IMG/VR virus record: IMGVR_UViG_3300019487_000026
Location: 1-64,000 of that record
From: a virus
Length of the DNA: 64,000 nt
Direction: 5' to 3' (one strand)
Of this stretch, positions 1-64,000 are shown piece by piece. A model generated the notes under the pieces. The model saw nothing but the letters and a program-made list of their open reading frames with translations. It did no database searches and was not told the DNA's origin. The stretch's first letter is position 1. Every line of letters begins with the position of its first letter. The translations under genes were made by a program, and so were the position numbers.

Positions 1-735
1 ATCAAAGAGTTAGTAGGTCAAACACCCTACTTGTATTGCACTGATGGTCAGGGTAATGTGTATGTTCGTCAGGCATTGATGGTATGGTCAAAAGGCATAC
101 GAGCAACTGTTAAGGTTGTATTTGATAACGACGATTATATTGAGTGCACACCTGACCACGAATTTTTATTAAGCGATGGGTCGTATAAAAAAGCAAAAGA
201 TTTAGTCGCAAGTGATAGTCTTGCTGCTTTAAACAAGCGCTTAATCAATGATTATCTGTCTTTAAGTATTACAGGTAGTCGCAAACTTATTGCAGAACAT
301 AATGCCGTTTTTGAAATGAAATTTGGTCAATATCCAACAATTTTAACAAGCAAGCGCAACACTGACAGCACTGTTGCCCATCACGTAGATCACGTCAAGT
401 GGAACAACCATCCCGATAATATTCAAACAATGACACTTCGGGAACACTCCACTCATCATTCAACGGATTTGAAAGAAATGCAACAGCTTCGGGCGCGGCG
501 GATGAAAGGAACCACTTGGGAAGAGTTTTACGGGGAAAAAAAGGCGCGAGAAATACGAACAAAATATGTGGCAAAGCGTAAGGGAACAACACCGTGGAAC
601 AAAGGAATTAACTTTTCAAAACAAACAACAAACCACAAAGTGGTGCGTGTAGAGGAAAGTATTGAGCAAGAAGTTTTTGATATAGCAATGCCTGAATATC
701 ATAACTTCGTGGCCAATGGTGTCTTTGTTCACAAC
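1..735 (+). other. Intein 1 of NrdJ (C-terminal part, HNH-type)
   Basis: Protein-splicing element whose N-terminal block lies before the window. The visible part has a block-B like segment (VFDNDDYIECTPDHEFLL), an HNH-like core (HHVDHVKWNNHPDN) and a clean C-terminal block ending in VFVHN before extein Cys (codon 736). The endonuclease is HNH-type, unlike the LAGLIDADG inteins 2 and 3 of the same gene, so the three were acquired independently. Confidence 0.9.
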
Positions 736-3700
736 TGCTGGCATCCAGACATTCTCGAATTCATTGCAGCAAAACAACAACCAGGACGTCTCACAAAGTT
801 CAACGTGTCTGTCAATTGTACCGATGAATTTATGGAACGGATTGTTCGGATTCAGCAAATTGATCGTCAGATAATCGAGCACCAACAGAGTTTGGGCGAC
901 AGTCCCGTGTGTGGAACTGTTCTCCTCAATCTTACTGAAGCACGAGCAACATTGGATGAATGGAATCTGGTTTTTCCTGATACAACCTCTCCCGCTTACA
1001 AGAAAGAATGGCAAGGTGATATTCGAGCATGGAAAGCAAAAGGCTATCCTGTCAAACTTCATAATGTGGTATCAGCAACAGGGCTGTGGGATCTCTTGAT
1101 GGAGAGTACTTATAAACGCGCAGAGCCGGGCATATTGTTTCTTGATCGTGCAAATCATTTCTTGCCGCTCAACTATGCCGAAACGGTCTATGCCACTAAC
1201 CCGTCAATGCCAGCAGGAACGTTAGTTCACACGAAAGGCGGCATCTTTCCGATCGAAGTACTCGACGGGCAAGAATTTTTAGTGAAGTCGTTAGATGGTG
1301 AGTGGGCCCCAGCACGATGCAGACTTTCGGGGGAAAATGAAGAACTGTTAGAAATCTCATTTGGAACAAATCGCACAGTTCGGTCAACAAAGAAACATCG
1401 ATGGCCTGTTTACGATGCACGAATGGAGAGGTTATATAAAGTCGATGCAAGAGAGCTCCGAGTAGGTGATCTGATCCCATTAAATCGTAATGAGGATATT
1501 GGAGTCTTTGGTGATATGTCATTAACGTACGATGAGGGATTTTTTGTTGGTTATTTGACTGGCGACGGATGGTTCACACACAAAGGCAACAATGAATATA
1601 ATGTTGGTATTACTTTTGGAAAACACGAGCGTTCAATGGCAGAACGTGTCCTTGCAATTGTGAATTCACTAAAGAGTGTCCCATCCACTCTCTCCGTGAG
1701 GGAAAATACAGGGGAAATTTATTTGCAGTTTACGACAAGACAACTTGTTGATAAGATGTTGAGTCGCTATAAGTTAATACCTAGTGTAAAAACCATTCCA
1801 GATAGTGTTTGGCAGGGCAATGACCAATACATTAAAGGATTTGTTGATGGTTTATTGAGTGCCGACGGATGTGTAAGTGACAGCAACAACAATCTAAAAA
1901 TTACTCTTACCACATCAAGAGAAGAACTCGCACAAGGATTTGCAAAACTGTTGAGTTTTGCTGGTGTGCCAACAATGGTATGGAACACAATAGTCGAAGA
2001 AGTATCGTTTCCTAATGGTAAAGATTATGATCACTCATATGATCGTTGGGACGTGGCCGTGTCAGGCAAAGCAGTTCTTAAATTTGCAAAAGTGTTCGAT
2101 ATCACTCATCCTGATAAACACCAGAGACTCGAAAATATAATTAGTCGTGTATGCAACAAAAGGGATCATCGTGCTCTTGAATTTGTTGAGGTGGTGTCTG
2201 TTAAATCTGCCGGAACGGCCAAGGTTTGGGACATCAGTGTTCTACATAATCAACACGTCTTTCCAACTGAATGGTGCTACACGGGAAATTGTGGGGAACA
2301 AACTCTTGCCCCAGGCGGTGTCTGTAATCTTGGCTCTTTGAACTTGACACAGTTTATCAATGCAGATCGCTCTGGTTTTGATCTCGAGAAGGTTGCCAAG
2401 TACACTGCTATCATGGTTCGTTTTCTTGATGATATTAATGATCTGACAAAAGCTCCCTTGCCAGAATACGAATGGAACATTCGCAACAAACGGCGCGTTG
2501 GCGTTGGTATTCTTGGTTGGGGTTCGGCTTTGTATATGTTGAAAACAAAGTTCGGTTCGGAAGAGGCAGGTATCTTTCGCGATCAAGTGATGACAACAAT
2601 TGCACGTGCTGCCTATATGGCTTCAATTGATCTTGCAGTTGAGAAGGGAATGTTCTTTGTGTGCCGTCCCGAAAAACACCTCGAGGGTCCGTTTGTCAAA
2701 CAATTAAATCTTCCCTCAGAATATCTAGACAAAATGATGAAGTATGGAATTCGTAATAGTTCATTGTTGTCGATTCAACCAACAGGAAATACATCGATCC
2801 TTGCAAATGTTGTATCGGGTGGTCTCGAACCGGTGTTCATGCATGAGTACATTCGAACGGTTATTGTTGGTCATATGCCAGCAGAATTTGCAGACCAAAC
2901 TCCTAAGTGGTATGAGGGCGAATGGCACGAGACGAAAATGTTCAAGTTTACTAAAGAAGGCGACGAAGAGATTCTGAAAGGCAAAGGACCTGATGGAACC
3001 GTATACAAGATTGACAAGAATCGTGGTCTAACTCGAGAGGTCTTGTGTCAAGATTACGGCGTCCGCTATATGAAACGAGCGGAAGAATGGGACGGGCGGT
3101 ATGGATGGACGTCAACTGCAATGGATTTGTCGGTGAACGATCATTTGAATGACTTAAAGGGCTTTGCTCCCTATGTTGATAGTGCAATGTCGAAATGTGT
3201 GGCAGAAGGGACACTAATTTCAACGAATAAAGGACTGAAACCGATTGAAGCACTGGGTATTCATAGTTCATCGCAAGAGGGGTTTGTTGTGCCCTGTGAT
3301 AATTTTACTGTTCTTGACGAAAACGGTGAGGAAAAGGATGTAACACAACATTATTTTGGTGGCATTAAGCCTTGTGCCACTGTCCGTTTTAATAATGGAT
3401 TTAAGTTAACAGCTGCCTACACACACAAACTAAGGTGTGCTACAGGATGGAAACCGCTTGCTGATATTAAGGTTGGAGATAAAGTGTTTTATCGCACAAA
3501 CGCTTTTGTCGTTGATAGACCTTACATATCCCCACCACAACCAACATTTGCTCCCAATGCTAAACACACGACTTTTCCACAAGTTGTTGACGAAGATTTT
3601 GCGTTACTGCTTGGGATGTGGGTGGCAGATGGAAGTTTAACTGATCATTCAGTTTCAATCTGTGAAAAAAATGAGAATGTAAACGCACTATGTAAGCGAC

Positions 3701-5109
3701 TGATGGTCCAATTGTTCAACACACACCATGTTCAACTTGACACAAGGTGGGGAGTAAAAACACACTATGTACATTCAAGTTCAATTGCCCGCTGGTTTAA
3801 GAGAGAGTTTGGTCATGGTGCTGCTAACAAACGCCTTCCTCAATGGTTGCTCGATTCGCCGGTCTCGGTGTGGAAGGCGTTTGTTGAAGGATTAACTCTT
3901 GACGGTTATCTGAAAAAGACTGAAGGCGCCACCTTGTTGGTGGTGTTTGATGGATATGCGAAAGATGTCGCAGAAAAACTAACATATATGTTATCCACGA
4001 TGGGCGTTCAGTATTATCTATTGACAAGAACTGCTGGAAACGAAAAAACAACATACGGTGTTATCGCTTGGTTAACAGATACTGATACAATTGTTCCTGT
4101 TGAAGACCACAAAAAAGCATACAATCCACAAGAAAAAGCAAAAAAACAAACCTATATTTCCAATAGTGTGTTTGAGCAATTAATTACTCAACAACCACAC
4201 AATACATCTGGCAGTATAATTAGAGCAAGATTACGAAAATGCCAACAGAGGGACAATTTTGTTAGAATGTCGTTTGTTGACAAGTTGGGCATAGAGTTTG
4301 ATCGAAATCTCACTTGTGTGGTGGTTACGGATATCGTTGATGTAGGAGAAAAACGTGTGTACGACATTGAGGTAAAAGACACGCACAGTTATCTGATAAA
4401 CGGCGTTGTCTCGCACAATACAATCAATGTTCCAAACGACTATCTATTCGAGGAGTTCAAGAACATTTATCTTGATGCATACAAGTCAGGATACGTGAAG
4501 GGCGTCACAACCTATCGTGCTGGGACAATGACAACTGTTCTTGCAGCCAAAGACGAGAAGAATGCAACAGACATGGATGAAGAGATTATTCTCGAGGACG
4601 TGAAACTGCCAGATAGTGCACCGGCAACGATGAAAACACTAAAGGCAGAAGGTCGGAAGTGGTATCTAACAGTTCTTTGGTGGGATGACCAAAAACTTCG
4701 ACCGTTTGGTTTCTTTGTTCACACAAATAGTCACGAGAAAACGACAATCGCAAATGATGCCGTTGAGTGTTTGACCGCCTTAGCAAAGCGAAAAGGTATT
4801 CCACCAAAACACATTGATAAAGTTCACGAGAAGATTGAGGTGGACAATAACATTACGAAGATTGCTCGTATGATTAGCTTGAATCTTCGACACGGTGTCC
4901 TGATCAAGAACATTGTGTCTGCTCTTGATGGTGTCGACAATGCAACGGTTGGAACATTCTTATTTGCAATCAAAAAGTACTTGTCGTCGTTCATCAAAGA
5001 TGGTGAACAAGTTGAGGGAAAAGTCTGTGAAGCATGTGGATCGACAAACATTCTTTATAGCGAAGGTTGTCATAAGTGTGGAGATTGTGGCTCGAGCAAG
5101 TGTGGTTGA
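1..5109 (+). CDS. nrdJ: Adenosylcobalamin-dependent (class II) ribonucleotide reductase with three inteins, 5' end missing
   Basis: Reduces ribonucleotides to deoxyribonucleotides for phage DNA synthesis. The frame is open from base 1, so the start lies upstream. Extein segments run 736-1203, 2290-3195 and 4420-5109, about 687 visible residues after removal of the inteins. Family marks are HPDI.EFI just after the first intein, the NP-CGEQ active-site segment interrupted by intein 2, a PTGNTSILANVVSGGLEPVF-type loop, the SK-TINVP segment interrupted by intein 3, and a cysteine-rich tail (CxxC.. CHKCGDCG) that fits the C-terminal redox and zinc region of class II enzymes. A terminator follows directly. 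The class II call rests on those motifs and the single large subunit. A class I NrdA would lack the cysteine-rich tail pattern. Confidence 0.93.
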   Translation: MKELVGQTPYLYCTDGQGNVYVRQALMVWSKGIRATVKVVFDNDDYIECTPDHEFLLSDGSYKKAKDLVASDSLAALNKRLINDYLSLSITGSRKLIAEHNAVFEMKFGQYPTILTSKRNTDSTVAHHVDHVKWNNHPDNIQTMTLREHSTHHSTDLKEMQQLRARRMKGTTWEEFYGEKKAREIRTKYVAKRKGTTPWNKGINFSKQTTNHKVVRVEESIEQEVFDIAMPEYHNFVANGVFVHNCWHPDILEFIAAKQQPGRLTKFNVSVNCTDEFMERIVRIQQIDRQIIEHQQSLGDSPVCGTVLLNLTEARATLDEWNLVFPDTTSPAYKKEWQGDIRAWKAKGYPVKLHNVVSATGLWDLLMESTYKRAEPGILFLDRANHFLPLNYAETVYATNPSMPAGTLVHTKGGIFPIEVLDGQEFLVKSLDGEWAPARCRLSGENEELLEISFGTNRTVRSTKKHRWPVYDARMERLYKVDARELRVGDLIPLNRNEDIGVFGDMSLTYDEGFFVGYLTGDGWFTHKGNNEYNVGITFGKHERSMAERVLAIVNSLKSVPSTLSVRENTGEIYLQFTTRQLVDKMLSRYKLIPSVKTIPDSVWQGNDQYIKGFVDGLLSADGCVSDSNNNLKITLTTSREELAQGFAKLLSFAGVPTMVWNTIVEEVSFPNGKDYDHSYDRWDVAVSGKAVLKFAKVFDITHPDKHQRLENIISRVCNKRDHRALEFVEVVSVKSAGTAKVWDISVLHNQHVFPTEWCYTGNCGEQTLAPGGVCNLGSLNLTQFINADRSGFDLEKVAKYTAIMVRFLDDINDLTKAPLPEYEWNIRNKRRVGVGILGWGSALYMLKTKFGSEEAGIFRDQVMTTIARAAYMASIDLAVEKGMFFVCRPEKHLEGPFVKQLNLPSEYLDKMMKYGIRNSSLLSIQPTGNTSILANVVSGGLEPVFMHEYIRTVIVGHMPAEFADQTPKWYEGEWHETKMFKFTKEGDEEILKGKGPDGTVYKIDKNRGLTREVLCQDYGVRYMKRAEEWDGRYGWTSTAMDLSVNDHLNDLKGFAPYVDSAMSKCVAEGTLISTNKGLKPIEALGIHSSSQEGFVVPCDNFTVLDENGEEKDVTQHYFGGIKPCATVRFNNGFKLTAAYTHKLRCATGWKPLADIKVGDKVFYRTNAFVVDRPYISPPQPTFAPNAKHTTFPQVVDEDFALLLGMWVADGSLTDHSVSICEKNENVNALCKRLMVQLFNTHHVQLDTRWGVKTHYVHSSSIARWFKREFGHGAANKRLPQWLLDSPVSVWKAFVEGLTLDGYLKKTEGATLLVVFDGYAKDVAEKLTYMLSTMGVQYYLLTRTAGNEKTTYGVIAWLTDTDTIVPVEDHKKAYNPQEKAKKQTYISNSVFEQLITQQPHNTSGSIIRARLRKCQQRDNFVRMSFVDKLGIEFDRNLTCVVVTDIVDVGEKRVYDIEVKDTHSYLINGVVSHNTINVPNDYLFEEFKNIYLDAYKSGYVKGVTTYRAGTMTTVLAAKDEKNATDMDEEIILEDVKLPDSAPATMKTLKAEGRKWYLTVLWWDDQKLRPFGFFVHTNSHEKTTIANDAVECLTALAKRKGIPPKHIDKVHEKIEVDNNITKIARMISLNLRHGVLIKNIVSALDGVDNATVGTFLFAIKKYLSSFIKDGEQVEGKVCEACGSTNILYSEGCHKCGDCGSSKCG
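1204..2289 (+). other. Intein 2 of NrdJ (LAGLIDADG), at the NP/CGEQ active site
   Basis: 362 residues starting with Ser and inserted between Asn-Pro and the Cys of the CGEQ active-site motif. It has two LAGLIDADG blocks (VGYLTGDGW and FVDGLLSADG). The end reads CYTGN followed by extein Cys, so the usual penultimate His is Gly. Such inteins are known but often splice with altered kinetics. Without splicing the reductase would lack its active-site loop. Confidence 0.9.
3196..4419 (+). other. Intein 3 of NrdJ (LAGLIDADG), at SK/TINVP
   Basis: 408 residues. Begins with Cys (CVAEGTLISTNKG) after extein SK and ends with GVVSHN before extein Thr of TINVP. LAGLIDADG blocks are LLLGMWVADG and FVEGLTLDG. 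All splice-junction residues look intact. It sits in a conserved substrate-site segment, as homing elements usually do. Confidence 0.92.
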
Positions 5110-5135
5110 TAAAACGACGCAAACAGGGTAAAGTG

Positions 5136-5169
5136 AAGGGACTAGTGTAAAACTAGTCCCTTTTTGTTT
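5136..5169 (+). terminator. Rho-independent terminator after nrdJ
   Basis: An 11-bp perfect stem (AAGGGACTAGT / ACTAGTCCCTT) with a 5-nt loop is followed by a T-rich run. It lies 27 bases after the nrdJ stop and just before the next late-type promoter. Confidence 0.9.
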
Positions 5170-5174
5170 GGGGA

Positions 5175-5181
5175 ATAAATA
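5175..5181 (+). promoter_or_regulatory. T4-like late promoter box
   Basis: ATAAATA 19 bases before the GTG start at 5200, matching the core of T4 late promoters (TATAAATA). Probably drives the 5200-7123 operon. Confidence 0.6.
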
Positions 5182-5199
5182 TTACGAACGGAGAAAAAC

Positions 5200-5646
5200 G
5201 TGCGTCTTGAAGAAGTAAAGATCGATTTCGAAGAGGAAATGTTGCGACACACGCAAAAAGTTGTTGACCGTGTCGCCGCCGCACTTCGTCTTCGATTTGG
5301 CCGTCAGGTTGAACCGTTGAATATCCTTTGTGGACCAGACACAGACGATGAAACCGGAGAACCAGTTATCAAGGGCCTAGTTTTAAAGGCGGGTGTTTCA
5401 GCAGGCGTTGCCAGCCGTATTTCAGAAACACTTGAACGAGAATTTGCTAGTACAAAGAACTTTGCGAGCCGGATCTCGCGCAATCTAGGCGTTATGGAAT
5501 GGCAACTTGAAGTAAGTGTTGGTGGACAGACACGAAAAATATTTGTTCGATTCATGCCGGGAGTATCGCTTCCTACAGGGGCTGAAATCGGTGTTATCTG
5601 GATTCCGATTACAGGAGTTGTGTCCGGGAAAGGGAAACGACAATGA
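5200..5646 (+). CDS. Unknown protein, 148 aa, first gene of a late-type operon
   Basis: GTG start with a GGAG ribosome site eight bases upstream. The protein is mixed alpha/beta with no signal peptide or membrane segment. It begins MRLEEVKIDFEE, loosely like the leaders of several other proteins in this window. I do not recognise a family. It overlaps the next start by four bases, so the two are translationally coupled. Confidence 0.75.
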   Translation: MRLEEVKIDFEEEMLRHTQKVVDRVAAALRLRFGRQVEPLNILCGPDTDDETGEPVIKGLVLKAGVSAGVASRISETLEREFASTKNFASRISRNLGVMEWQLEVSVGGQTRKIFVRFMPGVSLPTGAEIGVIWIPITGVVSGKGKRQ

Positions 5647-5852
5647 AAATACAAGACTTGTTTGAAAAGAATAGTCATACAAAGTATGGACCGGCGTATG
5701 AGAAAGGCTGCCAAGCAGCCAATATGTTCCAAGATACACACGGAAAAGTGAAAGGTGAGAATCCTTATCAAGAAAACAGTGAAGAAGCTCGAGCCTGGAC
5801 GCAAGGATGGCATGATACGTACGTTGCGCATGTGAATTTTGACGGAGACTGA
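5643..5852 (+). CDS. Small RMF/CrpP-like protein with LFE leader, 69 aa
   Basis: The pattern Y.KGC.AA......... NPY...S.EARAW.QGW.D resembles the ribosome modulation factor / CrpP superfamily (paired GxxA and NPYxxxxxxxxWxxGW motifs). RMF forms inactive 100S ribosome dimers in bacteria; whether this copy binds ribosomes is inference. The N-terminus MKIQDLFE-K looks like a capsid-targeting leader with a possible cut after LFE. The gene overlaps both neighbours and a related short protein occurs at 45591. Confidence 0.75.
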   Translation: MKIQDLFEKNSHTKYGPAYEKGCQAANMFQDTHGKVKGENPYQENSEEARAWTQGWHDTYVAHVNFDGD

Positions 5853-5853
5853 A

Positions 5854-6378
5854 ATGAAATTAGACGAAATGCTAAACCAAGACGGAAAAGTAAAGAAGAT
5901 CTATTGCGATCTCGATGGTGTGCTTGTTGACTTTGTCAAGCTGGCAAGGCAGTGGGTGCCTGGGTGGGAAGAAGATAATGTGCCTGGGCGCAGCAAGAAA
6001 CTTGATGGTCAACTGTGGGGTCGTATTGGTGGCCGTTCCAAGAAAGGCATTGCTTTCTGGGGCCAAATGGACCCAATGCCAGATGCAATGGAGCTATGGC
6101 ATTACATCAAGAAATACAATCCAGAAATCTTGTCAGCAACAGGACATGTTGGCAATCCAATTCCTGAAAAACAAGAATGGGTCAAGAAGCATTTGGGCGA
6201 TGTTCCAGTGCATCTTGTCCAGAAAGCCGTGTTGAAAGCGCAATATGCAGCGCCAGGATTCGTCCTTATCGACGACAAACGCAAGGCGATTGATCCGTGG
6301 ATTGCTGCGGGTGGCATTGGCATTCTTCACACATCAGCAGCTGATACAATTCGCCAATTGAAGGAGCTGGGTCTGTGA
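5854..6378 (+). CDS. HAD-superfamily phosphatase, probably 5'(3')-deoxyribonucleotidase-like
   Basis: 174 aa from the ATG at 5854, preceded by GGAG. Motif I is DLDGVLVDF (D19 and D21 would be nucleophile and acid/base). A Ser/Thr motif II candidate lies in ILSATGH, and the acidic motif IV candidate is VLIDDKRKA. Small phage HAD proteins of this shape are usually annotated as 5'-nucleotidases that balance nucleotide pools; the substrate is not shown by sequence. It ends overlapping the GTG of the next gene. Confidence 0.8.
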   Translation: MKLDEMLNQDGKVKKIYCDLDGVLVDFVKLARQWVPGWEEDNVPGRSKKLDGQLWGRIGGRSKKGIAFWGQMDPMPDAMELWHYIKKYNPEILSATGHVGNPIPEKQEWVKKHLGDVPVHLVQKAVLKAQYAAPGFVLIDDKRKAIDPWIAAGGIGILHTSAADTIRQLKELGL

Positions 6379-6764
6379 ACATTAACGAGCTAATTGTTGA
6401 AGGATACCTTGCTTACGAGGTGCCAGAACACGCACGTCAAGATCTGGTCAAGAAATATCCTCCAAAATTTCCGGAGTTCATCGCTCACCACATTACAAAA
6501 GAGTTTGGTGTGCCACAAAGCACGCCGGAAGAAACGGCTCGAATCAAATTGATCGGCTATGCCGAAGAAGATGGTCTTGAGGTATTAGTTGTTGAAGTAA
6601 ACGGTTCACGTCGTCGTGATGACGGTGCAATTTATCACATTACGTGGTCGCTTGATCGTAGCAAGGGCAAGAAACCGGTCATGTCAAATGATTTAATTCG
6701 AAAGGGCGACTGGCAGCTCGTTGAGCCATACGAGTTTCACGCTCCGTTAAGGTTCTTTCAATGA
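6375..6764 (+). CDS. Putative 2H-phosphoesterase-like protein, 129 aa, with IVE leader
   Basis: Two HxT triplets are visible: H39-I-T41 (AHHITKEFG) and H88-I-T90 (YHITWSLD), followed by a KPVMSNDLI segment. Paired HxT motifs are the hallmark of the 2H phosphoesterase superfamily, which acts on 2'-5' linkages, cyclic phosphates and cyclic oligonucleotides. The spacing here is short, so membership is tentative. GTG start overlaps the upstream stop. The leader MNINELIVE-G fits an I-x-E cleavage site. Confidence 0.55.
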   Translation: MNINELIVEGYLAYEVPEHARQDLVKKYPPKFPEFIAHHITKEFGVPQSTPEETARIKLIGYAEEDGLEVLVVEVNGSRRRDDGAIYHITWSLDRSKGKKPVMSNDLIRKGDWQLVEPYEFHAPLRFFQ

Positions 6765-7123
6765 AACTAAATGAAACAACTCATGCCGAACGTGTTGCCG
6801 TAGAGCTCTTGGGTGAGATTCGTAATCGACTAATACTGCGTCTTGGGGCAAGAGCAAATGTTGTTGGGCCTTTGCAAAACAAGGCAGGCGGCGGTGTTGT
6901 GTGGGCAGACTTCTGGGTTTATGTTCCTGCCGAACATTCAGTGAACGAGGTTATCGAAGATACAATTGAGAGCGGTTCAGGCGCCCTCAAACCACATGAA
7001 GAATATCCTGCTTCAGGCCGAAAGATTTATCTGCTCCGGCGATATGCTGGCACCCACGTGGCAAAATTCTTCGTCGAAGTTCGACGCTTGATTGATCATG
7101 GCACACACATTAGCGTGTGGTAA
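6761..7123 (+). CDS. Unknown protein, 120 aa
   Basis: Last gene of the plus-strand operon, overlapping the previous stop by four bases. It starts MKLNETTHAERVAVEL, helical at first, then predicted beta-rich. No family recognised. Its stop abuts the stop of the convergent gene at 7124 with no visible terminator between them. Confidence 0.7.
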   Translation: MKLNETTHAERVAVELLGEIRNRLILRLGARANVVGPLQNKAGGGVVWADFWVYVPAEHSVNEVIEDTIESGSGALKPHEEYPASGRKIYLLRRYAGTHVAKFFVEVRRLIDHGTHISVW

Positions 7124-7369
7124 TCATTCGTCGTCGTAAGGTTGACGACCACCAATCTTCGTAAAGGTTCCGTAGTTTTCGTCGTCTTCTTGATCGTCGA
7201 TGTGCTGAGCCCACTCTTCGAGTGTTTCAAAGGACGAATTCAATGTCTGATCAAACACACTACCATCTTCGTCAATTTCAATGTTGTACAGCTGTTCAAG
7301 TTCCTCGTGAGAGAGGCGCTGAATGTCCCCAACTGCCCCGTGGGTCTGGGAATAATTACGTTTACTCAT
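7124..7369 (-). CDS. Unknown small acidic protein, 81 aa
   Basis: Strongly acidic (many Asp/Glu in ENYGTF... and HIDDQEDDEN). No membrane segment. It lies eight bases downstream of the AAA ATPase gene in the same direction, so probably cotranscribed. Function unknown. Confidence 0.65.
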   Translation of the reverse strand: MSKRNYSQTHGAVGDIQRLSHEELEQLYNIEIDEDGSVFDQTLNSSFETLEEWAQHIDDQEDDENYGTFTKIGGRQPYDDE

Positions 7370-7377
7370 GGCCCTTT

Positions 7378-9411
7378 CTAGTCATTAACAAATCCAAAGC
7401 TACCTTTAATTTGATTGTCGCTTGACTTCGGCTGGTTGTCAATTAGGGCACGAAGACGAGCAACGGCTGCCTCAAACTCAACCTCGAACACTTCGATTGA
7501 TACGATCAATTCTTTGATGTGTGCGATTGAGAAGTTTTTGGTTGCCTTGATCCATTTTTGAAGTTCTGCGTGATTTTCGGAAAGTCGTTTATTCTTTGCG
7601 GTGAGATAAACACGACGTGCTTCTTCATTAGGCATCCCAATTTTTCGAACGAGATCAAAACGACTGGGGCGACACACGAATCGTTGGTCGAGACGTTCCG
7701 GAAAATTCGTTGTAGCAACGAAAACCACGTTGTCAATTTGAAGTTCACCATCCATAAGCGCGAGCAAATCAGCTTCTCCGTGATCATCGATAATCGTGTC
7801 AATGTCTTCAAGCATCACAACCAGCGGGCGCGTTGGTTCAACTTGCCGGAGGATTTTCAAGCCTTTTGCGGACAGGTCAGGGTTGCTTACGTAGACAGAA
7901 ATTCCACCATTCTCAATTACTTCATTCGAAATCTGTTGAAGGGTTGATGTGTTGTGTGTAACTGTAAAATCACCAAGCAAGAAACGACCATTTCCATCTA
8001 AGGTGAACCCATAATAATCATCTTCGTCCAGTGGAATAACTTCTATAGAAGTGTGCAATGGATCTTTGATTTGTTTCCGTGGTTTTGCTTGTTTCCGTTT
8101 AATGCGCGTCGGTATTTGATCTGTGTGTCCTGAAATATGAACACTTTGACTGTAAAATACATCACCGGTTTGATTTGTTGTTTGTTTTTGACTCACAGAC
8201 ACTCGAAACCCAAGTGAGCGAACAAGGAATACAACATCATCAATCAATCTTTTGTTTGTATTAGAAAACTCAAAGCAGTTTGATCCAAGATACCCATCAC
8301 TATCGAGTAGTCCAGCTAATAACTGAAGACGAGTTTCTCTGCTATTTATTTTATAGAGTTGTGGTATGTGTTTGTTGTTGAGCACGCCGAGCTGTTTCAT
8401 TTGTGCGCGAAGTGGATTCGATCCTCTTTGGAAGGCTTTACCTGACAACGCATAGGTTTTTGCTTTGTTTGTGGGAGAGATCTTCTTCTCAACGAGCCGT
8501 AGTCCCACATTGGTGGCGTACGATTCCAGAAAACCTATAACTTCACCGTCAGCCGTAGTTATATCCGTGTTAGCGGACGTTCCGTCGCCCAACCACAGTC
8601 CAAGATAATAAGGATCAACACCTGTAGGTTTTGCTTGAAACTCTATGCTAACCTTATAGCCATACCATTCTTTTTGAAAGTTGGCCGTCGTAGCCAAATA
8701 ATCTTTGAGTTCAACATCTTTGTATTCGGTTGTGCGCCTGTGAGGATTATGTCTACCTTTCTTCCATGTTGATCGCACTAGAGATAGAATATGGGATTCA
8801 TTGACTGTGTAACTATCACCGTTTGTTTGGTCTATCCTGTACATCTTTTCACGGCCGCGGCCGAGCGCACACACTGTTCTGGGAGTAGAGTCATCACCCA
8901 TAACCAAATCACCAACTTTAATATCTTCTACTGCTTTAATTGAGCCATCATACATTATAACTGGAGTGCCTCGCTTTAATGATTTACCCGATCCAGGAGG
9001 GCCCCAAAGAAGAACTCCACGCTTCCATAGGAAGCCAAACTTACGAAAATGCTCTTCTTTTGTCCAGAAGGTTCGAATCTCACGAACAATTTCATCGCTG
9101 ACACTATCTGGGAGCCGGATTAGTTCATCGAGGTTTATGTCCGCTTTGTGGAAATGGATCCCGAGACTGTCATTGGCTTCGATCGTATACTGTCCTGGTA
9201 CTAATTCGTCAACAGCCGTTTCACAAGCCGAATAGCGGCGCCCACCATAGATCGCCCACATCTGTTGTAGTCCAGTTCCAGTCATTCGACTGTCGTCGCC
9301 ATCGTCTCCCCTCCGTGGGCGCGGAGGTGAAGTTCGACTTTCGCGGGCGCGACGAACTTGACCGGCAAGGCGAGCTAGCTCGGAAAGTTCTCGAGCAATA
9401 TGATCAGTCAT
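7378..9411 (-). CDS. AAA+ ATPase (BCS1/FtsH-like ATPase fold) interrupted by an intein
   Basis: ATG at 9411, overlapping the topoisomerase stop by eight bases (ATGACTGA). 677 codons before splicing, about 333 residues after. The spliced Walker A reads GPPGSGKTS, and Walker B is LVVMLEDID, followed by a sensor-like ATTNFPERLDQRF segment and an Arg-rich SRFDL. The N-terminus is low-complexity, rich in Arg, Ser and Pro. Its place next to topoisomerase suggests a role in replication or protein remodelling, but the substrate is unknown. Confidence 0.88.
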   Translation of the reverse strand: MTDHIARELSELARLAGQVRRARESRTSPPRPRRGDDGDDSRMTGTGLQQMWAIYGGRRYSACETAVDELVPGQYTIEANDSLGIHFHKADINLDELIRLPDSVSDEIVREIRTFWTKEEHFRKFGFLWKRGVLLWGPPGSGKSLKRGTPVIMYDGSIKAVEDIKVGDLVMGDDSTPRTVCALGRGREKMYRIDQTNGDSYTVNESHILSLVRSTWKKGRHNPHRRTTEYKDVELKDYLATTANFQKEWYGYKVSIEFQAKPTGVDPYYLGLWLGDGTSANTDITTADGEVIGFLESYATNVGLRLVEKKISPTNKAKTYALSGKAFQRGSNPLRAQMKQLGVLNNKHIPQLYKINSRETRLQLLAGLLDSDGYLGSNCFEFSNTNKRLIDDVVFLVRSLGFRVSVSQKQTTNQTGDVFYSQSVHISGHTDQIPTRIKRKQAKPRKQIKDPLHTSIEVIPLDEDDYYGFTLDGNGRFLLGDFTVTHNTSTLQQISNEVIENGGISVYVSNPDLSAKGLKILRQVEPTRPLVVMLEDIDTIIDDHGEADLLALMDGELQIDNVVFVATTNFPERLDQRFVCRPSRFDLVRKIGMPNEEARRVYLTAKNKRLSENHAELQKWIKATKNFSIAHIKELIVSIEVFEVEFEAAVARLRALIDNQPKSSDNQIKGSFGFVND
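7951..8982 (-). other. Intein in the P-loop of the AAA+ ATPase (LAGLIDADG)
   Basis: 344 residues beginning with Ser (SLKRGTPVIMYDG) and ending TVTHN before extein Thr. Inserted between Lys and Thr of Walker A (GSGK/TS), so the ATPase is inactive until splicing. LAGLIDADG blocks are YLGLWLGDG and LLAGLLDSDG. Confidence 0.92.
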
Positions 9412-10765
9412 TATATTGGCCTTTGGTGTATTTCTTGAGGATTTCTTCAAGTTCAGAGATGTAAACCTTACGGCGATTAGGTTCACTAGACAACAGGCTA
9501 TTGTATTCCTTCAGTTGGGTTTCCCCCTCTTTGATTCTGTCTTCATTTTTCAAACGTTCTTCCTCAGTAAAGCGATATACAGCAAGATCAGCAATATAGT
9601 CGAGGTTCACAATACCAATTTTAGTGAACCAATCCTTGAGTTCTGCACGAGACGACAAAGTTGCTGAGTGCGCGGACGCTCGATTTTTAATTGCTGTTCG
9701 GACATCGTAGTATTTACTAAGGTCTTGTTTGAGAAGATCTCGCAGTCGCTCATACCGCTGCACATACCACGCTAGTCGCCAGTCGGTAAACGCCTGAATG
9801 AACGACACTGGTTCAGCATTCAGAATTGATTGCCCATCAAAACTAACGACGTTGAAGTTCTCAATATGACGGATCGTCAGTCCAAGCTGTTGTAAGGTTT
9901 CTTCCTTCGTTTGTCCACTCAGAATACCCTTCTTGAAGCGAACAACAATGTTGAATTTATCCTTTGAATTGTCAACGACCCGAACAATAGTGTTGTCTTC
10001 AACAAGTGCATCTAGTTTCTCGATTAGCTTGGCATGTAGTAGACCGTATGGGAGCTTAGTAATACGAACAGAGACCCCATCGACGTCTTCATAGTCGCCA
10101 CTATAGTAGTAAGCGACACCCCGTTCTGTTGCTTCCGTCTTATGAGCAGCCGTTTCGAACGGTACAGGAGCCATAATTGGACGGAAGGTTGGCATTGGAT
10201 TCTTGAGTTTCTTTTCTCCTCGCAGATGTTCTAACTGAAGCTTGATAATATCATTAAGGGTGCGAGGAAGAATGTACGTCGCAAAGCCAATAGCAATGCC
10301 CTCGGTTGGATTGAGGAGCGCAATTGGAATTAGCGGGAGAAAATGAACGGGCTCCATCAACGTGCCGTCATAGTTCTCTTGCATTGGAATCACTTCGATG
10401 TCTCGAAACACGACATCGTCGGTAAATTTCGAAATCGCAACGGACGTGTATCGGCTTGCACCGTAGCCCTTTGGTTTCAGTAACGTACCAAACGCGCCAT
10501 ATGGCTTCAGAAGAGGAATATTATTCCCGTATCGTGCTGCTAGTGTGTCAACAGCGGTTTCGGGACTTGCGTGTGGATGGATTGGCATGGTTGCACCAGC
10601 CAAGACAGCTGATTTGAATTTATCGCCACTTCGTCCTGTCCATAAAACGCGCCGCTCAGCAGACTTTAAGCCGTCAGTAGCGGCAGGAATTGCTCGCATA
10701 CGCATAACGTATAACGAGTAGTCTCGGCGTTGCCTATCAATATAGGCAGAAGATTGTGGTTTCAT
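9404..10765 (-). CDS. 52: DNA topoisomerase II medium subunit (T4 gp52-like, GyrA/ParC family)
   Basis: 453 aa, close to T4 gp52 in length. N-terminal breakage-reunion domain: DGLKSAERRVLW is the conserved GyrA-type DGLKPV.RR segment, and the catalytic Tyr is likely the Y of GYGASRYTSV. It lacks the beta-propeller C-terminal domain of gyrase, as gp52 does. Pairs with the ATPase subunit at 11839-13767 to relax and decatenate phage DNA. Overlaps its upstream neighbour by four bases. Confidence 0.92.
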   Translation of the reverse strand: MKPQSSAYIDRQRRDYSLYVMRMRAIPAATDGLKSAERRVLWTGRSGDKFKSAVLAGATMPIHPHASPETAVDTLAARYGNNIPLLKPYGAFGTLLKPKGYGASRYTSVAISKFTDDVVFRDIEVIPMQENYDGTLMEPVHFLPLIPIALLNPTEGIAIGFATYILPRTLNDIIKLQLEHLRGEKKLKNPMPTFRPIMAPVPFETAAHKTEATERGVAYYYSGDYEDVDGVSVRITKLPYGLLHAKLIEKLDALVEDNTIVRVVDNSKDKFNIVVRFKKGILSGQTKEETLQQLGLTIRHIENFNVVSFDGQSILNAEPVSFIQAFTDWRLAWYVQRYERLRDLLKQDLSKYYDVRTAIKNRASAHSATLSSRAELKDWFTKIGIVNLDYIADLAVYRFTEEERLKNEDRIKEGETQLKEYNSLLSSEPNRRKVYISELEEILKKYTKGQYND

Positions 10766-11076
10766 AGGTTCAAAGGCTCACGCCCCAGCGAACGATCGAT
10801 TAGAAGACACATCTTTCTGTATAAGTCATAGGTTTCAGCAGCAATGGCGCTCGGATCGACGATGTAAGGCCCACGACCATTGAACACCTGGTCTTTTATA
10901 ACGAACCCGTCTTTGTCGTACAAATCGGCGCATGGAATGTAACGTACATATCGCACAACTTGACACGTATCCTCAACAGGAGATTCACGAATATTAGCCC
11001 AACACAAGTCCTCGATTTTTCCACCAAGGTACTTGAGCTTACGTTCAAGAAATTTTAGTTCAATCGGTTGTTCCAT
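10762..11076 (-). CDS. Unknown protein, 104 aa, between topoisomerase genes
   Basis: Mixed alpha/beta with several Cys and Tyr, no known motif. Overlaps the gp52 start by four bases, so likely translated in step with it. Function unknown. Confidence 0.7.
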   Translation of the reverse strand: MEQPIELKFLERKLKYLGGKIEDLCWANIRESPVEDTCQVVRYVRYIPCADLYDKDGFVIKDQVFNGRGPYIVDPSAIAAETYDLYRKMCLLIDRSLGREPLNL

Positions 11077-11083
11077 CTAACTG

Positions 11084-11782
11084 TCAATCGTTTTGAGTCC
11101 CAAGGTATTTGCGAGCTTGCGTAAGGAATTCACGAATGTGTTTTGGCTTGTAGTTCGTATGCTCAACACACATATTGATATTCCATGCCATCGCCAATTT
11201 ATCGTGGATGTGGCCATGAATGTTCACGCACTTCGCAGGAACATTATCCATAGGGTAATGGGTAAGGAGCAACTGGTACTCCATATCTGCGGCTGGGACA
11301 TCGATTACATGGCATAGATGGCGCTCGTCGAATGCTAGATCGAACACAGTGCCATCACGATGTAAGTCGTGATTGCCAACAATCTGAATCTTGTATCCTG
11401 GGAGCTGGTTAAGGATATGATTGATGTCGTGCTCCTTCATAAAACCGATATCACCGCCAAAGATGCAAATGTCTTGTGGTTTGACAACTCGCTGGTAGTT
11501 GCCAATGAGGCAAGCATTCATCAGGCTACGGTCTGGAAAGGGACGATTACAGTACTTGATAATGTTTCCGTGGCCAAAGTGAATGTCGCTCCACAGCCAG
11601 ATATCAGTTGTTCCAAACGGGTCGAGCGTTCTGGGCTTTTCTACACCATCGGCAAGTTTGGTTTTGATCCGTCTCCACGCTTCGATGTTTCGGACCTTTG
11701 GTGTCGTTCTACCGTGGTGAATATCTGGGTATTGGAGATCTTTGAGGTATAAGTCTTTGAGTGTTTCTTGAGTAAGTTTCAT
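11084..11782 (-). CDS. Calcineurin-like metallophosphoesterase
   Basis: Metal-binding motifs in order: WSDIHFGH, GGDIGF, GNHDLH, LLTHYPMD and NIHGHIHD. These are the full metallophosphoesterase set. About 232 aa from the ATG at 11782 (MKLTQETL). A longer frame to 11863 would overlap the next gene and has no better ribosome site. Phage members of this family act on small nucleotides or nucleic acids; the substrate is unknown. One of three such enzymes in the window (also 28014 and 36723). Confidence 0.85.
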   Translation of the reverse strand: MKLTQETLKDLYLKDLQYPDIHHGRTTPKVRNIEAWRRIKTKLADGVEKPRTLDPFGTTDIWLWSDIHFGHGNIIKYCNRPFPDRSLMNACLIGNYQRVVKPQDICIFGGDIGFMKEHDINHILNQLPGYKIQIVGNHDLHRDGTVFDLAFDERHLCHVIDVPAADMEYQLLLTHYPMDNVPAKCVNIHGHIHDKLAMAWNINMCVEHTNYKPKHIREFLTQARKYLGTQND

Positions 11783-11838
11783 AATTTCAGCATTATATCT
11801 GATTAGTTGATTTGGGGCAACTGGAGAGTGAAAGGCTC

Positions 11839-13767
11839 CTATTTTTTGTCTGCTGTCAACCAAACCTTTCTCGCATCAGCATCTTCGCTGAACAGAAGCG
11901 AAAGTGTGTTTTTGACTTTTCCGTCATCGATGATAGGAATCAGTGTGTCAGTCTCACCCGACAGTACCATTTCCCAATCCTCTTTCCACATTGAGCCAAG
12001 ACCCTTCATGTACTCGATTGACCAGCCTTTGTACTTATCTTTCTGTCCCTCGTATTCAGAACGCCGCGAAAAGTGCTCTCGTTTTTTACCCTTAGAGGCA
12101 ACAACGTTTGGCGCAACTAAGCGGTAGACAATCGGCTCATACTGTTTATCGAACAGTTCAGGCCAGAATTGATGGAATAGATTAACAAGCAATGTGAAAA
12201 TATCATCACCGTCATAGTCTGCATCGGTTGCAATAATGATCTTCCCATAGTTTAGCTGACTTCTGGATACTTTCTTGCCTGGCGTGAGTCCAATGACGGT
12301 CAATAGGTCTTGAAGCTTTTCCATTTTCAATACTTGAGCAACCGATGAATCGTAAACATTGTTAATCTTGCCACCAAGCCAGAACGAAGCCGTTGTTTCT
12401 GGATTGCGCGCTTCGCTGATCTGACCTTGTGCACTATCACCTTCCACGATTAACAACTGACAGGTACTACGAACGGTACCAGTTGCATCCAAAAGCCTTG
12501 CAACGGGTTTCCTTCGATTGGCTTTCAGTCCTTCGATCGCATCTTCATCTTCTTTGCGTTTGTGGCGCTTTTCAGCACGATCGATCACTGCTGTCAGCCA
12601 GTCATTGTTCTTTTTAGCAAAAGCCTTCCATTGAGAATCGATCATATCAACGAAATCTTTTCGAAGGTCAGGAGCGGTTAGACGAGTTTTCGCCTGACTA
12701 TCATATTCTGGACTCTTCACTTTGAGATTGGCGAGAACCAAAAGGCCTTCCTTAATGTCATTTCGTGTGATTTCGCACTTGCGTTTTGTCGCTTCTTTTG
12801 CCAAGTAAGCTGTCGTGGAGTCAATGAAAGCATTCAGGAATTGAGCGTTGCATTTGCCGCCATCGAATAGCAAGGAGCTATTGACCCACGTAAACATTTC
12901 CTCTTTGTCAGTATTGTTCACACCCAACATCACGTAGAACTCACCTTGAACATTTTCTGTGTTGATTGTAAACGCGAAGTAAGTACCTTTGTCGAAGAAT
13001 CCGCCAGAAGCAAGTCGCTCAACGTATTCTTCGAAACCTTTTTTATAGCGAATTCGCTCACCGTTGTACTCAACTGTGATATCAGGATTGGTCAATGCAA
13101 TTTCGTGCATTCGATTCTTGATCAGAAGTTCAGGAAGCTTTACAGTCTTAAAAACCCCCTTGTCGAGTGTAAAACTTACAGAAGTTCCTGTTTTCGAACC
13201 ATTAACTTCCGAAACTTTTGGTCGTTTTATATCCAAACCACCATCATTGAACTGTTGAGCATAGTGTTTACCATCACGATAAACATCAACCGAGAAGTCG
13301 GTACTACAGAAGTTCGTACAGGCAGCTCCAACGCCGTTCTGTCCAATCACGCCAATGTCTTTTTCGGTCTTAAAGTTGCGACCTGAACGAAGTCGACCGA
13401 GAACAAGCTCGGGAACCCACGTGAGATTGTCTTCGCGATCTTTTTTCTTTTCAATTGGAATGCCACGACCATTATCTGATACAGTATATGTACCTGTTTT
13501 GGGATCGGCATCAATCTTCAAAAGTTTGATTCGTGAATCAATCTGTGCAAATTCATCCAAACAGTTATCAATCACTTCATTGATCGCTTTGTACACTGCA
13601 GGAATGAATTCTACTTCTCGAAGCTTCAGTTGATCTTCGGACAAAAGCGGAACTTGGTAGGTAGTTGGATGCATACTACCAAAATAAATCTGTGTTCGTA
13701 AACGAACATAATCACGATCGCCAAGATCTTGGATATCCTCGGCTGTATAAGCCTTTTCACGAGGCAT
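11839..13767 (-). CDS. 39: DNA topoisomerase II large (ATPase) subunit, T4 gp39-like with toprim domain
   Basis: 642 aa. N-terminal GHKL ATPase: NEVIDNCLDEF, DNGRGIPIE and GQNGVGAACTNF. C-terminal toprim: LLIVEGDSAQGQ and ATDADYDGDDI. T4 splits this protein into gp39 and gp60; here the toprim part is continuous with the ATPase, as in most relatives. Works with gp52 at 9404. Confidence 0.93.
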   Translation of the reverse strand: MPREKAYTAEDIQDLGDRDYVRLRTQIYFGSMHPTTYQVPLLSEDQLKLREVEFIPAVYKAINEVIDNCLDEFAQIDSRIKLLKIDADPKTGTYTVSDNGRGIPIEKKKDREDNLTWVPELVLGRLRSGRNFKTEKDIGVIGQNGVGAACTNFCSTDFSVDVYRDGKHYAQQFNDGGLDIKRPKVSEVNGSKTGTSVSFTLDKGVFKTVKLPELLIKNRMHEIALTNPDITVEYNGERIRYKKGFEEYVERLASGGFFDKGTYFAFTINTENVQGEFYVMLGVNNTDKEEMFTWVNSSLLFDGGKCNAQFLNAFIDSTTAYLAKEATKRKCEITRNDIKEGLLVLANLKVKSPEYDSQAKTRLTAPDLRKDFVDMIDSQWKAFAKKNNDWLTAVIDRAEKRHKRKEDEDAIEGLKANRRKPVARLLDATGTVRSTCQLLIVEGDSAQGQISEARNPETTASFWLGGKINNVYDSSVAQVLKMEKLQDLLTVIGLTPGKKVSRSQLNYGKIIIATDADYDGDDIFTLLVNLFHQFWPELFDKQYEPIVYRLVAPNVVASKGKKREHFSRRSEYEGQKDKYKGWSIEYMKGLGSMWKEDWEMVLSGETDTLIPIIDDGKVKNTLSLLFSEDADARKVWLTADKK

Positions 13768-13775
13768 TCGTACTC

Positions 13776-13988
13776 CTATTTTTGTGAACGTTCATTGATC
13801 AAACCCGAAACAACTGTTAGAGCATGTTCCAGAGCTTTATACAAACCGTAAACGGTAGGGTTGCCAGCCTTTCCAGATATTTGTGTAAGGAGAGACATTT
13901 TTCCGACAATTTTGTCGCGTTCAGCATTAAGCTGGTGCAGGGTCATTGTGTGCCATTCATTGGCACGAATTTCTGTATCTTCACTCAT
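13776..13988 (-). CDS. Unknown small protein, 70 aa
   Basis: Mostly alpha-helical and hydrophilic. Overlaps the SprT-like gene stop by four bases and lies eight bases before the topoisomerase start, so part of the same operon. No family recognised. Confidence 0.65.
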   Translation of the reverse strand: MSEDTEIRANEWHTMTLHQLNAERDKIVGKMSLLTQISGKAGNPTVYGLYKALEHALTVVSGLINERSQK

Positions 13989-14413
13989 TTTAGGTATGTA
14001 GTTTCCCTTATTTCCGAACTAAGGTCAAGACCAACAGTTCGTTTGATTCTATTTTTCCAGATCCAAAACCGTTTTGCATGTCCCATACTTGTGTGGTGTT
14101 GATGTTCCCAAGCATGTACCATTTCGTGAACTAATGTATCCAGAAACATCTTTTTTGTTGCAAATGTTTCATTGATCGTGATGTTGATACGCCGGGCGTG
14201 CGTCTTGTCGTTGACGATCCCTTCGCATGCACCCCACGCTCCACGTAATTTGTCAACCCGAATCGCATCAGGACGATGCAGCCTACCATAAAAAACAGCT
14301 GCATTCAACTTGCTCCACCAGCGTCGAACAAGTTGTTCACTGACAACTATGCGAGACTTTCGACCAGATTTTAGATGTTTCTTGACATATGTACGTGCTT
14401 CATCGTGTGTCAT
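13985..14413 (-). CDS. SprT-like zinc metallopeptidase
   Basis: 142 aa. HEMVHAWEHQHHTSMGHAKRFW carries the HExxH zinc motif with the downstream His typical of the SprT family. Cellular relatives (SPRTN) cleave proteins crosslinked to DNA, which would fit its place in a replication operon; that role is inferred. A second SprT-like protein is at 56382. Overlaps the primase stop by 14 bases. Confidence 0.85.
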   Translation of the reverse strand: MTHDEARTYVKKHLKSGRKSRIVVSEQLVRRWWSKLNAAVFYGRLHRPDAIRVDKLRGAWGACEGIVNDKTHARRINITINETFATKKMFLDTLVHEMVHAWEHQHHTSMGHAKRFWIWKNRIKRTVGLDLSSEIRETTYLK

Positions 14414-15410
14414 TGCAATACAGCTTTATACGTGATGCAGCTTCAAAACCATCACGTGTATTGTCCTTCACAGAGCGCAAGACATATAGTAAGCCGTATT
14501 TGACAACCGCTTCACTCATATCCTTGCATGATCCAATGTCGGGTGTTGAAACGCTCCACCCCAACTCTAACGCTTGCTGTGCCAGGCGATGTCCATCACC
14601 GAATCGATCAGGAATAACAACTTTTGGTCGTCGTGTTTGATTGATCCAACGTATTTGGCCTTGTGTGATCTTGCTGCCGAACACTGCAACGCCTTTCACC
14701 GCATAAGCGTCAAAGAACCCTTCCACAATATACAACGGATTGTTCGTGTCCTCAAAAATATAATCGTACCCAAATAGCACATTTTCCCGCGATATTGGTG
14801 GACTCCTATATTTATCCGGGCGAATCGCAGCCAAGTCGCGGCCTTGATAGAAAATCAATTTTCCCTGTTTATACACTGGGATAATCAACCTTCCGTACCA
14901 TTTACTTTCATCTTTATCTTTTGACTTGCGAACAAGATAGAATTGATGATCTTTACACGTCATTTGACGTTGTTCTACGAGGTGTTGATTCGCACAAACT
15001 GCCCACTCGTCGTTTGGATCATCGATCAATTGGTAAAAGTATGACGGAAGTGCAATCTCAGTAGGTTCGATATCAGCAAGAGGGGAAACTCGTTCGGTGC
15101 TCTTTCGTGGGCCATCGCGTAGGTTCTCGAGAACCATCCGTTGCCAATCTTCTCGGGGAACGTCAAACGCATCAAGAACTGTGCGCATGTCATCAGGAAC
15201 AGATTGATGAATCGATGGGTCGTAGATTGCAGTATGACCACAATTGAAACAGTTGTAGCCAACCTTTACGCCATCAAAATTGAACCCTGCTCGCTTGCCC
15301 TTGCGACCGTGGTCATTACACACCCGACACAAAACGGAAAACCACCCACGGCTATTTCGGCGATGGGACAAAGAAATGTGTTGTCGAATTATTTCTTCAA
15401 GAGAAACCAT
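14400..15410 (-). CDS. 61: DNA primase (T4 gp61-like, zinc-finger and toprim)
   Basis: 336 aa. N-terminal zinc-binding domain with CRVCNDHG and CFNCGH pairs, then a toprim core with YIVEGFFDAYAV. Makes RNA primers for lagging-strand synthesis. Its length matches T4 gp61 (342 aa). A 19-nt palindrome lies directly upstream (15412-15430) and may regulate it. Confidence 0.88.
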   Translation of the reverse strand: MVSLEEIIRQHISLSHRRNSRGWFSVLCRVCNDHGRKGKRAGFNFDGVKVGYNCFNCGHTAIYDPSIHQSVPDDMRTVLDAFDVPREDWQRMVLENLRDGPRKSTERVSPLADIEPTEIALPSYFYQLIDDPNDEWAVCANQHLVEQRQMTCKDHQFYLVRKSKDKDESKWYGRLIIPVYKQGKLIFYQGRDLAAIRPDKYRSPPISRENVLFGYDYIFEDTNNPLYIVEGFFDAYAVKGVAVFGSKITQGQIRWINQTRRPKVVIPDRFGDGHRLAQQALELGWSVSTPDIGSCKDMSEAVVKYGLLYVLRSVKDNTRDGFEAASRIKLYCNDTR

Positions 15411-15411
15411 G

Positions 15412-15430
15412 ATGGTGTATTATACACCAT
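15412..15430 (-). promoter_or_regulatory. Perfect 19-nt palindrome overlapping a TATAAT box, before primase
   Basis: ATGGTGTAT-A-ATACACCAT on the minus strand has 9-bp perfect arms around one central base and contains TATAAT. It sits between the ClpP-like stop and the primase start. It could be an operator over a -10 element; no good -35 box is visible. Confidence 0.5.
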
Positions 15431-15432
15431 GT

Positions 15433-16107
15433 TTATTTGGCTGGCTCGCTAACCTCGGGCTTTGTAACTTTTGAATGGCGAACCTTTTTCTTGTCCGACT
15501 TTCCGTTTGTCTGTGCAAGGTGTGCGATCATTCTGTCGAGGCGTTTCCGAATTTCGGGGGAGTGCATCCACAAGTCCTCACCACGAATGATTTTATTAAA
15601 CTCGTCTTCGGTCAGAAAGGGAATGTAGATCTTTTTTGCGAGCGCAGAGAACCATTTCGTTGTTGCGTCAAGCTGCGCGAACATTTCTTGGCCCTTACCA
15701 ACGACACCCGACTTGAAGTTATGGAACATTACCATACAGTGATCGTTAACAACCATCTCATCACCAGCAAGAAAGATAAACGTTCCAAGAGAGAATGCCA
15801 TGCTTTCAAGGACCGTCACGATTTTCGCTTGTGAGTTTTGCATCGCATTGACGATTTGGACGCCCGTGTCAAGCCGACCGCCTGGAGTGTTTAGGTGAAT
15901 GAAGATGATATCGTTAGATGCTGCGGTCAGCATTCGATGGATCATTTCAACATAGTCGTGTGGCTCACCAATTTCATCGCTCAAGTAGAAATGAACCTGA
16001 GAGGCACAGAACGTTTGCTCAAACGCCATGAACGGTCGTTTCTTTGGAGGTGGTTGTTTCTTGTCGTCTTCTTCTTCGTTCTTTAGACTATATTGATAGG
16101 AAAACAT
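15433..16107 (-). CDS. ClpP/SppA-type serine protease
   Basis: 224 aa with AAGGAG ribosome site. The ClpP fold is shown by IIFIHLNTPGG (oxyanion strand), the nucleophile segment ESMAFSLGTFI (candidate Ser in FSLG) and the His in MVMFHNF. The C-terminal tail is basic and lysine-rich (KSDKKKVRHSKVTK). Bacterial ClpP needs a Clp ATPase; phage relatives also serve as head-maturation proteases. No scaffold or capsid gene is nearby, so a general degradation role seems as likely. Confidence 0.8.
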   Translation of the reverse strand: MFSYQYSLKNEEEDDKKQPPPKKRPFMAFEQTFCASQVHFYLSDEIGEPHDYVEMIHRMLTAASNDIIFIHLNTPGGRLDTGVQIVNAMQNSQAKIVTVLESMAFSLGTFIFLAGDEMVVNDHCMVMFHNFKSGVVGKGQEMFAQLDATTKWFSALAKKIYIPFLTEDEFNKIIRGEDLWMHSPEIRKRLDRMIAHLAQTNGKSDKKKVRHSKVTKPEVSEPAK

Positions 16108-16152
16108 TGGCGCTCCTTCTTAGGCCAATGTATTTACAGGGGAAATTGAGGG

Positions 16153-16527
16153 CTAAACAAACTGCGATTGGGTAATTCTTGGGCCGTCTGCGTATTCAGT
16201 TATCAAGTCTTCCTTGCGGCCAGGCATGCCTGATAATGCGGCCGCTTGGAGCTGATGTTGTTTGATTCGTAGATTTGTATGGTCGTATTCGGTTAAGACG
16301 AACAAAAAATCATCAACTTCTTTGTAATCGTTATAGATGTAGCGGGTACCAATCATGGTGAACATATCACGATGTTTACGAACAGCTTCTGGAAGTGACA
16401 GTCCTGTATGATCTTTGATCATTTGCTGCATTGCTTCGAGATGGTCATGCGCCCTACGCCGGTAGTAATCGGCACGTCGCTTGTCCATATCGATCTCTTC
16501 CTCAATCTGACGTTTGACCATGATCAT
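16153..16527 (-). CDS. Unknown protein, 124 aa
   Basis: Starts MIMVKRQIEEEIDMDKRRADYY, a charged helix, then mixed structure. The start follows ten bases after the tmRNA terminator and has no clear ribosome site, so it may be read from residual readthrough or start at 16521. No family recognised. Confidence 0.6.
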   Translation of the reverse strand: MIMVKRQIEEEIDMDKRRADYYRRRAHDHLEAMQQMIKDHTGLSLPEAVRKHRDMFTMIGTRYIYNDYKEVDDFLFVLTEYDHTNLRIKQHQLQAAALSGMPGRKEDLITEYADGPRITQSQFV

Positions 16528-16536
16528 CACTGTGCT

Positions 16537-16563
16537 AAAAGGAGAGGGCTTTCGCCCTCTCCT
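16537..16563 (-). terminator. Rho-independent terminator of the tmRNA transcript
   Basis: Ten-bp perfect stem AGGAGAGGGC / GCCCTCTCCT closed by a GAAA tetraloop and followed by TTTT on the minus strand. It ends the tmRNA gene. Confidence 0.9.
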
Positions 16564-16822
16564 GGTAAGTTGGATAACAAGGTTTACCAAACCCCGCTGT
16601 AAGGTTAGCAGCCGTTAGGCTGCAACTCCGTAGAGTTCCTCAACAGTGTACGCGTTTTCATCGTTTGCGTTTACGTTTTTGCGCCGATTACGTCAGTCGC
16701 CTGTCGCACTGTCCCCGTCGTCTACAACGTCAATCAATCCTATTTCGGGCCCGTTGATGGTGGACCCGGCCGGTACCGCCCCGGCGTCTTGTCCGCTTTC
16801 GGGACGCTTCACACAGTGATCA
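16564..16822 (-). ncRNA. ssrA: Two-piece (circularly permuted) tmRNA, alphaproteobacterial type
   Basis: On the minus strand the acceptor half comes first and ends in CGGGTCC-A-CCA (3' end at 16758), preceded by a T-arm GCCGG / CCGGC. After only five bases the coding half begins with GGGCCCG (16752-16746), which forms a seven-pair acceptor stem with CGGGTCC. The resume codon is GCA and the tag frame encodes ANDENAYTVEELYGVAA and a TAA stop. The stop sits in a GCAGCC / GGCTGC helix equivalent to P5. A sigma70-type promoter and a terminator flank the gene. tmRNA rescues stalled ribosomes and tags their products for proteolysis. The permuted order is known from alphaproteobacteria and some beta- and cyanobacteria. 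Exact ends of the mature pieces are estimates. Confidence 0.9.
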
Positions 16823-16824
16823 GG

Positions 16825-16855
16825 TATTTATACTACGAAAACTCTAAAAGGTCAA
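16825..16855 (-). promoter_or_regulatory. Sigma70-type promoter of the tmRNA
   Basis: TTGACC (16855-16850), 17-base spacer, TATAAA (16832-16827). The -10 also reads TATAAATA, so it could serve as a late promoter too. Confidence 0.75.
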
Positions 16856-17101
16856 CTAGTTAGGGACATGAATTCTTGTGCCGTTAGCACATTCAATAGT
16901 GTAGCCGTTTACAGCACCGAATTCAATGCTTTTGACCGTTGACTTCTCCTGTTTACAAAGATTGTCAACGAATCCCGGACGGAGCTGAGAAACATGATTC
17001 TGTGGGACTGACTTTGTTTCGGTTGCTCGATATAGAGAGAGGTTCATTGCAATCAAAAGTGGAACTGCGAGAATCAACACTCCCATAACGATTTTATTCA
17101 T
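16856..17101 (-). CDS. Small membrane-anchored protein, 81 aa, unknown
   Basis: One N-terminal hydrophobic segment (about residues 4-24, VMGVLILAVPLLIAM) and a hydrophilic remainder with two Cys (C49 and C71 region) that could form a disulfide outside the cytoplasm. The gene starts one base after the upstream stop. Function unknown. Confidence 0.7.
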   Translation of the reverse strand: MNKIVMGVLILAVPLLIAMNLSLYRATETKSVPQNHVSQLRPGFVDNLCKQEKSTVKSIEFGAVNGYTIECANGTRIHVPN

Positions 17102-17102
17102 C

Positions 17103-17606
17103 TCATCCGCCTTTCTTTACACCTTTTGTGGTGGCCCAGTTTAAATCCAAGTCTTCGGCATATTCTTCGACGGCGTGAAGCGGTGTAGTAAACGCTGGCA
17201 GCTTTGTATAATCAATATCGCCAAGATCGTATGAAAAAGTGATATGGGGCTCGTACGTTGGAAAGTCGTATGTTGCTCCGTGTTCGGCCATCAGTTCTTT
17301 ATGTCGCTTTACGAGTTCGGGACAATCAAGCAGAAGAACCAATGCTTTTGTGGATGGACCTTCACCTCTAGTCTGAAATACTGTGAAGCCTTTCGGATGA
17401 CACGTCAAAGAGATTGGTCCAGCAGGCTTATAGTTCGGTAAATGTTTTCGACTATAAAGAAGTGTTGTATGTACTTTGTCAGGACGAATTGCATTCGGTA
17501 ATTTATTTTCACTGATATATTTGTGAATGGCTCGTTTGCTAGGTGTATCGTAGCGAATACCTGCGTACGTGCCGCGTGCTTGTTCAAAAAGATCTTCAAG
17601 TTTCAT
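17103..17606 (-). CDS. Acb1-like 2H phosphodiesterase (candidate anti-CBASS protein) with LFE leader
   Basis: 167 aa from the ATG at 17606. H46-T-T48 (KVHTTLLYS) and H121-I-T123 (YEPHITFSYD) are the paired catalytic motifs of 2H phosphodiesterases. Both flanks resemble T4 57B (Acb1), which cleaves the cyclic oligonucleotide messengers of CBASS defence. The family match is from memory and the anti-CBASS role is inferred. The leader MKLEDLFE-Q looks like a capsid-targeting sequence. If cut by the head protease, the enzyme could be packaged and injected. Overlaps the upstream stop. Confidence 0.75.
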   Translation of the reverse strand: MKLEDLFEQARGTYAGIRYDTPSKRAIHKYISENKLPNAIRPDKVHTTLLYSRKHLPNYKPAGPISLTCHPKGFTVFQTRGEGPSTKALVLLLDCPELVKRHKELMAEHGATYDFPTYEPHITFSYDLGDIDYTKLPAFTTPLHAVEEYAEDLDLNWATTKGVKKGG

Positions 17607-17781
17607 CGCTGTCAAGTGCCTGTTGTACTTGTTGTTTTCCGAGCCGCCGGTGGTGCTTGCTATGTTGCCGTTTCCACATACGACGATTCTCACGAGCCTC
17701 CCGCTCGATTTCGTAATTTGCTTCGTCCTCTGCCTCGAGCTTACGTTGCAAGTGTGCTTCATCTCTTGACGTTGGCTTCAT
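17596..17781 (-). CDS. Unknown small charged protein, 61 aa
   Basis: Almost entirely charged helix (many Glu, Arg, Gln, His), probably coiled coil. Start overlaps the RNA ligase stop by four bases and its own stop overlaps the Acb1-like start by 11, a tight operon arrangement. No family recognised. Confidence 0.65.
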   Translation of the reverse strand: MKPTSRDEAHLQRKLEAEDEANYEIEREARENRRMWKRQHSKHHRRLGKQQVQQALDSDET

Positions 17782-18869
17782 TTTACACCTTCAAAGCCCG
17801 TCAGCCCTGGTTTCAACTGGTTAGGTACGACTGGTTGTCCGTACATCCAGTGTTTTGTGGTCTGAATATGGCCTTTCCTTACGTATTTACCAACGACATG
17901 TCGAAAGTCACGCATGTGGAACCTTTCATCGACACGGATAACGTACCCCTCTGTTTCGTGAGTTCCTGCGAGTCGTTGATAAGCATCTCGAATTGCTCTT
18001 TCGTCATAAGTTCCCCAGTAGACCACTGGGCAGGGCACAATCGACAGCAACGTAAACCATTCGAGTGTAGACCCCCAGTCAAGAGAATGATTGGAGGAGT
18101 CCCAGATTGCGAAGCCATAAGCGTATGTGTCAAGATCTTTATAGGCAATTGAGTGCTTCGCATAGACATTCTCCACATTGATCCGCCATCCTTCAGGAAT
18201 GTCGGCACAGATTCGTGCATGAAACGCCTTAATCCAATTACGAGACGGATGCCCGCCCGACGAAACGCTTCGTGCATGGATGTGATCGTTATACATTGTT
18301 GTGTTTTCTCCGTCGAGCTTTTCCATAACGATTACTCGACGACCGTCAAACACTTTTGTGTCTTGCATCATTTTGTCATCGTCGTGCATACCAGGCGACC
18401 AGGGAAGGTGCGAGGTTCTTGGATATTTGACATACTTGACAAATTGAGCGAGGTGGTCTGGCAAGAGAATTTTCTGAACACTTTCGTCGTGAAATAATTC
18501 GCCAGCAAATCGACGATCACCTTCGATAATATTGCCCCACTTATCATATTGAACATCATCATAAAAGTGAGGAGGAAGAATTTTCTTCGTAATGCCACAC
18601 TTCTCACGAACCTCCTCGACAGAGAGGAATGTGCTCTCACAATCAAGGTGATGAGTAGCACAAACAGAAGCACCGTTCGAAAGAAAATATCCACCGCATT
18701 CACCCCACAGACGGCGTTCAAGTATATGGTGTGCGTCCACAGCAGGTGCCCCACAGAAGACACAGCGCCCCCGATCACGCTCAAAGACGCGTTCTCTAAA
18801 CTGTTCTCTTGTTAGCAGTGGTTCGCTGATTGTTGACAACCAGTTTACACCACTCGATAAAGTCCTCAT
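17778..18869 (-). CDS. RNA ligase with N-terminal HNH-like zinc module
   Basis: 363 aa. Nucleotidyltransferase motifs in order: I VMEKLDGENT (adenylated Lys), III INVENVYAKHS, IV EGYVIRV and V VGKYVRKGHI. These mark an ATP-dependent RNA ligase that seals RNA breaks. Ahead of them is an HNH-like module (CVFC ... AHHILERR ... CATHH). The present start is created by the end of the inserted endonuclease gene. A 20-codon remnant of what looks like the original N-terminus (MAQLLTRDQFRE) is at 19590-19652, and the ligase itself has LLTREQFRE near its start. T4 relatives repair tRNAs cut by host defence. Confidence 0.88.
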   Translation of the reverse strand: MRTLSSGVNWLSTISEPLLTREQFRERVFERDRGRCVFCGAPAVDAHHILERRLWGECGGYFLSNGASVCATHHLDCESTFLSVEEVREKCGITKKILPPHFYDDVQYDKWGNIIEGDRRFAGELFHDESVQKILLPDHLAQFVKYVKYPRTSHLPWSPGMHDDDKMMQDTKVFDGRRVIVMEKLDGENTTMYNDHIHARSVSSGGHPSRNWIKAFHARICADIPEGWRINVENVYAKHSIAYKDLDTYAYGFAIWDSSNHSLDWGSTLEWFTLLSIVPCPVVYWGTYDERAIRDAYQRLAGTHETEGYVIRVDERFHMRDFRHVVGKYVRKGHIQTTKHWMYGQPVVPNQLKPGLTGFEGVK

Positions 18870-19554
18870 CGCTGCTACTCCGTTTCATTACGTTGATCTG
18901 CTTGTGCACCCACTGTATGTTGCCAGCTACATATCCTTTGGAAGAGTTGATACGATCCAAAGATGCGGTAGACTTTCTATTCCACGACGTCCCGAACTCT
19001 AACACCACTCCCGTCAAAACACACTTACGTTCTTGCTTTATGAACAGTTCCCACGCGTACTTGGGAGTTATGTTGAACACCAAGCCACGTTTGTGAGCGT
19101 TTATTTTCCACAGGTCCCATCGTGAACCGTATATCTCTTCATATCCTGTAAAGTTACCACTTCGCCCGTTGGTTTGTCTCACCTTATGAAAGTGTGGACA
19201 TCCTTTTTTACCGCAAGTTTTGCGTAATCCTTGTTGAAGTTTGCGCAAGCTCTCCCTTCCTAGGTTACCACAATCACACCGCACTTTCATCCACCAATCT
19301 TTTTTGATTGGATCGTGTTCAAAACTTTCAATCGTCAAAAAGTTGAACTTGTACCCTATTAGGTCTTGTTTTGGTTGTCGTTTGAACGGCCTTTGTCGTT
19401 TTTGTATCGATAGTTTTTGCAAGGCAAGGTTCCGCTTGACTGCTTGTTCTCCCGCTCGAAAATGTTTACAGAGTTGTTTCAGTGTGACGCCTTGTTCAAA
19501 CAAGCGTTTCAGCTCTTGTGGATTTAACTGTCGGTATCTTTGCTTGTTGTTCAT
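18796..19554 (-). CDS. Free-standing HNH homing endonuclease inserted in the RNA ligase gene
   Basis: 252 aa. N-terminal helix-turn-helix-like segment (GVTLKQLCKHF), zinc-ribbon Cys pairs (RCDCGN, CGKKGC), and an HNH core ASLDRINSSKGYVAGNIQWV typical of phage endonucleases. The gene has its own TATAAATA box (19587-19594) and an AAGGAGATAT ribosome site. It ends inside the ligase frame. Confidence 0.85.
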   Translation of the reverse strand: MNNKQRYRQLNPQELKRLFEQGVTLKQLCKHFRAGEQAVKRNLALQKLSIQKRQRPFKRQPKQDLIGYKFNFLTIESFEHDPIKKDWWMKVRCDCGNLGRESLRKLQQGLRKTCGKKGCPHFHKVRQTNGRSGNFTGYEEIYGSRWDLWKINAHKRGLVFNITPKYAWELFIKQERKCVLTGVVLEFGTSWNRKSTASLDRINSSKGYVAGNIQWVHKQINVMKRSSSDEDFIEWCKLVVNNQRTTANKRTV

Positions 19555-19586
19555 TGATGAATATCTCCTTATGGTGGTTGTATAGC

Positions 19587-19594
19587 TATTTATA
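19587..19594 (-). promoter_or_regulatory. Late-type promoter box of the inserted endonuclease
   Basis: TATAAATA on the minus strand, inside an imperfect inverted repeat (GGTGGTATA / TATACAACCACC), 33 bases before the endonuclease start. Confidence 0.55.
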
Positions 19595-19652
19595 CCACCG
19601 TACAGAAATAAACGCCCTCTCGGAACTGATCACGTGTTAGTAATTGAGCCAT
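19590..19652 (-). pseudogene. 5' remnant of the RNA ligase gene
   Basis: A 20-codon frame, MAQLLTRDQFREGVYFCTVV, starts in a TAATG overlap with the upstream gene stop. Its LLTRDQFRE matches LLTREQFRE near the present ligase N-terminus at both protein and base level. This looks like the original ligase start cut off by insertion of the endonuclease gene, with the segment duplicated and diverged downstream. Confidence 0.7.
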
Positions 19653-19993
19653 TAATTGTCGAGGCAGCGAATGTCAATGAAGTGTGGCTCTAAGCGAACG
19701 ATCAGGGCCCAGGACCGACCCCTCGTATCGTTGAGCTCGAACCAATAGTATTCGGTGTACGTTGGACGCTCCCCTCCACCATCGATTCGGCCGGGGTGGC
19801 CCACAGCCTCTATAATGGTATTGATAATACGTTGAACAAACGAGTGATGCGAACAAATACGAACGTGAAATGACGGAATCCCCTCGTAAACACCTTCGAT
19901 TGGAAATCGTGAAGGAAGTATTGGCCGCAGATGATCGCGAAGAAGCTCCAAGAGATTGTGATCGTTGAAAAACTCTATTGTTTGCGTTGCCAT
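19652..19993 (-). CDS. Unknown protein, 113 aa
   Basis: Mixed alpha/beta (FHVRICSHHSF, YTEYYWFELND, VRLEPHFIDIRCLDN) with no known motif. Start overlaps the DHFR stop by 19 bases; stop overlaps the ligase remnant start (TAATG). Function unknown. Confidence 0.7.
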   Translation of the reverse strand: MATQTIEFFNDHNLLELLRDHLRPILPSRFPIEGVYEGIPSFHVRICSHHSFVQRIINTIIEAVGHPGRIDGGGERPTYTEYYWFELNDTRGRSWALIVRLEPHFIDIRCLDN

Positions 19994-20652
19994 ACTGTAA
20001 ACCGTAAGTCGTTCGTTGTATTCACCTTGAACATTTGCATGACATCAAAATGTTTCATCAGATACTCAACGGGAAAGAATTTATCGCATTCAAAATTATC
20101 ATTCACAATCGTCAACAGGACGAGAGATGCCATACTAATGCCTTCAAGAAACAATTTTTCTCCACCAATAATGAACTGTGGACGATCGTCATCATTTGGA
20201 AGATGCGTCTCTACGTCGTAAATTGACTTGACCACCGTGGCATTTGCGATATCTTTTAGCGTGTCGCTGACAACAAAGCACGTCCGTCCTGGAAGGACCT
20301 GATCGTCATACCGGCCCATCGTTGTTTGATTACCGTGAACAACATGAACCTTTGGTTTCAGCTGGCGAGCATTGATATCTTCGTATGTTTTCCGTCCCAT
20401 AATACAGATTTGCCCTTCTGTGCGGGTGCGAAACCAGCGAAAGTCCTCCGGATGGTGCCAAGGAATTTTGCCGTCTTTTGAAAACCCACGATTAGCATCA
20501 ACGGCAGCAATCACAATCGTTTCGCGACGACGCGGCGGAGTTTTATCCAACTCAGCTTGGAGGATACCTGATCCTGTTCGTTGTTTTGCATTACGAATCT
20601 GTTGGTCGTGTTCTGCTTTTATTTGGCGAAAGATTTCATCTTCAATAGACAT
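19975..20652 (-). CDS. Dihydrofolate reductase with N-terminal extension
   Basis: 225 aa. The DHFR core starts near residue 45: VIAAVDANRGFSKDGKIPWHHPEDFRWF, then ICIMGRKTYEDI and FIIGGEKLF (NADPH-binding). Regenerates tetrahydrofolate used by the ThyA encoded downstream-upstream in the same strand block. The first 45 residues are charged helix absent from ordinary DHFRs. Start overlaps the ligA stop (TAATG). Confidence 0.92.
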   Translation of the reverse strand: MSIEDEIFRQIKAEHDQQIRNAKQRTGSGILQAELDKTPPRRRETIVIAAVDANRGFSKDGKIPWHHPEDFRWFRTRTEGQICIMGRKTYEDINARQLKPKVHVVHGNQTTMGRYDDQVLPGRTCFVVSDTLKDIANATVVKSIYDVETHLPNDDDRPQFIIGGEKLFLEGISMASLVLLTIVNDNFECDKFFPVEYLMKHFDVMQMFKVNTTNDLRFTVWQRKQ

Positions 20653-22583
20653 TATAGCATCGCCTTCAATTGGTCCACCGAGATGACTTTCACGCCCAGT
20701 TCCTTGGCTTTGGTGATTTTGGTTGAGCCACTTTCGGGACTATCGGCAACAAGAATCGTTGTTTTGCTGCTCACAGCACTTCCCATCTTTCCGCCTTGTG
20801 CTTCGACCATTTCCTCAAGCTCCTTCGAACGAAATCCCGTAAACACAATCGTTTGGCCAGACATTCCACCCGTCTTCGGTTCTTCGTACTTAGCAAATTT
20901 TACGTATGGATTGATCTTCATGAGGAATGCCGTAACGGCAGGCATTCCATTGACAATCTTTGTCGCCGTTTTATGCTCGAAGCCATCAACCGTGAGGATA
21001 TCGACAATGTTCTCACATCGAGTCATCTTACCTTCAAACGCCTCAAATAGCTTCTTCATCTTGCGAACGCCAATCCCTCGTCCAAGCGCCGAGTGTGCAC
21101 CCATCAGGACATACAGAGGAATGTTGGTCAACTTTGCACGGAGACCATCAAACACCTTTTTGCCGATCGCTTTACCGAGCATTGAGCACATTTCGGCTTC
21201 GGTCAGCGTGATGACACTTTCGGGCGTGGTGAAACCTTTGTCAAACAGCGTCTGCAGATTCCCTTCCTTGAGGGCTGGCACGTCAATCGACGTGAAGAAA
21301 TCTTTGAGCTGTTCGAGTTGAACCGTTGGGTTAGTTTTGAGGTCCTTGACGATAAGATCAACACCTGTGTCTGTCCAGTTTCCGTCGGGAAGGACAACAT
21401 TCTTGATCGGTTTGACAACCCCAACAATAAACGGAATTACATCTCCGCTGCGAGTGATCTTGATTTTAGCACCAGGTCCAATTCCATTGTCTTTGATGAA
21501 TTTGGCATTGAAGCCAGTCGCAAATTGAACAGACACACCAACGAGTTCGACGGTTTCAACATTGACACGAGGTTTGAGATAGCCGTCCTTCGATACATTC
21601 CACTCAACGCCCTTCACAGTTGTGATGGCGAGATTCGAGGCATCAGCAATCTTGTATTTGCGAGCGTATTCCGGATTCAGCGTGTCGCGTGAAGGCGTAA
21701 TTTTCTTGCGAAGGTCCGCTTTGTTAACCTCGAGTACCAACCCGTCGATCTCATACACCCCCTCGGCGCGCCTGGTGTTCAATTGGTCAGTAAGAGTGTT
21801 ATCGTTAAGCTCCTTGCCAAGATACGTTGACCAGCCAGGCACGAGAAAACCATGCTTGATAACAAGCTCGTCCAGCTGATTGGACTTGCCTTCATGATCA
21901 GCACCATTGAGAATTTCGTAGGCAACGAAATCGAGATATTGATAGACAGCTTCAATATTCTTTTCGGCGTTCATAAGGCCAGCCGTCATGTTACGAGCAT
22001 TCTTGTATGCTTGACCGCTTCGGGACTTGACAAGCTCTTGAGCGGCTGGAAAGTTGGCTTTTTTCATCAGAATTTCGCCACGAACTCGGAGATTCGGATT
22101 GCGAACCTGTTGAGGAACAGTCGGAATGCGTCGAATGTGCCGAGTAATGTCGGCGCCCTGAATACCATCGCCGCGAGAAAAGGCAATCTGCAGCTTACCG
22201 TTGCCATCATAAACAATTTGGGCGCTGGTACCATCGAGCTTTTCACCGACAACGATATGTTCTTTCTCGAGATTATACTGTTTCACCCACTTCTCCGTAT
22301 CACCTTCGTAGGCTTGGGTGAGGGAGCCCATTTTGTGGGGTAGGTTGATTTTTCCGCCACGAACTTCACTTCCCACACCGAGGAAGTACACGTGATCTGG
22401 ACTGGTGGTTTGGGCGTATCTACGGATCGTATCGTACTGTTCGTCGCTGAGAAAACTCTCGGTCCCGTTATGGTATAACCCATCGGCCACCTGAAGAATT
22501 TGGATAATCTCGTCAAGAGATAGGGATTCCTCACCAAACAGAAGGTAATCTTGGGCGAGTTGTTGAACGGTACGTTTGGTCAT
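20652..22583 (-). CDS. ligA: NAD-dependent DNA ligase
   Basis: About 643 aa from the ATG at 22583 with a CTGGAG ribosome site. Motif I EKLDGTSAQI holds the adenylated Lys, motif III RVRGEILM follows, then an OB fold, helix-hairpin-helix repeats and a C-terminal BRCT domain (SGQTIVFTGFRSKELEEMVEAQGG). The four-Cys zinc finger of cellular LigA is not evident. T4 itself uses an ATP ligase, so this is a different lineage choice. Confidence 0.93.
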   Translation of the reverse strand: MTKRTVQQLAQDYLLFGEESLSLDEIIQILQVADGLYHNGTESFLSDEQYDTIRRYAQTTSPDHVYFLGVGSEVRGGKINLPHKMGSLTQAYEGDTEKWVKQYNLEKEHIVVGEKLDGTSAQIVYDGNGKLQIAFSRGDGIQGADITRHIRRIPTVPQQVRNPNLRVRGEILMKKANFPAAQELVKSRSGQAYKNARNMTAGLMNAEKNIEAVYQYLDFVAYEILNGADHEGKSNQLDELVIKHGFLVPGWSTYLGKELNDNTLTDQLNTRRAEGVYEIDGLVLEVNKADLRKKITPSRDTLNPEYARKYKIADASNLAITTVKGVEWNVSKDGYLKPRVNVETVELVGVSVQFATGFNAKFIKDNGIGPGAKIKITRSGDVIPFIVGVVKPIKNVVLPDGNWTDTGVDLIVKDLKTNPTVQLEQLKDFFTSIDVPALKEGNLQTLFDKGFTTPESVITLTEAEMCSMLGKAIGKKVFDGLRAKLTNIPLYVLMGAHSALGRGIGVRKMKKLFEAFEGKMTRCENIVDILTVDGFEHKTATKIVNGMPAVTAFLMKINPYVKFAKYEEPKTGGMSGQTIVFTGFRSKELEEMVEAQGGKMGSAVSSKTTILVADSPESGSTKITKAKELGVKVISVDQLKAML

Positions 22584-22611
22584 GTGAACACTCCAGGAAT
22601 CAGTAAAGTGC

Positions 22612-22640
22612 ACCTTACACCATTAGGGTTTTCCTGTCAA
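22612..22640 (-). promoter_or_regulatory. Sigma70-type promoter before ligA
   Basis: TTGACA (22640-22635), 17-base spacer, TAAGGT (22617-22612), 29 bases before the ligA ATG. Confidence 0.7.
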
Positions 22641-22644
22641 CGCC

Positions 22645-24387
22645 TCATACAGCAACATCCATTTGAATTGCTGGATGGCTCTCGTACTCCTCAACTATGA
22701 AGTCCTCATACTTGAAGTCGTCAATGTTTCCAATCTTGCGAGCAAATTTGAATGTGGGTGACAAAAACATGTTCCGTTTTACTTGTTCTTGTAGCTTTTC
22801 TTTGTGATTGATGTAGATGTGAACATCAGCACCATTCCAGATCAATTCGCCCGGTGCCATGTTGACAACTTCGGCAAACATTCGAAGGAGAAAACTATAC
22901 TGAACAATATTGAACGGCACACCAAGTCCAACATCACAAGAGCGTTGGTTGACCAGGACAGAAAGACCATATTTGGGAGCGTTGAGGTCTTCAAGCAACT
23001 CATGCGGGTCTTTTTGCACCTGGGTTGCTTCAAGGGCGTCGAGAACGCCATAGCGTTTTGTTACAGCCAAGAAACGTTCTTGATCTGTTAGAGGTCTCGT
23101 GTAGAATTGAAACGCGTAATGGCACGGAGGCAGTTTCATCTGTGGAAGATCAGCGACGTTCCAAGCTGAGATGATTAGGCGACGGTCGGTTGGATTGTGC
23201 TTCAGTTTGTCTACGACTTGGGCAATTTGGTCAGTAAAAAGTTGTTGACGAAACACGCACCCGGGCTTTGGTTCAACTTTTTCAAACACCCACTTTCGTG
23301 TTTGTTGTTTAGGTGAATGGAGTAGGGCTGTTGATATTGCTTGGCTGTGTTTAATCCCTTGTTGCCTCGCAAACCAACGCTGAACTGTGAATTCATATTT
23401 CTTCCCTGTTGGTTTGTGTGTAGCAATATATTTGCTTCCATCAAGCTTAGGAAGCACCTGATTGTATTTGGAGGGAAGAAAGACACACGTATTCTTAGAG
23501 TATGAAGACGCACCAAAATAATCTTTATCAAGATCGTATTGAGAAGGATGCGTTGTCCATTGTGTGAAGTAAACGAGATCGTGGATATCACGCAGAAAGT
23601 TTGCAAAGCATCGCCACTGCTGATCAACAAACACGCCTTGTCCACCATACAGGTAATATTCAGGAATAGATGTGTCGTAGCATCGACGCATCATATTATA
23701 CCAAAGATTATACGCAGTGTTATAATAAGATGGCCGTTCTTTATATTCACCTATACATCCCTGTCCAAACACTGTAATGTTATACGGGTCAGCAACCTGA
23801 CCACGTCGTAGGTTTGAACGAAATGCTTCGACAAGAGAAGTTGTATTTTCAAATTGAACAAGGTATCGACTGTTCTTATTACCTTGTTGGGAAATTTTGC
23901 GAATGACAGTGAACCAATCACCTCTATTGTTTTGAAGTTTTTGACCTGTAAGGCCGTCCTCGTCAGTTGGTTCAAGAAGTTCGTTCGTTGGAGCAGTGAA
24001 CGGAGCATCAACACCACCAGAACGTATTGAAATTTCAACGACATTATTCATCCAATCAACTGTCTCCCATTTACGCCATTGAAAACCATAAATTTTATTT
24101 AAGTGCCCTTCGGTCGCGGCCCATTCATCCCAGATCGACACCCCATTATCTTGCAGATACTTGATATTGCTGCTGCCAGACATCATCCACAGGAGCTCAT
24201 GGATGATTGATTTTGTATGGACCTTTTTCGTTGTCAAAATCGGAATCGTGTTATCGCTCAAATCAAAACGCATCTGATAACCAAACACACCAATCGTATC
24301 AATACCGGTTCGATTTGGCTTCTGGACTCCGTTGGATAGAACATGATTGACACATTCTATGTATTTGATGTCATGAAATGCGGTCAT
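22645..24387 (-). CDS. thyA: Thymidylate synthase ThyA with a ~275-residue in-frame endonuclease-like insert
   Basis: 580 aa against about 265-290 for usual ThyA. N-terminal part (to WRKWE, residue 108) and C-terminal part (from about residue 384, TDQIAQVVDKLK) align with ThyA, including RRLIISAWN, the catalytic Cys422 in LPPCHYAFQFY and the RSCDVGLGVPFNI motif. The insert lies between the YGFQWR and DQI segments. No intein splice blocks are visible. Methylates dUMP to dTMP using the folate cycle with DHFR. Overlaps the upstream gene by four bases. Confidence 0.88.
   Translation of the reverse strand: MTAFHDIKYIECVNHVLSNGVQKPNRTGIDTIGVFGYQMRFDLSDNTIPILTTKKVHTKSIIHELLWMMSGSSNIKYLQDNGVSIWDEWAATEGHLNKIYGFQWRKWETVDWMNNVVEISIRSGGVDAPFTAPTNELLEPTDEDGLTGQKLQNNRGDWFTVIRKISQQGNKNSRYLVQFENTTSLVEAFRSNLRRGQVADPYNITVFGQGCIGEYKERPSYYNTAYNLWYNMMRRCYDTSIPEYYLYGGQGVFVDQQWRCFANFLRDIHDLVYFTQWTTHPSQYDLDKDYFGASSYSKNTCVFLPSKYNQVLPKLDGSKYIATHKPTGKKYEFTVQRWFARQQGIKHSQAISTALLHSPKQQTRKWVFEKVEPKPGCVFRQQLFTDQIAQVVDKLKHNPTDRRLIISAWNVADLPQMKLPPCHYAFQFYTRPLTDQERFLAVTKRYGVLDALEATQVQKDPHELLEDLNAPKYGLSVLVNQRSCDVGLGVPFNIVQYSFLLRMFAEVVNMAPGELIWNGADVHIYINHKEKLQEQVKRNMFLSPTFKFARKIGNIDDFKYEDFIVEEYESHPAIQMDVAV
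23239..24063 (-). other. Insert in ThyA resembling a homing endonuclease with NUMOD-type DNA-binding module
   Basis: Approximate limits, ThyA residues 109-383. It contains YNLWYNMMRRCYDTSIPEYYLYGG and NTCVFLPSKYNQ, as seen in free-standing phage endonucleases, and a C-terminal TGKKYEFTVQRWFARQQGI...IS segment like NUMOD modules. It is in frame with both ThyA halves. It lacks an initial Cys/Ser block A and a terminal HN, so either it stays in the mature enzyme as a loop or the region is a self-splicing intron whose reading frame happens to be open. Confidence 0.65.
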
Positions 24388-24572
24388 TCTTCACCTGTGC
24401 TTGGTTGGACAATGAAAAGTACTCGCTCGGGAACCCACTTATGCCACAGTCCGTCCTTGTCGTTTTGAGGAGTGATCTCTACTAACATTTCCTCTTTCTT
24501 TGACTCTAAAGTCCGCTTTGCGGTGCGACCCGTCTTTCGCACTTCGACGTTTTCGTACACATAGGTAGTCAT
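24384..24572 (-). CDS. Unknown small protein, 62 aa
   Basis: Basic N-terminal half (VRKTGRTAKRTLESKKEE), beta-rich end. Four-base overlaps on both sides with Thg1 and ThyA genes support its reality. No family recognised. Confidence 0.65.
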   Translation of the reverse strand: MTTYVYENVEVRKTGRTAKRTLESKKEEMLVEITPQNDKDGLWHKWVPERVLFIVQPSTGEE

Positions 24573-25447
24573 ATGACTTTAATTCCCTGTGCTGCATAGC
24601 CAATTGTTGCTTCTTCAAGCACATCATTTTCGGGTGCTTGAAGATGTTTTTCGATGAACGTTCTGTCCTGTGTAAAGATCGGAATGTTGTCATCAGCCAT
24701 AGCACGTGAACCGGACGAAAACATATTCCATTTAGGATCATTGTATACACACGATCCTCGTTTTTTCCATACATCAATATCATTCCAGTTGATGCCCTTT
24801 TGCAACATCAGCATGTCCTGGACTTCACTATTGTTTTTCCCATGCATCTCTTTCTGAGAGAAGAAAAAACGACCCAGCATTTGGACGCTGTTGCGTGATG
24901 CGTCTTGTTGTCGCCAGATGAAGTAATTTACGACTTCCTCTTTGGGGACGTTGTACACACGAGCATCAAACTGAGCATAGTCGCCCCAGTAGTCGAAGCT
25001 GACGATAGCTCTGTTCTGAAATTTTGAATTAAAAGCAACAGTAGCAATACTTGCAGAGATTGAAACAATTTTCTGCACATTTCCACCGAACCACTGTTGT
25101 GTTTCGTGCTTATCCCAATCACGCAACAGTAGAGAGATTTCATCGGATTGTGTGTAAGCAAGCACACAATTCTGAATGTTGTTGAGAAGGACGGCTGCTG
25201 TGTCAACCATCGAGTTGTGCATGATTTCGCTGAACGGACTTTGTTGTAGGCTGGTATCAACAACAAAACGGTCGGCAATCCCCATCAAAGCAGCAGTCTT
25301 TTCCTCATAGGGAACTAAACGCTTGGTAAACGTGTGGAATGCCCGTCCGTCAATACGGATGATCACAGGCGTTCGACGCAAAAGTGCGCCTTGGGTTGTG
25401 GCTTCGTACTCTTTCATACGATCGCCGAGAGTGGTTTTGTCTGTCAT
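24569..25447 (-). CDS. tRNA-His guanylyltransferase-like 3'-5' polymerase (Thg1/TLP)
   Basis: 292 aa. IIRIDGRAFHTFTK and AYTQSDEISLLL carry the metal-binding Asp residues of the Thg1 family, and the intervening HNSMVDTAAVLL region matches too. Family members add nucleotides to tRNA 5' ends, either G-1 of tRNA-His or general 5' repair (TLPs). The window also has a tRNA-His and an RNA ligase, so tRNA repair is a fair guess. AAGGAGGT ribosome site; first gene of the long minus-strand operon. Confidence 0.9.
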   Translation of the reverse strand: MTDKTTLGDRMKEYEATTQGALLRRTPVIIRIDGRAFHTFTKRLVPYEEKTAALMGIADRFVVDTSLQQSPFSEIMHNSMVDTAAVLLNNIQNCVLAYTQSDEISLLLRDWDKHETQQWFGGNVQKIVSISASIATVAFNSKFQNRAIVSFDYWGDYAQFDARVYNVPKEEVVNYFIWRQQDASRNSVQMLGRFFFSQKEMHGKNNSEVQDMLMLQKGINWNDIDVWKKRGSCVYNDPKWNMFSSGSRAMADDNIPIFTQDRTFIEKHLQAPENDVLEEATIGYAAQGIKVI

Positions 25448-25476
25448 GGGTTTACCTCCTTCGAGATAGACAAAAC

Positions 25477-25505
25477 ATTCTCACATGGAACGGGTTGGTT
25501 GTCAA
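25477..25505 (-). promoter_or_regulatory. Sigma70-type promoter of the Thg1-thyA operon
   Basis: TTGACA (25505-25500), 17-base spacer, GAGAAT (25482-25477). Confidence 0.75.
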
Positions 25506-25533
25506 GGGGAAACCCAGTTGGACCCTCAAAGGC

Positions 25534-25540
25534 ATAAATA
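25534..25540 (+). promoter_or_regulatory. T4-like late promoter box
   Basis: ATAAATA followed by CAGGAGG ribosome site and the ATG at 25559. Confidence 0.65.
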
Positions 25541-25558
25541 TCGCAGGAGGAAAACACT

Positions 25559-25912
25559 ATGAGCGACTATGATCCAGAGCATGATTTCGATCGACGAAGC
25601 GATGTAGAAAGCCGTCTTGACGCTCTTGAAATCGCTCGGGCAACCCAAAATCTTCAGCTGAAACAGACGACTGAGGAGCTCAGTACGGGTAAAGTCAAGT
25701 TCCAGACAATTGTTGATGCTCTCCACGATCAGCGAATTGAAATTGAACTACTCAAAACAATGCGAGAAGACATTGTTCAGATCAAAGAATGCGTTACGAA
25801 ACTGAAGACCGCCGAACTTGAACGGAGAGGTGTGTGGAAGGTTGTTGCTGTTGTTTCAGCTGTAATCACCTTCATCGTTCAGGGCTTGATTATGTACTTT
25901 ACGTCGAAGTAA
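25559..25912 (+). CDS. Coiled-coil protein with C-terminal membrane anchor, 117 aa
   Basis: Residues 15-85 are heptad-like coiled coil. Residues about 93-112 (VVAVVSAVITFIVQGLIMYF) form one transmembrane helix, and the last residues are TSK. The shape recalls XhlA-type holin accessory proteins or DUF1515-like phage proteins, without a firm match. Late box and strong ribosome site suggest late expression. Ends convergently overlapping PhoH by 14 bases. Confidence 0.7.
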   Translation: MSDYDPEHDFDRRSDVESRLDALEIARATQNLQLKQTTEELSTGKVKFQTIVDALHDQRIEIELLKTMREDIVQIKECVTKLKTAELERRGVWKVVAVVSAVITFIVQGLIMYFTSK

Positions 25913-26672
25913 TCTCTTCACACGCTACGATCCAATTCTTAACAAAATCGCTTCGAACGATGTCGTGATGTGTGAAGTGAATCACACTGAATTCTGGCAT
26001 GCGTGAAACTACCTTGATATAATCTTCCATTCCGCTTGTATCGAGTTTGCTTTTTCGAAGATCTGTCTGTGGCAAGTCGCCTACAAAGATCATTCGAGAG
26101 TGAACACCCAACCGCGTCATAATTGAATTGATTTCGTGGAAGTTCATGTTCTGACCTTCGTCGACGATCACAATAGAGTGATCCCAAGTCAAACCACGAA
26201 TGAAGGATGTCGTACAGAACACGACTCGTCCACCTGCCTTCATATCCTCGTAGGACGATTGACGGCCTAGAAAATCCGCAAACATCTCTTGGTACGGAAG
26301 CTCATATAACATGGACTTTTCTTCAAGTGTACCGGGTAGGAAGCCTTGATCTCGTGTCGGAACAGCTGATCGAACAATGATGATTTGATCGATTGGGCTA
26401 TCCTCACGGAGGAGTTCGTTTAGGGCCAGATAGATGGCGATGTAGGTCTTACCGGTTCCAGCAGAGCCGTGGGCACAAATGTGTTTGCCGGCGAGAAAAT
26501 CGTGAAAGAATTCGTTTTGTGTAGGTGTTAGTGGTTTAATGTGTCTCAAATCGTGCTTACTCCATTTCTTGCGATGAGGTCCATCTTCTATAGCTTTTCC
26601 ATTAAGAATAAGTGCGCGGGACAATTCCGCGATCCGTTCATTCCGGACGGATTTTCGGCTTCTTTTGGACAT
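25899..26672 (-). CDS. phoH: PhoH-like ATPase
   Basis: 257 aa from the ATG at 26672 (GGAGG site). Walker A is GSAGTGKTYIA and Walker B IVIVDEGQNM, with the QTDLRK sensor-like segment after GDLPQ. Common in large phages. The function in infection is not settled; host PhoH proteins are linked to RNA metabolism and phosphate starvation. A TATAAATA box lies 92 bases upstream. Confidence 0.9.
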   Translation of the reverse strand: MSKRSRKSVRNERIAELSRALILNGKAIEDGPHRKKWSKHDLRHIKPLTPTQNEFFHDFLAGKHICAHGSAGTGKTYIAIYLALNELLREDSPIDQIIIVRSAVPTRDQGFLPGTLEEKSMLYELPYQEMFADFLGRQSSYEDMKAGGRVVFCTTSFIRGLTWDHSIVIVDEGQNMNFHEINSIMTRLGVHSRMIFVGDLPQTDLRKSKLDTSGMEDYIKVVSRMPEFSVIHFTHHDIVRSDFVKNWIVACEEITST

Positions 26673-26763
26673 AGTGAGCCTCCTTGGTAAGAAAGATACG
26701 GCGGGTTTACAGCAGGATGGAACTGCAGAAAAAACTTTGAACAAGTGCAATCAGTCATGTTTG

Positions 26764-26771
26764 TATTTATA
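26764..26771 (-). promoter_or_regulatory. Late-type promoter box before phoH
   Basis: TATAAATA on the minus strand, upstream of the phoH start. Just before it is an inverted repeat AGGGAAA / TTTCCCT with a T run that may terminate the rhodanese transcript. Confidence 0.55.
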
Positions 26772-26812
26772 ATTCGCAGGGAAAAAGTCCCCTTTCCCTT
26801 TGTAAACAATGC

Positions 26813-27112
26813 TCACTTGTTCCAGTTGTCTTTTGCTCCCAAGGAATAAATATTACCAAAGCCAAGCTGAACAGCATAGTTCAGTGCAGCTCGTAAGTCT
26901 TCGTCGTCGTTTGTGTCGGCGAAAAAAATCAGTTGTGTGTTTTTGGGATGTTTTAGGAGAGACGAAATTTGTCGGAGCGAGATATTGATCGCACCCGGCA
27001 ACGTGCCATCTCGAAACGAGGTCGGTGGACGAACGTCAATAAGAAGCCCACCTTTCTTTTCGATGAGCTTCTTTGCCTTCATTCCATTAATTTTTTGTCC
27101 AACAAACATCAA
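26813..27112 (-). CDS. Rhodanese-fold protein lacking the catalytic Cys
   Basis: 99 aa. GGLLIDVRPPTSFRDGTLPGAINISL is the rhodanese CH2A-like motif, but the active loop reads FFADTNDDED with no Cys. So it is unlikely to transfer sulfur and may act as a binding module. Overlaps the MazG-like stop by four bases. Confidence 0.8.
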   Translation of the reverse strand: MMFVGQKINGMKAKKLIEKKGGLLIDVRPPTSFRDGTLPGAINISLRQISSLLKHPKNTQLIFFADTNDDEDLRAALNYAVQLGFGNIYSLGAKDNWNK

Positions 27113-27750
27113 TAGTCCAAATTGTCATGGGGAAAATCGGTCCCCCCAAATGCATAGCTTTCTTCAACCTTTGCTCTAGCATCACCACCCTCTAGGATTT
27201 TTCTTTCGGCATCAACATTTCGGTCAATTGTAGCTGTCGCATTGAATTGACGACCTTTGTTGCGAGCACGAAGCTTTGCTTGATTTGTTTCTAGGATTTG
27301 TTCCCACGATACACCAAGCGTATCGACCATGATAGCTTGATACCAGGCGAGATCACCAAGTTCTTCTTGGAGATTGACTGGGTCCATTTGGGGCCATGAC
27401 TGTAGTTGTTTATGCATTACGTTAAGAAGCTCTGTGGCCTCTGTTGCGATGCCGATGATTGCGTGAAACAAGCGAGGATCAATAGGTTGCTTATAGTCTT
27501 CATTGCGGAGGGGCCGATATTCACCAGCACTGAGACGATTTGCATTTTCTGCGAGCAGCCCAACTTCATGATTCCATTTTTCAGGTGCAACAGGCTTTCC
27601 GTAGAAAACATTCTTTTTGACCATGTCAAGCAGATTTCCGGCGGAAATCATTGCTCCAAGAACTCGTGAGAGAATTACAGGATCGGCTTGAACTGCATCA
27701 ATGCGACTTTCGGTTTCAATCGCACCTTGAACGTATTCTTGTAGATTCAT
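27109..27750 (-). CDS. MazG-like nucleoside triphosphate pyrophosphohydrolase
   Basis: 213 aa. GIATEATELL followed by NLQEELGDLAWYQAIMVDTLG is the EExxE / ExxD metal-binding pattern of all-alpha NTP-PPases. Such phage enzymes hydrolyse (d)NTPs or possibly alarmones. The C-terminal 50 residues are hydrophilic and variable. Confidence 0.82.
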   Translation of the reverse strand: MNLQEYVQGAIETESRIDAVQADPVILSRVLGAMISAGNLLDMVKKNVFYGKPVAPEKWNHEVGLLAENANRLSAGEYRPLRNEDYKQPIDPRLFHAIIGIATEATELLNVMHKQLQSWPQMDPVNLQEELGDLAWYQAIMVDTLGVSWEQILETNQAKLRARNKGRQFNATATIDRNVDAERKILEGGDARAKVEESYAFGGTDFPHDNLDY

Positions 27751-27777
27751 TTTTATTGTTCTCCTTGGTTGTTCAAC

Positions 27778-27806
27778 ATTATAAGTTGTTCAAGCAAGGT
27801 TCACAA
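27778..27806 (-). promoter_or_regulatory. Sigma70-type promoter of the MazG-rhodanese pair
   Basis: TTGTGA (27806-27801), 17-base spacer, TATAAT (27783-27778), followed by an AAGGAG ribosome site. Confidence 0.75.
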
Positions 27807-27823
27807 CTTGAGCCATTTATCTT

Positions 27824-27925
27824 TGGAGCGGATACCGAGAGTCGAACTCGGGACTGGACCTTATTATAAGCACTTTGTCAAATGCTCATAGGCAAGGTTC
27901 CGTTTTACCACTAAACTATATCCGC
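27824..27925 (-). tRNA. tRNA-Gly(GCC) with a 28-nt hairpin insert in the anticodon loop
   Basis: Acceptor stem GCGGATA / TATCCGC is perfect, followed by T and encoded CCA. D-stem GTTT/AAAC; T-arm CCGAG-TTCGACT-CTCGG. The anticodon arm reads GAACC-TTGCC, then 28 extra bases (27863-27890), then AA-GGTCC. Without the insert it is a 74-nt tRNA-Gly(GCC) with one mismatch in the anticodon stem. The insert lies between positions 36 and 37 and can itself fold as ATGAGCA / TGCTTAT. An ordinary tRNA-Gly(GCC) is present at 63780. Confidence 0.75.
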
Positions 27926-27950
27926 CTAGTATGTTTCGAAAGAGGTTTGC

Positions 27951-27979
27951 AGTATTTACGATCTAACGTATAATGTCAA
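27951..27979 (-). promoter_or_regulatory. Sigma70-type promoter before the tRNA-Gly
   Basis: TTGACA (27979-27974), 17-base spacer, AATACT (27956-27951), with the tRNA starting 26 bases further on. Confidence 0.6.
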
Positions 27980-27987
27980 CGGGATAC

Positions 27988-27994
27988 ATAAATA
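27988..27994 (+). promoter_or_regulatory. T4-like late promoter box
   Basis: ATAAATA 20 bases before the ATG at 28014, with AAAAGGA as ribosome site. Confidence 0.6.
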
Positions 27995-28013
27995 TGGGTC
28001 AAAAGGACCAAAC

Positions 28014-28766
28014 ATGCGGTATCGAACGATTTGGTTGAGCGACATACATCTCGGCACTCGCGGCTGCCAAACAGAACAGCTTCTCGATTTCCTGAAGAGC
28101 AACGAAAGCGAATACCTCTTCCTTGTTGGTGATATAATTGATTTCTGGTCGCTAAAAAGAGTCCCATACTGGCCAAGGTCGCACAATACAATTGTTCAAA
28201 AAATTCTCCGTAAAGCTCGCAATGGTACCTCGGTGATTTTCATTCCAGGCAACCACGATGAAATTCTTCGAAACTATTTGAATCACTCTTTCGGCGACAT
28301 TCGATTATTTGAAGAATACACACACGTGCTGGCTAATGGAATGAAGGTACATTGTTTGCACGGCGATATCTTTGATATCATCACAAAATATCATAAGTGG
28401 GTGGCCGTTCTTGGTGATGTTGCCTACGATTTTCTTTTGTGGCTAAATCGCAACTTTAATTGGTTCCGAAAAAAGCTCGGAATGGGCTACTGGTCGATTT
28501 CGGCCGCAATCAAACTTGCCGTCAAGCAAGCTGTGAGCTACATTAGTGATTTTGAAAACAGTGTGATTGAGTATGCAGAGATCAACAACGTTGAGGCGAT
28601 CCTGTGTGGTCATATTCATCACGCTGAAATCCGACAAAGTGGAAAAGTTTTATACATTAACACAGGCGACTGGGTCGAGAGTTGTACGGCAATTGTCGAA
28701 CACTTTGATGGTCGTTTAGAACTAATACGGTGGACAGATGAAGCAAAAGATATTGATAATAACTGA
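28014..28766 (+). CDS. Metallophosphoesterase, UDP-2,3-diacylglucosamine hydrolase-like
   Basis: 250 aa. WLSDIHLGTRG, VGDIIDFW, PGNHDE, CLHGDIFD and CGHIHHAE are the full motif set. The GDIIDFW pattern is typical of LpxH-like envelope enzymes, which act in lipid A synthesis. The next gene is a glycosyltransferase overlapping by 29 bases. In bacteria the same pair is common, so this looks like a host-derived envelope module. Exact substrate unproven. Confidence 0.83.
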   Translation: MRYRTIWLSDIHLGTRGCQTEQLLDFLKSNESEYLFLVGDIIDFWSLKRVPYWPRSHNTIVQKILRKARNGTSVIFIPGNHDEILRNYLNHSFGDIRLFEEYTHVLANGMKVHCLHGDIFDIITKYHKWVAVLGDVAYDFLLWLNRNFNWFRKKLGMGYWSISAAIKLAVKQAVSYISDFENSVIEYAEINNVEAILCGHIHHAEIRQSGKVLYINTGDWVESCTAIVEHFDGRLELIRWTDEAKDIDNN

Positions 28767-29742
28767 TGCGTGGGAGCCACAGGTCAATGGTGTTGTTCGA
28801 ACACTAAAGACAACAGTTCAACATCTAATTGAAAAAGACTATGATGTTTTTGTGATTCATCCTCAGATGTTCTGTAGTGTTCCGCTGCCGGGCTATAACG
28901 AAATTCGTTTATCACTCTTTCCTCGTCGAAGAGTCGGGAAACTGATCAAAGAATTTTGTCCGGATTATATCCACATTTCAACGGAAGGTCCTCTTGGTTG
29001 GGCTGCACGCAACTATTGCGTGAAGCATAAACTCGGCTTCTCAACCGCATATCACACAATGTTTCCAGAGTACGTTAACATTCGGTGGGGCCTACCAGCA
29101 TCATGGGGCTACAGTGTTGTTCGTAAATTTCACAAGCCGGCGGGGCGAGTGATGGTTGCCACACAAGCATTGAAAGAACAACTTCAGCTTCATAGTTTCA
29201 AGAACTCATTTGGGGAGTGGACTCGGGGCGTCGATCATGAAATGTTCCACCCAAAACGTCGAACGGCGAGTGCTCGACCGTATGCTCTATATGTTGGTCG
29301 TGTGTCTCACGAAAAGAATCTCGAAGCATTTCTCTCGTTAGATCTTCCCGATCTCGACAAGATTGTTATTGGCAAGGGACCACATCTTGAAGCGTTGCGA
29401 GCGCGGTTTCCCAAGACGTTCTTTATTGGTGAGCGAAAAGGTGAGGAGCTTGCAACGTACTATGCGTCAGCAGAAGTATTTGTGTTTCCAAGCAAAACAG
29501 ACACGTTTGGTCTTGTTATGATTGAATCGCTTGCTTCCGGAACACCTGTAGCTGCTTATGATGTAGCTAATACGAGGGCAATTCTGTATAAAACAACTGG
29601 AGCATGCGAAGAGGATCTTGGCGTAGCGATTACCAATGCTCGAAAGCTATCCAGAAATATGTGTAGGCTTGCAGGAACTACGTTGACGTGGCAACGTGCA
29701 ACGGGGCAGTTTTTGGCGAACTTGGTTCCTGCCTATCCGTAA
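28738..29742 (+). CDS. GT4-family glycosyltransferase
   Basis: 334 aa. N-terminal WEPQVNGVVRTL and ISTEGPLGWAAR, C-terminal YVGRVSHEKNLEAF, IGKGPHL and VFPSKTDTFGLVMIESLASGTPV (EX7E-like donor site). This matches GDP-mannose-type alpha-glycosyltransferases. It may modify host surface sugars to block superinfection or decorate phage structures; both are inference. The 3' end overlaps the convergent deformylase gene by 65 bases. Confidence 0.85.
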   Translation: MKQKILIITDAWEPQVNGVVRTLKTTVQHLIEKDYDVFVIHPQMFCSVPLPGYNEIRLSLFPRRRVGKLIKEFCPDYIHISTEGPLGWAARNYCVKHKLGFSTAYHTMFPEYVNIRWGLPASWGYSVVRKFHKPAGRVMVATQALKEQLQLHSFKNSFGEWTRGVDHEMFHPKRRTASARPYALYVGRVSHEKNLEAFLSLDLPDLDKIVIGKGPHLEALRARFPKTFFIGERKGEELATYYASAEVFVFPSKTDTFGLVMIESLASGTPVAAYDVANTRAILYKTTGACEEDLGVAITNARKLSRNMCRLAGTTLTWQRATGQFLANLVPAYP

Positions 29743-30151
29743 ACAAAATTCCGTCGAGATGGTCAATCTCGTGTTGAATACAAGCGGCATCAAGACCCTT
29801 GAGAAATGTTGTGTGTTCTTCGCCCGACGATTCAAAAAATTTCACCCGAACCTCTTGAGCTCGTCTCACGTAGCAAAATTTACCAGGGGATGAAAGACAA
29901 CCTTCGTAAGACAGTTGCTCACCAATCCGCTCGAGAATTTCAGGATTGACAAGAACGTATGGCCACTCAGCCGTTACGATAAGTCGAATTGATTTACCAA
30001 CTTGTGGCGCTGCCAGTCCGATGCCATTATGCATGTACATTGTTGTGGCCATGTCAACTGCAAGATTCCATAGCTCGTCGTCGAACTCCGTCACAGGTTG
30101 TGCGACAAGACGGAGGATCGGATCAGTGTCAGGGAGCAAGGCTTCAATCAC
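29678..30151 (-). CDS. def: Peptide deformylase
   Basis: 157 aa with all three motifs: GIGLAAPQ, EGCLS and QHEIDHLDG. Removes the formyl group from new proteins using a metal held by Cys and two His. Phage deformylases are known mainly from marine phages. Fits with the initiator-like tRNA at 40394 and other translation genes here. Overlaps its upstream gene by eight bases. Confidence 0.93.
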   Translation of the reverse strand: MIEALLPDTDPILRLVAQPVTEFDDELWNLAVDMATTMYMHNGIGLAAPQVGKSIRLIVTAEWPYVLVNPEILERIGEQLSYEGCLSSPGKFCYVRRAQEVRVKFFESSGEEHTTFLKGLDAACIQHEIDHLDGILFTDRQEPSSPKTAPLHVATST

Positions 30152-30359
30152 GGGGAGCGATTTTGAAAGGTGGGAGTTGTGACATCAATTTGTTGAATTC
30201 TTCATGAACACCGAGCATCTGAGCCAATTCAACAACGATAAGGACATTTTTCATATCGTCCTCGGCGTTCCCACAACGTTTGAAGTCACGAAGTAAAATC
30301 AAAGCAAGGGCGAGTTGTTCTCGCCCTGCTTCGTTCAGATCATTTAACGTCTTTGCCAT
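30144..30359 (-). CDS. Unknown small helical protein, 71 aa
   Basis: All-helical, hydrophobic-amphipathic (REQLALALILLRDF, VLIVVELAQMLG). Four bases downstream of the HNH gene stop and overlapping the deformylase start. No family recognised. Confidence 0.65.
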   Translation of the reverse strand: MAKTLNDLNEAGREQLALALILLRDFKRCGNAEDDMKNVLIVVELAQMLGVHEEFNKLMSQLPPFKIAPRD

Positions 30360-30363
30360 TGAT

Positions 30364-30948
30364 CTAGTGTGGCTTTGGCGGGTTGAGCAGACGTGAAATC
30401 GGCTTGACCTGCTTCAACAAGAATTCCATCTGATCCGCAAGAATGTTGCGATTCATAAGAATCAAGTATTCAGCGCGGTTCGGCGCATACGGCACGTAGA
30501 GCAACTTCATGTGAGCTTCTTCCGGAGTACGGTTGTCCTTCACCTTGTTGCAACCACCACAAGCAGTTACGACGTTTTCCCAACGGTCCTTACCACCACG
30601 CGAGCGCGGCGTCACGTGATCACGTGTCAAGTCTTCGTACTTGAACATGCCACCACAGTACGCACACATCTGATGGTCGCGACGGAAGAGGGCACGGTTG
30701 GTCAGCACTGGCGTGCGGTGAATGTGCGTATCAGCAACTTCACCAGCAACAGCAATGATGGAGTTCAGGTCCATAAACGAACGGTCGCCCGTTAGTCGTG
30801 AACGACCACCGTAGACAGTGTATCCGTCGGTACCGACTGCCCACGCAACGAGATCTTTCGCGTAGTAATACACGGCGTCTTCGTACGTAATCCAACGGCA
30901 TGGATTTCCAGCCTTGTCGAGCTGGAGAATCAGCGGATGTTCAGCCAT
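30364..30948 (-). CDS. HNH endonuclease (McrA/IstB-HNH type)
   Basis: 194 aa from the ATG at 30948, with a strong AGGAGGT site. CAYCGG, TRDHVTPRSRGGKDRWENVV and CGGCNKVKDNRTP form a four-Cys zinc-supported HNH core. Phage HNH proteins of this kind may assist packaging or act as homing enzymes. Promoter upstream at 30998-31026. Confidence 0.85.
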   Translation of the reverse strand: MAEHPLILQLDKAGNPCRWITYEDAVYYYAKDLVAWAVGTDGYTVYGGRSRLTGDRSFMDLNSIIAVAGEVADTHIHRTPVLTNRALFRRDHQMCAYCGGMFKYEDLTRDHVTPRSRGGKDRWENVVTACGGCNKVKDNRTPEEAHMKLLYVPYAPNRAEYLILMNRNILADQMEFLLKQVKPISRLLNPPKPH

Positions 30949-30997
30949 AATACACCTCCTCACTTGTTTCACAAGTATTTACGTGTGAATCTGTGGA

Positions 30998-31026
30998 ACT
31001 GTACACAGAATATGTAATAAGGTCAA
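30998..31026 (-). promoter_or_regulatory. Sigma70-type promoter of the HNH-deformylase operon
   Basis: TTGACC (31026-31021), 17-base spacer, TACAGT (31003-30998). Confidence 0.75.
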
Positions 31027-31346
31027 CTAATTGTCTCTTCATTTTCTTTCTCCTGTAAAAGCTTGAATTTCCGAAGTGGTTTACGTTGTTGATCATACAA
31101 AGGCTGTGTGGCAATTGCCGTATTGCCTGTGTCATAATCTGGTTCGAAAAACAATTCAAATTCAATTCCATGTCGTCCAAGATATTGTGCAACATTCATT
31201 AGGTGGTGCTGATCCTTCACACCACACAGCACAATGTGCAATGGTTGTTCGGGTTTTTCGAATCGAAAGCTCGCTTCACTTGCTGCATGAGAAGCTTGCA
31301 CGATTTGTTGTGGGTGCGACAAATCTTCTCGGACGAAAATATACAT
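31023..31346 (-). CDS. PTH2-like protein (peptidyl-tRNA hydrolase 2 fold), 107 aa
   Basis: YIFVREDLSHPQQIVQASHAASEA matches the PTH2 start (RxDL...AQ..HA), and the end GIEFELFFEPDYDTGNTAIATQPL resembles the D.G.T....T region. PTH2 releases peptidyl-tRNA in archaea and eukaryotes; phage and bacterial relatives are of unknown function. Catalytic detail cannot be judged here. Confidence 0.65.
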   Translation of the reverse strand: MYIFVREDLSHPQQIVQASHAASEASFRFEKPEQPLHIVLCGVKDQHHLMNVAQYLGRHGIEFELFFEPDYDTGNTAIATQPLYDQQRKPLRKFKLLQEKENEETIS

Positions 31347-31360
31347 ATATGGAATCTAGC

Positions 31361-31741
31361 TCATTTGTGTGCCTCCAAAACTGTAAGGATGTTTGTCCAA
31401 TGTTCTTCGGTGAGTGTTTCACCATAGCGCATGCAGAACGGAACCGCCCAGCCATACTTCTGGCCTGACCTTTCGTGATGCTCACGCTGTGTTTTGCGAT
31501 GTTTGATGTTGAATTTGAGATTGTTTACTGCGTACTCAAACGTACGCCATGGATTTTTATTGTAGTGGCTGTTGATTTTCTTTTCGTTCACGAATGGCGA
31601 AAACCCGCAACGTAAATCACGGCCTCGAATCAGATTGTAAAGAACGTGATCTTGCGTCGTGGCGATCTTACCACGCGAAAGTTGGCGGAATGCTTCTTGG
31701 TACTGCTTAAATTGCTGTTTGTCAGGAATGACGTAATTCAT
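31361..31741 (-). CDS. Unknown protein, 126 aa
   Basis: Basic, with a central HYNKNPWRTFEYAVNNLKFNIKHRK segment that could bind nucleic acid. TAGGAG ribosome site. Preceded by a promoter, a 13-codon leader frame and a hairpin (31818-31833 region). No family recognised. Confidence 0.65.
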   Translation of the reverse strand: MNYVIPDKQQFKQYQEAFRQLSRGKIATTQDHVLYNLIRGRDLRCGFSPFVNEKKINSHYNKNPWRTFEYAVNNLKFNIKHRKTQREHHERSGQKYGWAVPFCMRYGETLTEEHWTNILTVLEAHK

Positions 31742-31813
31742 TTTGTAAACTCCTAGTCAATGGTTAAAGGTAAAAACCGCGGAAAATGCCGACTAGGGCG
31801 TTTACGGAGGGAT

Positions 31814-31833
31814 CCTAGGTCTACAAACCTAGG
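31814..31833 (-). promoter_or_regulatory. Leader hairpin CCTAGG / CCTAGG
   Basis: CCTAGG repeated as an inverted pair around an 8-base loop, in the leader of the 31361 gene and downstream of the 13-codon frame. Could be an attenuator or processing site; no T run follows. Confidence 0.4.
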
Positions 31834-31846
31834 TGAACGGGCGAAT

Positions 31847-31888
31847 CTACCCGCGTTTGACTGGCTGAATCATTGTTTCTTTAGTCAT
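31847..31888 (-). CDS. Possible 13-codon leader peptide
   Basis: ATG with an AAAGGAA ribosome site encodes MTKETMIQPVKRG and ends in TAG. It lies between a good promoter and the hairpin. Too short to confirm without expression data. Confidence 0.4.
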   Translation of the reverse strand: MTKETMIQPVKRG

Positions 31889-31909
31889 GTGAAAATTCCT
31901 TTCGACGAA

Positions 31910-31938
31910 AGTATATATGTCTTGTCCCTCTTTGTCAA
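31910..31938 (-). promoter_or_regulatory. Sigma70-type promoter, near consensus
   Basis: TTGACA (31938-31933), 17-base spacer, TATACT (31915-31910). Drives the minus-strand 31361 gene through a leader. Confidence 0.8.
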
Positions 31939-31946
31939 CGAGGCCG

Positions 31947-31953
31947 ATAAATA
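31947..31953 (+). promoter_or_regulatory. Late promoter box five bases before a start codon
   Basis: ATAAATA-TCTAC-ATG. If transcription begins at the usual T4 late distance, the mRNA would be leaderless. The same spacing occurs at 60476 and 62738. Confidence 0.55.
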
Positions 31954-31958
31954 TCTAC

Positions 31959-32264
31959 ATGAAACTCAACGAGATTACCCGCCGCGCCTTCTTGGGCGCC
32001 ATTCTAGGAACCGCTGCAACAGTCGCAATGGGGCAGCCTCATCGTCCGTATGACCCGAACAACGATCCTTGGGATAAGCTTCATCAAGGTATGACATACG
32101 GAGAAGTTCACGCGTTGCTTGGTGAGCCGACCCGCATAAAAACATGGGGTGAAATAACGAACTGGGAATACGGGATGGCAACAGTTCGATTCTGGAAAGG
32201 CAAACTGACCGATTGGTCTTATCCTGGTGCTAAAAAGAATCGGGGTCCGTCGCATCCGAAGTAA
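31959..32264 (+). CDS. Exported SmpA/OmlA-like small protein with twin-arginine signal
   Basis: 101 aa. N-terminus ITRRAFLGAILGTAATVAMG is a plausible Tat signal (RR followed by FLG and a hydrophobic core). The mature part, GMTYGEVHALLGEPTRIKTWGEITNWEYG, resembles the SmpA/OmlA (BamE-like) fold, with the GMT..EV..LLG.P pattern. Phage role unknown; it may act on the outer membrane. Very short leader (see box at 31947). Confidence 0.7.
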   Translation: MKLNEITRRAFLGAILGTAATVAMGQPHRPYDPNNDPWDKLHQGMTYGEVHALLGEPTRIKTWGEITNWEYGMATVRFWKGKLTDWSYPGAKKNRGPSHPK

Positions 32265-32469
32265 TCACGACCATGTCGTCGGTTCGAACATTGCGAACGA
32301 GTGCATGTGGTCTTGTGCCCTTAACAATGAAGCAGGTGCAATGACACTGTGGTCGAAACATACATCCTAGAATTTCAAGTGCTTTATCAACTGCTTCGTC
32401 AATTCTTTTGAAGGGGTGGGCTTGGTAATTCTTTCCAGTTGAGCGTTCTACACGAAAAAAGAAATCCAT
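32230..32469 (-). CDS. Unknown protein, 79 aa
   Basis: Starts MDFFFRVERSTGKNYQAHPFKR with a GGAG site. Contains CMFRPQCHCTCF, a Cys-His cluster. Convergent overlap of 35 bases with the previous gene. No family recognised. Confidence 0.6.
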   Translation of the reverse strand: MDFFFRVERSTGKNYQAHPFKRIDEAVDKALEILGCMFRPQCHCTCFIVKGTRPHALVRNVRTDDMVVITSDATDPDSF

Positions 32470-32543
32470 TGGATGGTCTCCTTATTGTTTTGCAATAGTT
32501 TAAATTGTTAAAACAGGTAAAACAACTACAAGAAAGATTTTAT

Positions 32544-35189
32544 TTATGTTGCGTTAGGAATGACGGACTTAAGCGTGACATAACCCAACCAAACCCAGTT
32601 TTCAGCCGCAACACCTGTAACAGTAATTGCTAGAGCTTCATTGGTATTGTCGGCGGTAATATTTGCATCCGTGGTTGCATCAGACTCCGCCAGTACTGTT
32701 TTGGTTGGCGCGACGAGTAGTGTTGTATTATTTGCGTTGTCACGGAAAAGCACCCCGTCCGTAAACTTGTAAACAGCGTAATCATTATTAGCAACAGTTT
32801 GGCCTTGACCAATAACCACGGCGTCAAAATGCCACACCCTACTTGCCGAGATTGTAAGTCGAGCGCTGTCAAAGGTGCGTAGTTCCGATGGAGTTGCACT
32901 AGTCGTACGTAGACGCATTTGAACAACAGCTTCGTGCGAAGCAAAATCACCACCAGCAGCGCCAGTCGTTAGCTGACGCTCCACAGCGCTTCCAAACTCG
33001 GCGATACGAGCTGTGGCAGCACCTGTGCCAGTAAAGAAGGTTCGTGGTTGTGCGTTCGTAACGGTATAACCCATTGTAATGGCTTGTGATTCATTACTAA
33101 TCGCCAAGGTACCAATAGCAATCGAATCACCCGCAGTTACGCCAGTTTCAGCACTTGGGCCTAAAGCAACAGAAAATTGACCACTTGCATTTGCGGAATT
33201 ACCGATGGCCAGTGGCGATTGAATCCCATCTGCTACAGCACCAGCACCTATCGCTATTGCGCTTGGTCCGTCAATAATGGTACTTACTCCGATCGCAATG
33301 GAATTGGCTTCGCCGGTACCAGTCCCATTGGCGGATTTTCCGATTGCAATTATGTTTGTGCCCTGTGCGTTTGCACTACTACCTATAGTAATCGCTTCTA
33401 TTCCATTTGAAGTAGCAGCAATACCAATTGCTATAGCTCCGAATTGGTTTGAGCCTGAACCTGTACCAATTGTGATTCCAAAGGTTGCATTTGACTGAGA
33501 ATTTGGACCAATTACAACGCTATTCGTTGCTGTGCCAAATTGTCCTGCACTTGCACCAGTACCCCACACGACAGCGTCATCGGCTTGATTGATCGCTCCC
33601 GAGCCGATTGCAACTGCATTATTGCCTGACGCATTAGGTGGTGTCGCCGCAACAGGATTAGCATCGTAGAGTGCCGGGGAAACTGAAGACCATGACGGTG
33701 CAACGCCTGGGCCACCCGATACGATTGCTTGACCAGCCGTTCCCGATGCACCCTCGACCAACCACTCACCTGTTGAAAGAATAGTAAGTCTTGGCAAACC
33801 TGTAGTGGACAACGCAATACTAGCTCCAACTTCTAGTGTATCACCATTACCACCTGTGATTGTAACGATACCGTCAGTGCCACCACCAGAACCAGCTGTG
33901 ATATTGATATCACCACCAGCCCCAGAAAGGCTTGTACCACCATTAATGTTGACAATACCAGCAGCACCCGGTCCTGATGAATTACCACCCGCAAGAGTAG
34001 TTATTCCTGCTGTTCCAACAAACGTGGCACCGGATGTTATATTGATACTGCCCGCATTAGTTCCAACACCATTTGTACCACCCGTTATATTAACGTCGCC
34101 TGGACTACCACTACCACCCGCAGTCCCCGTTGCTATATTAACATCACCGCTATTACCAGTACCAAAAGCACTTTGACCACTGGTTATGAAAACAGAACCC
34201 CCCTCGGCACTGTTTGGCGTACCAAAACCATCTCCTCCTGCGAGATACAGATCCCCACCAGTAAATCCAGAACCACTGGTAAGACCAGCTCGAAGGACAG
34301 CATAAGCTCCATTCATACCAAATGAATCTGCTGCCACAAGAAGAACACCCGTACCTGGAGATACTGCAAAGTTTCCAAACAACGAAAGGGCGCCATTTAT
34401 TGGATCGAATGTAAAGTTTGGTGAACTATCAATACCAGCGCCCGTTCCGTATACGATTTGGTTTGCTGGTTCCGCTGGTGTTGGTGCGACGGTATTAATC
34501 CAATTCGTTCCATTGAATGACAAGAATTGGCCTGATGATGGTGCTGTGAGAACAACATCTTGAAGTTGATCCAAAGAAATACCACTCTCGCCTTCAACAA
34601 ACAACACACTGAAGTGATCTACGTCTAGCGTTGCACCAACACCACTTGTTGCACCTTTTGATACTTGTGCAATCGGAGCACCTGAGCCACCAGGAAGATT
34701 CGTTGAGATTGTATGAACGAGAATACCATTGTTATAGAACTGCCAGCTTGCACCTGTATTGACGGCACGGAGAGGTCCGGCGATGATAAAGGCTGGACCT
34801 GTTGTCTGGCCGCCTCCATTACTACAAAAAGGAACTGCAGTCGTTGTCGTGATCATCCAGCCAACGGCATCTATGTAGCTCGGTGAGCCGCTGTCAGCAA
34901 TCATTATCAATCCATTATCACCTGGTCCTGCGGATGTGATTGCAGCTATCCACGAAAATTCGTCAACGCTTGTAAAATTGATTGGTGTTGGAAGTAAACC
35001 ACCAGCAGAAATGCCTGTTGAATGACCACCCGTGATTCCAGTGGTAATTCGCACTGCACCAAACGAAGCATTCGCAACGTTCGTAACAGTTCCGCTTCCG
35101 ACTGCATTGAAAAGTGTCCAACCTAGACCCGTTCCTGTTACGAAATCATCAAACAAACCACGAGTTGCTGTGTCAAATGGTACGGCCAC
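32544..35189 (-). CDS. Tail fibre / adhesin with YadA-type head repeats
   Basis: 881 aa, GTG start with GGGAG site. The first ~200 residues look like a lectin/concanavalin-like domain. Residues about 310-460 are Gly-rich repeats (GG.....GD.NI.GG). Residues about 520-760 carry Hep_Hag repeats of the S.AIG..A type, as in YadA-like trimeric adhesins. The end has a beta region. Likely trimeric receptor-binding fibre. Low Cys and Trp, high Gly/Ala/Ser fit a fibre. A homing endonuclease lies upstream of it. Confidence 0.82.
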   Translation of the reverse strand: MAVPFDTATRGLFDDFVTGTGLGWTLFNAVGSGTVTNVANASFGAVRITTGITGGHSTGISAGGLLPTPINFTSVDEFSWIAAITSAGPGDNGLIMIADSGSPSYIDAVGWMITTTTAVPFCSNGGGQTTGPAFIIAGPLRAVNTGASWQFYNNGILVHTISTNLPGGSGAPIAQVSKGATSGVGATLDVDHFSVLFVEGESGISLDQLQDVVLTAPSSGQFLSFNGTNWINTVAPTPAEPANQIVYGTGAGIDSSPNFTFDPINGALSLFGNFAVSPGTGVLLVAADSFGMNGAYAVLRAGLTSGSGFTGGDLYLAGGDGFGTPNSAEGGSVFITSGQSAFGTGNSGDVNIATGTAGGSGSPGDVNITGGTNGVGTNAGSINITSGATFVGTAGITTLAGGNSSGPGAAGIVNINGGTSLSGAGGDINITAGSGGGTDGIVTITGGNGDTLEVGASIALSTTGLPRLTILSTGEWLVEGASGTAGQAIVSGGPGVAPSWSSVSPALYDANPVAATPPNASGNNAVAIGSGAINQADDAVVWGTGASAGQFGTATNSVVIGPNSQSNATFGITIGTGSGSNQFGAIAIGIAATSNGIEAITIGSSANAQGTNIIAIGKSANGTGTGEANSIAIGVSTIIDGPSAIAIGAGAVADGIQSPLAIGNSANASGQFSVALGPSAETGVTAGDSIAIGTLAISNESQAITMGYTVTNAQPRTFFTGTGAATARIAEFGSAVERQLTTGAAGGDFASHEAVVQMRLRTTSATPSELRTFDSARLTISASRVWHFDAVVIGQGQTVANNDYAVYKFTDGVLFRDNANNTTLLVAPTKTVLAESDATTDANITADNTNEALAITVTGVAAENWVWLGYVTLKSVIPNAT

Positions 35190-35213
35190 GTGAAATCTCC
35201 CGAAATGTGTAAA

Positions 35214-35220
35214 TATTTAT
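35214..35220 (-). promoter_or_regulatory. Late promoter box of the tail fibre
   Basis: ATAAATA on the minus strand, 24 bases before the GTG at 35189. Confidence 0.65.
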
Positions 35221-35236
35221 CGTTTTCGAGGAGAAA

Positions 35237-35983
35237 CTACTGAAGTTCAGTATCAAGAAAAGCCAGCAGGGTTTTTGCTTCTCGAAAACTCATCCGTAAT
35301 AGTCGATACTCACATTGCCGGGCGAATTGTGTTTTTGTTTCATCATGAATCTTGAATCTTTCAAACCGATTGTTCTTATGAAAGAGGGGGGATTGCTTGA
35401 AGTGTTGCTCACCATCATATTCCAATAACAAATTTTTGGAAGGAATGTAGAAATCGAAAACAAGCTTTCGGTTTGTGAATGGTGATCGACAATTGTCGAA
35501 TTTCTTTTGACGGATAAAGACAATATTGCGTTCGGTAAGTGCCTTGGCAATGCGTTCCTCAACAAATGATCCCTTTGACGAACAGGTAGGGCAGGCTTGA
35601 CCGGTGAGATGTTTTTCGGCTCGAGCAATACGAAACAATCCGTGTGTGGGACAAAGAATTTCAATCGGCTTATGACTTGCAATATAACAAACGTTTGTGT
35701 AATCATAAACCTTTCCGTGTATCACTTCCGCTCGCTGTTGAAATTCTTTTTTCGTCAACACCGTCCTTTCTCGATTTCGTTTTGCTTTTGCAAGACGTTC
35801 ACATTGTGGACAGCCTTGTTTGTGTGATGTGTGATTGTTTGGTCTTTGAGAGAATGATCCGTGTTGTTTACAAATAATCTCAATCTTTGTAGCGGCATTT
35901 TTGTAAATAACACGCGAATAATCATAATGCTGACCGTGCACTTTTCGCGCCTTGTTTATAAAAAGAGTTGTATTGAGTCTCAT
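35237..35983 (-). CDS. Free-standing homing endonuclease (Vsr-like / EDxHD type with DUF723 repeats)
   Basis: 248 aa. Two N-terminal repeats of the form F..KA...HG..YDYS.V.Y....I..IC..HG.F.Q.P..H...GCP.C, each with a zinc-binding CxxC. The C-terminal domain FVEERIAKALTERNIVF...KLVFDFYIPSKNLLLEYDGEQHF matches a PD-(D/E)xK / Vsr-like nuclease. Such genes lie next to the gene they invade, here the tail fibre. Confidence 0.82.
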   Translation of the reverse strand: MRLNTTLFINKARKVHGQHYDYSRVIYKNAATKIEIICKQHGSFSQRPNNHTSHKQGCPQCERLAKAKRNRERTVLTKKEFQQRAEVIHGKVYDYTNVCYIASHKPIEILCPTHGLFRIARAEKHLTGQACPTCSSKGSFVEERIAKALTERNIVFIRQKKFDNCRSPFTNRKLVFDFYIPSKNLLLEYDGEQHFKQSPLFHKNNRFERFKIHDETKTQFARQCEYRLLRMSFREAKTLLAFLDTELQ

Positions 35984-36012
35984 ATGTTCATATTTAGGAG
36001 GAGCTACAAACT

Positions 36013-36582
36013 ATGTCAAATTTCGATGTTGCAATAGAAGTCATTCTCAAAAACGAGGGGGGATTCGTGAATCACCCCAATGATCCAGGTGGAGCAACCT
36101 CCTATGGTATCAGCCTACGATTTTTGGCCGAACATCCAGAGCTTGGGGATTTTGATTTAGACGGTGATGTAGATATTGAAGATATTGCGAATATGACACG
36201 TGAACAAGCGATCGAAATTTACCGTATCTGTTGGTGGGACCAATATGGCTACGGGCGCATCATTGACCAAACAATTGCTACAAAGGTCTTTGATCATTCT
36301 GTGAACATGGGTGCAAAACGAGCTCACATTCTTCTCCAGACAGCGTTAAACAAAGCATTTGGTTTGAACCTATCAGTTGATGGTGTTTTGGGCAATGCGT
36401 CTTGTAATGCGATCAATCATTGCCTAGATGGCGACCAAGAACAGATACTGTTGTCAGCATATTGCGAAGAGATTTGGGGCTTTTATTCACGCCTTATCGC
36501 TGGTAATCCGAAGTTTAAAGTGTTCGAAAGAGGTTGGAAGCGACGAGCGTTTGAACTCTGCGGAGCAAATGAATTAGGTTGA
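36013..36582 (+). CDS. Endolysin, GH108 N-acetylmuramidase, with an EF-hand-like insert
   Basis: 189 aa, GGAGGAG site. ILKNEGGFVNHPNDPGGATSYGIS is the GH108 active-site region (Glu in NEGG). A peptidoglycan-binding-like C-terminal half follows. Between them, DFDLDGDVDIEDIANMT is a Ca-binding loop of EF-hand/dockerin type, which is unusual and may make lysis calcium-dependent. Followed by a small membrane protein. Confidence 0.88.
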   Translation: MSNFDVAIEVILKNEGGFVNHPNDPGGATSYGISLRFLAEHPELGDFDLDGDVDIEDIANMTREQAIEIYRICWWDQYGYGRIIDQTIATKVFDHSVNMGAKRAHILLQTALNKAFGLNLSVDGVLGNASCNAINHCLDGDQEQILLSAYCEEIWGFYSRLIAGNPKFKVFERGWKRRAFELCGANELG

Positions 36583-36608
36583 CCTTTGACCCCTTTTAGG
36601 AGATGGTA

Positions 36609-36716
36609 ATGGAACTTGTACGCTATGTTGTGGCTTTTGCACTTGAAAACCCATATACTTTTGGAGCAATACTATTTGTTATTGGTGGTTTGATTGCCGC
36701 CTTTACTGCCAAATGA
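36609..36716 (+). CDS. Small one-helix membrane protein, 35 aa, possible holin-like
   Basis: ATG at 36609 with AGGAG. Residues 17-34 (YTFGAILFVIGGLIAAFT) form one membrane helix. Position just after the endolysin suggests a lysis role (pinholin or accessory), not proven. Short but supported by ribosome site and tight spacing. Confidence 0.6.
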   Translation: MELVRYVVAFALENPYTFGAILFVIGGLIAAFTAK

Positions 36717-36722
36717 GTTAAC

Positions 36723-37523
36723 ATGAAACTCCGGATTTTTTCCGATTTGCACATTGAATTTACCGATTATCATTTCGAGAAGCTCGATGATGATAAAGAG
36801 ACTATTTGTATCCTTGCTGGCGATATTGGTGTTCCGTTGAATCGACCGGGCGAGCCGAGTCCATTAATGGCGTTCCTTGGTCGTGCTAGTGAACAATTCA
36901 AACGTGTTCTGTATGTTGTTGGCAACCATGAATACTATCATGGCTGGTTTCCAGCAACTCGACGACATATTGCTGAGGACATTGAAGATGCTAAATTTGG
37001 CAACGTGATCCTTCTCGAGGATGCAATGCATGTTGAAGACAACGTTGCATTCATTGGTGCTACACTATGGACATACTTGAATCCAATTGGTGCTCATCAC
37101 GCAATGGCTTACATGAATGACTTTCGCATCATCAAGAAACAGGACGGAGCTCTTGTTCGTCGTTTCCGTCCGGAAGATGCGAATATTGTCCATGAAACTT
37201 CGAAGCATTTTATCAAGACTGCGGCTCAGTTGGCACACGAGAATGGTCAGAAGGTTGTTGTGATCACTCATCATGGCCCTTCGTACCAGTCTGTTCATGC
37301 TCGCTATAAAGACAGCATGATGAATGATGCATTCGTTTCGAATCTGGAACCACTGATTGAAACAATTCATCCTGTTTTGTGGATTCATGGTCATGTGCAC
37401 GATCCATTCGATTACATGGTCGATGAGACTCGTGTAATTGCGAATCCTCGTGGCTACCCACAAGAGCAGATTCGTTCGAGAGCTGAAAAACGCCACGACC
37501 CTCTTTTGGCCGTAGAAGTCTAG
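36723..37523 (+). CDS. Calcineurin-like metallophosphoesterase
   Basis: 266 aa. FSDLHIEF, AGDIGVP, GNHEYYHG, ITHHGPS and HGHVHDPFDY are the metal-binding set, similar to phage and bacterial YkuE-type phosphoesterases. Substrate unknown. Third member of this family in the window but with different sequence from 11084 and 28014. Ends in TAG. Confidence 0.87.
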   Translation: MKLRIFSDLHIEFTDYHFEKLDDDKETICILAGDIGVPLNRPGEPSPLMAFLGRASEQFKRVLYVVGNHEYYHGWFPATRRHIAEDIEDAKFGNVILLEDAMHVEDNVAFIGATLWTYLNPIGAHHAMAYMNDFRIIKKQDGALVRRFRPEDANIVHETSKHFIKTAAQLAHENGQKVVVITHHGPSYQSVHARYKDSMMNDAFVSNLEPLIETIHPVLWIHGHVHDPFDYMVDETRVIANPRGYPQEQIRSRAEKRHDPLLAVEV

Positions 37524-37544
37524 GCCGAGTTTATCTACACAAGC

Positions 37545-37551
37545 ATAAATA
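37545..37551 (+). promoter_or_regulatory. T4-like late promoter box
   Basis: CATAAATA 22 bases before the ATG at 37573, with GGAG between. Confidence 0.65.
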
Positions 37552-37572
37552 GCTGAAATATGGAGAGAACCC

Positions 37573-37878
37573 ATGAGTAAGCTACTTGAAGAAATGCGTA
37601 AATTTGCTGGTATTCCTGTTGCGGCGCCGCCAGAAGGATTAAAGCGTCTTCCACCAATTAAACTCACGGAAGAAGATGTTTCAGCCGAACACATTGCGAA
37701 GGAGCGTGAAGTGTTTAACGCTTGCATCAAGTCTTGCGAAGAAATCCTCAAGATGTGTGAGGCCCGCCTGAAAGAAAAAGGCCTAAGCGATGAACACCGC
37801 AAACAATACACAGAGATGTGTGCTTGCACAAAAGAACACGTCGCAGGGCTGAAAAAGCACCTCGCAAGTTATAAGTAG
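37573..37878 (+). CDS. Unknown Cys-rich helical protein, 101 aa
   Basis: Helical, with Cys at CIKSCEEILKMC and MCAC, and Pro-rich start (GIPVAAPPEGLKRLPPIKL). The leader MSKLLEEMRKFAG could be cut after LLE. Late promoter upstream. Function unknown; the Cys pairs may form a helical hairpin held by disulfides or metal. Confidence 0.7.
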   Translation: MSKLLEEMRKFAGIPVAAPPEGLKRLPPIKLTEEDVSAEHIAKEREVFNACIKSCEEILKMCEARLKEKGLSDEHRKQYTEMCACTKEHVAGLKKHLASYK

Positions 37879-37886
37879 GTCATCCT

Positions 37887-38308
37887 ATGAAGCTGGAAAC
37901 GCTTCACAATCAAACACGAGATGCGCTGGACTTCCGCTATCACCATCTTTATGGACAACTAATGTCTTGTACAAACAAATGCGAGCGGATTATGTGAAAG
38001 AATATGACGAGTGGCCTGAGATGTTTACTTCAGACACGTTCGGTCGCGTGCGTTATCCTATCATTGTTGAAAGAAAATTTGGTCAAGCAACCAAACGTGT
38101 TGGTGAGTGGGAAGACAAAGAGAAAGAGAAAGAGAAACTGAATCTCGGTATTTCATCAGAAGGATTTCATATTTGGTTGGATTGGCCCGGGCATGAAAAA
38201 TTTCAGCCATTAGTTGTGCAATTAACAAAAATCGTCCAAGCCACGGTTGAGCATGGAATTGTAGCCGATAATCCTTCTTCGTGGTGGGAGAAGTTACTAA
38301 ACTGGTAA
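37887..38308 (+). pseudogene. Unknown protein split by a frameshift
   Basis: The first frame (MKLETLHNQTRDALDFRYHH) stops at 37997; the second (LYKQMRADYVKEYDEWPEMF...) is open through to 38308 in another frame. Adding one T in the TCTTG at 37965-37969 would join them into a single ~140-residue protein. The second part contains a KEKEKEK run and a WSS-WW end. Either a 1-nt assembly error or a real mutation. No family recognised. Confidence 0.6.
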
Positions 38309-38311
38309 CCA

Positions 38312-38408
38312 ATAAATACATATGTTGACCTTTTACGATTGCTTATCGTAGAATGGCCATAGGTGGAGGGATAGACCCTCAACCACTAATTTTGGAAGGA
38401 TTTTCCAA
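38312..38408 (+). promoter_or_regulatory. Leader of the NadM-Nudix gene with two hairpins
   Basis: Contains ATAAATA (38312-38318), TTGACC and TAGAAT boxes 18 bases apart, then a hairpin GAGGG-ATAGA-CCCTC within GGTGG/CCAC, then TTGGAA-GGATT-TTCCAA next to the ATG. The last stem would hide the AAGGA ribosome site. This suggests RNA-level control. Confidence 0.5.
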
Positions 38409-39386
38409 ATGCCTACGTATCAATACGACTACATTGTTTTCATTGGCCGATTTCAGCCATTCCATAACGGACACAAATATGCCCTTGATCGAGCTCTAAC
38501 ACTTGCTGAGCGAGTGATTGTGTTTGTTGGTAGTGCCTTTCAGCCTCGTACAATCAAGAATCCGTTCACGGCTGAAGAGCGTATCGAAATGCTTCATTCC
38601 GTATATCCGGACAACAAACAACTTATTTCTCTACCTATTCGCGATCAACTGTACAACGATCAGCGCTGGATTGCGGAGATTCAGGAGAAGACGCGTACCG
38701 TGATCGCCGCTGCTGGTTGGCGCCCGGGCCCAACGAAAATTGGAATCACGGGGTTCAGCAAAGACGAAAGTTCATATTATCTCGATCTGTTCCCCCAGTG
38801 GGAATCTGTTCCGCATGAACCAATCGATATGATCAATGCGACCGACATTCGGCGATTGCTGTTTGAAGGAATCAGCGCCTCGTTCGTTAAGAGTACGATG
38901 CCTGAAGTTGTTTTCGACTATGTGTCGAAATTCAAGAATTCAGACGACTTCAAACAACTGCGTCGTGAGTACGACTTTATCAAGCAGTATAAGGCTGCTT
39001 GGAGTGTTGCTCCATATGCGCCAACCTTTCTTACCGTCGATGCAGGTGTTATTCAGTCGGGACACATTCTGCTCGTTCAACGCAAAGCGTCTCCAGGGGA
39101 GGGATTGTGGGCTCTGCCGGGTGGTTTTGTTAATCAGAACGAAACGATTGTTGATGCGATGGTTCGTGAGCTTCGCGAAGAGACTAAACTTAAGGTTCCT
39201 GCTCCCGTGTTGAAGGGTTCGATCAAAGCAATGAAAGTATTCGATCATCCTGATCGTTCTTTGCGTGGACGAACTATTACTCATGCACACCTGATCGAGC
39301 TGCCGGCAGGTCCGCTACCTGCTGTCAAAGGTGGTGATGACGCAAAGAAAGCAAAATGGTTTCCGATCAGTGAAATCCGGAGTTAA
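38409..39386 (+). CDS. Bifunctional NMN adenylyltransferase / Nudix hydrolase
   Basis: 325 aa. N-terminal NadM-type domain with GRFQPFHNGHKYAL and the second-half motif SKDESSYY. C-terminal Nudix box GGFVNQNETIVDAMVRELREET. The first activity makes NAD from NMN; the Nudix part probably hydrolyses ADP-ribose. KVP40 and relatives carry the same fusion (NatV). NAD rebuilding also counters NAD-depleting defence systems, which is a possible role. Confidence 0.92.
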   Translation: MPTYQYDYIVFIGRFQPFHNGHKYALDRALTLAERVIVFVGSAFQPRTIKNPFTAEERIEMLHSVYPDNKQLISLPIRDQLYNDQRWIAEIQEKTRTVIAAAGWRPGPTKIGITGFSKDESSYYLDLFPQWESVPHEPIDMINATDIRRLLFEGISASFVKSTMPEVVFDYVSKFKNSDDFKQLRREYDFIKQYKAAWSVAPYAPTFLTVDAGVIQSGHILLVQRKASPGEGLWALPGGFVNQNETIVDAMVRELREETKLKVPAPVLKGSIKAMKVFDHPDRSLRGRTITHAHLIELPAGPLPAVKGGDDAKKAKWFPISEIRS

Positions 39387-39405
39387 AATCTTTTCGAGGA
39401 TCACT

Positions 39406-39819
39406 ATGACATTATTCAGTACTTTTTGGGCCAAGTGTAAGCCAACCCTTTGGTGGGAGTGGTTGCCCGGACGACAAACGAACGGGGCGTATTACAAAAT
39501 GCGTTTGTGGCAGTCCAAGTGGCCCTTCATGCATGACGTATGGTTGATTCATTATCCGGAAGGCTCATACATTCCTCCTCATATTGATGAGGTTGATAGA
39601 TATCGACACTATCGGTTGAATATTGTTCTCCGCGAGGCTGTTGAAGGTGGAGATTTTGAGCCCTCTGGCCTGATGCAACCTTTTATTAACACCCGTCGGG
39701 TGAAATTCTTTCGGCCTGATCGAATCGTGCATGGCGTAAAGAAGATCGTTAAAGGTACTCGATTAGTGTTGAGTATTGGATGGGCGTTGAAAAAGAAACG
39801 ACCGGGGCCACCATGGTGA
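39406..39819 (+). CDS. 2-oxoglutarate/Fe(II)-dependent oxygenase-like protein
   Basis: 137 aa from the ATG at 39406 (CGAGGA site). PPHIDEVD (HxD), FRPDRIVHGVKKI (distal His) and KGTRLVLSIGW (Arg binding 2-oxoglutarate) are in the expected order. T4-like phages carry several such proteins with unknown substrates. Confidence 0.8.
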   Translation: MTLFSTFWAKCKPTLWWEWLPGRQTNGAYYKMRLWQSKWPFMHDVWLIHYPEGSYIPPHIDEVDRYRHYRLNIVLREAVEGGDFEPSGLMQPFINTRRVKFFRPDRIVHGVKKIVKGTRLVLSIGWALKKKRPGPPW

Positions 39820-40175
39820 AAAACCTCAGTGCAACTCCAGACGGATGTAGTGATTACGCCTGGCAGAGGTACAATTATTTTTGTGACCGATTGGTGGATT
39901 TGCATAACACTTGTGTGTTTGCTTTTGAAAAGAAGTATGGATTTAGGCTCGCAGACCTTGAAAGAGGCAACGAATTTCCTTTGCGGATGACAGATTTCGC
40001 TGTTATTGAAGTTATTGCTGTGCTAGACTCCTCGACGAACTTGAGTAGAGATTGCCCCATGCGTGTGTGGACGGAGTGGACATTTGCTGAGGACCTGCTT
40101 AGAATGATCGATGAAGTGAATAACTCATCAAGGGGTCTCTATAATGAAAGAAAACAAAAGACTAAAGGGAGCTAA
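39813..40175 (+). CDS. Unknown protein, 120 aa
   Basis: Mostly helical, DYAWQRYNYFCDRLVDLHN and WTEWTFAEDLLRMIDEV. Start chosen at 39813 after GGGG; an ATG at 39780 would overlap the previous gene by 40 bases. No family recognised. Its end overlaps the broken gene at 40144. Confidence 0.6.
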   Translation: MVKNLSATPDGCSDYAWQRYNYFCDRLVDLHNTCVFAFEKKYGFRLADLERGNEFPLRMTDFAVIEVIAVLDSSTNLSRDCPMRVWTEWTFAEDLLRMIDEVNNSSRGLYNERKQKTKGS

Positions 40176-40355
40176 TCTTTTGACACTGGCCGCAACGAAA
40201 CACTTGAGCAGGCGATAAAACTTGACTTGATGCTCTTGCAATTGTTCGATCGACACAATATTCCGTACAGAACATTTCGCGTCAACGAAGAAATCGAGAA
40301 GCAAGTGTTTGACTACATCTGGGAAAGGTTTGAACGCGTTTCAGCCGTAAGTTGA
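40144..40355 (+). pseudogene. Small unknown protein split by a frameshift
   Basis: ATG at 40144 (AAGGGG site) opens MKENKRLKGANL and then stops early. In the next frame TGRNETLEQAIKLDLMLLQLF...FERVSAVS is open to 40355 with no start of its own. Adding one T to the TTTT at 40182-40185 joins them to a ~70-residue helical protein. Confidence 0.55.
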
Positions 40356-40380
40356 CTTTTGCGGTTCGACCATATATAGT
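40352..40380 (+). promoter_or_regulatory. Sigma70-type promoter before tRNA-Met
   Basis: TTGACT, 17-base spacer, TATAGT. The tRNA begins 14 bases after the -10 box. Confidence 0.75.
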
Positions 40381-40393
40381 TAACCCTTACAAT

Positions 40394-40469
40394 TGCGGGT
40401 TAGAGCAGAAGTAGCTCGCCTGGCTCATAACCAGGAGGCCGTGGCGTGCAATTCCCACACCCGCTACCA
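40394..40469 (+). tRNA. Initiator-like tRNA-Met(CAT)
   Basis: 76 nt with encoded CCA. The body closely follows bacterial initiator tRNA (AGAGCAG...GTAGCTCG, CTCATAA loop),and position 1 is T facing T72, an unpaired 1-72 as needed by initiators. Anticodon stem CCTGG/CCAGG. The T-arm is weak (GTGG...CCAC with a changed loop), so function is uncertain. Confidence 0.75.
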
Positions 40470-40747
40470 ATCAGTTGCGCAGGTTAGTGATACTTCATCA
40501 CTCGTGCGAACTAGAGAGGCAACTCTTTAGCGTGTGCCGAACACGTGAGTTAGTAGTCGCAAGGCGAAAGCAGAAGGTCAGTGGTAGTGCTGTTCACTAT
40601 CCCCTTCAGGAGGGAGAGAATGATTATGCTCTGGAAATCAGGGCCGTGGCTGACACGTTATAAGCGGCTTGGGGTACAGAAATAATTCTGGATCACAAAG
40701 CGACGGCACTAGCCGACCTATACTCTGATTGAATTTTTTTGAGAAAT
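40470..40747 (+). other. Structured leader between tRNA-Met and bS21, with a 21-codon frame
   Basis: Bases 40473-40537 can fold into nested stems (AGTTG/CAACT, CGCA/TGCG, GTGAT/ATCAC). At 40620 an ATG with a strong AGGAGGGAG site opens a 21-codon frame (MIMLWKSGPWLTRYKRLGVQK). A CGGC-ACTA-GCCG hairpin and a run of seven T precede the bS21 gene. It may be a regulated leader; no known RNA family recognised. Confidence 0.4.
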
Positions 40748-40972
40748 ATGCCAACAGTCCATCTAAATCCAGAACGACAATCTCTCAAAGATGTCGAAAT
40801 TGCTCTCCGCAAGCTGAAGAAGCTTGTCGAAAAATGTGGGACATTGAAAAAGCTTCATGAGAAGGAATTTCATGAGCGTGCCGGTGTCAAACGCAATCGT
40901 AAACGTGCTGCTGCCATTATGCGGTGGCGTCGAGAAACCCAAAAGCACCAACTCCCGCCAAAACTTTACTGA
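40748..40972 (+). CDS. rpsU: Ribosomal protein bS21
   Basis: 74 aa. PTVHLNPERQSLKDVEIALRKLKKLVEKCGTL follows the bS21 pattern (basic N-terminal strand, ALRRFKR-type helix), then EFHERAGVKRNRKRAAAIMRWRR matches the F.E.P..KRKRK..A region. bS21 sits at the mRNA exit side of the 30S subunit. Phage copies are thought to replace the host protein and bias translation toward phage mRNAs. TGATG overlap with the next gene. Confidence 0.88.
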   Translation: MPTVHLNPERQSLKDVEIALRKLKKLVEKCGTLKKLHEKEFHERAGVKRNRKRAAAIMRWRRETQKHQLPPKLY

Positions 40973-41382
40973 TGGCCTCCAATCCTGATATCTTGTTTGC
41001 CAATTATCGTATTGGTGATGACTTGTGGAGAGATCGTCCGGTCGAGGATCGTATTAAACACCTCGAAGAGCAACTCAAGAAAGTTTTGCTCCAGCGAGAA
41101 CATTTCCGAAGAAATTCGGAACCATCTGTAGACGCCAACGAGAAAGTTCTTCGAAGTGCTAGCTGGTTGTGGGCTAAACAATCAAATCAATCAACTGCAT
41201 TTCCAGCGGTACACCATCCGTTCTATCTTTGGCGTGGTGATATGTGTGTCCTTATTTGTCACCAAAACATCATTAATGCTGTGCAAGGACGAGCTCGTGA
41301 AGCATGGGAAGAGGAGTGTCAGCGAGCACTTGAAAAAGAACAGGGAAGGAAAAATCGGGAGGAAAAATGTGTCGATTCGTAG
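40972..41382 (+). CDS. Unknown protein, 136 aa
   Basis: Starts MASNPDILFANYRIGDDLWRDRPVEDRIKHLEEQLKKVLLQ; N-terminal and C-terminal helices flank a short beta region (HPFYLWRGDMCVLIC). Coupled to bS21 through a TGATG overlap and overlaps the amidotransferase start by 16 bases. No family recognised. Confidence 0.65.
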   Translation: MASNPDILFANYRIGDDLWRDRPVEDRIKHLEEQLKKVLLQREHFRRNSEPSVDANEKVLRSASWLWAKQSNQSTAFPAVHHPFYLWRGDMCVLICHQNIINAVQGRAREAWEEECQRALEKEQGRKNREEKCVDS

Positions 41383-42213
41383 TGTATCATGGTCATCCAG
41401 TATTGATTGCGGATCTGCTTTACAGACCTAAGCATGGTCTGGTTGAACAGAGCATGCGATCCGAACAAAGCTTTCAAAGCTACAATGCTGATGGTTTTGG
41501 GATTGGCTTTTATACAGAAGGGTTTCCGAACCCCTGCGTGATTCGTTCAACGACACCCGCCTGGGCAAATACAGGTTTACAGGAGTTGTCGAATCGAGTC
41601 TATTCGACACGAATCTTCGGCCACGTTCGAGCCGCCTCACCGGGACTCGAAGTGCAAACAACAAACTGCCATCCATTTACAGCAGGTCGGTATCAGTTTA
41701 TGCACAATGGAGCGATTGGTGATTTCCGTAAAGTGAAACGCCAAATCCAAAATGCACTGTCAGACGTGGGAATGTATTCGCGGTTCAACTGACACGGAAC
41801 ATGCATTTGGCTTGTTCTTACACGGTGTTGGTAGTCTTGACAAGAGACTGAGTACAAGTGAGATGCGCACCCTGCTCGTGATGACAATTGCAACACTAGT
41901 CCATATTGCTCAACTGCAAAAGAATCCACTGACATTGAACTTCGCAGTTTCGGACGGCTACTCAACAGTTGTCTCTCGCTTTGCTGCCAATGCTGAACAA
42001 TCGCCAACATTGTACTATTCTTCTGGACAAAGATACGTACTGAATGGAAATGACTGCGACATGATCCCATCATCTAACGGACACACAGGAGCAACGCTAA
42101 TCGCGAGCGAACCTATCACGCGGCAACCTAATGAGTGGACTTTGGTTCCTCAAAACCACACGGTTTCTGTAGATCCAGACGGAATGTGCTCTGTTGAAAA
42201 AATCACCATATAA
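41367..42213 (+). pseudogene. Class II glutamine amidotransferase (GATase_4/YafJ-like), frameshifted
   Basis: MCRFVVYHG places the catalytic Cys at position 2, followed by SYNADGFGIGFY, IFGHVRAAS, TNCHPF and FMHNGAIGDF, the full amidotransferase set. The frame stops at 41792. The second half (RGSTDTEHAFGLFLHG ... EPITRQPNEWTLVPQNH) continues in the +1 frame from about 41755 to 42213. Joined, the product would be ~280 aa, normal for the family. The phage role is unknown. Confidence 0.8.
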
Positions 42214-42250
42214 TACTGAAATGTTGGAGAGTGGGAGGGGACAGATTTGT

Positions 42251-42393
42251 AAGGGGAAAAACCGACCCCTTTCTGGAATATAAATACAAGATTACGTAAT
42301 AGGCTTCGAGAGTTGGACATTGTGTCGAATTCTCAACTAACTGACTTTAATTAAAGGGATCTTAGTCAGTGATCCGTTAGAAAGAGGAATGCT
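42251..42393 (+). promoter_or_regulatory. Late promoter box and structured leader
   Basis: AAGGGG/CCCCTT hairpin (42251-42271), TATAAATA (42279-42286), then a long imperfect stem CTAACTGACT / AGTCAGT...GTTAG around a TTTAATTAAA palindrome, ending just before the AGAGGAA ribosome site. Confidence 0.5.
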
Positions 42394-43278
42394 ATGATGT
42401 ATGGAAATAAATTGGCAATTGCAGTAAAACATAACGGCAAAGTCCTTCGTGAATTCAATAAGGACACAGTCTATCTGCCCTTCGGTGCAGAATATTCAAT
42501 CTTCATCAAAAACCTCGACACAGTTCGTGCGTCTGTCAAAGTAATGATCGATGGTAAAGACATCGGTGATGGCACAACGTTCGTTGTCAATGGTAGTAGC
42601 TCGATCGAACTCGAGCGATTCCTTCGGGCGGGCAACCTGAATGAAGGAAATCGTTTCAAGTTTATTGAGCGAACGGCGTCGGTTGAAAACCATCGTGGTG
42701 TTGGTGGTGAGGATGGCCTAGTGGTGATTGAGTATCAATTTGAGAAACGAGTTCCGAAAGTGGAGTACGTTGATCATCACATCTATCATCGTTATCACGA
42801 TCATTGGTTGCTACCACGACATCGCAGACCGTATTGGTATGGAGATGACACATACACTGTGTGCAACTCCGGCGACTCGTACGGCCTATCTGGTGGTGTT
42901 TCGAGTAATACGGTCGGCAGCACTGTCTCAGATTCGTTGTTGAACACAGAGCCCAAAGTGCAAATGAAAGGCAAGAAGCAAGCAATGCGTGCTCATTCAA
43001 TAAATCTTGCGCATGTTGAGCCACAAGCAACGCTGATCAACGATGCTGGTATTACGGTGGCTGGTTCCAAATCAGACCAACAGTTTCATCAATCTGCTTG
43101 GTTTGCAACCGAAACGGAAAAGTTCAGTCTTGTCCTTAAACTTCTCGGTCAAGTTGAAAGTGGTCGCGCTGTTCGTACAGCAATCACTGTGAAACACAAA
43201 CAGAAGTGTGATACGTGTGGTCATGTGAATAAGGCAAATGCCAAATTCTGTGCTAATTGTGGCAGGCACTCGAGCTAG
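42394..43278 (+). CDS. Unknown protein with C-terminal zinc ribbon, 294 aa
   Basis: N-terminal beta-rich domain (residues 1-130), a His/Tyr-rich stretch (DHHIYHRYHDHW...RRPYWYGDD), a Ser/Gly linker, and a C-terminal zinc ribbon CDTCGHVNKANAKFCANCG. Related proteins occur in large myoviruses but without known function. Well expressed late gene, judging by the leader. Confidence 0.75.
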   Translation: MMYGNKLAIAVKHNGKVLREFNKDTVYLPFGAEYSIFIKNLDTVRASVKVMIDGKDIGDGTTFVVNGSSSIELERFLRAGNLNEGNRFKFIERTASVENHRGVGGEDGLVVIEYQFEKRVPKVEYVDHHIYHRYHDHWLLPRHRRPYWYGDDTYTVCNSGDSYGLSGGVSSNTVGSTVSDSLLNTEPKVQMKGKKQAMRAHSINLAHVEPQATLINDAGITVAGSKSDQQFHQSAWFATETEKFSLVLKLLGQVESGRAVRTAITVKHKQKCDTCGHVNKANAKFCANCGRHSS

Positions 43279-43288
43279 TGTAAGTATG

Positions 43289-43316
43289 CTGGGGGCTACT
43301 AAAGGGTAGCCCCCAG
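43289..43316 (+). terminator. Strong 11-bp hairpin after the zinc-ribbon gene
   Basis: CTGGGGGCTAC / GTAGCCCCCAG with a 6-base loop. Only a weak T run follows, so it may end transcription or protect the mRNA 3' end. A late box follows at 43323. Confidence 0.7.
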
Positions 43317-43322
43317 TCTCCC

Positions 43323-43329
43323 ATAAATA
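43323..43329 (+). promoter_or_regulatory. T4-like late promoter box
   Basis: CATAAATA 24 bases before the ATG at 43353, with AGGAG between. Confidence 0.65.
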
Positions 43330-43352
43330 TCGTCTGCATTTAGGAGTTTATC

Positions 43353-43856
43353 ATGGCAGACGAACAAAACGAGTGTAGCACAGGCGCAACCGAAGGTGAG
43401 TTGCAATTTGTCTCGGAAAAAGTTGACAAGGTTGAACGAGATCTCAAGGAAGAATTGGGCAAAATTTCATTCGAGAGCTTGTTTGGCAGGTGGGTTAGTA
43501 GCCACGTAATGACCGTCAGTGTCAGCACCATTGCTACCGTTCTTGGCTTTGTTGGCACGATCTTTGTTGGTTCCTTCTGGGTGAGTGATCGTTTTGTAGA
43601 AGCTGCTGAACTCGATAAAGCCACACAGCAAATTCAGCGTGATCTAACCAAGTTTCGGCACCAAGGCTCGGTTGATAATCTTGAAATGCGTCGGTGGTAC
43701 GCTGAGCAGCGACTCGCCGACATGGAAAGTAAGCGAAGCCCATCAGCTGATGATCGAGCACGTATTCAGCAACTGCGTCGAGAGATTGAACGACTAGACG
43801 GACAAATTCGTGCGACACAAGACAAGATCGAAAAGCTTGAAAAACCAGGTCAATGA
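43353..43856 (+). CDS. Membrane protein with coiled coil, 167 aa, unknown
   Basis: N-terminal acidic stretch, one membrane helix at about residues 52-75 (VMTVSVSTIATVLGFVGTIFVG) and a C-terminal coiled coil to the end. Four-base overlap with the next gene. Similar in shape to 25559 but reversed order. No family recognised. Confidence 0.7.
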   Translation: MADEQNECSTGATEGELQFVSEKVDKVERDLKEELGKISFESLFGRWVSSHVMTVSVSTIATVLGFVGTIFVGSFWVSDRFVEAAELDKATQQIQRDLTKFRHQGSVDNLEMRRWYAEQRLADMESKRSPSADDRARIQQLRREIERLDGQIRATQDKIEKLEKPGQ

Positions 43857-44410
43857 GCGACGATAAAATAATTGACTTTCAGAAACGACGGCACGAAAAG
43901 ATCCTTCGAAGTGTTGAACAGGGACTTGAACCGCTGGGTGCCGCGTTTGATGCTCGTCTGGCCGATCGTGATCGCACTCATGCTATCGCAAAGAGTGAAT
44001 TCCAACAGATTCAAAACATCGTCAATAAATTACGAATTGATTCGTATGTTCCAGGGTTCACTGACCTGGATGATATTTTGCATTGGTTGACCGTAGACAA
44101 ACGTGGTACACACCGCAATCAAACGGCTTTAAAGGCTGAATATTCTCCTCAAGATGTTTTCAAACTGCGTATGATTGCCCACCACTCGCCGCGATTACTA
44201 AGCCGTCTCAATGAAATGAAGCGTGTTGTTCATACTTTTCTTGACAAGTGGCAAAAGAAAGTTGTTTCTGGGGAAATTCCTGCGGACCCAGAAGCAGTCG
44301 AACAAGCAGCCTATCTTGATAGCGAAATTGCGAATGATATTCACACGCTCGATGAGGTGCGACGATTGTTTAAGGTTGAACCAACGAAGGACTGGCGGGA
44401 TTTTGTGTAG
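43853..44410 (+). CDS. Unknown helical protein, 185 aa
   Basis: All-alpha, hydrophilic, no membrane segment. Coupled to the previous gene by ATGA overlap. Ends in TAG, overlapping convergently with the protease gene at 44370. No family recognised. Confidence 0.7.
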   Translation: MSDDKIIDFQKRRHEKILRSVEQGLEPLGAAFDARLADRDRTHAIAKSEFQQIQNIVNKLRIDSYVPGFTDLDDILHWLTVDKRGTHRNQTALKAEYSPQDVFKLRMIAHHSPRLLSRLNEMKRVVHTFLDKWQKKVVSGEIPADPEAVEQAAYLDSEIANDIHTLDEVRRLFKVEPTKDWRDFV

Positions 44411-45026
44411 GCACTGATAGGAAAGTTCGTATTGTTGGAAGTGGAACACTGTAAGCAATCCAGTGAACGGGGATAGCAGTCGATCGATTAACTGGAATTG
44501 ACAGAATTGCTTTTGTGATTGCAACTAACTCCCAACGATTATTTCGAAACACAAATATTCCACCGCCGGACATACCTGGGGCAACGTTGGCGGAGAAAAT
44601 AAGCTGCCCGCCCTTATCGACGCCTTGTGAATGTCCAGTTGTTGCGAATTGTGTTCCAACAATTGTCCCGTGGGGAAATCCAACAGCCAGAATTTCTTCG
44701 TCAATGACTGCAGATGCCGCCGCCATAGTCGCACAAGGACACGAAGCTTTTGCTTGAACAAGTGCTAGATCGTTCTTTGAATCAATTTTAATTAGGCGGC
44801 CTTCTTGTTTTCCGTCTCGTGTGTGTATTTCGATCGAGCCGCGAATCGTAAAGAGGTGTGCTGAACTTAGCCATGTATCTTCGGCGATCAAAACGGCCGA
44901 ACCGGTACTTGCAGAAATTGGCGTTTGCACAAGGACCTGTGCAACGACGCCACGTGCGCTGGTAAAGTTTGCCCCACTCACAACCGTCGATGCGAGAAAT
45001 AGAAGGGCAAAAAGAATAGATCGCAT
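44370..45026 (-). CDS. Exported trypsin-like (HtrA/S1-type) serine protease
   Basis: 218 aa from the ATG at 45026. Signal peptide MRSILFALLFLASTVVSG. Catalytic triad candidates: His in WLSSAHLF, Asp in SKNDLALVQ, Ser in APGMSGGGIF. The protein would work in the periplasm; a phage-encoded exported protease might act on envelope defence or on superinfecting phage receptors (inference). Confidence 0.8.
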   Translation of the reverse strand: MRSILFALLFLASTVVSGANFTSARGVVAQVLVQTPISASTGSAVLIAEDTWLSSAHLFTIRGSIEIHTRDGKQEGRLIKIDSKNDLALVQAKASCPCATMAAASAVIDEEILAVGFPHGTIVGTQFATTGHSQGVDKGGQLIFSANVAPGMSGGGIFVFRNNRWELVAITKAILSIPVNRSTAIPVHWIAYSVPLPTIRTFLSVPTQNPASPSLVQP

Positions 45027-45040
45027 TTGGGTATTTAGTG

Positions 45041-45070
45041 TTGACCCATCGTTTACATCTAATATATACT
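45041..45070 (+). promoter_or_regulatory. Sigma70-type promoter
   Basis: TTGACC, 18-base spacer, TATACT (or TATATA at 16). Drives the exported protein at 45095 and perhaps the tRNA at 45500. Confidence 0.65.
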
Positions 45071-45094
45071 TTGGTATTCGATGGAGATTATCAG

Positions 45095-45493
45095 ATGACA
45101 ATTCGTCACATTCTCACAGCCGTGCTTACCATTATTCCAGTAGCAATCGTATTTGCACAAGAGTTGGAAGCGGAAGTCGCGCACCGTGGACGCCCAGTTC
45201 CAGTTGTTCCGATAACCGATCGTCAAATGAATTCTCCTGATAACAAGGACTTAATGATTCTTGAAACAACACGATGCACTAATACTGTGATTCTTGAGGC
45301 GATTCGTGAGGATTTTCATTCGTCGATGTATACTGGGTTTGCAACAGTCGACGGTCCGGGCACAAATATGCCATTGTGCTACATTGAGTACATGCGGGCT
45401 GGTGGTCTAGTTGTTTTTGTTCATTATCTTCACGAGGGACGAACTGGCATGATACAGATCCCCTCCAACAAATTTAAGAAACGAACCAATTAA
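45095..45493 (+). CDS. Exported protein, 132 aa, unknown
   Basis: GGAG site before the ATG at 45095. Signal peptide MTIRHILTAVLTIIPVAIVFA. Mature part has two Cys (TTRCTNTV, MPLCYIEY) that may form a disulfide in the periplasm. No family recognised. Confidence 0.72.
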   Translation: MTIRHILTAVLTIIPVAIVFAQELEAEVAHRGRPVPVVPITDRQMNSPDNKDLMILETTRCTNTVILEAIREDFHSSMYTGFATVDGPGTNMPLCYIEYMRAGGLVVFVHYLHEGRTGMIQIPSNKFKKRTN

Positions 45494-45499
45494 ACGTAC

Positions 45500-45573
45500 G
45501 CGCGATTAGCTCAATGGGAGAGCAATTGTCTCTAAAACTTTGGTTGAGGGTTCGAGTCCCTCATCGCGCACCA
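45500..45573 (+). tRNA. tRNA with apparent CTA (amber) anticodon
   Basis: Perfect GCGCGAT/ATCGCGC acceptor stem, A, encoded CCA; D-arm GCTC/GAGC; T-arm GAGGG-TTCGAGT-CCCTC. The anticodon loop by standard counting is CTCTAAA, giving CTA, which reads UAG. The anticodon stem has two U-U mismatches, so identity is uncertain. Confidence 0.6.
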
Positions 45574-45590
45574 AGACGATCTCTTATACG

Positions 45591-45728
45591 GTGGACTACG
45601 AACGTGGCTACAAGGACGGTCGTAGCAAAAAGGCAAACCTTGCTCGATCGGGTGCGTATGGTGGCAATGCGACTGCCTATCTGGAAGGCTTTGCTGATGG
45701 TAAGGCAAAGAAAGCACGTAGGATGTAA
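45591..45728 (+). CDS. Small RMF/CrpP-like protein, 45 aa
   Basis: GTG start. Repeats of the Y..GY.DG / Y..GF.DG.A type flank ARSGAYGGNATAYLEG, like the RMF/CrpP superfamily and the gene at 5643. Its stop overlaps the next start (TAATG). Confidence 0.55.
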   Translation: MDYERGYKDGRSKKANLARSGAYGGNATAYLEGFADGKAKKARRM

Positions 45729-46000
45729 TGGACGATAGCAACGAAATGATCGGCTTGGGGCATGCGGCAAAACGCACGTCCCTTGCCGTTTATAAACACG
45801 GTAACCTTGCCCTAGTCCCCCACTACACAAATAGTGGGGATTATGGCTATTTCATAGTTGAAGAACACCCTATTCGAATTGCTGACAAAATGGGGTTTCT
45901 CTATCGCAATCAACGATTTTTTATCAAGAAAATCGACGAAACGGCTTTTCAAAAAGCTCTGTCAAAACTTAAAGAGATAGTGCTGGCGGAAAAACAATAG
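45728..46000 (+). CDS. Unknown protein, 90 aa
   Basis: Mixed alpha/beta, no membrane segment. TAATG coupling to the previous gene. No family recognised. Ends in TAG, then a late box. Confidence 0.65.
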   Translation: MDDSNEMIGLGHAAKRTSLAVYKHGNLALVPHYTNSGDYGYFIVEEHPIRIADKMGFLYRNQRFFIKKIDETAFQKALSKLKEIVLAEKQ

Positions 46001-46016
46001 CCTTCTTTGGACTCCC

Positions 46017-46023
46017 ATAAATA
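46017..46023 (+). promoter_or_regulatory. T4-like late promoter box
   Basis: CATAAATA 33 bases before the ATG at 46056, with GGGAG between. Confidence 0.65.
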
Positions 46024-46055
46024 GGTGTACTGATCGTACACACGGGAGATCCCAC

Positions 46056-47621
46056 ATGAAACAAGGCTTTGTCATTGCTAGAAATCGGTCTAACAAGCAG
46101 TTTTTTAGCGCAAAAGGTTCCTACGAACGTCCACACTGGACACACAAGGTCGAGGAAGCTACAGTTTATTATAGTGACGGGATGGCCCAAGCTGCCGTCA
46201 AAAAATTGTGGGTCAATGGTAATTTTCCAGCTAATGTCATAGTTCTTTCAGAACTCAGCATCGATTTCCAAGCACCAACTCATACATCGCCTCCTGCATC
46301 ACACGAAGAACAGCCTTCTATGTCGGATGAGGTATCAGATCACGATGCACCACACGGCTCATCAGAAGACCTACCGTCAGCCGATGACGCTTCGTCAGGT
46401 GCCAGCGAAGAGCCACTAGATCATGAAGAGCCAGATGGTGACGAGGACCTCGACGACGAAGACATGGATGGTGATGGTGATAATGTTGAGGCTTCGGACG
46501 AAGACCTTGGCGATGACCACGAAGAAGATCTTGACGATGAAGATCTTGACGATGAAGACTTTGGTGATGAGGATCTAGAAGGCGAAACAGATCACGAGGA
46601 AGGTCCCGAAGCAAGCCACGGTGATGAAGAAGTCCCAAGCGAAGAGCCAAGTGTAAGTGGCGATGACATCCCAGATGAAGAGATTAGTCGCGAAGAAGAA
46701 TGCGCCTCGATGTATGCAGAGGGGCAGTTTGTCGTCTGGAAGGAACAAATCGCAGAAGTTATCCATGCTCGTCGCAACGCTACATCGGTCATTATTCGTG
46801 TTGATGGCAAGGACCAGCGAGTACCTGTATCCGAGCTGAGCGAAAGCACAGAAGCCGTAAATCCACAAATGCGTGATGCAGCTTATGCAACAATGGGTTC
46901 GGTTCACGCTGGACATGGCGATGAGCCGTCGGTTCAAGAACTCTCACGCGGTGCGCGACGTGTTGGTATTCGTGTGGGCGAGAAAATGTACGACTTCGGC
47001 CGCAATTATCCAGCAGCCATGGGTTTCTATCGCTCATTGACTCCTGACGAACAAAAAATGGCAAAGTTTGTCGGAGAAACATTCCGTATGCCAGCTCGTC
47101 CCGATAAACAAGGCAATGCTAAGCCAACAGAGAATACAAATCTGATTCCAAACCTGAAAGAACCGAAATACATGGAGATCGACCTGGATGATCCAGTCGG
47201 TGCTGTGTCGAAACCCTTTACAGATCTAGACTATGCAACTGCTTACCAGCACGGCGAGAAAGTTCCAGTTCCAGGTAATGTTAAGGCAGCTCTTCGTGAT
47301 TCGATTGAGACATTCCGTAAAGCAGCAGACTACAACAACGGTCGTGATGATGCACAAGCATCATTCTGCATGACCGTATGCAGTGCTCTCGAAGAACTTC
47401 AAGACCATCTCAACCAAGGAACCGTTGACGGCGTTAAGCAAGCTCAAATCAAGGTGTCGTCGTGGATGAATCCGATCACGACAAACATTCCTGAAGTTGT
47501 GCGAGACTTTGTTTACTACGGTGGTCGTAAGAAATCGCTTCGTGATCTTTTCGATATCAAGAAGGGTGAAGCCATGTTGGCAAAGGTTCGCGGAGGCTTG
47601 AATTATCCAAAGGGGAAGTAA
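46056..47621 (+). CDS. Large acidic protein with Asp/Glu-rich linker, 521 aa
   Basis: Domain 1 (residues 1-75) is a small alpha/beta unit (MKQGFVIARNRSNKQFFSAKG). Residues about 85-215 are almost all Asp, Glu, Ser, Gly and Pro (D-E-D-L-D repeats). Domain 2 (about 220-275) looks SH3-like (QFVVWKEQIAEVIHARRNATSVIIRVDGK). The rest is a helical domain. Acidic linkers can mimic DNA or bind basic proteins; function unknown. Confidence 0.72.
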   Translation: MKQGFVIARNRSNKQFFSAKGSYERPHWTHKVEEATVYYSDGMAQAAVKKLWVNGNFPANVIVLSELSIDFQAPTHTSPPASHEEQPSMSDEVSDHDAPHGSSEDLPSADDASSGASEEPLDHEEPDGDEDLDDEDMDGDGDNVEASDEDLGDDHEEDLDDEDLDDEDFGDEDLEGETDHEEGPEASHGDEEVPSEEPSVSGDDIPDEEISREEECASMYAEGQFVVWKEQIAEVIHARRNATSVIIRVDGKDQRVPVSELSESTEAVNPQMRDAAYATMGSVHAGHGDEPSVQELSRGARRVGIRVGEKMYDFGRNYPAAMGFYRSLTPDEQKMAKFVGETFRMPARPDKQGNAKPTENTNLIPNLKEPKYMEIDLDDPVGAVSKPFTDLDYATAYQHGEKVPVPGNVKAALRDSIETFRKAADYNNGRDDAQASFCMTVCSALEELQDHLNQGTVDGVKQAQIKVSSWMNPITTNIPEVVRDFVYYGGRKKSLRDLFDIKKGEAMLAKVRGGLNYPKGK

Positions 47622-47930
47622 ATGCTTCCGCTGTTGAAACAACTCAACGAGACAATTCAATCCCTCGAAGAGGGGCGCGAGAAAGAAGAGTACATCGCTA
47701 AAAAAGCAGGACAGCTGCTATCGGAGATGATGTATCTTCATGCTCGAACACAATTTGAAAAGGACCCGTCTCTAAAAAATCGATATGATGATTGGATGGA
47801 GTACTTGCAGTATGAGTATTCGATTATTAAGCAACATCATCTTGATATTTTTGCTCAAAAAGTAGCGCAAGCTGTCGCTGGCACAGTGCGTGACCTCGAA
47901 AACGGAGTCTATTATAGGCACAACAAATAA
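47622..47930 (+). CDS. Unknown helical protein, 102 aa
   Basis: All-helical, charged. Starts immediately after the previous stop. No family recognised. Confidence 0.65.
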   Translation: MLPLLKQLNETIQSLEEGREKEEYIAKKAGQLLSEMMYLHARTQFEKDPSLKNRYDDWMEYLQYEYSIIKQHHLDIFAQKVAQAVAGTVRDLENGVYYRHNK

Positions 47931-47948
47931 TCGAAGACGGAGCGAAAC

Positions 47949-49604
47949 GTGAAATTAAATACCCTTTTCGAAGCCAAGACCCCACGCGAACAGCTCGCCG
48001 ATCTCAAGCAACAGCGGATCGACAATAAAAAAGAGCGGTTGGACCTGTACAATCAGATTGAAGCGCTTGCTAAGGTTGACGCGAAAGCAGTAGGTATTAA
48101 CACTACCCACTCAGACTGGATCGCAAAATTCAACAGCGCCGTCCCAGGCGCTGTTCACGTTTACTCATATCTGAAGGAACAACCGATCCGGTATTTTTAT
48201 TTCAGGCCAAGTTCGCCTAACCTCCGAACTGCTGAAGACCTTCGAAAGAAAATGCATGGTCTTCGATGGGATGACCGGAAGCTTCGGCGTTCGGTAATCC
48301 ACAAGAAAAGGGAAGTCGAAGCAAGCGATCCATCGAAGCCAAAAGGCTTTTTCATGCCGACAACTACTACGGCGGCCGAGCAGCAGGAAATGAAGGAACA
48401 CGTTGAGCGACTCTTCCACTCTGTTGAACAGTTGCAACATCACCTGTACCGATTCGAAAGGTCTAGACCCACTGGGGGTGGCGTTGAATATGTATCCGTC
48501 CTATCCCAGCACCGTTACACCAAGATGCGAAAACTGTTGGATGAAGTTAAAACCCTTCTCAATCTTGACTGGGCATACGTGCCCGTTCACTGGCGCCACA
48601 ATTTGCTTCGGAACGTTTACGTTTCGCCCAGCCTAAAGGATAAGGTCGAAGTGCTCGTCCAAGCATATAATCACACACTCGACAAACTGGATCGCAAATT
48701 TAAAGAGTACAAATACGTTGCTGTCAAGGGTGCAGTCTCGGAAGAAGATGAAGAAACAGACGACGAACTTGTCAATCCATCCGCACTGAAGGGGGAGTTG
48801 GCCGAGCTTAAAAAAAAACATAAGGAGCTTGGAACACAAGTAACAAAACTAGCCAACGACCTTCATGATGTTGCGTTCAAGGAAGAACGGGCTAATGGAT
48901 GGTCGTACCTCGCAGCACCCAGTGGCCGGCCGCACCCATACGGATTTGTTCTTCGAATCACCAATCGATATGCAAAGCGTCATGAATATTATTTCACGAA
49001 TCGAACTACTTACGACGAAGCTGTAAAGATTGCTCGTGAGATGAATAAGAATCGTCGAATGCAACACGATACCTTTAAGGCATATAAAAGTAAGAAGCGG
49101 GAACTTGAAGGGTCAGCGGCAACAGCTGGTCTGACAGTAGGAAAGAAACCAAAAGGTATGGCTCTAGATCCCAATATGCCTTTCGCAGATCTTGACGCCT
49201 TGGCGAAGGATCGTCGCGAACATTTGTCGAAAGTGTATGATTCGGTTGCATTCTTGCACGCTCATCTTGGTCGGCTTGAGGATAAATTCAAAGATATACA
49301 CGTCATCGCCGGCGGAAGTGCAACACACATTGACATATTATCGTCAGCGAAGCATACAGCGTTGCGAAAGGCTATTTTCTTTGTTGACAAGGAGCTTGCG
49401 CTGTCAGCAAGTGATGTGATCGGCTGGCCTGTGAAAACAGCCTATATTGTTGACACGCATGCTGCAGAATTCAGAGAAGCTGCAAAGCATTTTGAGCATC
49501 GAGCCGACCAACTTATTAAGGCTGTCAAGCAATATGAGTACATTCGTGATGAGTGGTTCAAGCGTAGGGTTGAAGAGAAGCGCAAGGCTACGGCAACCCC
49601 ATAA
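47949..49604 (+). CDS. Large coiled-coil protein with LFE leader, 551 aa
   Basis: GTG start with an ACGGAG site. Leader MKLNTLFE-A matches the (L/I)xE cleavage pattern. The body is long helices (LADLKQQRIDNKKERLDLYNQIEAL) with a duplicated layout: RTAEDLRKK...EHVERLFHSVEQLQHHLYRFE and RREHLSKVYDSVAFLHAHLGRLE. Possibly an internal or structural late protein. No family recognised. Confidence 0.7.
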   Translation: MKLNTLFEAKTPREQLADLKQQRIDNKKERLDLYNQIEALAKVDAKAVGINTTHSDWIAKFNSAVPGAVHVYSYLKEQPIRYFYFRPSSPNLRTAEDLRKKMHGLRWDDRKLRRSVIHKKREVEASDPSKPKGFFMPTTTTAAEQQEMKEHVERLFHSVEQLQHHLYRFERSRPTGGGVEYVSVLSQHRYTKMRKLLDEVKTLLNLDWAYVPVHWRHNLLRNVYVSPSLKDKVEVLVQAYNHTLDKLDRKFKEYKYVAVKGAVSEEDEETDDELVNPSALKGELAELKKKHKELGTQVTKLANDLHDVAFKEERANGWSYLAAPSGRPHPYGFVLRITNRYAKRHEYYFTNRTTYDEAVKIAREMNKNRRMQHDTFKAYKSKKRELEGSAATAGLTVGKKPKGMALDPNMPFADLDALAKDRREHLSKVYDSVAFLHAHLGRLEDKFKDIHVIAGGSATHIDILSSAKHTALRKAIFFVDKELALSASDVIGWPVKTAYIVDTHAAEFREAAKHFEHRADQLIKAVKQYEYIRDEWFKRRVEEKRKATATP

Positions 49605-49607
49605 ATA
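49601..49607 (+). promoter_or_regulatory. T4-like late promoter box over a stop codon
   Basis: ATAAATA overlaps the TAA stop of the previous gene and lies 24 bases before the ATG at 49632, with GTGAGG between. Confidence 0.65.
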
Positions 49608-49631
49608 CCGGACAAGTGAGGCCCAAATAGC

Positions 49632-49835
49632 ATGAAAATACAAGAAGTTGTCAAGCCTATTCCGCCGATGCCGCCCGAAGAGCCCCAACGCTTGACTGAA
49701 CAAGCTGTATTAGGGGATATTGTACTCTATGGTCTCGATCCGGCGGATCCTGATTACCGTAAGATTGCTGCAAAAATTAAACGATTTGAGCAAACAGACC
49801 CCCGTCTGTTTCACAAAATCATTTCGCTGGGTTGA
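49632..49835 (+). CDS. Unknown small protein, 67 aa
   Basis: Leader-like start MKIQEVVKPIPPMPPEEPQRL, Pro-rich, then a short helical domain (DPADPDYRKIAAKIKRFEQTDP). Two bases before the next gene start. No family recognised. Confidence 0.65.
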   Translation: MKIQEVVKPIPPMPPEEPQRLTEQAVLGDIVLYGLDPADPDYRKIAAKIKRFEQTDPRLFHKIISLG

Positions 49836-49837
49836 GG

Positions 49838-50770
49838 ATGAGTAAAATGCGTCTCCTAAAGGACATCTACGAAATGGCACGAACAGCACAAGTATGCGCG
49901 AACTGTGGTCGTGAGCTTGGTGTAGGAAAGAACCATTTCTACTACAAAGATAAAACCACAGGTACAGCCAAATACAAGTGCAAGGGAACAGGTACTTTCT
50001 TCTCAGCTGCAGCTCCTGGAACTGCTCCAAGCACTCCTGGTGCTTCGACTGCTCTTCCAACAGCACCAGCCGCGACACCAGCACCGACAACTCCACGAGT
50101 TCCAACACCAGCAAAAGCACCCAGGGCGCCGATTCCGGGGGGTTCGGGCACCGATCGAATCAAGCAGTGGCTCGACGAGCACAAGATTACTGGATATACG
50201 ATTCGAAGTGATGGTCTAGTTGATGTTTCGGGCCATGTGATTCTCAATGGATACGGAGAGTCGACGCTTCCGGTCAAATTTGGAAAGATCACTGGTGAAT
50301 TCCATGCTGGTGCAACTGCTCTGACAACAATGGATGGCATGCCTTCACACACAACCGGCGACTGCATGCTTGACACATCGAAATTCACATCATGCCACGG
50401 TCTACCAGCCAATATGGAATGTGAAGGATCGTTTGCTTTGTTTGGCAACAAACAGATGACGAGCTTGGATGGGATGAACATCAAAACAGTTGGAAAGATT
50501 CTTTATCTTTCAAAGCTACCTCTGATCAAAGACCTGAAAGATATTCACGAGCGTGTTCATCATGTTGGGGAAACGATCGTCCTCGCAAAGACGCCAATCG
50601 AATCACACGTCTTGGGACTTATGTTGATTCCTGGTCTGAAGAACGTTGAGGGACTAGAACCAAAAGGCGTACTGGACATTTTAAACAAATACCTAGCTGG
50701 AGATCGAGATCTTTATATGTGTCAAGATGAGCTGATCGACGCCGGGTTTCTACCGTTTGCGAAGCTCTAA
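49838..50770 (+). CDS. Zinc-ribbon protein with Pro/Ala linker and repeat (LRR-like) domain
   Basis: 310 aa. N-terminal MRLLKDIYEMART leader-like helix, a zinc ribbon (CANCGRE ... KYKCKGTG), a 60-residue Pro/Ala/Thr linker and a repeat domain with short solenoid-like units (LPVKFGKITGEFHAGATALTTMDGMP, GLPANMECEGSFALFGNKQMTSLDGMN). Stop overlaps the MoxR start, so the two probably act together. Confidence 0.7.
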   Translation: MSKMRLLKDIYEMARTAQVCANCGRELGVGKNHFYYKDKTTGTAKYKCKGTGTFFSAAAPGTAPSTPGASTALPTAPAATPAPTTPRVPTPAKAPRAPIPGGSGTDRIKQWLDEHKITGYTIRSDGLVDVSGHVILNGYGESTLPVKFGKITGEFHAGATALTTMDGMPSHTTGDCMLDTSKFTSCHGLPANMECEGSFALFGNKQMTSLDGMNIKTVGKILYLSKLPLIKDLKDIHERVHHVGETIVLAKTPIESHVLGLMLIPGLKNVEGLEPKGVLDILNKYLAGDRDLYMCQDELIDAGFLPFAKL

Positions 50771-53700
50771 TGGACAAGAAGAATCAAGTCGTAAAACTGA
50801 TGGGTAAGACGATGCGCCACATGGCGGGCCGTTCACAAGGCCGCTACAAAGGTGCAGGTCTTCTACTCGCAGGTGATCCGGGGGTGGGGAAGGCCCAACC
50901 ATTGTATTCAAAAGTGTTAACGCCAACTGGTTGGAAGACAATGGGCGAGGTTGTTATCGGTGATGATGTTATTACACCGTCTGGGGATGTTGCGAAAATT
51001 ACGGGCGTGTTTCCGCAGGGTAAGAAAGACATTTATACTATCACGTTTCACGACGGCAGTCAAACGCAATGTTGCAAAGAACACCTCTGGAAGTGTTATT
51101 ATTCACCATATTCTACACAACCAGCGGAAGAACATATTGTTTCAACGGAGCAACTTATAGACTTGCTCAACACAATGAAAAATAAAGGTTATAACAACAA
51201 TATTTCAATTCCTCTCACAACAGCAGTTGAATATTCGACTCAAAATTATGAGATTGATCCATATGTTTTGGGAGCACTATTGGGTGATGGATCACTATGT
51301 GGTAGCACGATCCGGTTTACATCTGTCGACAGGGAAATTGTCGAACGTATCCAAACGTTTTTGCCAGAGCAAATGCAAATTAATAACATTTCTGGATCCG
51401 TAAAAGAACATTTGATTGTGCGGAAACCAGAATTTTTTAGAACACGCCAAGAAAGCAAATTTGTTTCTATACTGAAAAAACTTGAATTATACGATAAACA
51501 TTCACACGAAAAGTTTATCCCTGATGTCTACAAACACGGTTCTGTTGACCAGCGGTTTGCTCTTTTACAAGGTTTGATGGATACAGACGGGACAGCCACC
51601 ACACAACAAGGACGACCCTCCTTTTGCTCAACAAGCTATCGTCTTGCAAGAGACGTGCAAGAATTAGTGTGGTCGCTTGGTGGTTGCGCATCTATTAGCA
51701 CAACACACCCAACTTACACCTATAGGGGTGAAAAACATCAAGGAAAAACAGCATATGTTGTGCTGATAGCACATCCAACACCAAAAATGCTTTTCTCGTT
51801 GTCTCGCAAGAAAGACCTGTGTCGTGAGACACACGGTAATGATCGTATTACCTTACGACGACGTGTTGTTTCTATTCAACAAACTGGATATGAAGAAGCC
51901 CAATGTATTTTAGTTGATCATCCCGATCATCTGTATATAACTGATGGTTATATCGTTACACACAACACGACATTCGTTGAGCTCATGTCGGGCTTGCTTG
52001 GCCTTCCAGCAGTCATCATTGAGATTCCCCACATTACGGAAGAACACTTGATCAATATTCCGTTCATCGTTTATAACGATGTCGACAACACTACAAAGCA
52101 AGGTGTGTCGCAAATGAAACCAGCAGGCCAGGGATCTGACGAATATGAGTTGGTTCTGGCACAGTCGAATTTGTACACGCAAATTATGGCTGAGAAGAAA
52201 ACTCCTGATGCGGAGTATCTCAAGAAGATGAAAACAGCTCCTCGCTATGTGCAAGATATGTTCCGCTTTTACGGTGGAAACGAAACAACAATTCCGCCGG
52301 TAATTCATGCTCTTCGTTCGAAATATGAAAACCTTCTCTTCTTGGATGAATATTATCGCAATACGTCAATGCGTATTCGAAACATCTTGCGTTCGCTGCT
52401 GAACCGTAAGATCGGTAGCCACCCACTACCCAAAACAACGTACATTATCTATGCATCAAACATGAACGATGCTGGTCTTGAAGATATTCCGGACAATCAT
52501 CAATTCAAAGAAATGGAATATAAGACTCCTTCAAAGAATGACTGGTTTGACTGGTTAGAATCCAACGTTGTCCACAAAACTGGGAAGCCCCTACAACCTG
52601 AAGTTCTTCAGACCTTTCGGACGCTTCTAAAAGACGAAGACATGAGTCATACGGATGTCGACACAGGGATTCGCACCTCACCTCGACGCTGGGAACAGTT
52701 GATTCTGTACGTGAATGCAGCGTTGCCAGTTGACAACCAAGCAGAGGCAAAGGCTTTGCTGACGAACGTACGAAACAACTTCATTGGTTTTGAACATGGA
52801 GCTGATGACAAGTGGCGTCACAGTAGTATTGAAAAGAAAGTTGTCAAGGCAGTGGCAAAACTGATTCAAACAACTTCTAGTATCACGACAGCACCCACCG
52901 ACGTGCATGAAATGCATGATTGGCGAGAAACTCTAACACATCAACTTCGTATGCGAATGCGGTTGGGTGATCATCGTAAGTATGTGCCGGTCGTTTCGGG
53001 TCCTCCAGGTATTGGTAAGACAACACAAGCTGAAATCATTGCAACTAAAATTGCGAATGAACACGGCTGCAAGTTCGGTCTTCGGGTGATTGACATCGAC
53101 ATTGGGGAAATCTTTTCAGAAGATGCAACAGGTCTGCCTCTTCCTGGTCGTCGTTTTGAAGAGCACGGACAACGTCAAATCACTGTGAAATTCTCATTTC
53201 CTAAACTGTATCATCAAATCATGACGATGATTAAGGAAAAGGATCATGATTTTATTGAGTCCTTGAAAGACGAACACGGAGACGAAGCACCGAAATATAT
53301 TCAAGAATACGAAAAACAACGCTGGAAGTACCTGATCTTCTTTGACGAAATTAACCGTGTCGACGAAAACACGTTTAATGCGTTGCGGCGTGTCATTCTC
53401 GAAAAGAACTTCGGTCCTGCTGGTGATGCTCACGGTTCGATGCTAAAACTTCCGAAGGAAGCAATTATCTTTGCTGCAATGAATCCAGAAGGAACTGGTA
53501 CAATTCCATTAACGGCTCACTTTCGTGATGTTGTTGATCTGGTTCCGTCAAAGGGCTCATGGCAAATGACGAGAGCATACCTCCGTACGCTTTCATCCGG
53601 CAAAGGCAATCTTCGTGATGTTGCTCTAAACATTGCGGACGCGTTCGTCGATAAATTCAAGAGTCGCGATTCGAAATATCATTCTCAAGAAACAGCATTT

Positions 53701-54480
53701 TGGTTGGATATTGGAACGCCCGTGTATATTTCACCTCGTGAATATGAAGACGTTATTGAGACGCTTGTTGATGAAATGGAAGCTGGAATCAAGGACGCCC
53801 TTGATGATCCTGATATGAAGGAGGAAGGCTTACGAGATGCGATGGACGATGTTGTTGGTGAAGCACTAGAAGATTCCTTGGCATTCTCGTTCCGAAAAGG
53901 TCATACGAATAAAGAGGAATTCATGGCAAAGGTACGGCCGTGGGTTGCTTCTCTTGATGATCGCGTGTTTGGCGGCCTTGTCTCGAAGAAAACCAAGGCA
54001 CCGACAATGGCAGAGTCGCTGGCTCGATACTTCGAAGGGACCGACTTGACGCACATGAGTGACGACGCGAACTTTGCGCACATCAATTTAAGCGCCAATA
54101 ATGCTCAGTTTGTTGAAGAAGTTAAAGAACTGCTCACAACACGCTTTACCGATGATGCATCCGTGCAGAAGTATTTGCTTGAAAAAACGCACTCCAAGAT
54201 CGTTCTTGATAAAGCTGGTCGCCAACTGAAGACCAACCCAGGCGAAAAGGTTTCCCTCTTTACGAATTTCGTGTATGCTGTCCTTTATACGCTGCACATT
54301 CACAATCATCAGTTCGATCGCCTTGTAGCGCTCGGAAAGGCAATTTCACAGTCGTTCTCCAACATTGTGAAAACCTTGGAGCAAAAAGGTCGCTTGAGTG
54401 CTGACATTAAACGTCAGACTGACCGTGAGGTGACGCGGATCCGAACAGAAGTACCTGAACTTGTTCAAAGCTTGACGTAA
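50770..54480 (+). CDS. Double MoxR-type AAA+ ATPase with an intein in the first P-loop
   Basis: 1236 codons, about 878 residues after splicing. First ATPase: spliced Walker A GDPGVGKTT, Walker B NLLFLDEYYRN, sensor YASNMND. Second ATPase: GPPGIGKTT, Walker B YLIFFDEINRV, sensor FAAMNPEGT. MoxR ATPases work with VWA proteins to remodel or activate targets, and the next gene is a VWA protein. In large phages this pair is often seen near other late genes, with unknown target. Confidence 0.9.
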   Translation: MDKKNQVVKLMGKTMRHMAGRSQGRYKGAGLLLAGDPGVGKAQPLYSKVLTPTGWKTMGEVVIGDDVITPSGDVAKITGVFPQGKKDIYTITFHDGSQTQCCKEHLWKCYYSPYSTQPAEEHIVSTEQLIDLLNTMKNKGYNNNISIPLTTAVEYSTQNYEIDPYVLGALLGDGSLCGSTIRFTSVDREIVERIQTFLPEQMQINNISGSVKEHLIVRKPEFFRTRQESKFVSILKKLELYDKHSHEKFIPDVYKHGSVDQRFALLQGLMDTDGTATTQQGRPSFCSTSYRLARDVQELVWSLGGCASISTTHPTYTYRGEKHQGKTAYVVLIAHPTPKMLFSLSRKKDLCRETHGNDRITLRRRVVSIQQTGYEEAQCILVDHPDHLYITDGYIVTHNTTFVELMSGLLGLPAVIIEIPHITEEHLINIPFIVYNDVDNTTKQGVSQMKPAGQGSDEYELVLAQSNLYTQIMAEKKTPDAEYLKKMKTAPRYVQDMFRFYGGNETTIPPVIHALRSKYENLLFLDEYYRNTSMRIRNILRSLLNRKIGSHPLPKTTYIIYASNMNDAGLEDIPDNHQFKEMEYKTPSKNDWFDWLESNVVHKTGKPLQPEVLQTFRTLLKDEDMSHTDVDTGIRTSPRRWEQLILYVNAALPVDNQAEAKALLTNVRNNFIGFEHGADDKWRHSSIEKKVVKAVAKLIQTTSSITTAPTDVHEMHDWRETLTHQLRMRMRLGDHRKYVPVVSGPPGIGKTTQAEIIATKIANEHGCKFGLRVIDIDIGEIFSEDATGLPLPGRRFEEHGQRQITVKFSFPKLYHQIMTMIKEKDHDFIESLKDEHGDEAPKYIQEYEKQRWKYLIFFDEINRVDENTFNALRRVILEKNFGPAGDAHGSMLKLPKEAIIFAAMNPEGTGTIPLTAHFRDVVDLVPSKGSWQMTRAYLRTLSSGKGNLRDVALNIADAFVDKFKSRDSKYHSQETAFWLDIGTPVYISPREYEDVIETLVDEMEAGIKDALDDPDMKEEGLRDAMDDVVGEALEDSLAFSFRKGHTNKEEFMAKVRPWVASLDDRVFGGLVSKKTKAPTMAESLARYFEGTDLTHMSDDANFAHINLSANNAQFVEEVKELLTTRFTDDASVQKYLLEKTHSKIVLDKAGRQLKTNPGEKVSLFTNFVYAVLYTLHIHNHQFDRLVALGKAISQSFSNIVKTLEQKGRLSADIKRQTDREVTRIRTEVPELVQSLT
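50893..51966 (+). other. Intein in the MoxR P-loop, with Ala as first residue
   Basis: 358 residues, inserted between Lys and Thr of GDPGVGK/TT. Starts AQPLYSKVLTPTGW and ends IVTHN before Thr. LAGLIDADG blocks are VLGALLGDG and LLQGLMDTDG. Ala at position 1 prevents the standard first acyl shift, so splicing should follow the alternative route known for KlbA-type inteins. Confidence 0.9.
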
Positions 54481-54489
54481 GGGTGGATC

Positions 54490-56385
54490 ATGGGACGAGC
54501 AGCGTTTGCACGATTTGAGCGGCTGACGGAAGCGTCATCTCCACCTTTGTATAGAAAACGTGCCGCGCCTGGCGAGGTCAAGTTCTCTAAGTCTTCGTTC
54601 ACAGATCCCTTCATTCAAAAAATGCTGACACTGATCGGTGGAGTGGCAAAAAAGACTCCTGCAGAACTTGAAAAAGAGATTCAGGCGTATATCGACACCG
54701 AGCTTGCGCCGGCGGCAAAGAAAGCGCCTCTCTTGTATCATACGATGATGGACAATGCTATCGAAGGTGAAGTCTTCAAGAAGTTTGAAGAGATAGCGTA
54801 CGATAGTGGTGCGCCAACACTCAATCTACCAACGTTTTTGCTTCTCGTAAACTGGATTGCGGCGGATCACGACGAGGTTTGGCCTCTGCGTGGTTATATC
54901 GATCGGCGTCGTCTAGCAAACCCACGCTATACATGGTCAGGAACACCACTTGCTGGATGTAATATCGTTCCCCAAAAGGGACGTCCGTATGATTCAATCA
55001 AAACTGCTGCGGCAACACCAGGTGGTGAATTTATCTTCAACTTGCAGTTCGTTCAGAAGTGGCTCGACTGGGCTCATCTGAAAGGTGTTCGCGGGCCAGG
55101 CAAGAAATATATGTCCAACGGTGGAAAGATTCCGGACGCATATGTGTTTATCGAATTCCTGATCCTTCACGAATTCTTCCACTATTCAAATGATGACTTT
55201 TACTACCAGAAGGTCATCCCGAAAGCCAATCCAAAGATTATCAACTGGGTTGGGGATTTCCGGTCGAATTATTTTCTTGTGAAGAGTGGTTATCCACAAC
55301 CACCAATTGGTCTGTTTAATGATTTGATCAATTACGATCGACAACCCGATTACGTTACGATGTACAACCTCGTCAAGGAGCAAATGGAAAAGCTCCGAGA
55401 TCCCGATCTCGAGAAAAAGATCCAAGACATTATGGATGGGATGTCCGACGATCACGGACCTGGGTCGGAAGAGGGCGAAGAGGCTGAGGTCGATCCAAAC
55501 ACGACTGCAGAAGATCTCGACAAACACGGAAAGCAAGTTCAGGACAAAGCTTCCAAGTCCGAAGACACCAGCGCCGAAGAGCGAGAGGCAAAAGAAAAAG
55601 AAAACGCAGAGCAGGACCAAAAGGAACGCGAGCGTGCTGAAAAAGGTCGTCGAGAAAAAGGCGGAAAAGCACAAGGTGTTGACTATTCGAAGATTGCCCC
55701 CGACTATAAGTGGGATCAACTCGTCGACCGATTTGTCAAGTCTTCAAAGATACTGAAACAGTTCAGTTATCGTCGTCCTAGCCGACGAAACGTGACGGGA
55801 TTAGATGTCCTTCGCCAACAAAAAGCTGCTGCCCTGAAACCATCTGAAGTAGCGATGGAACACGTTGATCTAAACTTGTGTTTCGTTCTGGACTGCTCCG
55901 GATCGATGCTTGGAAATGTCAAGAAAGTATTCGTCAATGCTCGATCGCTTTTGACAGACCGTAAATTTGAAAAGTCTGAGGTGTACGTGTTGAAATTTAG
56001 CGATCAACATGAACTATACAAGGGTGTGTTCAAGACGAACAAGGCGCGAAAGATTGAAGACATTGCAAAAGATCGATTTGGTCCTTACAACACGACGATG
56101 GATACCGTGTTTGCGACGGCTCGTGGGGGTGGTACGGAAATTAATGCGGCGTCGGCAGCCGATATGGCAACGCTGATGAAGTTAGGCTACAATTGTCTAG
56201 TGTGTACCGATACCGATATTTTGTGGGAGCACAACTTAACGTTGATGATGGATCTTTTCAAGAAATTTCCGCGCCATATGTTTCTAATCATGGTTGATCG
56301 TCGCTGCTATATTCAATGGCGCCAAAAAACTGGCATTGCAACACCAAATATTTCTCACTTCCCTGGTGGTCGATCCGATTACTAA
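54490..56385 (+). CDS. VWA-domain protein with N-terminal metallopeptidase-like domain
   Basis: 631 aa. LILHEFFHYSNDDFY holds HExxH in a DUF2201_N-like domain (residues about 60-290). A Glu/Lys-rich charged linker follows (residues about 320-400). The C-terminal VWA domain has the MIDAS motif VLDCSGSM and a later GGGTEI (Thr) and CTDTD (Asp). Partner of the MoxR ATPase; known MoxR-VWA systems act as chaperones or metal-insertion factors. Confidence 0.85.
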   Translation: MGRAAFARFERLTEASSPPLYRKRAAPGEVKFSKSSFTDPFIQKMLTLIGGVAKKTPAELEKEIQAYIDTELAPAAKKAPLLYHTMMDNAIEGEVFKKFEEIAYDSGAPTLNLPTFLLLVNWIAADHDEVWPLRGYIDRRRLANPRYTWSGTPLAGCNIVPQKGRPYDSIKTAAATPGGEFIFNLQFVQKWLDWAHLKGVRGPGKKYMSNGGKIPDAYVFIEFLILHEFFHYSNDDFYYQKVIPKANPKIINWVGDFRSNYFLVKSGYPQPPIGLFNDLINYDRQPDYVTMYNLVKEQMEKLRDPDLEKKIQDIMDGMSDDHGPGSEEGEEAEVDPNTTAEDLDKHGKQVQDKASKSEDTSAEEREAKEKENAEQDQKERERAEKGRREKGGKAQGVDYSKIAPDYKWDQLVDRFVKSSKILKQFSYRRPSRRNVTGLDVLRQQKAAALKPSEVAMEHVDLNLCFVLDCSGSMLGNVKKVFVNARSLLTDRKFEKSEVYVLKFSDQHELYKGVFKTNKARKIEDIAKDRFGPYNTTMDTVFATARGGGTEINAASAADMATLMKLGYNCLVCTDTDILWEHNLTLMMDLFKKFPRHMFLIMVDRRCYIQWRQKTGIATPNISHFPGGRSDY

Positions 56386-56921
56386 AGGTCGGTAGATCGA
56401 ACGTATTCCATGACCCCTTTACATTCGGGGCATTCTGGAAGTTTCAACTTACCCTCGAAAGCTCCATGCTTTTTTTGACCGAAAACTTTTGGCTTCAAGC
56501 AATCCAAGCAACGATACAAGTGCAGTCGCTTTGCCTGTGAAGGAGGCATATGGACGTGAACGTCTGTATAAATCTCTGGCTTTACGCCAAACTGTTTCAT
56601 AATCTGAATCCACTCGATTCCATGTGGCTTGGAGTTTGGATGCATGATATTCTGTGCTAGGTGTGCTACTTCGTGTGGTACGATTGTTTCGATGAACTCT
56701 TGAGAATCCTGTACAATATAATATGGATTGAAACTGATACGAGTTTTAACGATTGCCCCTTCCGCATCGCTATACGTGAACGTTTGGGCAGCAACCGTAC
56801 CTCGTTGTGTGTAATCGATTTCGGGGGAAGGAATTTGAACATCAAGCAAGGAATTTGCCTTGTTCACCCAGTACGTGGTGTGGTCCTCGATTTTGTCTTT
56901 AAGCAATGGATCAATCATCAC
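56382..56921 (-). CDS. SprT-like metallopeptidase with zinc ribbon
   Basis: 179 aa. PHEVAHLAQNIMHPNSKPHGIEW has HExxH with the later His of SprT, and the C-terminal CLDCLKPKVFG...CPECKG forms a zinc ribbon. Differs from the copy at 13985, which lacks the ribbon. Convergent to the VWA gene with a four-base overlap. May resolve DNA-protein crosslinks. Confidence 0.87.
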   Translation of the reverse strand: MMIDPLLKDKIEDHTTYWVNKANSLLDVQIPSPEIDYTQRGTVAAQTFTYSDAEGAIVKTRISFNPYYIVQDSQEFIETIVPHEVAHLAQNIMHPNSKPHGIEWIQIMKQFGVKPEIYTDVHVHMPPSQAKRLHLYRCLDCLKPKVFGQKKHGAFEGKLKLPECPECKGVMEYVRSTDL

Positions 56922-57016
56922 AGTTCTCCCCCTATATTTAGCTGTTGTTGGTTGACAACCCTTTCCACTTTTGTTTATGCTTGAACACGAAATAGGTTCC
57001 GCAAATAGGAGATCTC

Positions 57017-57790
57017 ATGGACGAAGTCAAACGGAAGAAAATTGAAACACTAGCGAAGTGGGGCATTGCACTCGTTGGTGCTGCGGTGATTGCGCCTGTA
57101 ATCTTTCTTTCGATTAAAGGTTTAATCGGTCTGATTATTGCTTTCGTCATCGGTTCAACTGCAATCGCATTTGCTCCGTGGTTTGCGATGAAACTAGCAA
57201 ACTGGAAAGTTAAGGCTATCATGCACGAGGCACACGAAAGCCCAATCCCAACCCTGCTGAACCAGGTTCAAGAAAAATACCAAGCCCTCTCTCGATTTAA
57301 AGACAGCATCACAAACTTTCGCACGGAAATTGCAAATTTCGAAGAGAAAGTCAAATTGTTTTCCCAGCAGTATCCAGCAGAGGCTCCAAAGTTTGAGCAA
57401 CAACTCGAGGGGATGAAACGACTGCTACTCTACCGTGTCGACAAATACAAAGCCGCCAAGAAACAAACAGAAGAGTTCGAAATGGCTGTGGGTAAGGCTC
57501 GTGCACTGTGGGATATGAGTCAGGAAGCACAGCGAATGAACAAACTCGCTGGGATGCAAACAGGCGATCCATTTGAGAAGATCAAAACCGAAGTTGCTCT
57601 TGAGAGTGTTGTTTCATCCGTAAATCAGGCCTTCAGTGAACTGGAGACTGCTCTGATGGATGATGACACTGCCAAACAGCTCGCCACTAACCACACAACG
57701 GCCCTGGAATACAAACCAGTTCCGGCAACCGAAACAGTTGATTTTTCGCAACTTCCTGCTCAACCAGCCAAAATCAAGGTGCGTGCGTGA
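57017..57790 (+). CDS. Membrane protein with two TM helices and long coiled coil, 257 aa
   Basis: Two adjacent hydrophobic stretches (residues about 14-32 and 35-58), then a coiled coil to residue 210 that recalls PspA-type helices, and an Ala/Pro/Thr tail. Overlaps the next GTG by four bases. Function unknown; a role at the inner membrane is likely. Confidence 0.72.
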   Translation: MDEVKRKKIETLAKWGIALVGAAVIAPVIFLSIKGLIGLIIAFVIGSTAIAFAPWFAMKLANWKVKAIMHEAHESPIPTLLNQVQEKYQALSRFKDSITNFRTEIANFEEKVKLFSQQYPAEAPKFEQQLEGMKRLLLYRVDKYKAAKKQTEEFEMAVGKARALWDMSQEAQRMNKLAGMQTGDPFEKIKTEVALESVVSSVNQAFSELETALMDDDTAKQLATNHTTALEYKPVPATETVDFSQLPAQPAKIKVRA

Positions 57791-57939
57791 AATTTCGAAT
57801 CATTGCTATTGTGATCCTTCTTGTCGTCTTGGGGGGATTAGCAGTTCTTGTCAGCCAAGACGACAGTAGACCTGTGCCTCAAAGTGCACCATCGTCTAAT
57901 CCAGATGATTCTGCATTGAAAGGGTTGAGAATTAATTAA
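57787..57939 (+). CDS. Small membrane-anchored protein, 50 aa
   Basis: GTG start in a GTGA overlap. Residues 5-23 (IIAIVILLVVLGGLAVLV) form a membrane helix; the tail is Ser/Pro/Asp-rich. Probably cotranslated with the previous gene. Function unknown. Confidence 0.65.
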   Translation: MKFRIIAIVILLVVLGGLAVLVSQDDSRPVPQSAPSSNPDDSALKGLRIN

Positions 57940-57949
57940 AGGAGATTTT

Positions 57950-58870
57950 ATGAAGAACGTAATCGTAGCACTCATTGCAGCACTTGCTGTGGGTACCGCG
58001 TCGGCCCAGCAACTGATCGTTGCTACAGGTAGCGCCGAAGGTACTTACTCGAAGCTGTTCAAAGAAATGATTGGTCAGTGTTCGGGATCAGGCCTCTCGA
58101 TGATTGAGAGAAACTCGACCGGATCGATCGAAAACCTGAACAACCTTCTCGGCAACCAAATCAACGCTGCGTTCATCCAAACCGACGTGTTGTTCGCTCG
58201 TGCCAATCGCGACGATCTCGGCAACGTCAAAACGCTTGTTGCTCTTCATCCGGAAGAGGTGCACTTCGTTGCACCTGTAAATTCTGGAATCAAGTCGGGT
58301 GGTGTTGTGGGCTTTGGTGGTTCGGCTATCGTGTTTAGCAACATTGCCGACCTGCAAAACTACAAAGTTGGTGCAGCTGGTGGTTCGGTTGTCTCTGCAA
58401 ACCTGATTCGTCTTCAAAGCGAAATTGCTTATCAGGTTGTCGAGTACGCTGACAACAAGGCCGCTCTGACCGGGCTCGCTGCAGGTGAGATTCAAGCCGT
58501 CGTGATGGTTGGTGGTGCTCCGCTTGGTGCTGTTGAAGCGCTTGGACCGAGCTACAAACTGTTGTCGATCAATGAGTCGACGTACAACAAGCTCAAGGGC
58601 GTCTATCGTCAAGCTCGCCTGTCGTACAACAAGCCGAACTCGCTCAAAGCGGATGGTGTGTCCACGATTGCCACAGACGCGCTTCTCGTCACGAGGGAGT
58701 ACAAGACCGAGAAATTCATCACCGGTCTTTCGAAGTTCCGCAGTTGCGTTCTAAATGCCCTTCCTGAGCTCCAAGAAACAACCGGTACCCACCCGAAGTG
58801 GCAAACGATCAAGGCCGACAACAAAGGCAAGTGGGCCTGGTATGATCTACCAGTGGTCGGAAAGAAATGA
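57950..58870 (+). CDS. TAXI-family TRAP transporter solute-binding protein
   Basis: 306 aa, GGAGA site. Signal peptide MKNVIVALIAALAVGTASAQ. LIVATGSAEGTYSKLFKEMI and NSTGSIENLNNLLGNQINAAFIQTDVL match the TAXI start. No permease genes follow, so it is an orphan. Codons look richer in C/G at third positions than neighbours, suggesting recent transfer or high expression. A periplasmic binding protein made by a phage could scavenge or block a ligand; role unknown. Confidence 0.85.
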   Translation: MKNVIVALIAALAVGTASAQQLIVATGSAEGTYSKLFKEMIGQCSGSGLSMIERNSTGSIENLNNLLGNQINAAFIQTDVLFARANRDDLGNVKTLVALHPEEVHFVAPVNSGIKSGGVVGFGGSAIVFSNIADLQNYKVGAAGGSVVSANLIRLQSEIAYQVVEYADNKAALTGLAAGEIQAVVMVGGAPLGAVEALGPSYKLLSINESTYNKLKGVYRQARLSYNKPNSLKADGVSTIATDALLVTREYKTEKFITGLSKFRSCVLNALPELQETTGTHPKWQTIKADNKGKWAWYDLPVVGKK

Positions 58871-59244
58871 GCAAAAAGACTACATCGTTAGTAGTGTGGA
58901 TGGATCCGCGCGACTGTGATCCTCCACACGAAGTTCGAAAGCACGAGAGGCTCGAGCCTCTCGTGTATGCTTTTGCAACCGAAGGTTTTGACAAGTCTCG
59001 TCCTGCGCTCGTCGGCTACATTCTCAATGGACGCATTCAGTTGCTCAGTGGAACACACAGACACGCGGCTGCAAAGAAAGTTGGAATTCAGATTCCCGTC
59101 ACGATCTGGCTAGGATCACAAATTGAAGAGTCCTGGGGTGTTTCACTCGAGGAGTGGCGAAGAATTATGGAGGACATTCCTGTCTCTGATCTCGAAACGG
59201 TTGACCTCGAGTACTTCCGTGAGCATGGATTGGTAGAGAAGTGA
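58867..59244 (+). CDS. ParB/sulfiredoxin-fold protein, 125 aa
   Basis: LVGYILNGRIQLLSGTHRHAAAKKVGIQIPV matches the ParB N-terminal (GxRR-like) motif, with GTHRHAA replacing it. Short and lacks a DNA-binding helix-turn-helix, so probably not a partition protein. Many phage members are predicted nucleotide-binding enzymes. ATGA overlap with the TAXI gene. Confidence 0.72.
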   Translation: MSKKTTSLVVWMDPRDCDPPHEVRKHERLEPLVYAFATEGFDKSRPALVGYILNGRIQLLSGTHRHAAAKKVGIQIPVTIWLGSQIEESWGVSLEEWRRIMEDIPVSDLETVDLEYFREHGLVEK

Positions 59245-59268
59245 TTCTTCACCCTGTTTTCTTTTCTG

Positions 59269-59297
59269 TTGTCTTTCTTTGAACCTCCATATATACT
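59269..59297 (+). promoter_or_regulatory. Sigma70-type promoter
   Basis: TTGTCT, 17-base spacer, TATACT, ahead of the small frame at 59399. Confidence 0.65.
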
Positions 59298-59344
59298 TTC
59301 ATCCTTGCCTGTTTGAAAGCAGGTTTGGAATTGTTGACCTAGCA

Positions 59345-59352
59345 TATAAATA
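59345..59352 (+). promoter_or_regulatory. Late promoter box
   Basis: TATAAATA, again five bases before an ATG (59358), though that frame is only eight codons long. Confidence 0.55.
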
Positions 59353-59398
59353 GGTCGATGATGTGTGAACATTGTTTGTTTTGAACGAAGGATTTGAA

Positions 59399-59530
59399 AT
59401 GCATAACTCGCAACGACATAGCTGGCGCCAACTGAGCAACTCGCTCGGGTTGAGCTCCGTCTGCTCAGAGCGAGATTATATGCGCTTTGAACAGCCTAGC
59501 AGCGCCCTTCGTGGAGGACCTGGAATCTAA
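59399..59530 (+). CDS. Possible small protein, 43 aa
   Basis: ATG with GAAGGA site, MHNSQRHSWRQLSNSLGL..., ends before a terminator. It is the only frame in the transcript defined by the promoters above and the terminator at 59558. The sequence may instead be a noncoding RNA. Unknown. Confidence 0.45.
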   Translation: MHNSQRHSWRQLSNSLGLSSVCSERDYMRFEQPSSALRGGPGI

Positions 59531-59557
59531 AGTTCTCAAAAAAGATAGACAAACACG

Positions 59558-59595
59558 AAGGGCCTTGAGAGAAATCCAAGGCCCTTTTATTTTGG
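59558..59595 (+). terminator. Rho-independent terminator
   Basis: AAGGGCCTTG / CAAGGCCCTT perfect 10-bp stem with a 9-base loop, followed by TTATTTT. Confidence 0.9.
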
Positions 59596-59729
59596 TGTAC
59601 GTGTTGATGCGGAACGTGACTGCGACCCAACACGCAAAAGATAGTCGGTCGAATGGGCGGGTGTCCGGATGAAACCGTGGCGGGAACGCGGGAGTACAAA
59701 AGGCACTTGCGTATTCGTATGAGTACGCA

Positions 59730-59763
59730 TTTTCTTGATCATTTCTAAGAGTGATCAAGAAAA
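59730..59763. repeat. 12-bp perfect inverted repeat before tRNA-His
   Basis: TTTTCTTGATCA / TGATCAAGAAAA around a 10-base loop. Works as a terminator-like or processing hairpin in either direction, six bases before the tRNA. About 130 bases between the previous terminator and this repeat hold nothing I can identify. Confidence 0.65.
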
Positions 59764-59768
59764 TCAAT

Positions 59769-59842
59769 GGTGACTCTAGTGTAGTGGTAGCACAATTCGC
59801 TGTGAACGAGTTAGCCAGGGTTCAATTCCCGGAGCCACCCCA
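59769..59842 (+). tRNA. tRNA-His(GTG)
   Basis: Loop CTGTGAA gives GTG. An extra G at -1 faces C73, as in tRNA-His, so G-1 is genome-encoded. Acceptor GTGACTC against GAGCCAC with one mismatch, encoded CCA. T-arm appears one base short. Confidence 0.8.
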
Positions 59843-59855
59843 CAATTGGGTTCAA

Positions 59856-59863
59856 TATAAATA
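59856..59863 (+). promoter_or_regulatory. Late promoter box
   Basis: TATAAATA, then AAGGAG and the ATG at 59898. Confidence 0.6.
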
Positions 59864-59897
59864 CGCCTGTTCGGCGAACCGCCGCAAGGAGAATATA

Positions 59898-60314
59898 ATG
59901 AACACCAAAGATCAAGGAAGTCTCGGAGTGCTAGTTGTAATGCAGCAGGCAGTACAAAAAGGGTATATAGTTTGCGTTCCGTATGGTGATAACCAACGAT
60001 ACGATCTTCTGTTTGATAGAAACGGTCAATACCAACGTGTACAAGTCAAATATATAACACCCAAAGATGGAAGAATAAAACTAAAGCTCTTCACTGTAAT
60101 GCATGACAAAAATAGAACCACTGAAAGAAAGTATCGTCGGGTAAAATATACAGCAAAAGATATTGACTTTTTTGCAATTGTGAACGCAAACACACATGAA
60201 GTGTATATGATCCCGTTGAGTGAAATAAATGGGCACTCAGAAATGGTACTTCGAACAGACGAAGATTTGCGTAAAAGTAGCAAGGCTCGTCTAGCTAAGA
60301 ATTATTTGATGTAA
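59898..60314 (+). CDS. PD-(D/E)xK nuclease, group I intron-associated type
   Basis: 138 aa from the ATG at 59898. GSLGVLVVMQQAVQKGYIVCVPYGDNQRYDLLFDRNGQYQRVQVKY is the PDDEXK_5-type core (YDLLFD Asp and QVK). These nucleases are homing-type enzymes in phage and cyanobacterial introns. Here free-standing beside tRNA genes. Confidence 0.83.
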   Translation: MNTKDQGSLGVLVVMQQAVQKGYIVCVPYGDNQRYDLLFDRNGQYQRVQVKYITPKDGRIKLKLFTVMHDKNRTTERKYRRVKYTAKDIDFFAIVNANTHEVYMIPLSEINGHSEMVLRTDEDLRKSSKARLAKNYLM

Positions 60315-60318
60315 TAAA

Positions 60319-60444
60319 ATGGAAGGTAAACTGACAAGGCGTCAGGCTCGTTTGCTAAACGAAGAGAGCGACCTAACGTTGCTTGAGTTTCGATTACTCT
60401 GCCTTCCTCCAAATATCACCATAGTGAAATTGGAGATCATCTAA
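60319..60444 (+). CDS. Possible small protein, 41 aa
   Basis: ATG five bases after the nuclease stop, MEGKLTRRQARLLNEESDLTLLEFRLL..., helical and charged. No clear ribosome site besides the upstream coupling. Unknown. Confidence 0.5.
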   Translation: MEGKLTRRQARLLNEESDLTLLEFRLLCLPPNITIVKLEII

Positions 60445-60475
60445 CCCTGCGAAGGTTCGTTTTGGTTTCGCAAGC

Positions 60476-60482
60476 ATAAATA
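60476..60482 (+). promoter_or_regulatory. Late promoter box five bases before a start codon
   Basis: ATAAATA-GTGAT-ATG, no ribosome site between. Candidate leaderless mRNA. Confidence 0.55.
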
Positions 60483-60487
60483 GTGAT

Positions 60488-60928
60488 ATGAAAACAAAAT
60501 ATTGTCCTCGTTGTGAAGAAGATAAAGCACTCGCTGAGTTCTCACATAAGAACAAAGCGAAAAAGATATTAGCTGATCATTGTAAGGTGTGTGTTCGTTC
60601 TTATGCTAAGGAACACTACGAAGCGAACAAGAAACAGTATAAGGAACGAGCAGCTCGTAATCATCAGAAAACGATAGAGTGGTATCGTAAATTGAAAGAG
60701 TCGTTGCAGTGTTGCTGGTGCGGTGAAAAAACTAGTTGTACATTAGATTTTCATCACGTGGATGCCAGCAAAGAGTTTGAGATTGGGACGGGCTTTTACA
60801 AAGTATCTAGGAAAACATTGATTGCAGAATTAGCAAAATGTGTGTGCTTGTGTGCGAATTGTCATCGCAAAGTTCATGCTGGATTGATTGATCTTCCAGC
60901 ACACATAAAGCGCATTACTATAAAGTAA
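60488..60928 (+). CDS. HNH endonuclease with zinc ribbon
   Basis: 146 aa. N-terminal CPRCEEDKALAEFSHKNKAK...HCKVC is a zinc ribbon found in phage HNH proteins. C-terminal CCWCGE, LDFHHVDASKEFEIG and CANCHRKVH form the HNH core. Probably a free-standing homing endonuclease next to the tRNA cluster. Confidence 0.85.
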   Translation: MKTKYCPRCEEDKALAEFSHKNKAKKILADHCKVCVRSYAKEHYEANKKQYKERAARNHQKTIEWYRKLKESLQCCWCGEKTSCTLDFHHVDASKEFEIGTGFYKVSRKTLIAELAKCVCLCANCHRKVHAGLIDLPAHIKRITIK

Positions 60929-60929
60929 T

Positions 60930-61001
60930 ATCGCGTCCGACGGATTCGGGCCTGTGTTTGCGAAACACGGTGAAACCGTTCGACTCGGTTACGCGGTGCC
61001 A
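60930..61001 (+). tRNA. tRNA-Arg(GCG) with reduced D-arm
   Basis: Acceptor ATCGCGT/ACGCGGT, G73 and encoded CCA; anticodon stem TGTGT/ACACG with loop TTGCGAA; T-arm AACCG-TTCGACT-CGGTT. Only 16 bases lie between acceptor and anticodon stems, so the D-arm is shortened. Confidence 0.65.
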
Positions 61002-61010
61002 AAATATAAC

Positions 61011-61084
61011 GGTGGCATGGTGTAATGGTAGCATAGGAGTCTGTCTAACTCTTGGCAGGGGTTCAATTCCCCTTGTCACCGCCA
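61011..61084 (+). tRNA. tRNA-Asp(GTC)
   Basis: Acceptor GGTGGCA/TGTCACC, loop CTGTCTA, T-arm GGGG-TTCAATT-CCCC, encoded CCA. Confidence 0.9.
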
Positions 61085-61085
61085 T

Positions 61086-61172
61086 GGATGACGACTGGCA
61101 TTGGCGACCAGAGCAGTCTGTAAAACTGTATCCCTTCGGGGAGACTAGGTTCGATTCCTAGGTCATCCACCA
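61086..61172 (+). tRNA. tRNA-Tyr(GTA)
   Basis: Long variable arm (CCC-TTCG-GGG), loop CTGTAAA, acceptor GGATGAC/GTCATCC, encoded CCA. Confidence 0.93.
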
Positions 61173-61214
61173 ATTTTATGGTATGCTGTTGTTTTACCTG
61201 TTTTGGAGAACAAC

Positions 61215-62084
61215 GTGAACCGTCTTTTACTGCTTGGTTTTATGATGTTTTTTGTCTCGAGCGTTTCAGGAAATCAACAATTTGAAACATTTGCTCGACA
61301 CATGGAACGTGAACATGGTTTCGATAGAAGCGAGATTCATGTTCTGCTCAAGGGCACGGAACCACTTCAAGACGTGTTGCAAATGTTTCGGCGACCGTCA
61401 ACTGACAAGTCGTTCGATGAATTTGAACGTTGGTTTATTAATGAACGTCGAATCAATAATGGTGTAATGTTTTTGATCGAACATCATGACCTGCTCGAAC
61501 GAGCAGAAAGAGTATACGGAGTACCAGCCCCAATGATTGTCTCGTTTCTTGGTATCGAAACGAGCTATGGGACGAATATAGGCAAGCACAAGGTGGTTGA
61601 GTCACTGATTACGTTGGGCTTCTATGGACATCGTAGGCAAGAATATTTCCGCTATGAATTGGAACATTTCCTGGTCACGGCTCGAGAGTTGAATTGGGAC
61701 CGCAATCAGATCGTTGGATCGTTTGCAGGTGCAATTGGCATTCCGCAATTTATGCCAAGCAATATTCGTAAGCTTGCTGTCGATTTTGATGGAGATGGTC
61801 AGATTGATCTTATCGGAAACAAAGCCGATGCAATTGGTAGTGTTGGAAATTATCTTCAACAGGCGGGCTGGCGTCGAGGAGAACCAGTAGCAACAAGAAT
61901 TAAAATCACTGATAAGCGTGGTGGATCATTTGTATTGCGGACCTTACCTGGTCCAGATCCAGTTCGTTTTCGGATTGAGCATAATTACAAAGTCATCAAA
62001 CGGTACAATCCGAGCGATAATTATGCAATGACAATTTTCATCCTTGCTGAAAAAATCAAGGAACGTAGGAAAGGTGAAAACTAA
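61215..62084 (+). CDS. Exported MltB-like lytic transglycosylase
   Basis: 289 aa from the GTG at 61215 (GGAG site). Signal peptide MNRLLLLGFMMFFVSSVSG, no lipobox Cys. Catalytic Glu in SFLGIETSYGTNIG and the FAGAIGIPQFMPSNIRKLAVDFDGDGQIDL region match the MltB family closely. Cuts peptidoglycan from the periplasm; could aid virion release or modify the wall during infection. Confidence 0.9.
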   Translation: MNRLLLLGFMMFFVSSVSGNQQFETFARHMEREHGFDRSEIHVLLKGTEPLQDVLQMFRRPSTDKSFDEFERWFINERRINNGVMFLIEHHDLLERAERVYGVPAPMIVSFLGIETSYGTNIGKHKVVESLITLGFYGHRRQEYFRYELEHFLVTARELNWDRNQIVGSFAGAIGIPQFMPSNIRKLAVDFDGDGQIDLIGNKADAIGSVGNYLQQAGWRRGEPVATRIKITDKRGGSFVLRTLPGPDPVRFRIEHNYKVIKRYNPSDNYAMTIFILAEKIKERRKGEN

Positions 62085-62089
62085 ACAAA

Positions 62090-62164
62090 GGTGGATTGGT
62101 GAAATGGCTATCACACGACTCTCATAAGGTTGAGTAAACGGATCGTAACCGTTATCCACTACCA
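62090..62164 (+). tRNA. tRNA-Met or tRNA-Ile2 (CAT)
   Basis: Acceptor GGTGGAT/ATCCACT, loop CTCATAA, T-arm AACGG/CCGTT with loop ATCGTAA, encoded CCA. CAT in a non-initiator body may be Met or lysidine-modified Ile. Confidence 0.85.
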
Positions 62165-62187
62165 ACCACGCACGACCAAAAGTATAT

Positions 62188-62263
62188 GTACTGGCATGCA
62201 AACTGGCTAGCGAACAGGCTTTCAACCTGTAATTTGCGGGTTCAATTCCCGTCCAGTACTCCA
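62188..62263 (+). tRNA. tRNA-Glu(TTC)
   Basis: Acceptor GTACTGG/CCAGTAC, stem ACAGG/CCTGT with loop CTTTCAA, T-arm CGGG-TTCAATT-CCCG, encoded CCA. Confidence 0.92.
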
Positions 62264-62271
62264 AATTTTAT

Positions 62272-62349
62272 GCCCTGGTGGATAAATCGGCAAAATCGCC
62301 TCGTTTAGACCGAGGAGTTGTGAGGGTTCGAATCCCTCTCGGGGCACCA
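62272..62349 (+). tRNA. tRNA-Leu(TAG)
   Basis: Acceptor GCCCTGG/TCGGGGC, stem CCTCG/CGAGG with loop TTTAGAC, T-arm GAGGG/CCCTC, encoded CCA. The variable arm is short for a Leu tRNA. Confidence 0.85.
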
Positions 62350-62352
62350 AGT

Positions 62353-62425
62353 TGTTGCGTAGGAAACACAGTTACTTCATTTCTGCAAAAAATGAGTTAG
62401 GAGTTCGATTCTCCTCTTGAATCCT
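62353..62425 (+). pseudogene. Degenerate tRNA-Cys(GCA)-like remnant
   Basis: Stem CATTT/AAATG with loop CTGCAAA and a T-arm AGGAG-TTCGATT-CTCCT are tRNA-like, but no acceptor stem or CCA is found. Confidence 0.35.
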
Positions 62426-62472
62426 GGACGGAACTTATGTCACTGTATCCGACTTCATCTCAGCTTGATTAT

Positions 62473-62545
62473 GGAGAAGTAGCTTAAGAGAGAGCACGCC
62501 CACTCGGAGGGCGCCGCGATGGTTTAAACCCATCCTTCTCCACCA
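62473..62545 (+). tRNA. tRNA-Arg(TCG), with C33
   Basis: Acceptor GGAGAAG/CTTCTCC, stem CGCCC/GGGCG with loop ACTCGGA, T-arm GATGG/CCATC, encoded CCA. Position 33 is C instead of the near-universal U. Confidence 0.75.
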
Positions 62546-62562
62546 ATTTTTAGGAGCGTGTT

Positions 62563-62741
62563 ATGAATGACCAAGAATTTAGAAACTAATTGAAGACGCA
62601 TGCACAAAAGTGTCTGACATTGATCTTGCTGATATGCTCAAAGTCAGTAGACCTACAATTGATCGTTGGAGATGTGGTGTTACTTCACCGCACCCCTTCG
62701 CGCGGGCGAGTGTTGCAAGGATTGTAAACGCTCTGAAATAA
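62563..62741 (+). pseudogene. Small helix-turn-helix (Cro/XRE-like) protein, frameshifted
   Basis: GGAG site, ATG, MNDQEFRN then stop. The next frame reads KLIEDACTKVSDIDLADMLKVSRPTIDRWRCGVTSPHP..., a clear helix-turn-helix (LADMLKVSRPTIDRW). One added A in the GAAAC at 62583-62587 joins them into a ~60-residue regulator. Confidence 0.65.
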
Positions 62742-62744
62742 ATA
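62738..62744 (+). promoter_or_regulatory. Late promoter box five bases before a start codon
   Basis: ATAAATA-CCGGT-ATG, with no room for a ribosome site. Overlaps the stop of the helix-turn-helix frame. Confidence 0.55.
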
Positions 62745-62749
62745 CCGGT

Positions 62750-63121
62750 ATGAAACTCCTAGAAGTCATTACCGACGACGAAATTGAACAATTCAAGCAA
62801 GCATTCCATATGTTTATGAACAGTAAACTACGGAATCAATGGCTTGGAGGTGATGTCATTCAGGTATACATGCGGAAGGGCATTCACGTTATTGGTCGTC
62901 AAGCATTCAAGACGCTTGATATCGCAAACATTCAGATCGACGAAAGTGAGCGGGGAAAAGGCGTTGGGATGAGACTGATTGACTGGTTGCATGAACAGAA
63001 TCCCTTTGAAGTTACATACGTAGAGAGCTTGCAGAATCTACGTTTGTATGCAAGTCTTAAGCAACGTGGTTGGATTGATGTTCCAAATTCTCAACCACCT
63101 AGTGTGTATAAAACAAAGTAA
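62750..63121 (+). CDS. GNAT-type N-acetyltransferase
   Basis: 123 aa. IANIQIDESERGKGVGMRLIDWLHEQ is motif A with RGKGVG for acetyl-CoA binding, followed by VESLQNLRLYASLKQRGW (motif B). Small GNATs can modify proteins, tRNA or antibiotics; substrate unknown. Leader MKLLEVITDDE resembles others here. Preceded by a late box with leaderless spacing. Confidence 0.8.
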   Translation: MKLLEVITDDEIEQFKQAFHMFMNSKLRNQWLGGDVIQVYMRKGIHVIGRQAFKTLDIANIQIDESERGKGVGMRLIDWLHEQNPFEVTYVESLQNLRLYASLKQRGWIDVPNSQPPSVYKTK

Positions 63122-63134
63122 ATTTCTCCGTAGA

Positions 63135-63199
63135 GCGTGAGGGTTAGCGTACAACGTTTGGGGCGTTGTGGATCAGGTTCGAGTCCTGCTCACACAGCA
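63135..63199 (+). tRNA. tRNA-Pro(TGG), D-arm almost missing
   Basis: Acceptor GCGTGAG/CTCACAC with one mismatch, stem CAACG/CGTTG with loop TTTGGGG, T-loop TTCGAGT. Only about ten bases between acceptor and anticodon stem, and the end reads GCA rather than CCA. Confidence 0.55.
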
Positions 63200-63206
63200 G
63201 AATAAC

Positions 63207-63280
63207 AGGTCGCTAGTGTAATGGCAGCATGACAACCTCCAAAGTTGTTGGTGGGAGTTCAAGTCTCTCGCGACCTGCCA
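63207..63280 (+). tRNA. tRNA-Trp(CCA)
   Basis: Acceptor AGGTCGC/GCGACCT, stem ACAAC/GTTGT with loop CTCCAAA, T-arm GGGAG/CTCTC, encoded CCA. Confidence 0.92.
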
Positions 63281-63289
63281 AATTGTAAT

Positions 63290-63368
63290 GCAGCTCTGGC
63301 AGAGGTGGTCCTACATGCGTGTGCCTGAAGAGCACAAGATCTCAGTTCGATTCTGGGGGGCTGCACCA
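63290..63368 (+). tRNA. tRNA-Phe(GAA)
   Basis: Acceptor GCAGCTC/GGGCTGC, stem TGTGC/GCACA with loop CTGAAGA, T-loop TTCGATT, encoded CCA. The 145 bases after it (to 63513) show no tRNA or convincing gene, only a stray TATAAT at 63426. Confidence 0.85.
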
Positions 63369-63513
63369 AAGTTTCGAAGTGAATTGTTTCAAGCCGTCTG
63401 AAGGGGTTGCAACTCCGACAGATGTATAATGGATTAGCTCACGACGCGTCCGGGCTTGTTATGAAACGGCGCTTGATCAGCGTTTCTGGCCAAGAACGAG
63501 CGAAAAGATTATT

Positions 63514-63597
63514 GGGCAAGTGGGGGAATTGGCAGACCCACCACTTTGAGAGGGTGGCGCGTAAAGCGTGCAGGTTCGAATCCTGTTTTGCCCACCA
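63514..63597 (+). tRNA. tRNA-Leu(GAG)
   Basis: Acceptor GGGCAAG/TTTGCCC, stem CCACT/GGTGG with loop TTGAGAG, long variable arm, T-arm CAGG-TTCGAAT-CCTG, encoded CCA. Confidence 0.9.
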
Positions 63598-63600
63598 AAT

Positions 63601-63696
63601 GGAAGATTGGGTGAGTGGCTTAAACCACCTATCTCGAAAATAGGAGGGTCGGGGACTAGCTCGGCTCCGTAGGTTCGAATCCTACATCTTCCGCCA
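63601..63696 (+). tRNA. tRNA-Ser(CGA)
   Basis: Acceptor GGAAGAT/ATCTTCC, stem CCTAT/ATAGG with loop CTCGAAA, long variable arm, T-arm GTAGG/CCTAC, encoded CCA. Confidence 0.93.
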
Positions 63697-63698
63697 AT

Positions 63699-63776
63699 GC
63701 GTTGCTGATGGGAATTGGCAGACCTCATACGCTCAAACCGTATGGTTTCTCGGTTCGACTCCGAGGCAACGCACCA
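63699..63776 (+). tRNA. tRNA-Leu(CAA)
   Basis: Acceptor GCGTTGC/GCAACGC, stem ATACG/CGTAT with loop CTCAAAC, T-arm CTCGG/CCGAG, encoded CCA. Short variable arm. Confidence 0.88.
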
Positions 63777-63779
63777 TTC

Positions 63780-63853
63780 GCGGGTATAGTATAATGGTAT
63801 TATGCGACATTGCCAGTGTTGAGACGTGGGTTCGATTCCCACTACCTGCTCCA
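63780..63853 (+). tRNA. tRNA-Gly(GCC), ordinary form
   Basis: Acceptor GCGGGTA/TACCTGC, stem CGACA/TGTTG with loop TTGCCAG, T-arm TGGG-TTCGATT-CCCA, encoded CCA. No insert, unlike the copy at 27824. Confidence 0.92.
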
Positions 63854-63911
63854 GTTGTTGACCCTTTGTAAATAGGTGAAAATGTTGCCATACGACAAAG
63901 GAGAGATTCAG

Positions 63912-64000
63912 ATGAAAAAGTTTGGTGCACTTGCAATCGACCTCGAATGGAAAGATGATCCTCGTTGGAATGGCGTAAAACGACCGTATACTGGCGAAGA
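63912..64000 (+). CDS. Start of an unknown protein, cut by the window end
   Basis: ATG at 63912 after GGAGA; first residues MKKFGALAIDLEWKDDPRWNG. TTGACC at 63857 may belong to its promoter. Too short to classify. Confidence 0.6.
   Translation, partial: MKKFGALAIDLEWKDDPRWNGVKRPYTGE

What the first reader, a model, noticed from the sequence alone, without database searches (positions are those of the whole stretch)
16564..16822. Phage-encoded two-piece tmRNA with its own tag
The minus strand shows a circularly permuted ssrA: acceptor half ending CGGGTCC-A-CCA, five spacer bases, coding half starting GGGCCCG, seven-pair acceptor stem, and a GCA-resume tag ANDENAYTVEELYGVAA before TAA in a P5 helix. 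Phage tmRNAs are known, but a permuted one with only a 5-nt spacer is unusual. It points to an alphaproteobacterial (or related) source and may add a phage-specific degradation tag.
Basis: partly seen in the sequence, partly recalled or inferred. Interest (0 to 1): 0.85.

Follow-up and report, generated by a model that had tools for sequence, protein, structure and literature searches.

The report
Phage-encoded split tmRNA beside a ClpP protease
A large virus of bacteria carries its own two-piece version of tmRNA, the RNA that frees stuck ribosomes and marks the unfinished protein for destruction; such phage genes are already known, but here the gene sits at a fixed place next to a phage-encoded ClpP protease in a whole group of related large phages.

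Summary
The minus strand at 16615-16818 matches Rfam tmRNA_permuted with 120.5 bits, E 5.8e-23. The record is an 89-kb IMG/VR phage contig related to phages of 237-350 kb. Two claims do not hold. Two-piece tmRNAs in phages are published (phage Melnitz; 53 of 133 phage tmRNA structures in that survey). A 5-nt spacer is common: 114 bacterial contigs have spacers of 2-14 nt, 21 of them 5 nt or less. What is new here is context. In 8 of 9 distinct related phages a permuted tmRNA lies upstream of a ClpP-like protease with an intact Ser-His-Asp triad, within a conserved gene block (RNA ligase, Acb1, tmRNA, ClpP, primase, topoisomerase). Tags differ between members, while acceptor, T and P2 helices keep pairing through compensatory changes and G3-U70 never changes. 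So it is a functional core gene of this phage clade, most likely doing ordinary trans-translation with host SmpB. A dedicated link to the phage ClpP is plausible but not shown. A new member of a known kind, moderately interesting.

The parts
16825..16855 (-). promoter-like element: TTGACC (16855-16850), 17 nt, TATAAATA (16832-16825), the T4-type late promoter motif
   Evidence: sequence; TATAAATA 6 times in the window against 1.19 expected; same motif just upstream of the tmRNA in L034, L178, L195, L179; function not shown
16758..16818 (-). acceptor piece: P2 5' strand CACTGT 16818-16813, T arm 16785-16769, acceptor 3' strand CGGGTCC 16768-16762, discriminator A, CCA 16760-16758
   Evidence: RF04321 alignment; covariation in the clade
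16753..16757 (-). 5-nt intervening sequence TCAAC
   Evidence: sequence
16563..16752 (-). coding piece: acceptor 5' strand GGGCCCG 16752-16746 with G3-U70 wobble, P2 3' strand ACAGTG 16712-16707, tag and a pseudoknot-like end (GGT/ACC 16593-16591/16583-16581; GGTAA/TTACC 16588-16584/16568-16564)
   Evidence: RF04321 and RF01849; P2 covariation; 3' pseudoknot by inspection only
16615..16668 (-). tag reading frame, GCA resume codon to TAA: ANDENAYTVEELYGVAA
16608..16623 (-). P5 hairpin GCAGCC-TAAC-GGCTGC with the tag stop codon in its loop
   Evidence: sequence, folds at -11.5 kcal/mol
16537..16562 (-). intrinsic-terminator-like hairpin GGAGAGGGC-GAAA-GCCCTCTCC then TTTT
   Evidence: sequence, folds at -21.2 kcal/mol; not listed by the terminator scan, which asks for at least 5 T
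15433..16107 (-). ClpP-like serine protease, next but one gene downstream; triad S106, H129, D178
   Evidence: phrog_1827 1.3e-57, PF00574 1.6e-13, PDB ClpP chains 1.6e-8 by profile, triad invariant in 9 relatives
16153..16521 (-). small gene of unknown function between tmRNA and ClpP, also present in L033 and L034
   Evidence: no family match, homologues
17103..17762 (-). Acb1 (anti-CBASS) homologue, conserved upstream neighbour
   Evidence: PF23474 2.2e-35; synteny

Best explanation
A functional, phage-encoded two-piece tmRNA that is a core gene of a clade of large phages. One transcript starts at a late-type promoter near 16823 and ends at the terminator near 16537. Host RNase P and 3' processing enzymes cut out the 5-nt spacer, giving an acceptor RNA and a coding RNA held together by the acceptor stem and P2. 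Host AlaRS charges it through G3-U70, host SmpB delivers it to stalled ribosomes, and translation resumes at GCA to add (A)ANDENAYTVEELYGVAA, whose VAA end should send the product to a Clp protease. This keeps ribosomes in circulation when mRNA is cleaved or damaged during infection. Shown: anatomy, conservation, compensatory changes, fixed genomic place. Inferred: transcription, processing, charging, tagging, degradation.
For: Rfam hit far above cut-off. Same position upstream of ClpP in L034, L178, L179, L180, L181 (with L182 and L183), L035, L185, i.e. 8 of 9 distinct phages counting the window's own species. Also in L195, whose contig ends soon after the tmRNA. T and acceptor helices: 99% of cells paired, 7 of 12 pairs changed on both sides, covariation 0.607 against 0.179 shuffled, G3-U70 in 8 of 8. 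P2: 100% paired, 4 of 6 pairs changed on both sides (strands chosen by hand, so biased upward). Tags stay open and most end in AA although their length and sequence vary. Late-type motif in front of the gene.
Against: No SmpB in any of the five phage records searched, so it must borrow the host's. The host is unknown. No expression data. Co-folding the two pieces did not exceed shuffles by itself (interaction -11.8 against -7.4 +/- 3.6, 27 of 200 as good), so the structure rests on the covariance model and covariation, not on energy. L185 and L180 tags end in LAL and MVA, which may be poor degradation signals.
Confidence: 0.87

Rival explanations
1. A dedicated rescue-and-degrade pair: the phage tmRNA tags nascent chains and the phage ClpP, plugged onto a host ClpX or ClpA, destroys them, so that the phage controls both the tag and the protease. 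(This adds to, rather than replaces, the best explanation.)
For: tmRNA and ClpP stay neighbours in 8 of 9 distinct phages whose ClpP identity falls to 57%; catalytic triad intact; both preceded by a TAAATA-type motif in the window; the window tag ends in VAA.
Against: The neighbours on both sides (Acb1, RNA ligase, primase, topoisomerase) are conserved too, so adjacency may only reflect shared descent. L033 keeps ClpP without a tmRNA in the DNA held. No ClpX/ClpA-type partner in the phage records. Many phages have ClpP-like proteins, some as head proteases, without a permuted tmRNA.
Confidence: 0.2
2. The tRNA-like part of the window's tmRNA was swapped by recombination with an alphaproteobacterial-type tmRNA (host or other phage), while the mRNA-like part and tag stayed phage-specific. 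(A statement on origin, compatible with the best explanation.)
For: Against its relative L034 the window is 71-75% identical in the tRNA-like segments and 81% in the mRNA-like segment; against alpha-type phage L006 it is 87-92% and 59%. T-loop GGCGGTA and CGAAATAGGAT appear together only in the window among clade members.
Against: Only 55 tRNA-like positions, and L006 was the best of 103 compared, so the contrast is weak; alpha-type may be ancestral.
Confidence: 0.4
3. A remnant of a host ssrA gene carried off after integration or transduction, without function.
For: ssrA is a common integration site and fragments in prophages are reported (PMC9004378).
Against: Complete gene with own promoter-like and terminator-like ends, compensatory changes, fixed place in a conserved block of several diverged large phages.
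Confidence: 0.02
4. A decoy or inhibitor that competes with the host tmRNA rather than a working tagger, as reported for the tag-less tmRNA-like RNA of mycobacteriophage DS6A.
For: Precedent of a phage tmRNA form inhibiting the endogenous tmRNA (PMC11915505).
Against: Full tag frame with resume codon and stop in all members.
Confidence: 0.07

Closest known systems
Permuted (two-piece) tmRNA, Rfam RF04321 / RF01849 alpha_tmRNA / RF01850 beta_tmRNA
   Same: Gene order, acceptor stem with G3-U70, CCA, T arm, P2, resume codon, tag, stop in P5; score far above cut-off
   Different: Long 17-codon tag; alpha-type tRNA-like part with a mRNA-like part shared with beta-scoring phage relatives
Two-piece tmRNA of marine phage Melnitz and pelagimyophages (PMC9004378)
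   Same: Phage-encoded permuted ssrA in tailed phages, here also behind a T4-type promoter motif
   Different: Different neighbours (ClpP, Acb1, RNA ligase); no Rfam glutamine riboswitch match in the window
tmRNA and SmpB in huge phages (PMC7162821)
   Same: Huge phages carrying tmRNA, tRNAs and translation genes
   Different: No SmpB here; that paper used ARAGORN, which misses this gene, and its main text does not mention ClpP
Permuted tmRNA in Caulobacter phage CcrBL9
   Same: Giant phage with the same RNA ligase family and a permuted tmRNA at 149054-149359
   Different: Long spacer, among tRNA genes and not listed in the record

Membership tests
Permuted tmRNA (RF04321) | Covariance-model score above the gathering cut-off | tested here: met
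   120.5 bits against 47
Permuted tmRNA (RF04321) | Circularly permuted order: acceptor piece, spacer, coding piece | tested here: met
   coordinates in parts; spacer 5 nt
Permuted tmRNA (RF04321) | Seven-pair acceptor stem with G3-U70 alanine identity pair and CCA | tested here: met
   U-G at that pair in 8 of 8 clade members
Permuted tmRNA (RF04321) | P2 pairing between the two pieces | tested here: met
   CACTGT/ACAGTG, covarying in 9 phages
Permuted tmRNA (RF04321) | Resume codon, in-frame tag and stop | tested here: met
Permuted tmRNA (RF04321) | Pseudoknots in the coding piece | tested here: inconclusive
   3' pseudoknot visible by inspection; not counted across the clade
Permuted tmRNA (RF04321) | Processing into two RNAs, alanylation, tagging with SmpB | not testable with these tools
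   needs RNA and protein from infected cells; phage SmpB absent
ClpP protease (PF00574) | Family score above cut-off | tested here: met
   51.4 bits against 20.2
ClpP protease (PF00574) | Ser-His-Asp catalytic triad | tested here: met
   S106, H129, D178 invariant in 9 relatives; assignment to the E. coli triad by motif, from own knowledge
ClpP protease (PF00574) | Works with a AAA+ unfoldase of ClpX/ClpA type | tested here: inconclusive
   PF10431 absent from five phage records, most of them fragments; a host partner remains possible

The most novel reading that the evidence does not exclude
A clade of large phages carries a dedicated ribosome-rescue and proteolysis module, in which a phage tmRNA writes phage-specific tags that are read by a phage ClpP working on a captured host unfoldase, for instance to survive mRNA-cutting defences next to the anti-CBASS gene Acb1.
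Probability: 0.15. Interest if true: 0.65.

Novelty: new member of a known kind. Interest (0 to 1): 0.38.

Why it matters
It shows that a permuted tmRNA can be a stable core gene of large phages rather than a stray host fragment, and it puts the gene beside a protease that could act on its tags, which makes a testable case for phages controlling both steps of trans-translation. It also shows that ARAGORN-based surveys can miss phage tmRNAs.

Tried and rejected
Short spacer as a distinguishing trait: rejected, common in Alphaproteobacteria. DNA similarity to named phages: no match for the tmRNA region. SmpB and ClpX/A-type partner in the phage: none. Energy-based proof of pairing of the two pieces: not significant. 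Adjacency as proof of a functional tmRNA-ClpP link: weakened, because the flanking genes are syntenic too. AlphaFold model of ClpP: low confidence, mean pLDDT 52.8, so the fold-search hits to ClpP only agree with the sequence result and add little. Literature for a tmRNA-ClpP phage module: nothing relevant found in the library held.

Full report
The window is part of an 89,343-base IMG/VR virus record. Its genes are those of a large tailed phage: two-subunit topoisomerase II, primase, NAD-dependent DNA ligase, RNA ligase, PhoH, MazG, thymidylate synthase, ribonucleotide reductase and 15 tRNAs called by ARAGORN. The closest named relatives of single proteins are phages of 143-490 kb, mostly from Alpha- and Gammaproteobacteria, at 34-56% identity. 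Uncultured relatives are 237, 244 and 350 kb long, so the record is probably a fragment of a larger genome. The host is unknown.

The finding is correct as an observation. Rfam finds tmRNA_permuted at 16615-16818(-), 120.5 bits, E 5.8e-23, and alpha_tmRNA at 74.4 bits. A TTGACC-17-TATAAATA element ends at 16825, just before the acceptor piece, and a strong hairpin with a short T run follows at 16562-16537. TATAAATA is the T4-type late promoter motif; it occurs 6 times in the window against 1.19 expected, and no shuffle of 100 reached 6. The same motif precedes the tmRNA in L034, L178, L179 and L195.

The short spacer is not unusual. A pattern scan of one genome per species found 114 contigs with spacers of 2-14 nt, nearly all labelled as Alphaproteobacteria or a subgroup of them; 21 have 5 nt or less and 8 exactly 5, and every one of those 21 keeps a seven-pair acceptor stem. 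Phage contigs with 2, 8 and 9 nt also exist. Among the window's own relatives the spacer varies from 5 to 102 nt, so it is a freely changing segment. Phage two-piece tmRNAs are published: phage Melnitz, and 53 of 133 phage tmRNA structures in that survey (PMC9004378).

The more informative result is the setting. Two genes downstream is a ClpP-like protease (phrog_1827 1.3e-57; PF00574). A profile of it found 12 loci in viral contigs. Counting duplicates once, these are 9 distinct phages; 8 have a permuted tmRNA upstream of ClpP on the same strand. The exception, L033, has ClpP and the small upstream gene but no tmRNA in the 500 bases held upstream or in its 32.7-kb contig. A tenth phage, L195, has the tmRNA after RNA ligase and Acb1 homologues, but the contig ends before ClpP could be seen. 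The order RNA ligase - Acb1 - tmRNA - ClpP - primase - SprT - topoisomerase is kept in most members. The tmRNA is thus a core gene of this group. Adjacency to ClpP alone does not prove a shared function, since the whole block is conserved.

Selection on the RNA is visible. In eight clade members the T and acceptor helices have 99% of cells paired, 7 of 12 pairs with changes on both sides, and a covariation score of 0.607 against 0.179 for shuffles and at most 0.161 for slid versions; the G3-U70 pair is invariant. P2, chosen by hand, pairs in all nine phages checked, with 4 of 6 pairs changed on both sides among seven distinct forms. Tags: window ANDENAYTVEELYGVAA, L034 ANDSAYNVEELYGVAA, L178 ANDMAYDVEALYGVAA, L179 ANDAFYNEEFRLAA, L181 ANDAFYGEMRLAA, L035 ANEGNFRLAA, L180 ANDENYNVAMVA, L185 ANVNMQFALAL. 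Six of eight end in AA.

A hint of mosaic origin: the tRNA-like segments of the window resemble alpha-type tmRNAs (87-92% to phage L006) more than its clade (71-75% to L034), and the mRNA-like segment the reverse (59% and 81%). With 55 tRNA-like positions and L006 picked as the best of 103, this is a suggestion only.

Mechanism: ordinary trans-translation with host SmpB, RNase P and AlaRS is the best reading, since the phage records hold no SmpB. The tag's VAA end fits Clp degradation (own knowledge of ssrA tags). The phage ClpP has an intact triad but no phage unfoldase of ClpX/ClpA type was found, so any joint action would need a host unfoldase. I give the dedicated module 0.2 as a rival and 0.15 in its strongest form.

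Limits: no RNA or protein data; most viral records are fragments; the ClpP structure model was poor; the literature library is open-access only.

Noticed in passing
27827-27925 (-): tRNA-Gly(GCC)-like gene (Rfam tRNA 49 bits, missed by ARAGORN) with a hairpin insert of about 28 nt (TATGAGCATTTGACAAAGTGCTTATAAT) right after the anticodon; without it the loop would read TTGCCAA. Folds at z -4.25. A pattern scan found it elsewhere only in the same phage species. Intron-like, in a phage with an RNA ligase.
   Followed up: partly
45500-45573 (+): tRNA with CUA anticodon (ARAGORN calls it Pyl), a possible amber suppressor, with two mismatches in the anticodon stem.
   Followed up: no
17103-17762 (-): Acb1 anti-CBASS homologue (PF23474, 2.2e-35), conserved next to the tmRNA in the clade.
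   Followed up: partly
24569-25447 (-): Thg1-type tRNA-His guanylyltransferase (phrog_4717 9.3e-86; PF04446) in a tRNA-rich phage that also carries tRNA-His.
   Followed up: no
31-5109, 7378-9486, 22645-24387, 50770-54480: Several long genes (ribonucleotide reductase, an AAA protein, thymidylate synthase, a helicase-like protein) carry intein or homing-endonuclease domains or other inserted domains.
   Followed up: no
L177 (MH588546.1 149054-149359): Caulobacter phage CcrBL9 has a permuted tmRNA (73.3 bits) that its record does not list.
   Followed up: no
L185 and L180 tmRNA tags: Tags end in LAL and MVA instead of AA, which may change or abolish Clp recognition.
   Followed up: no
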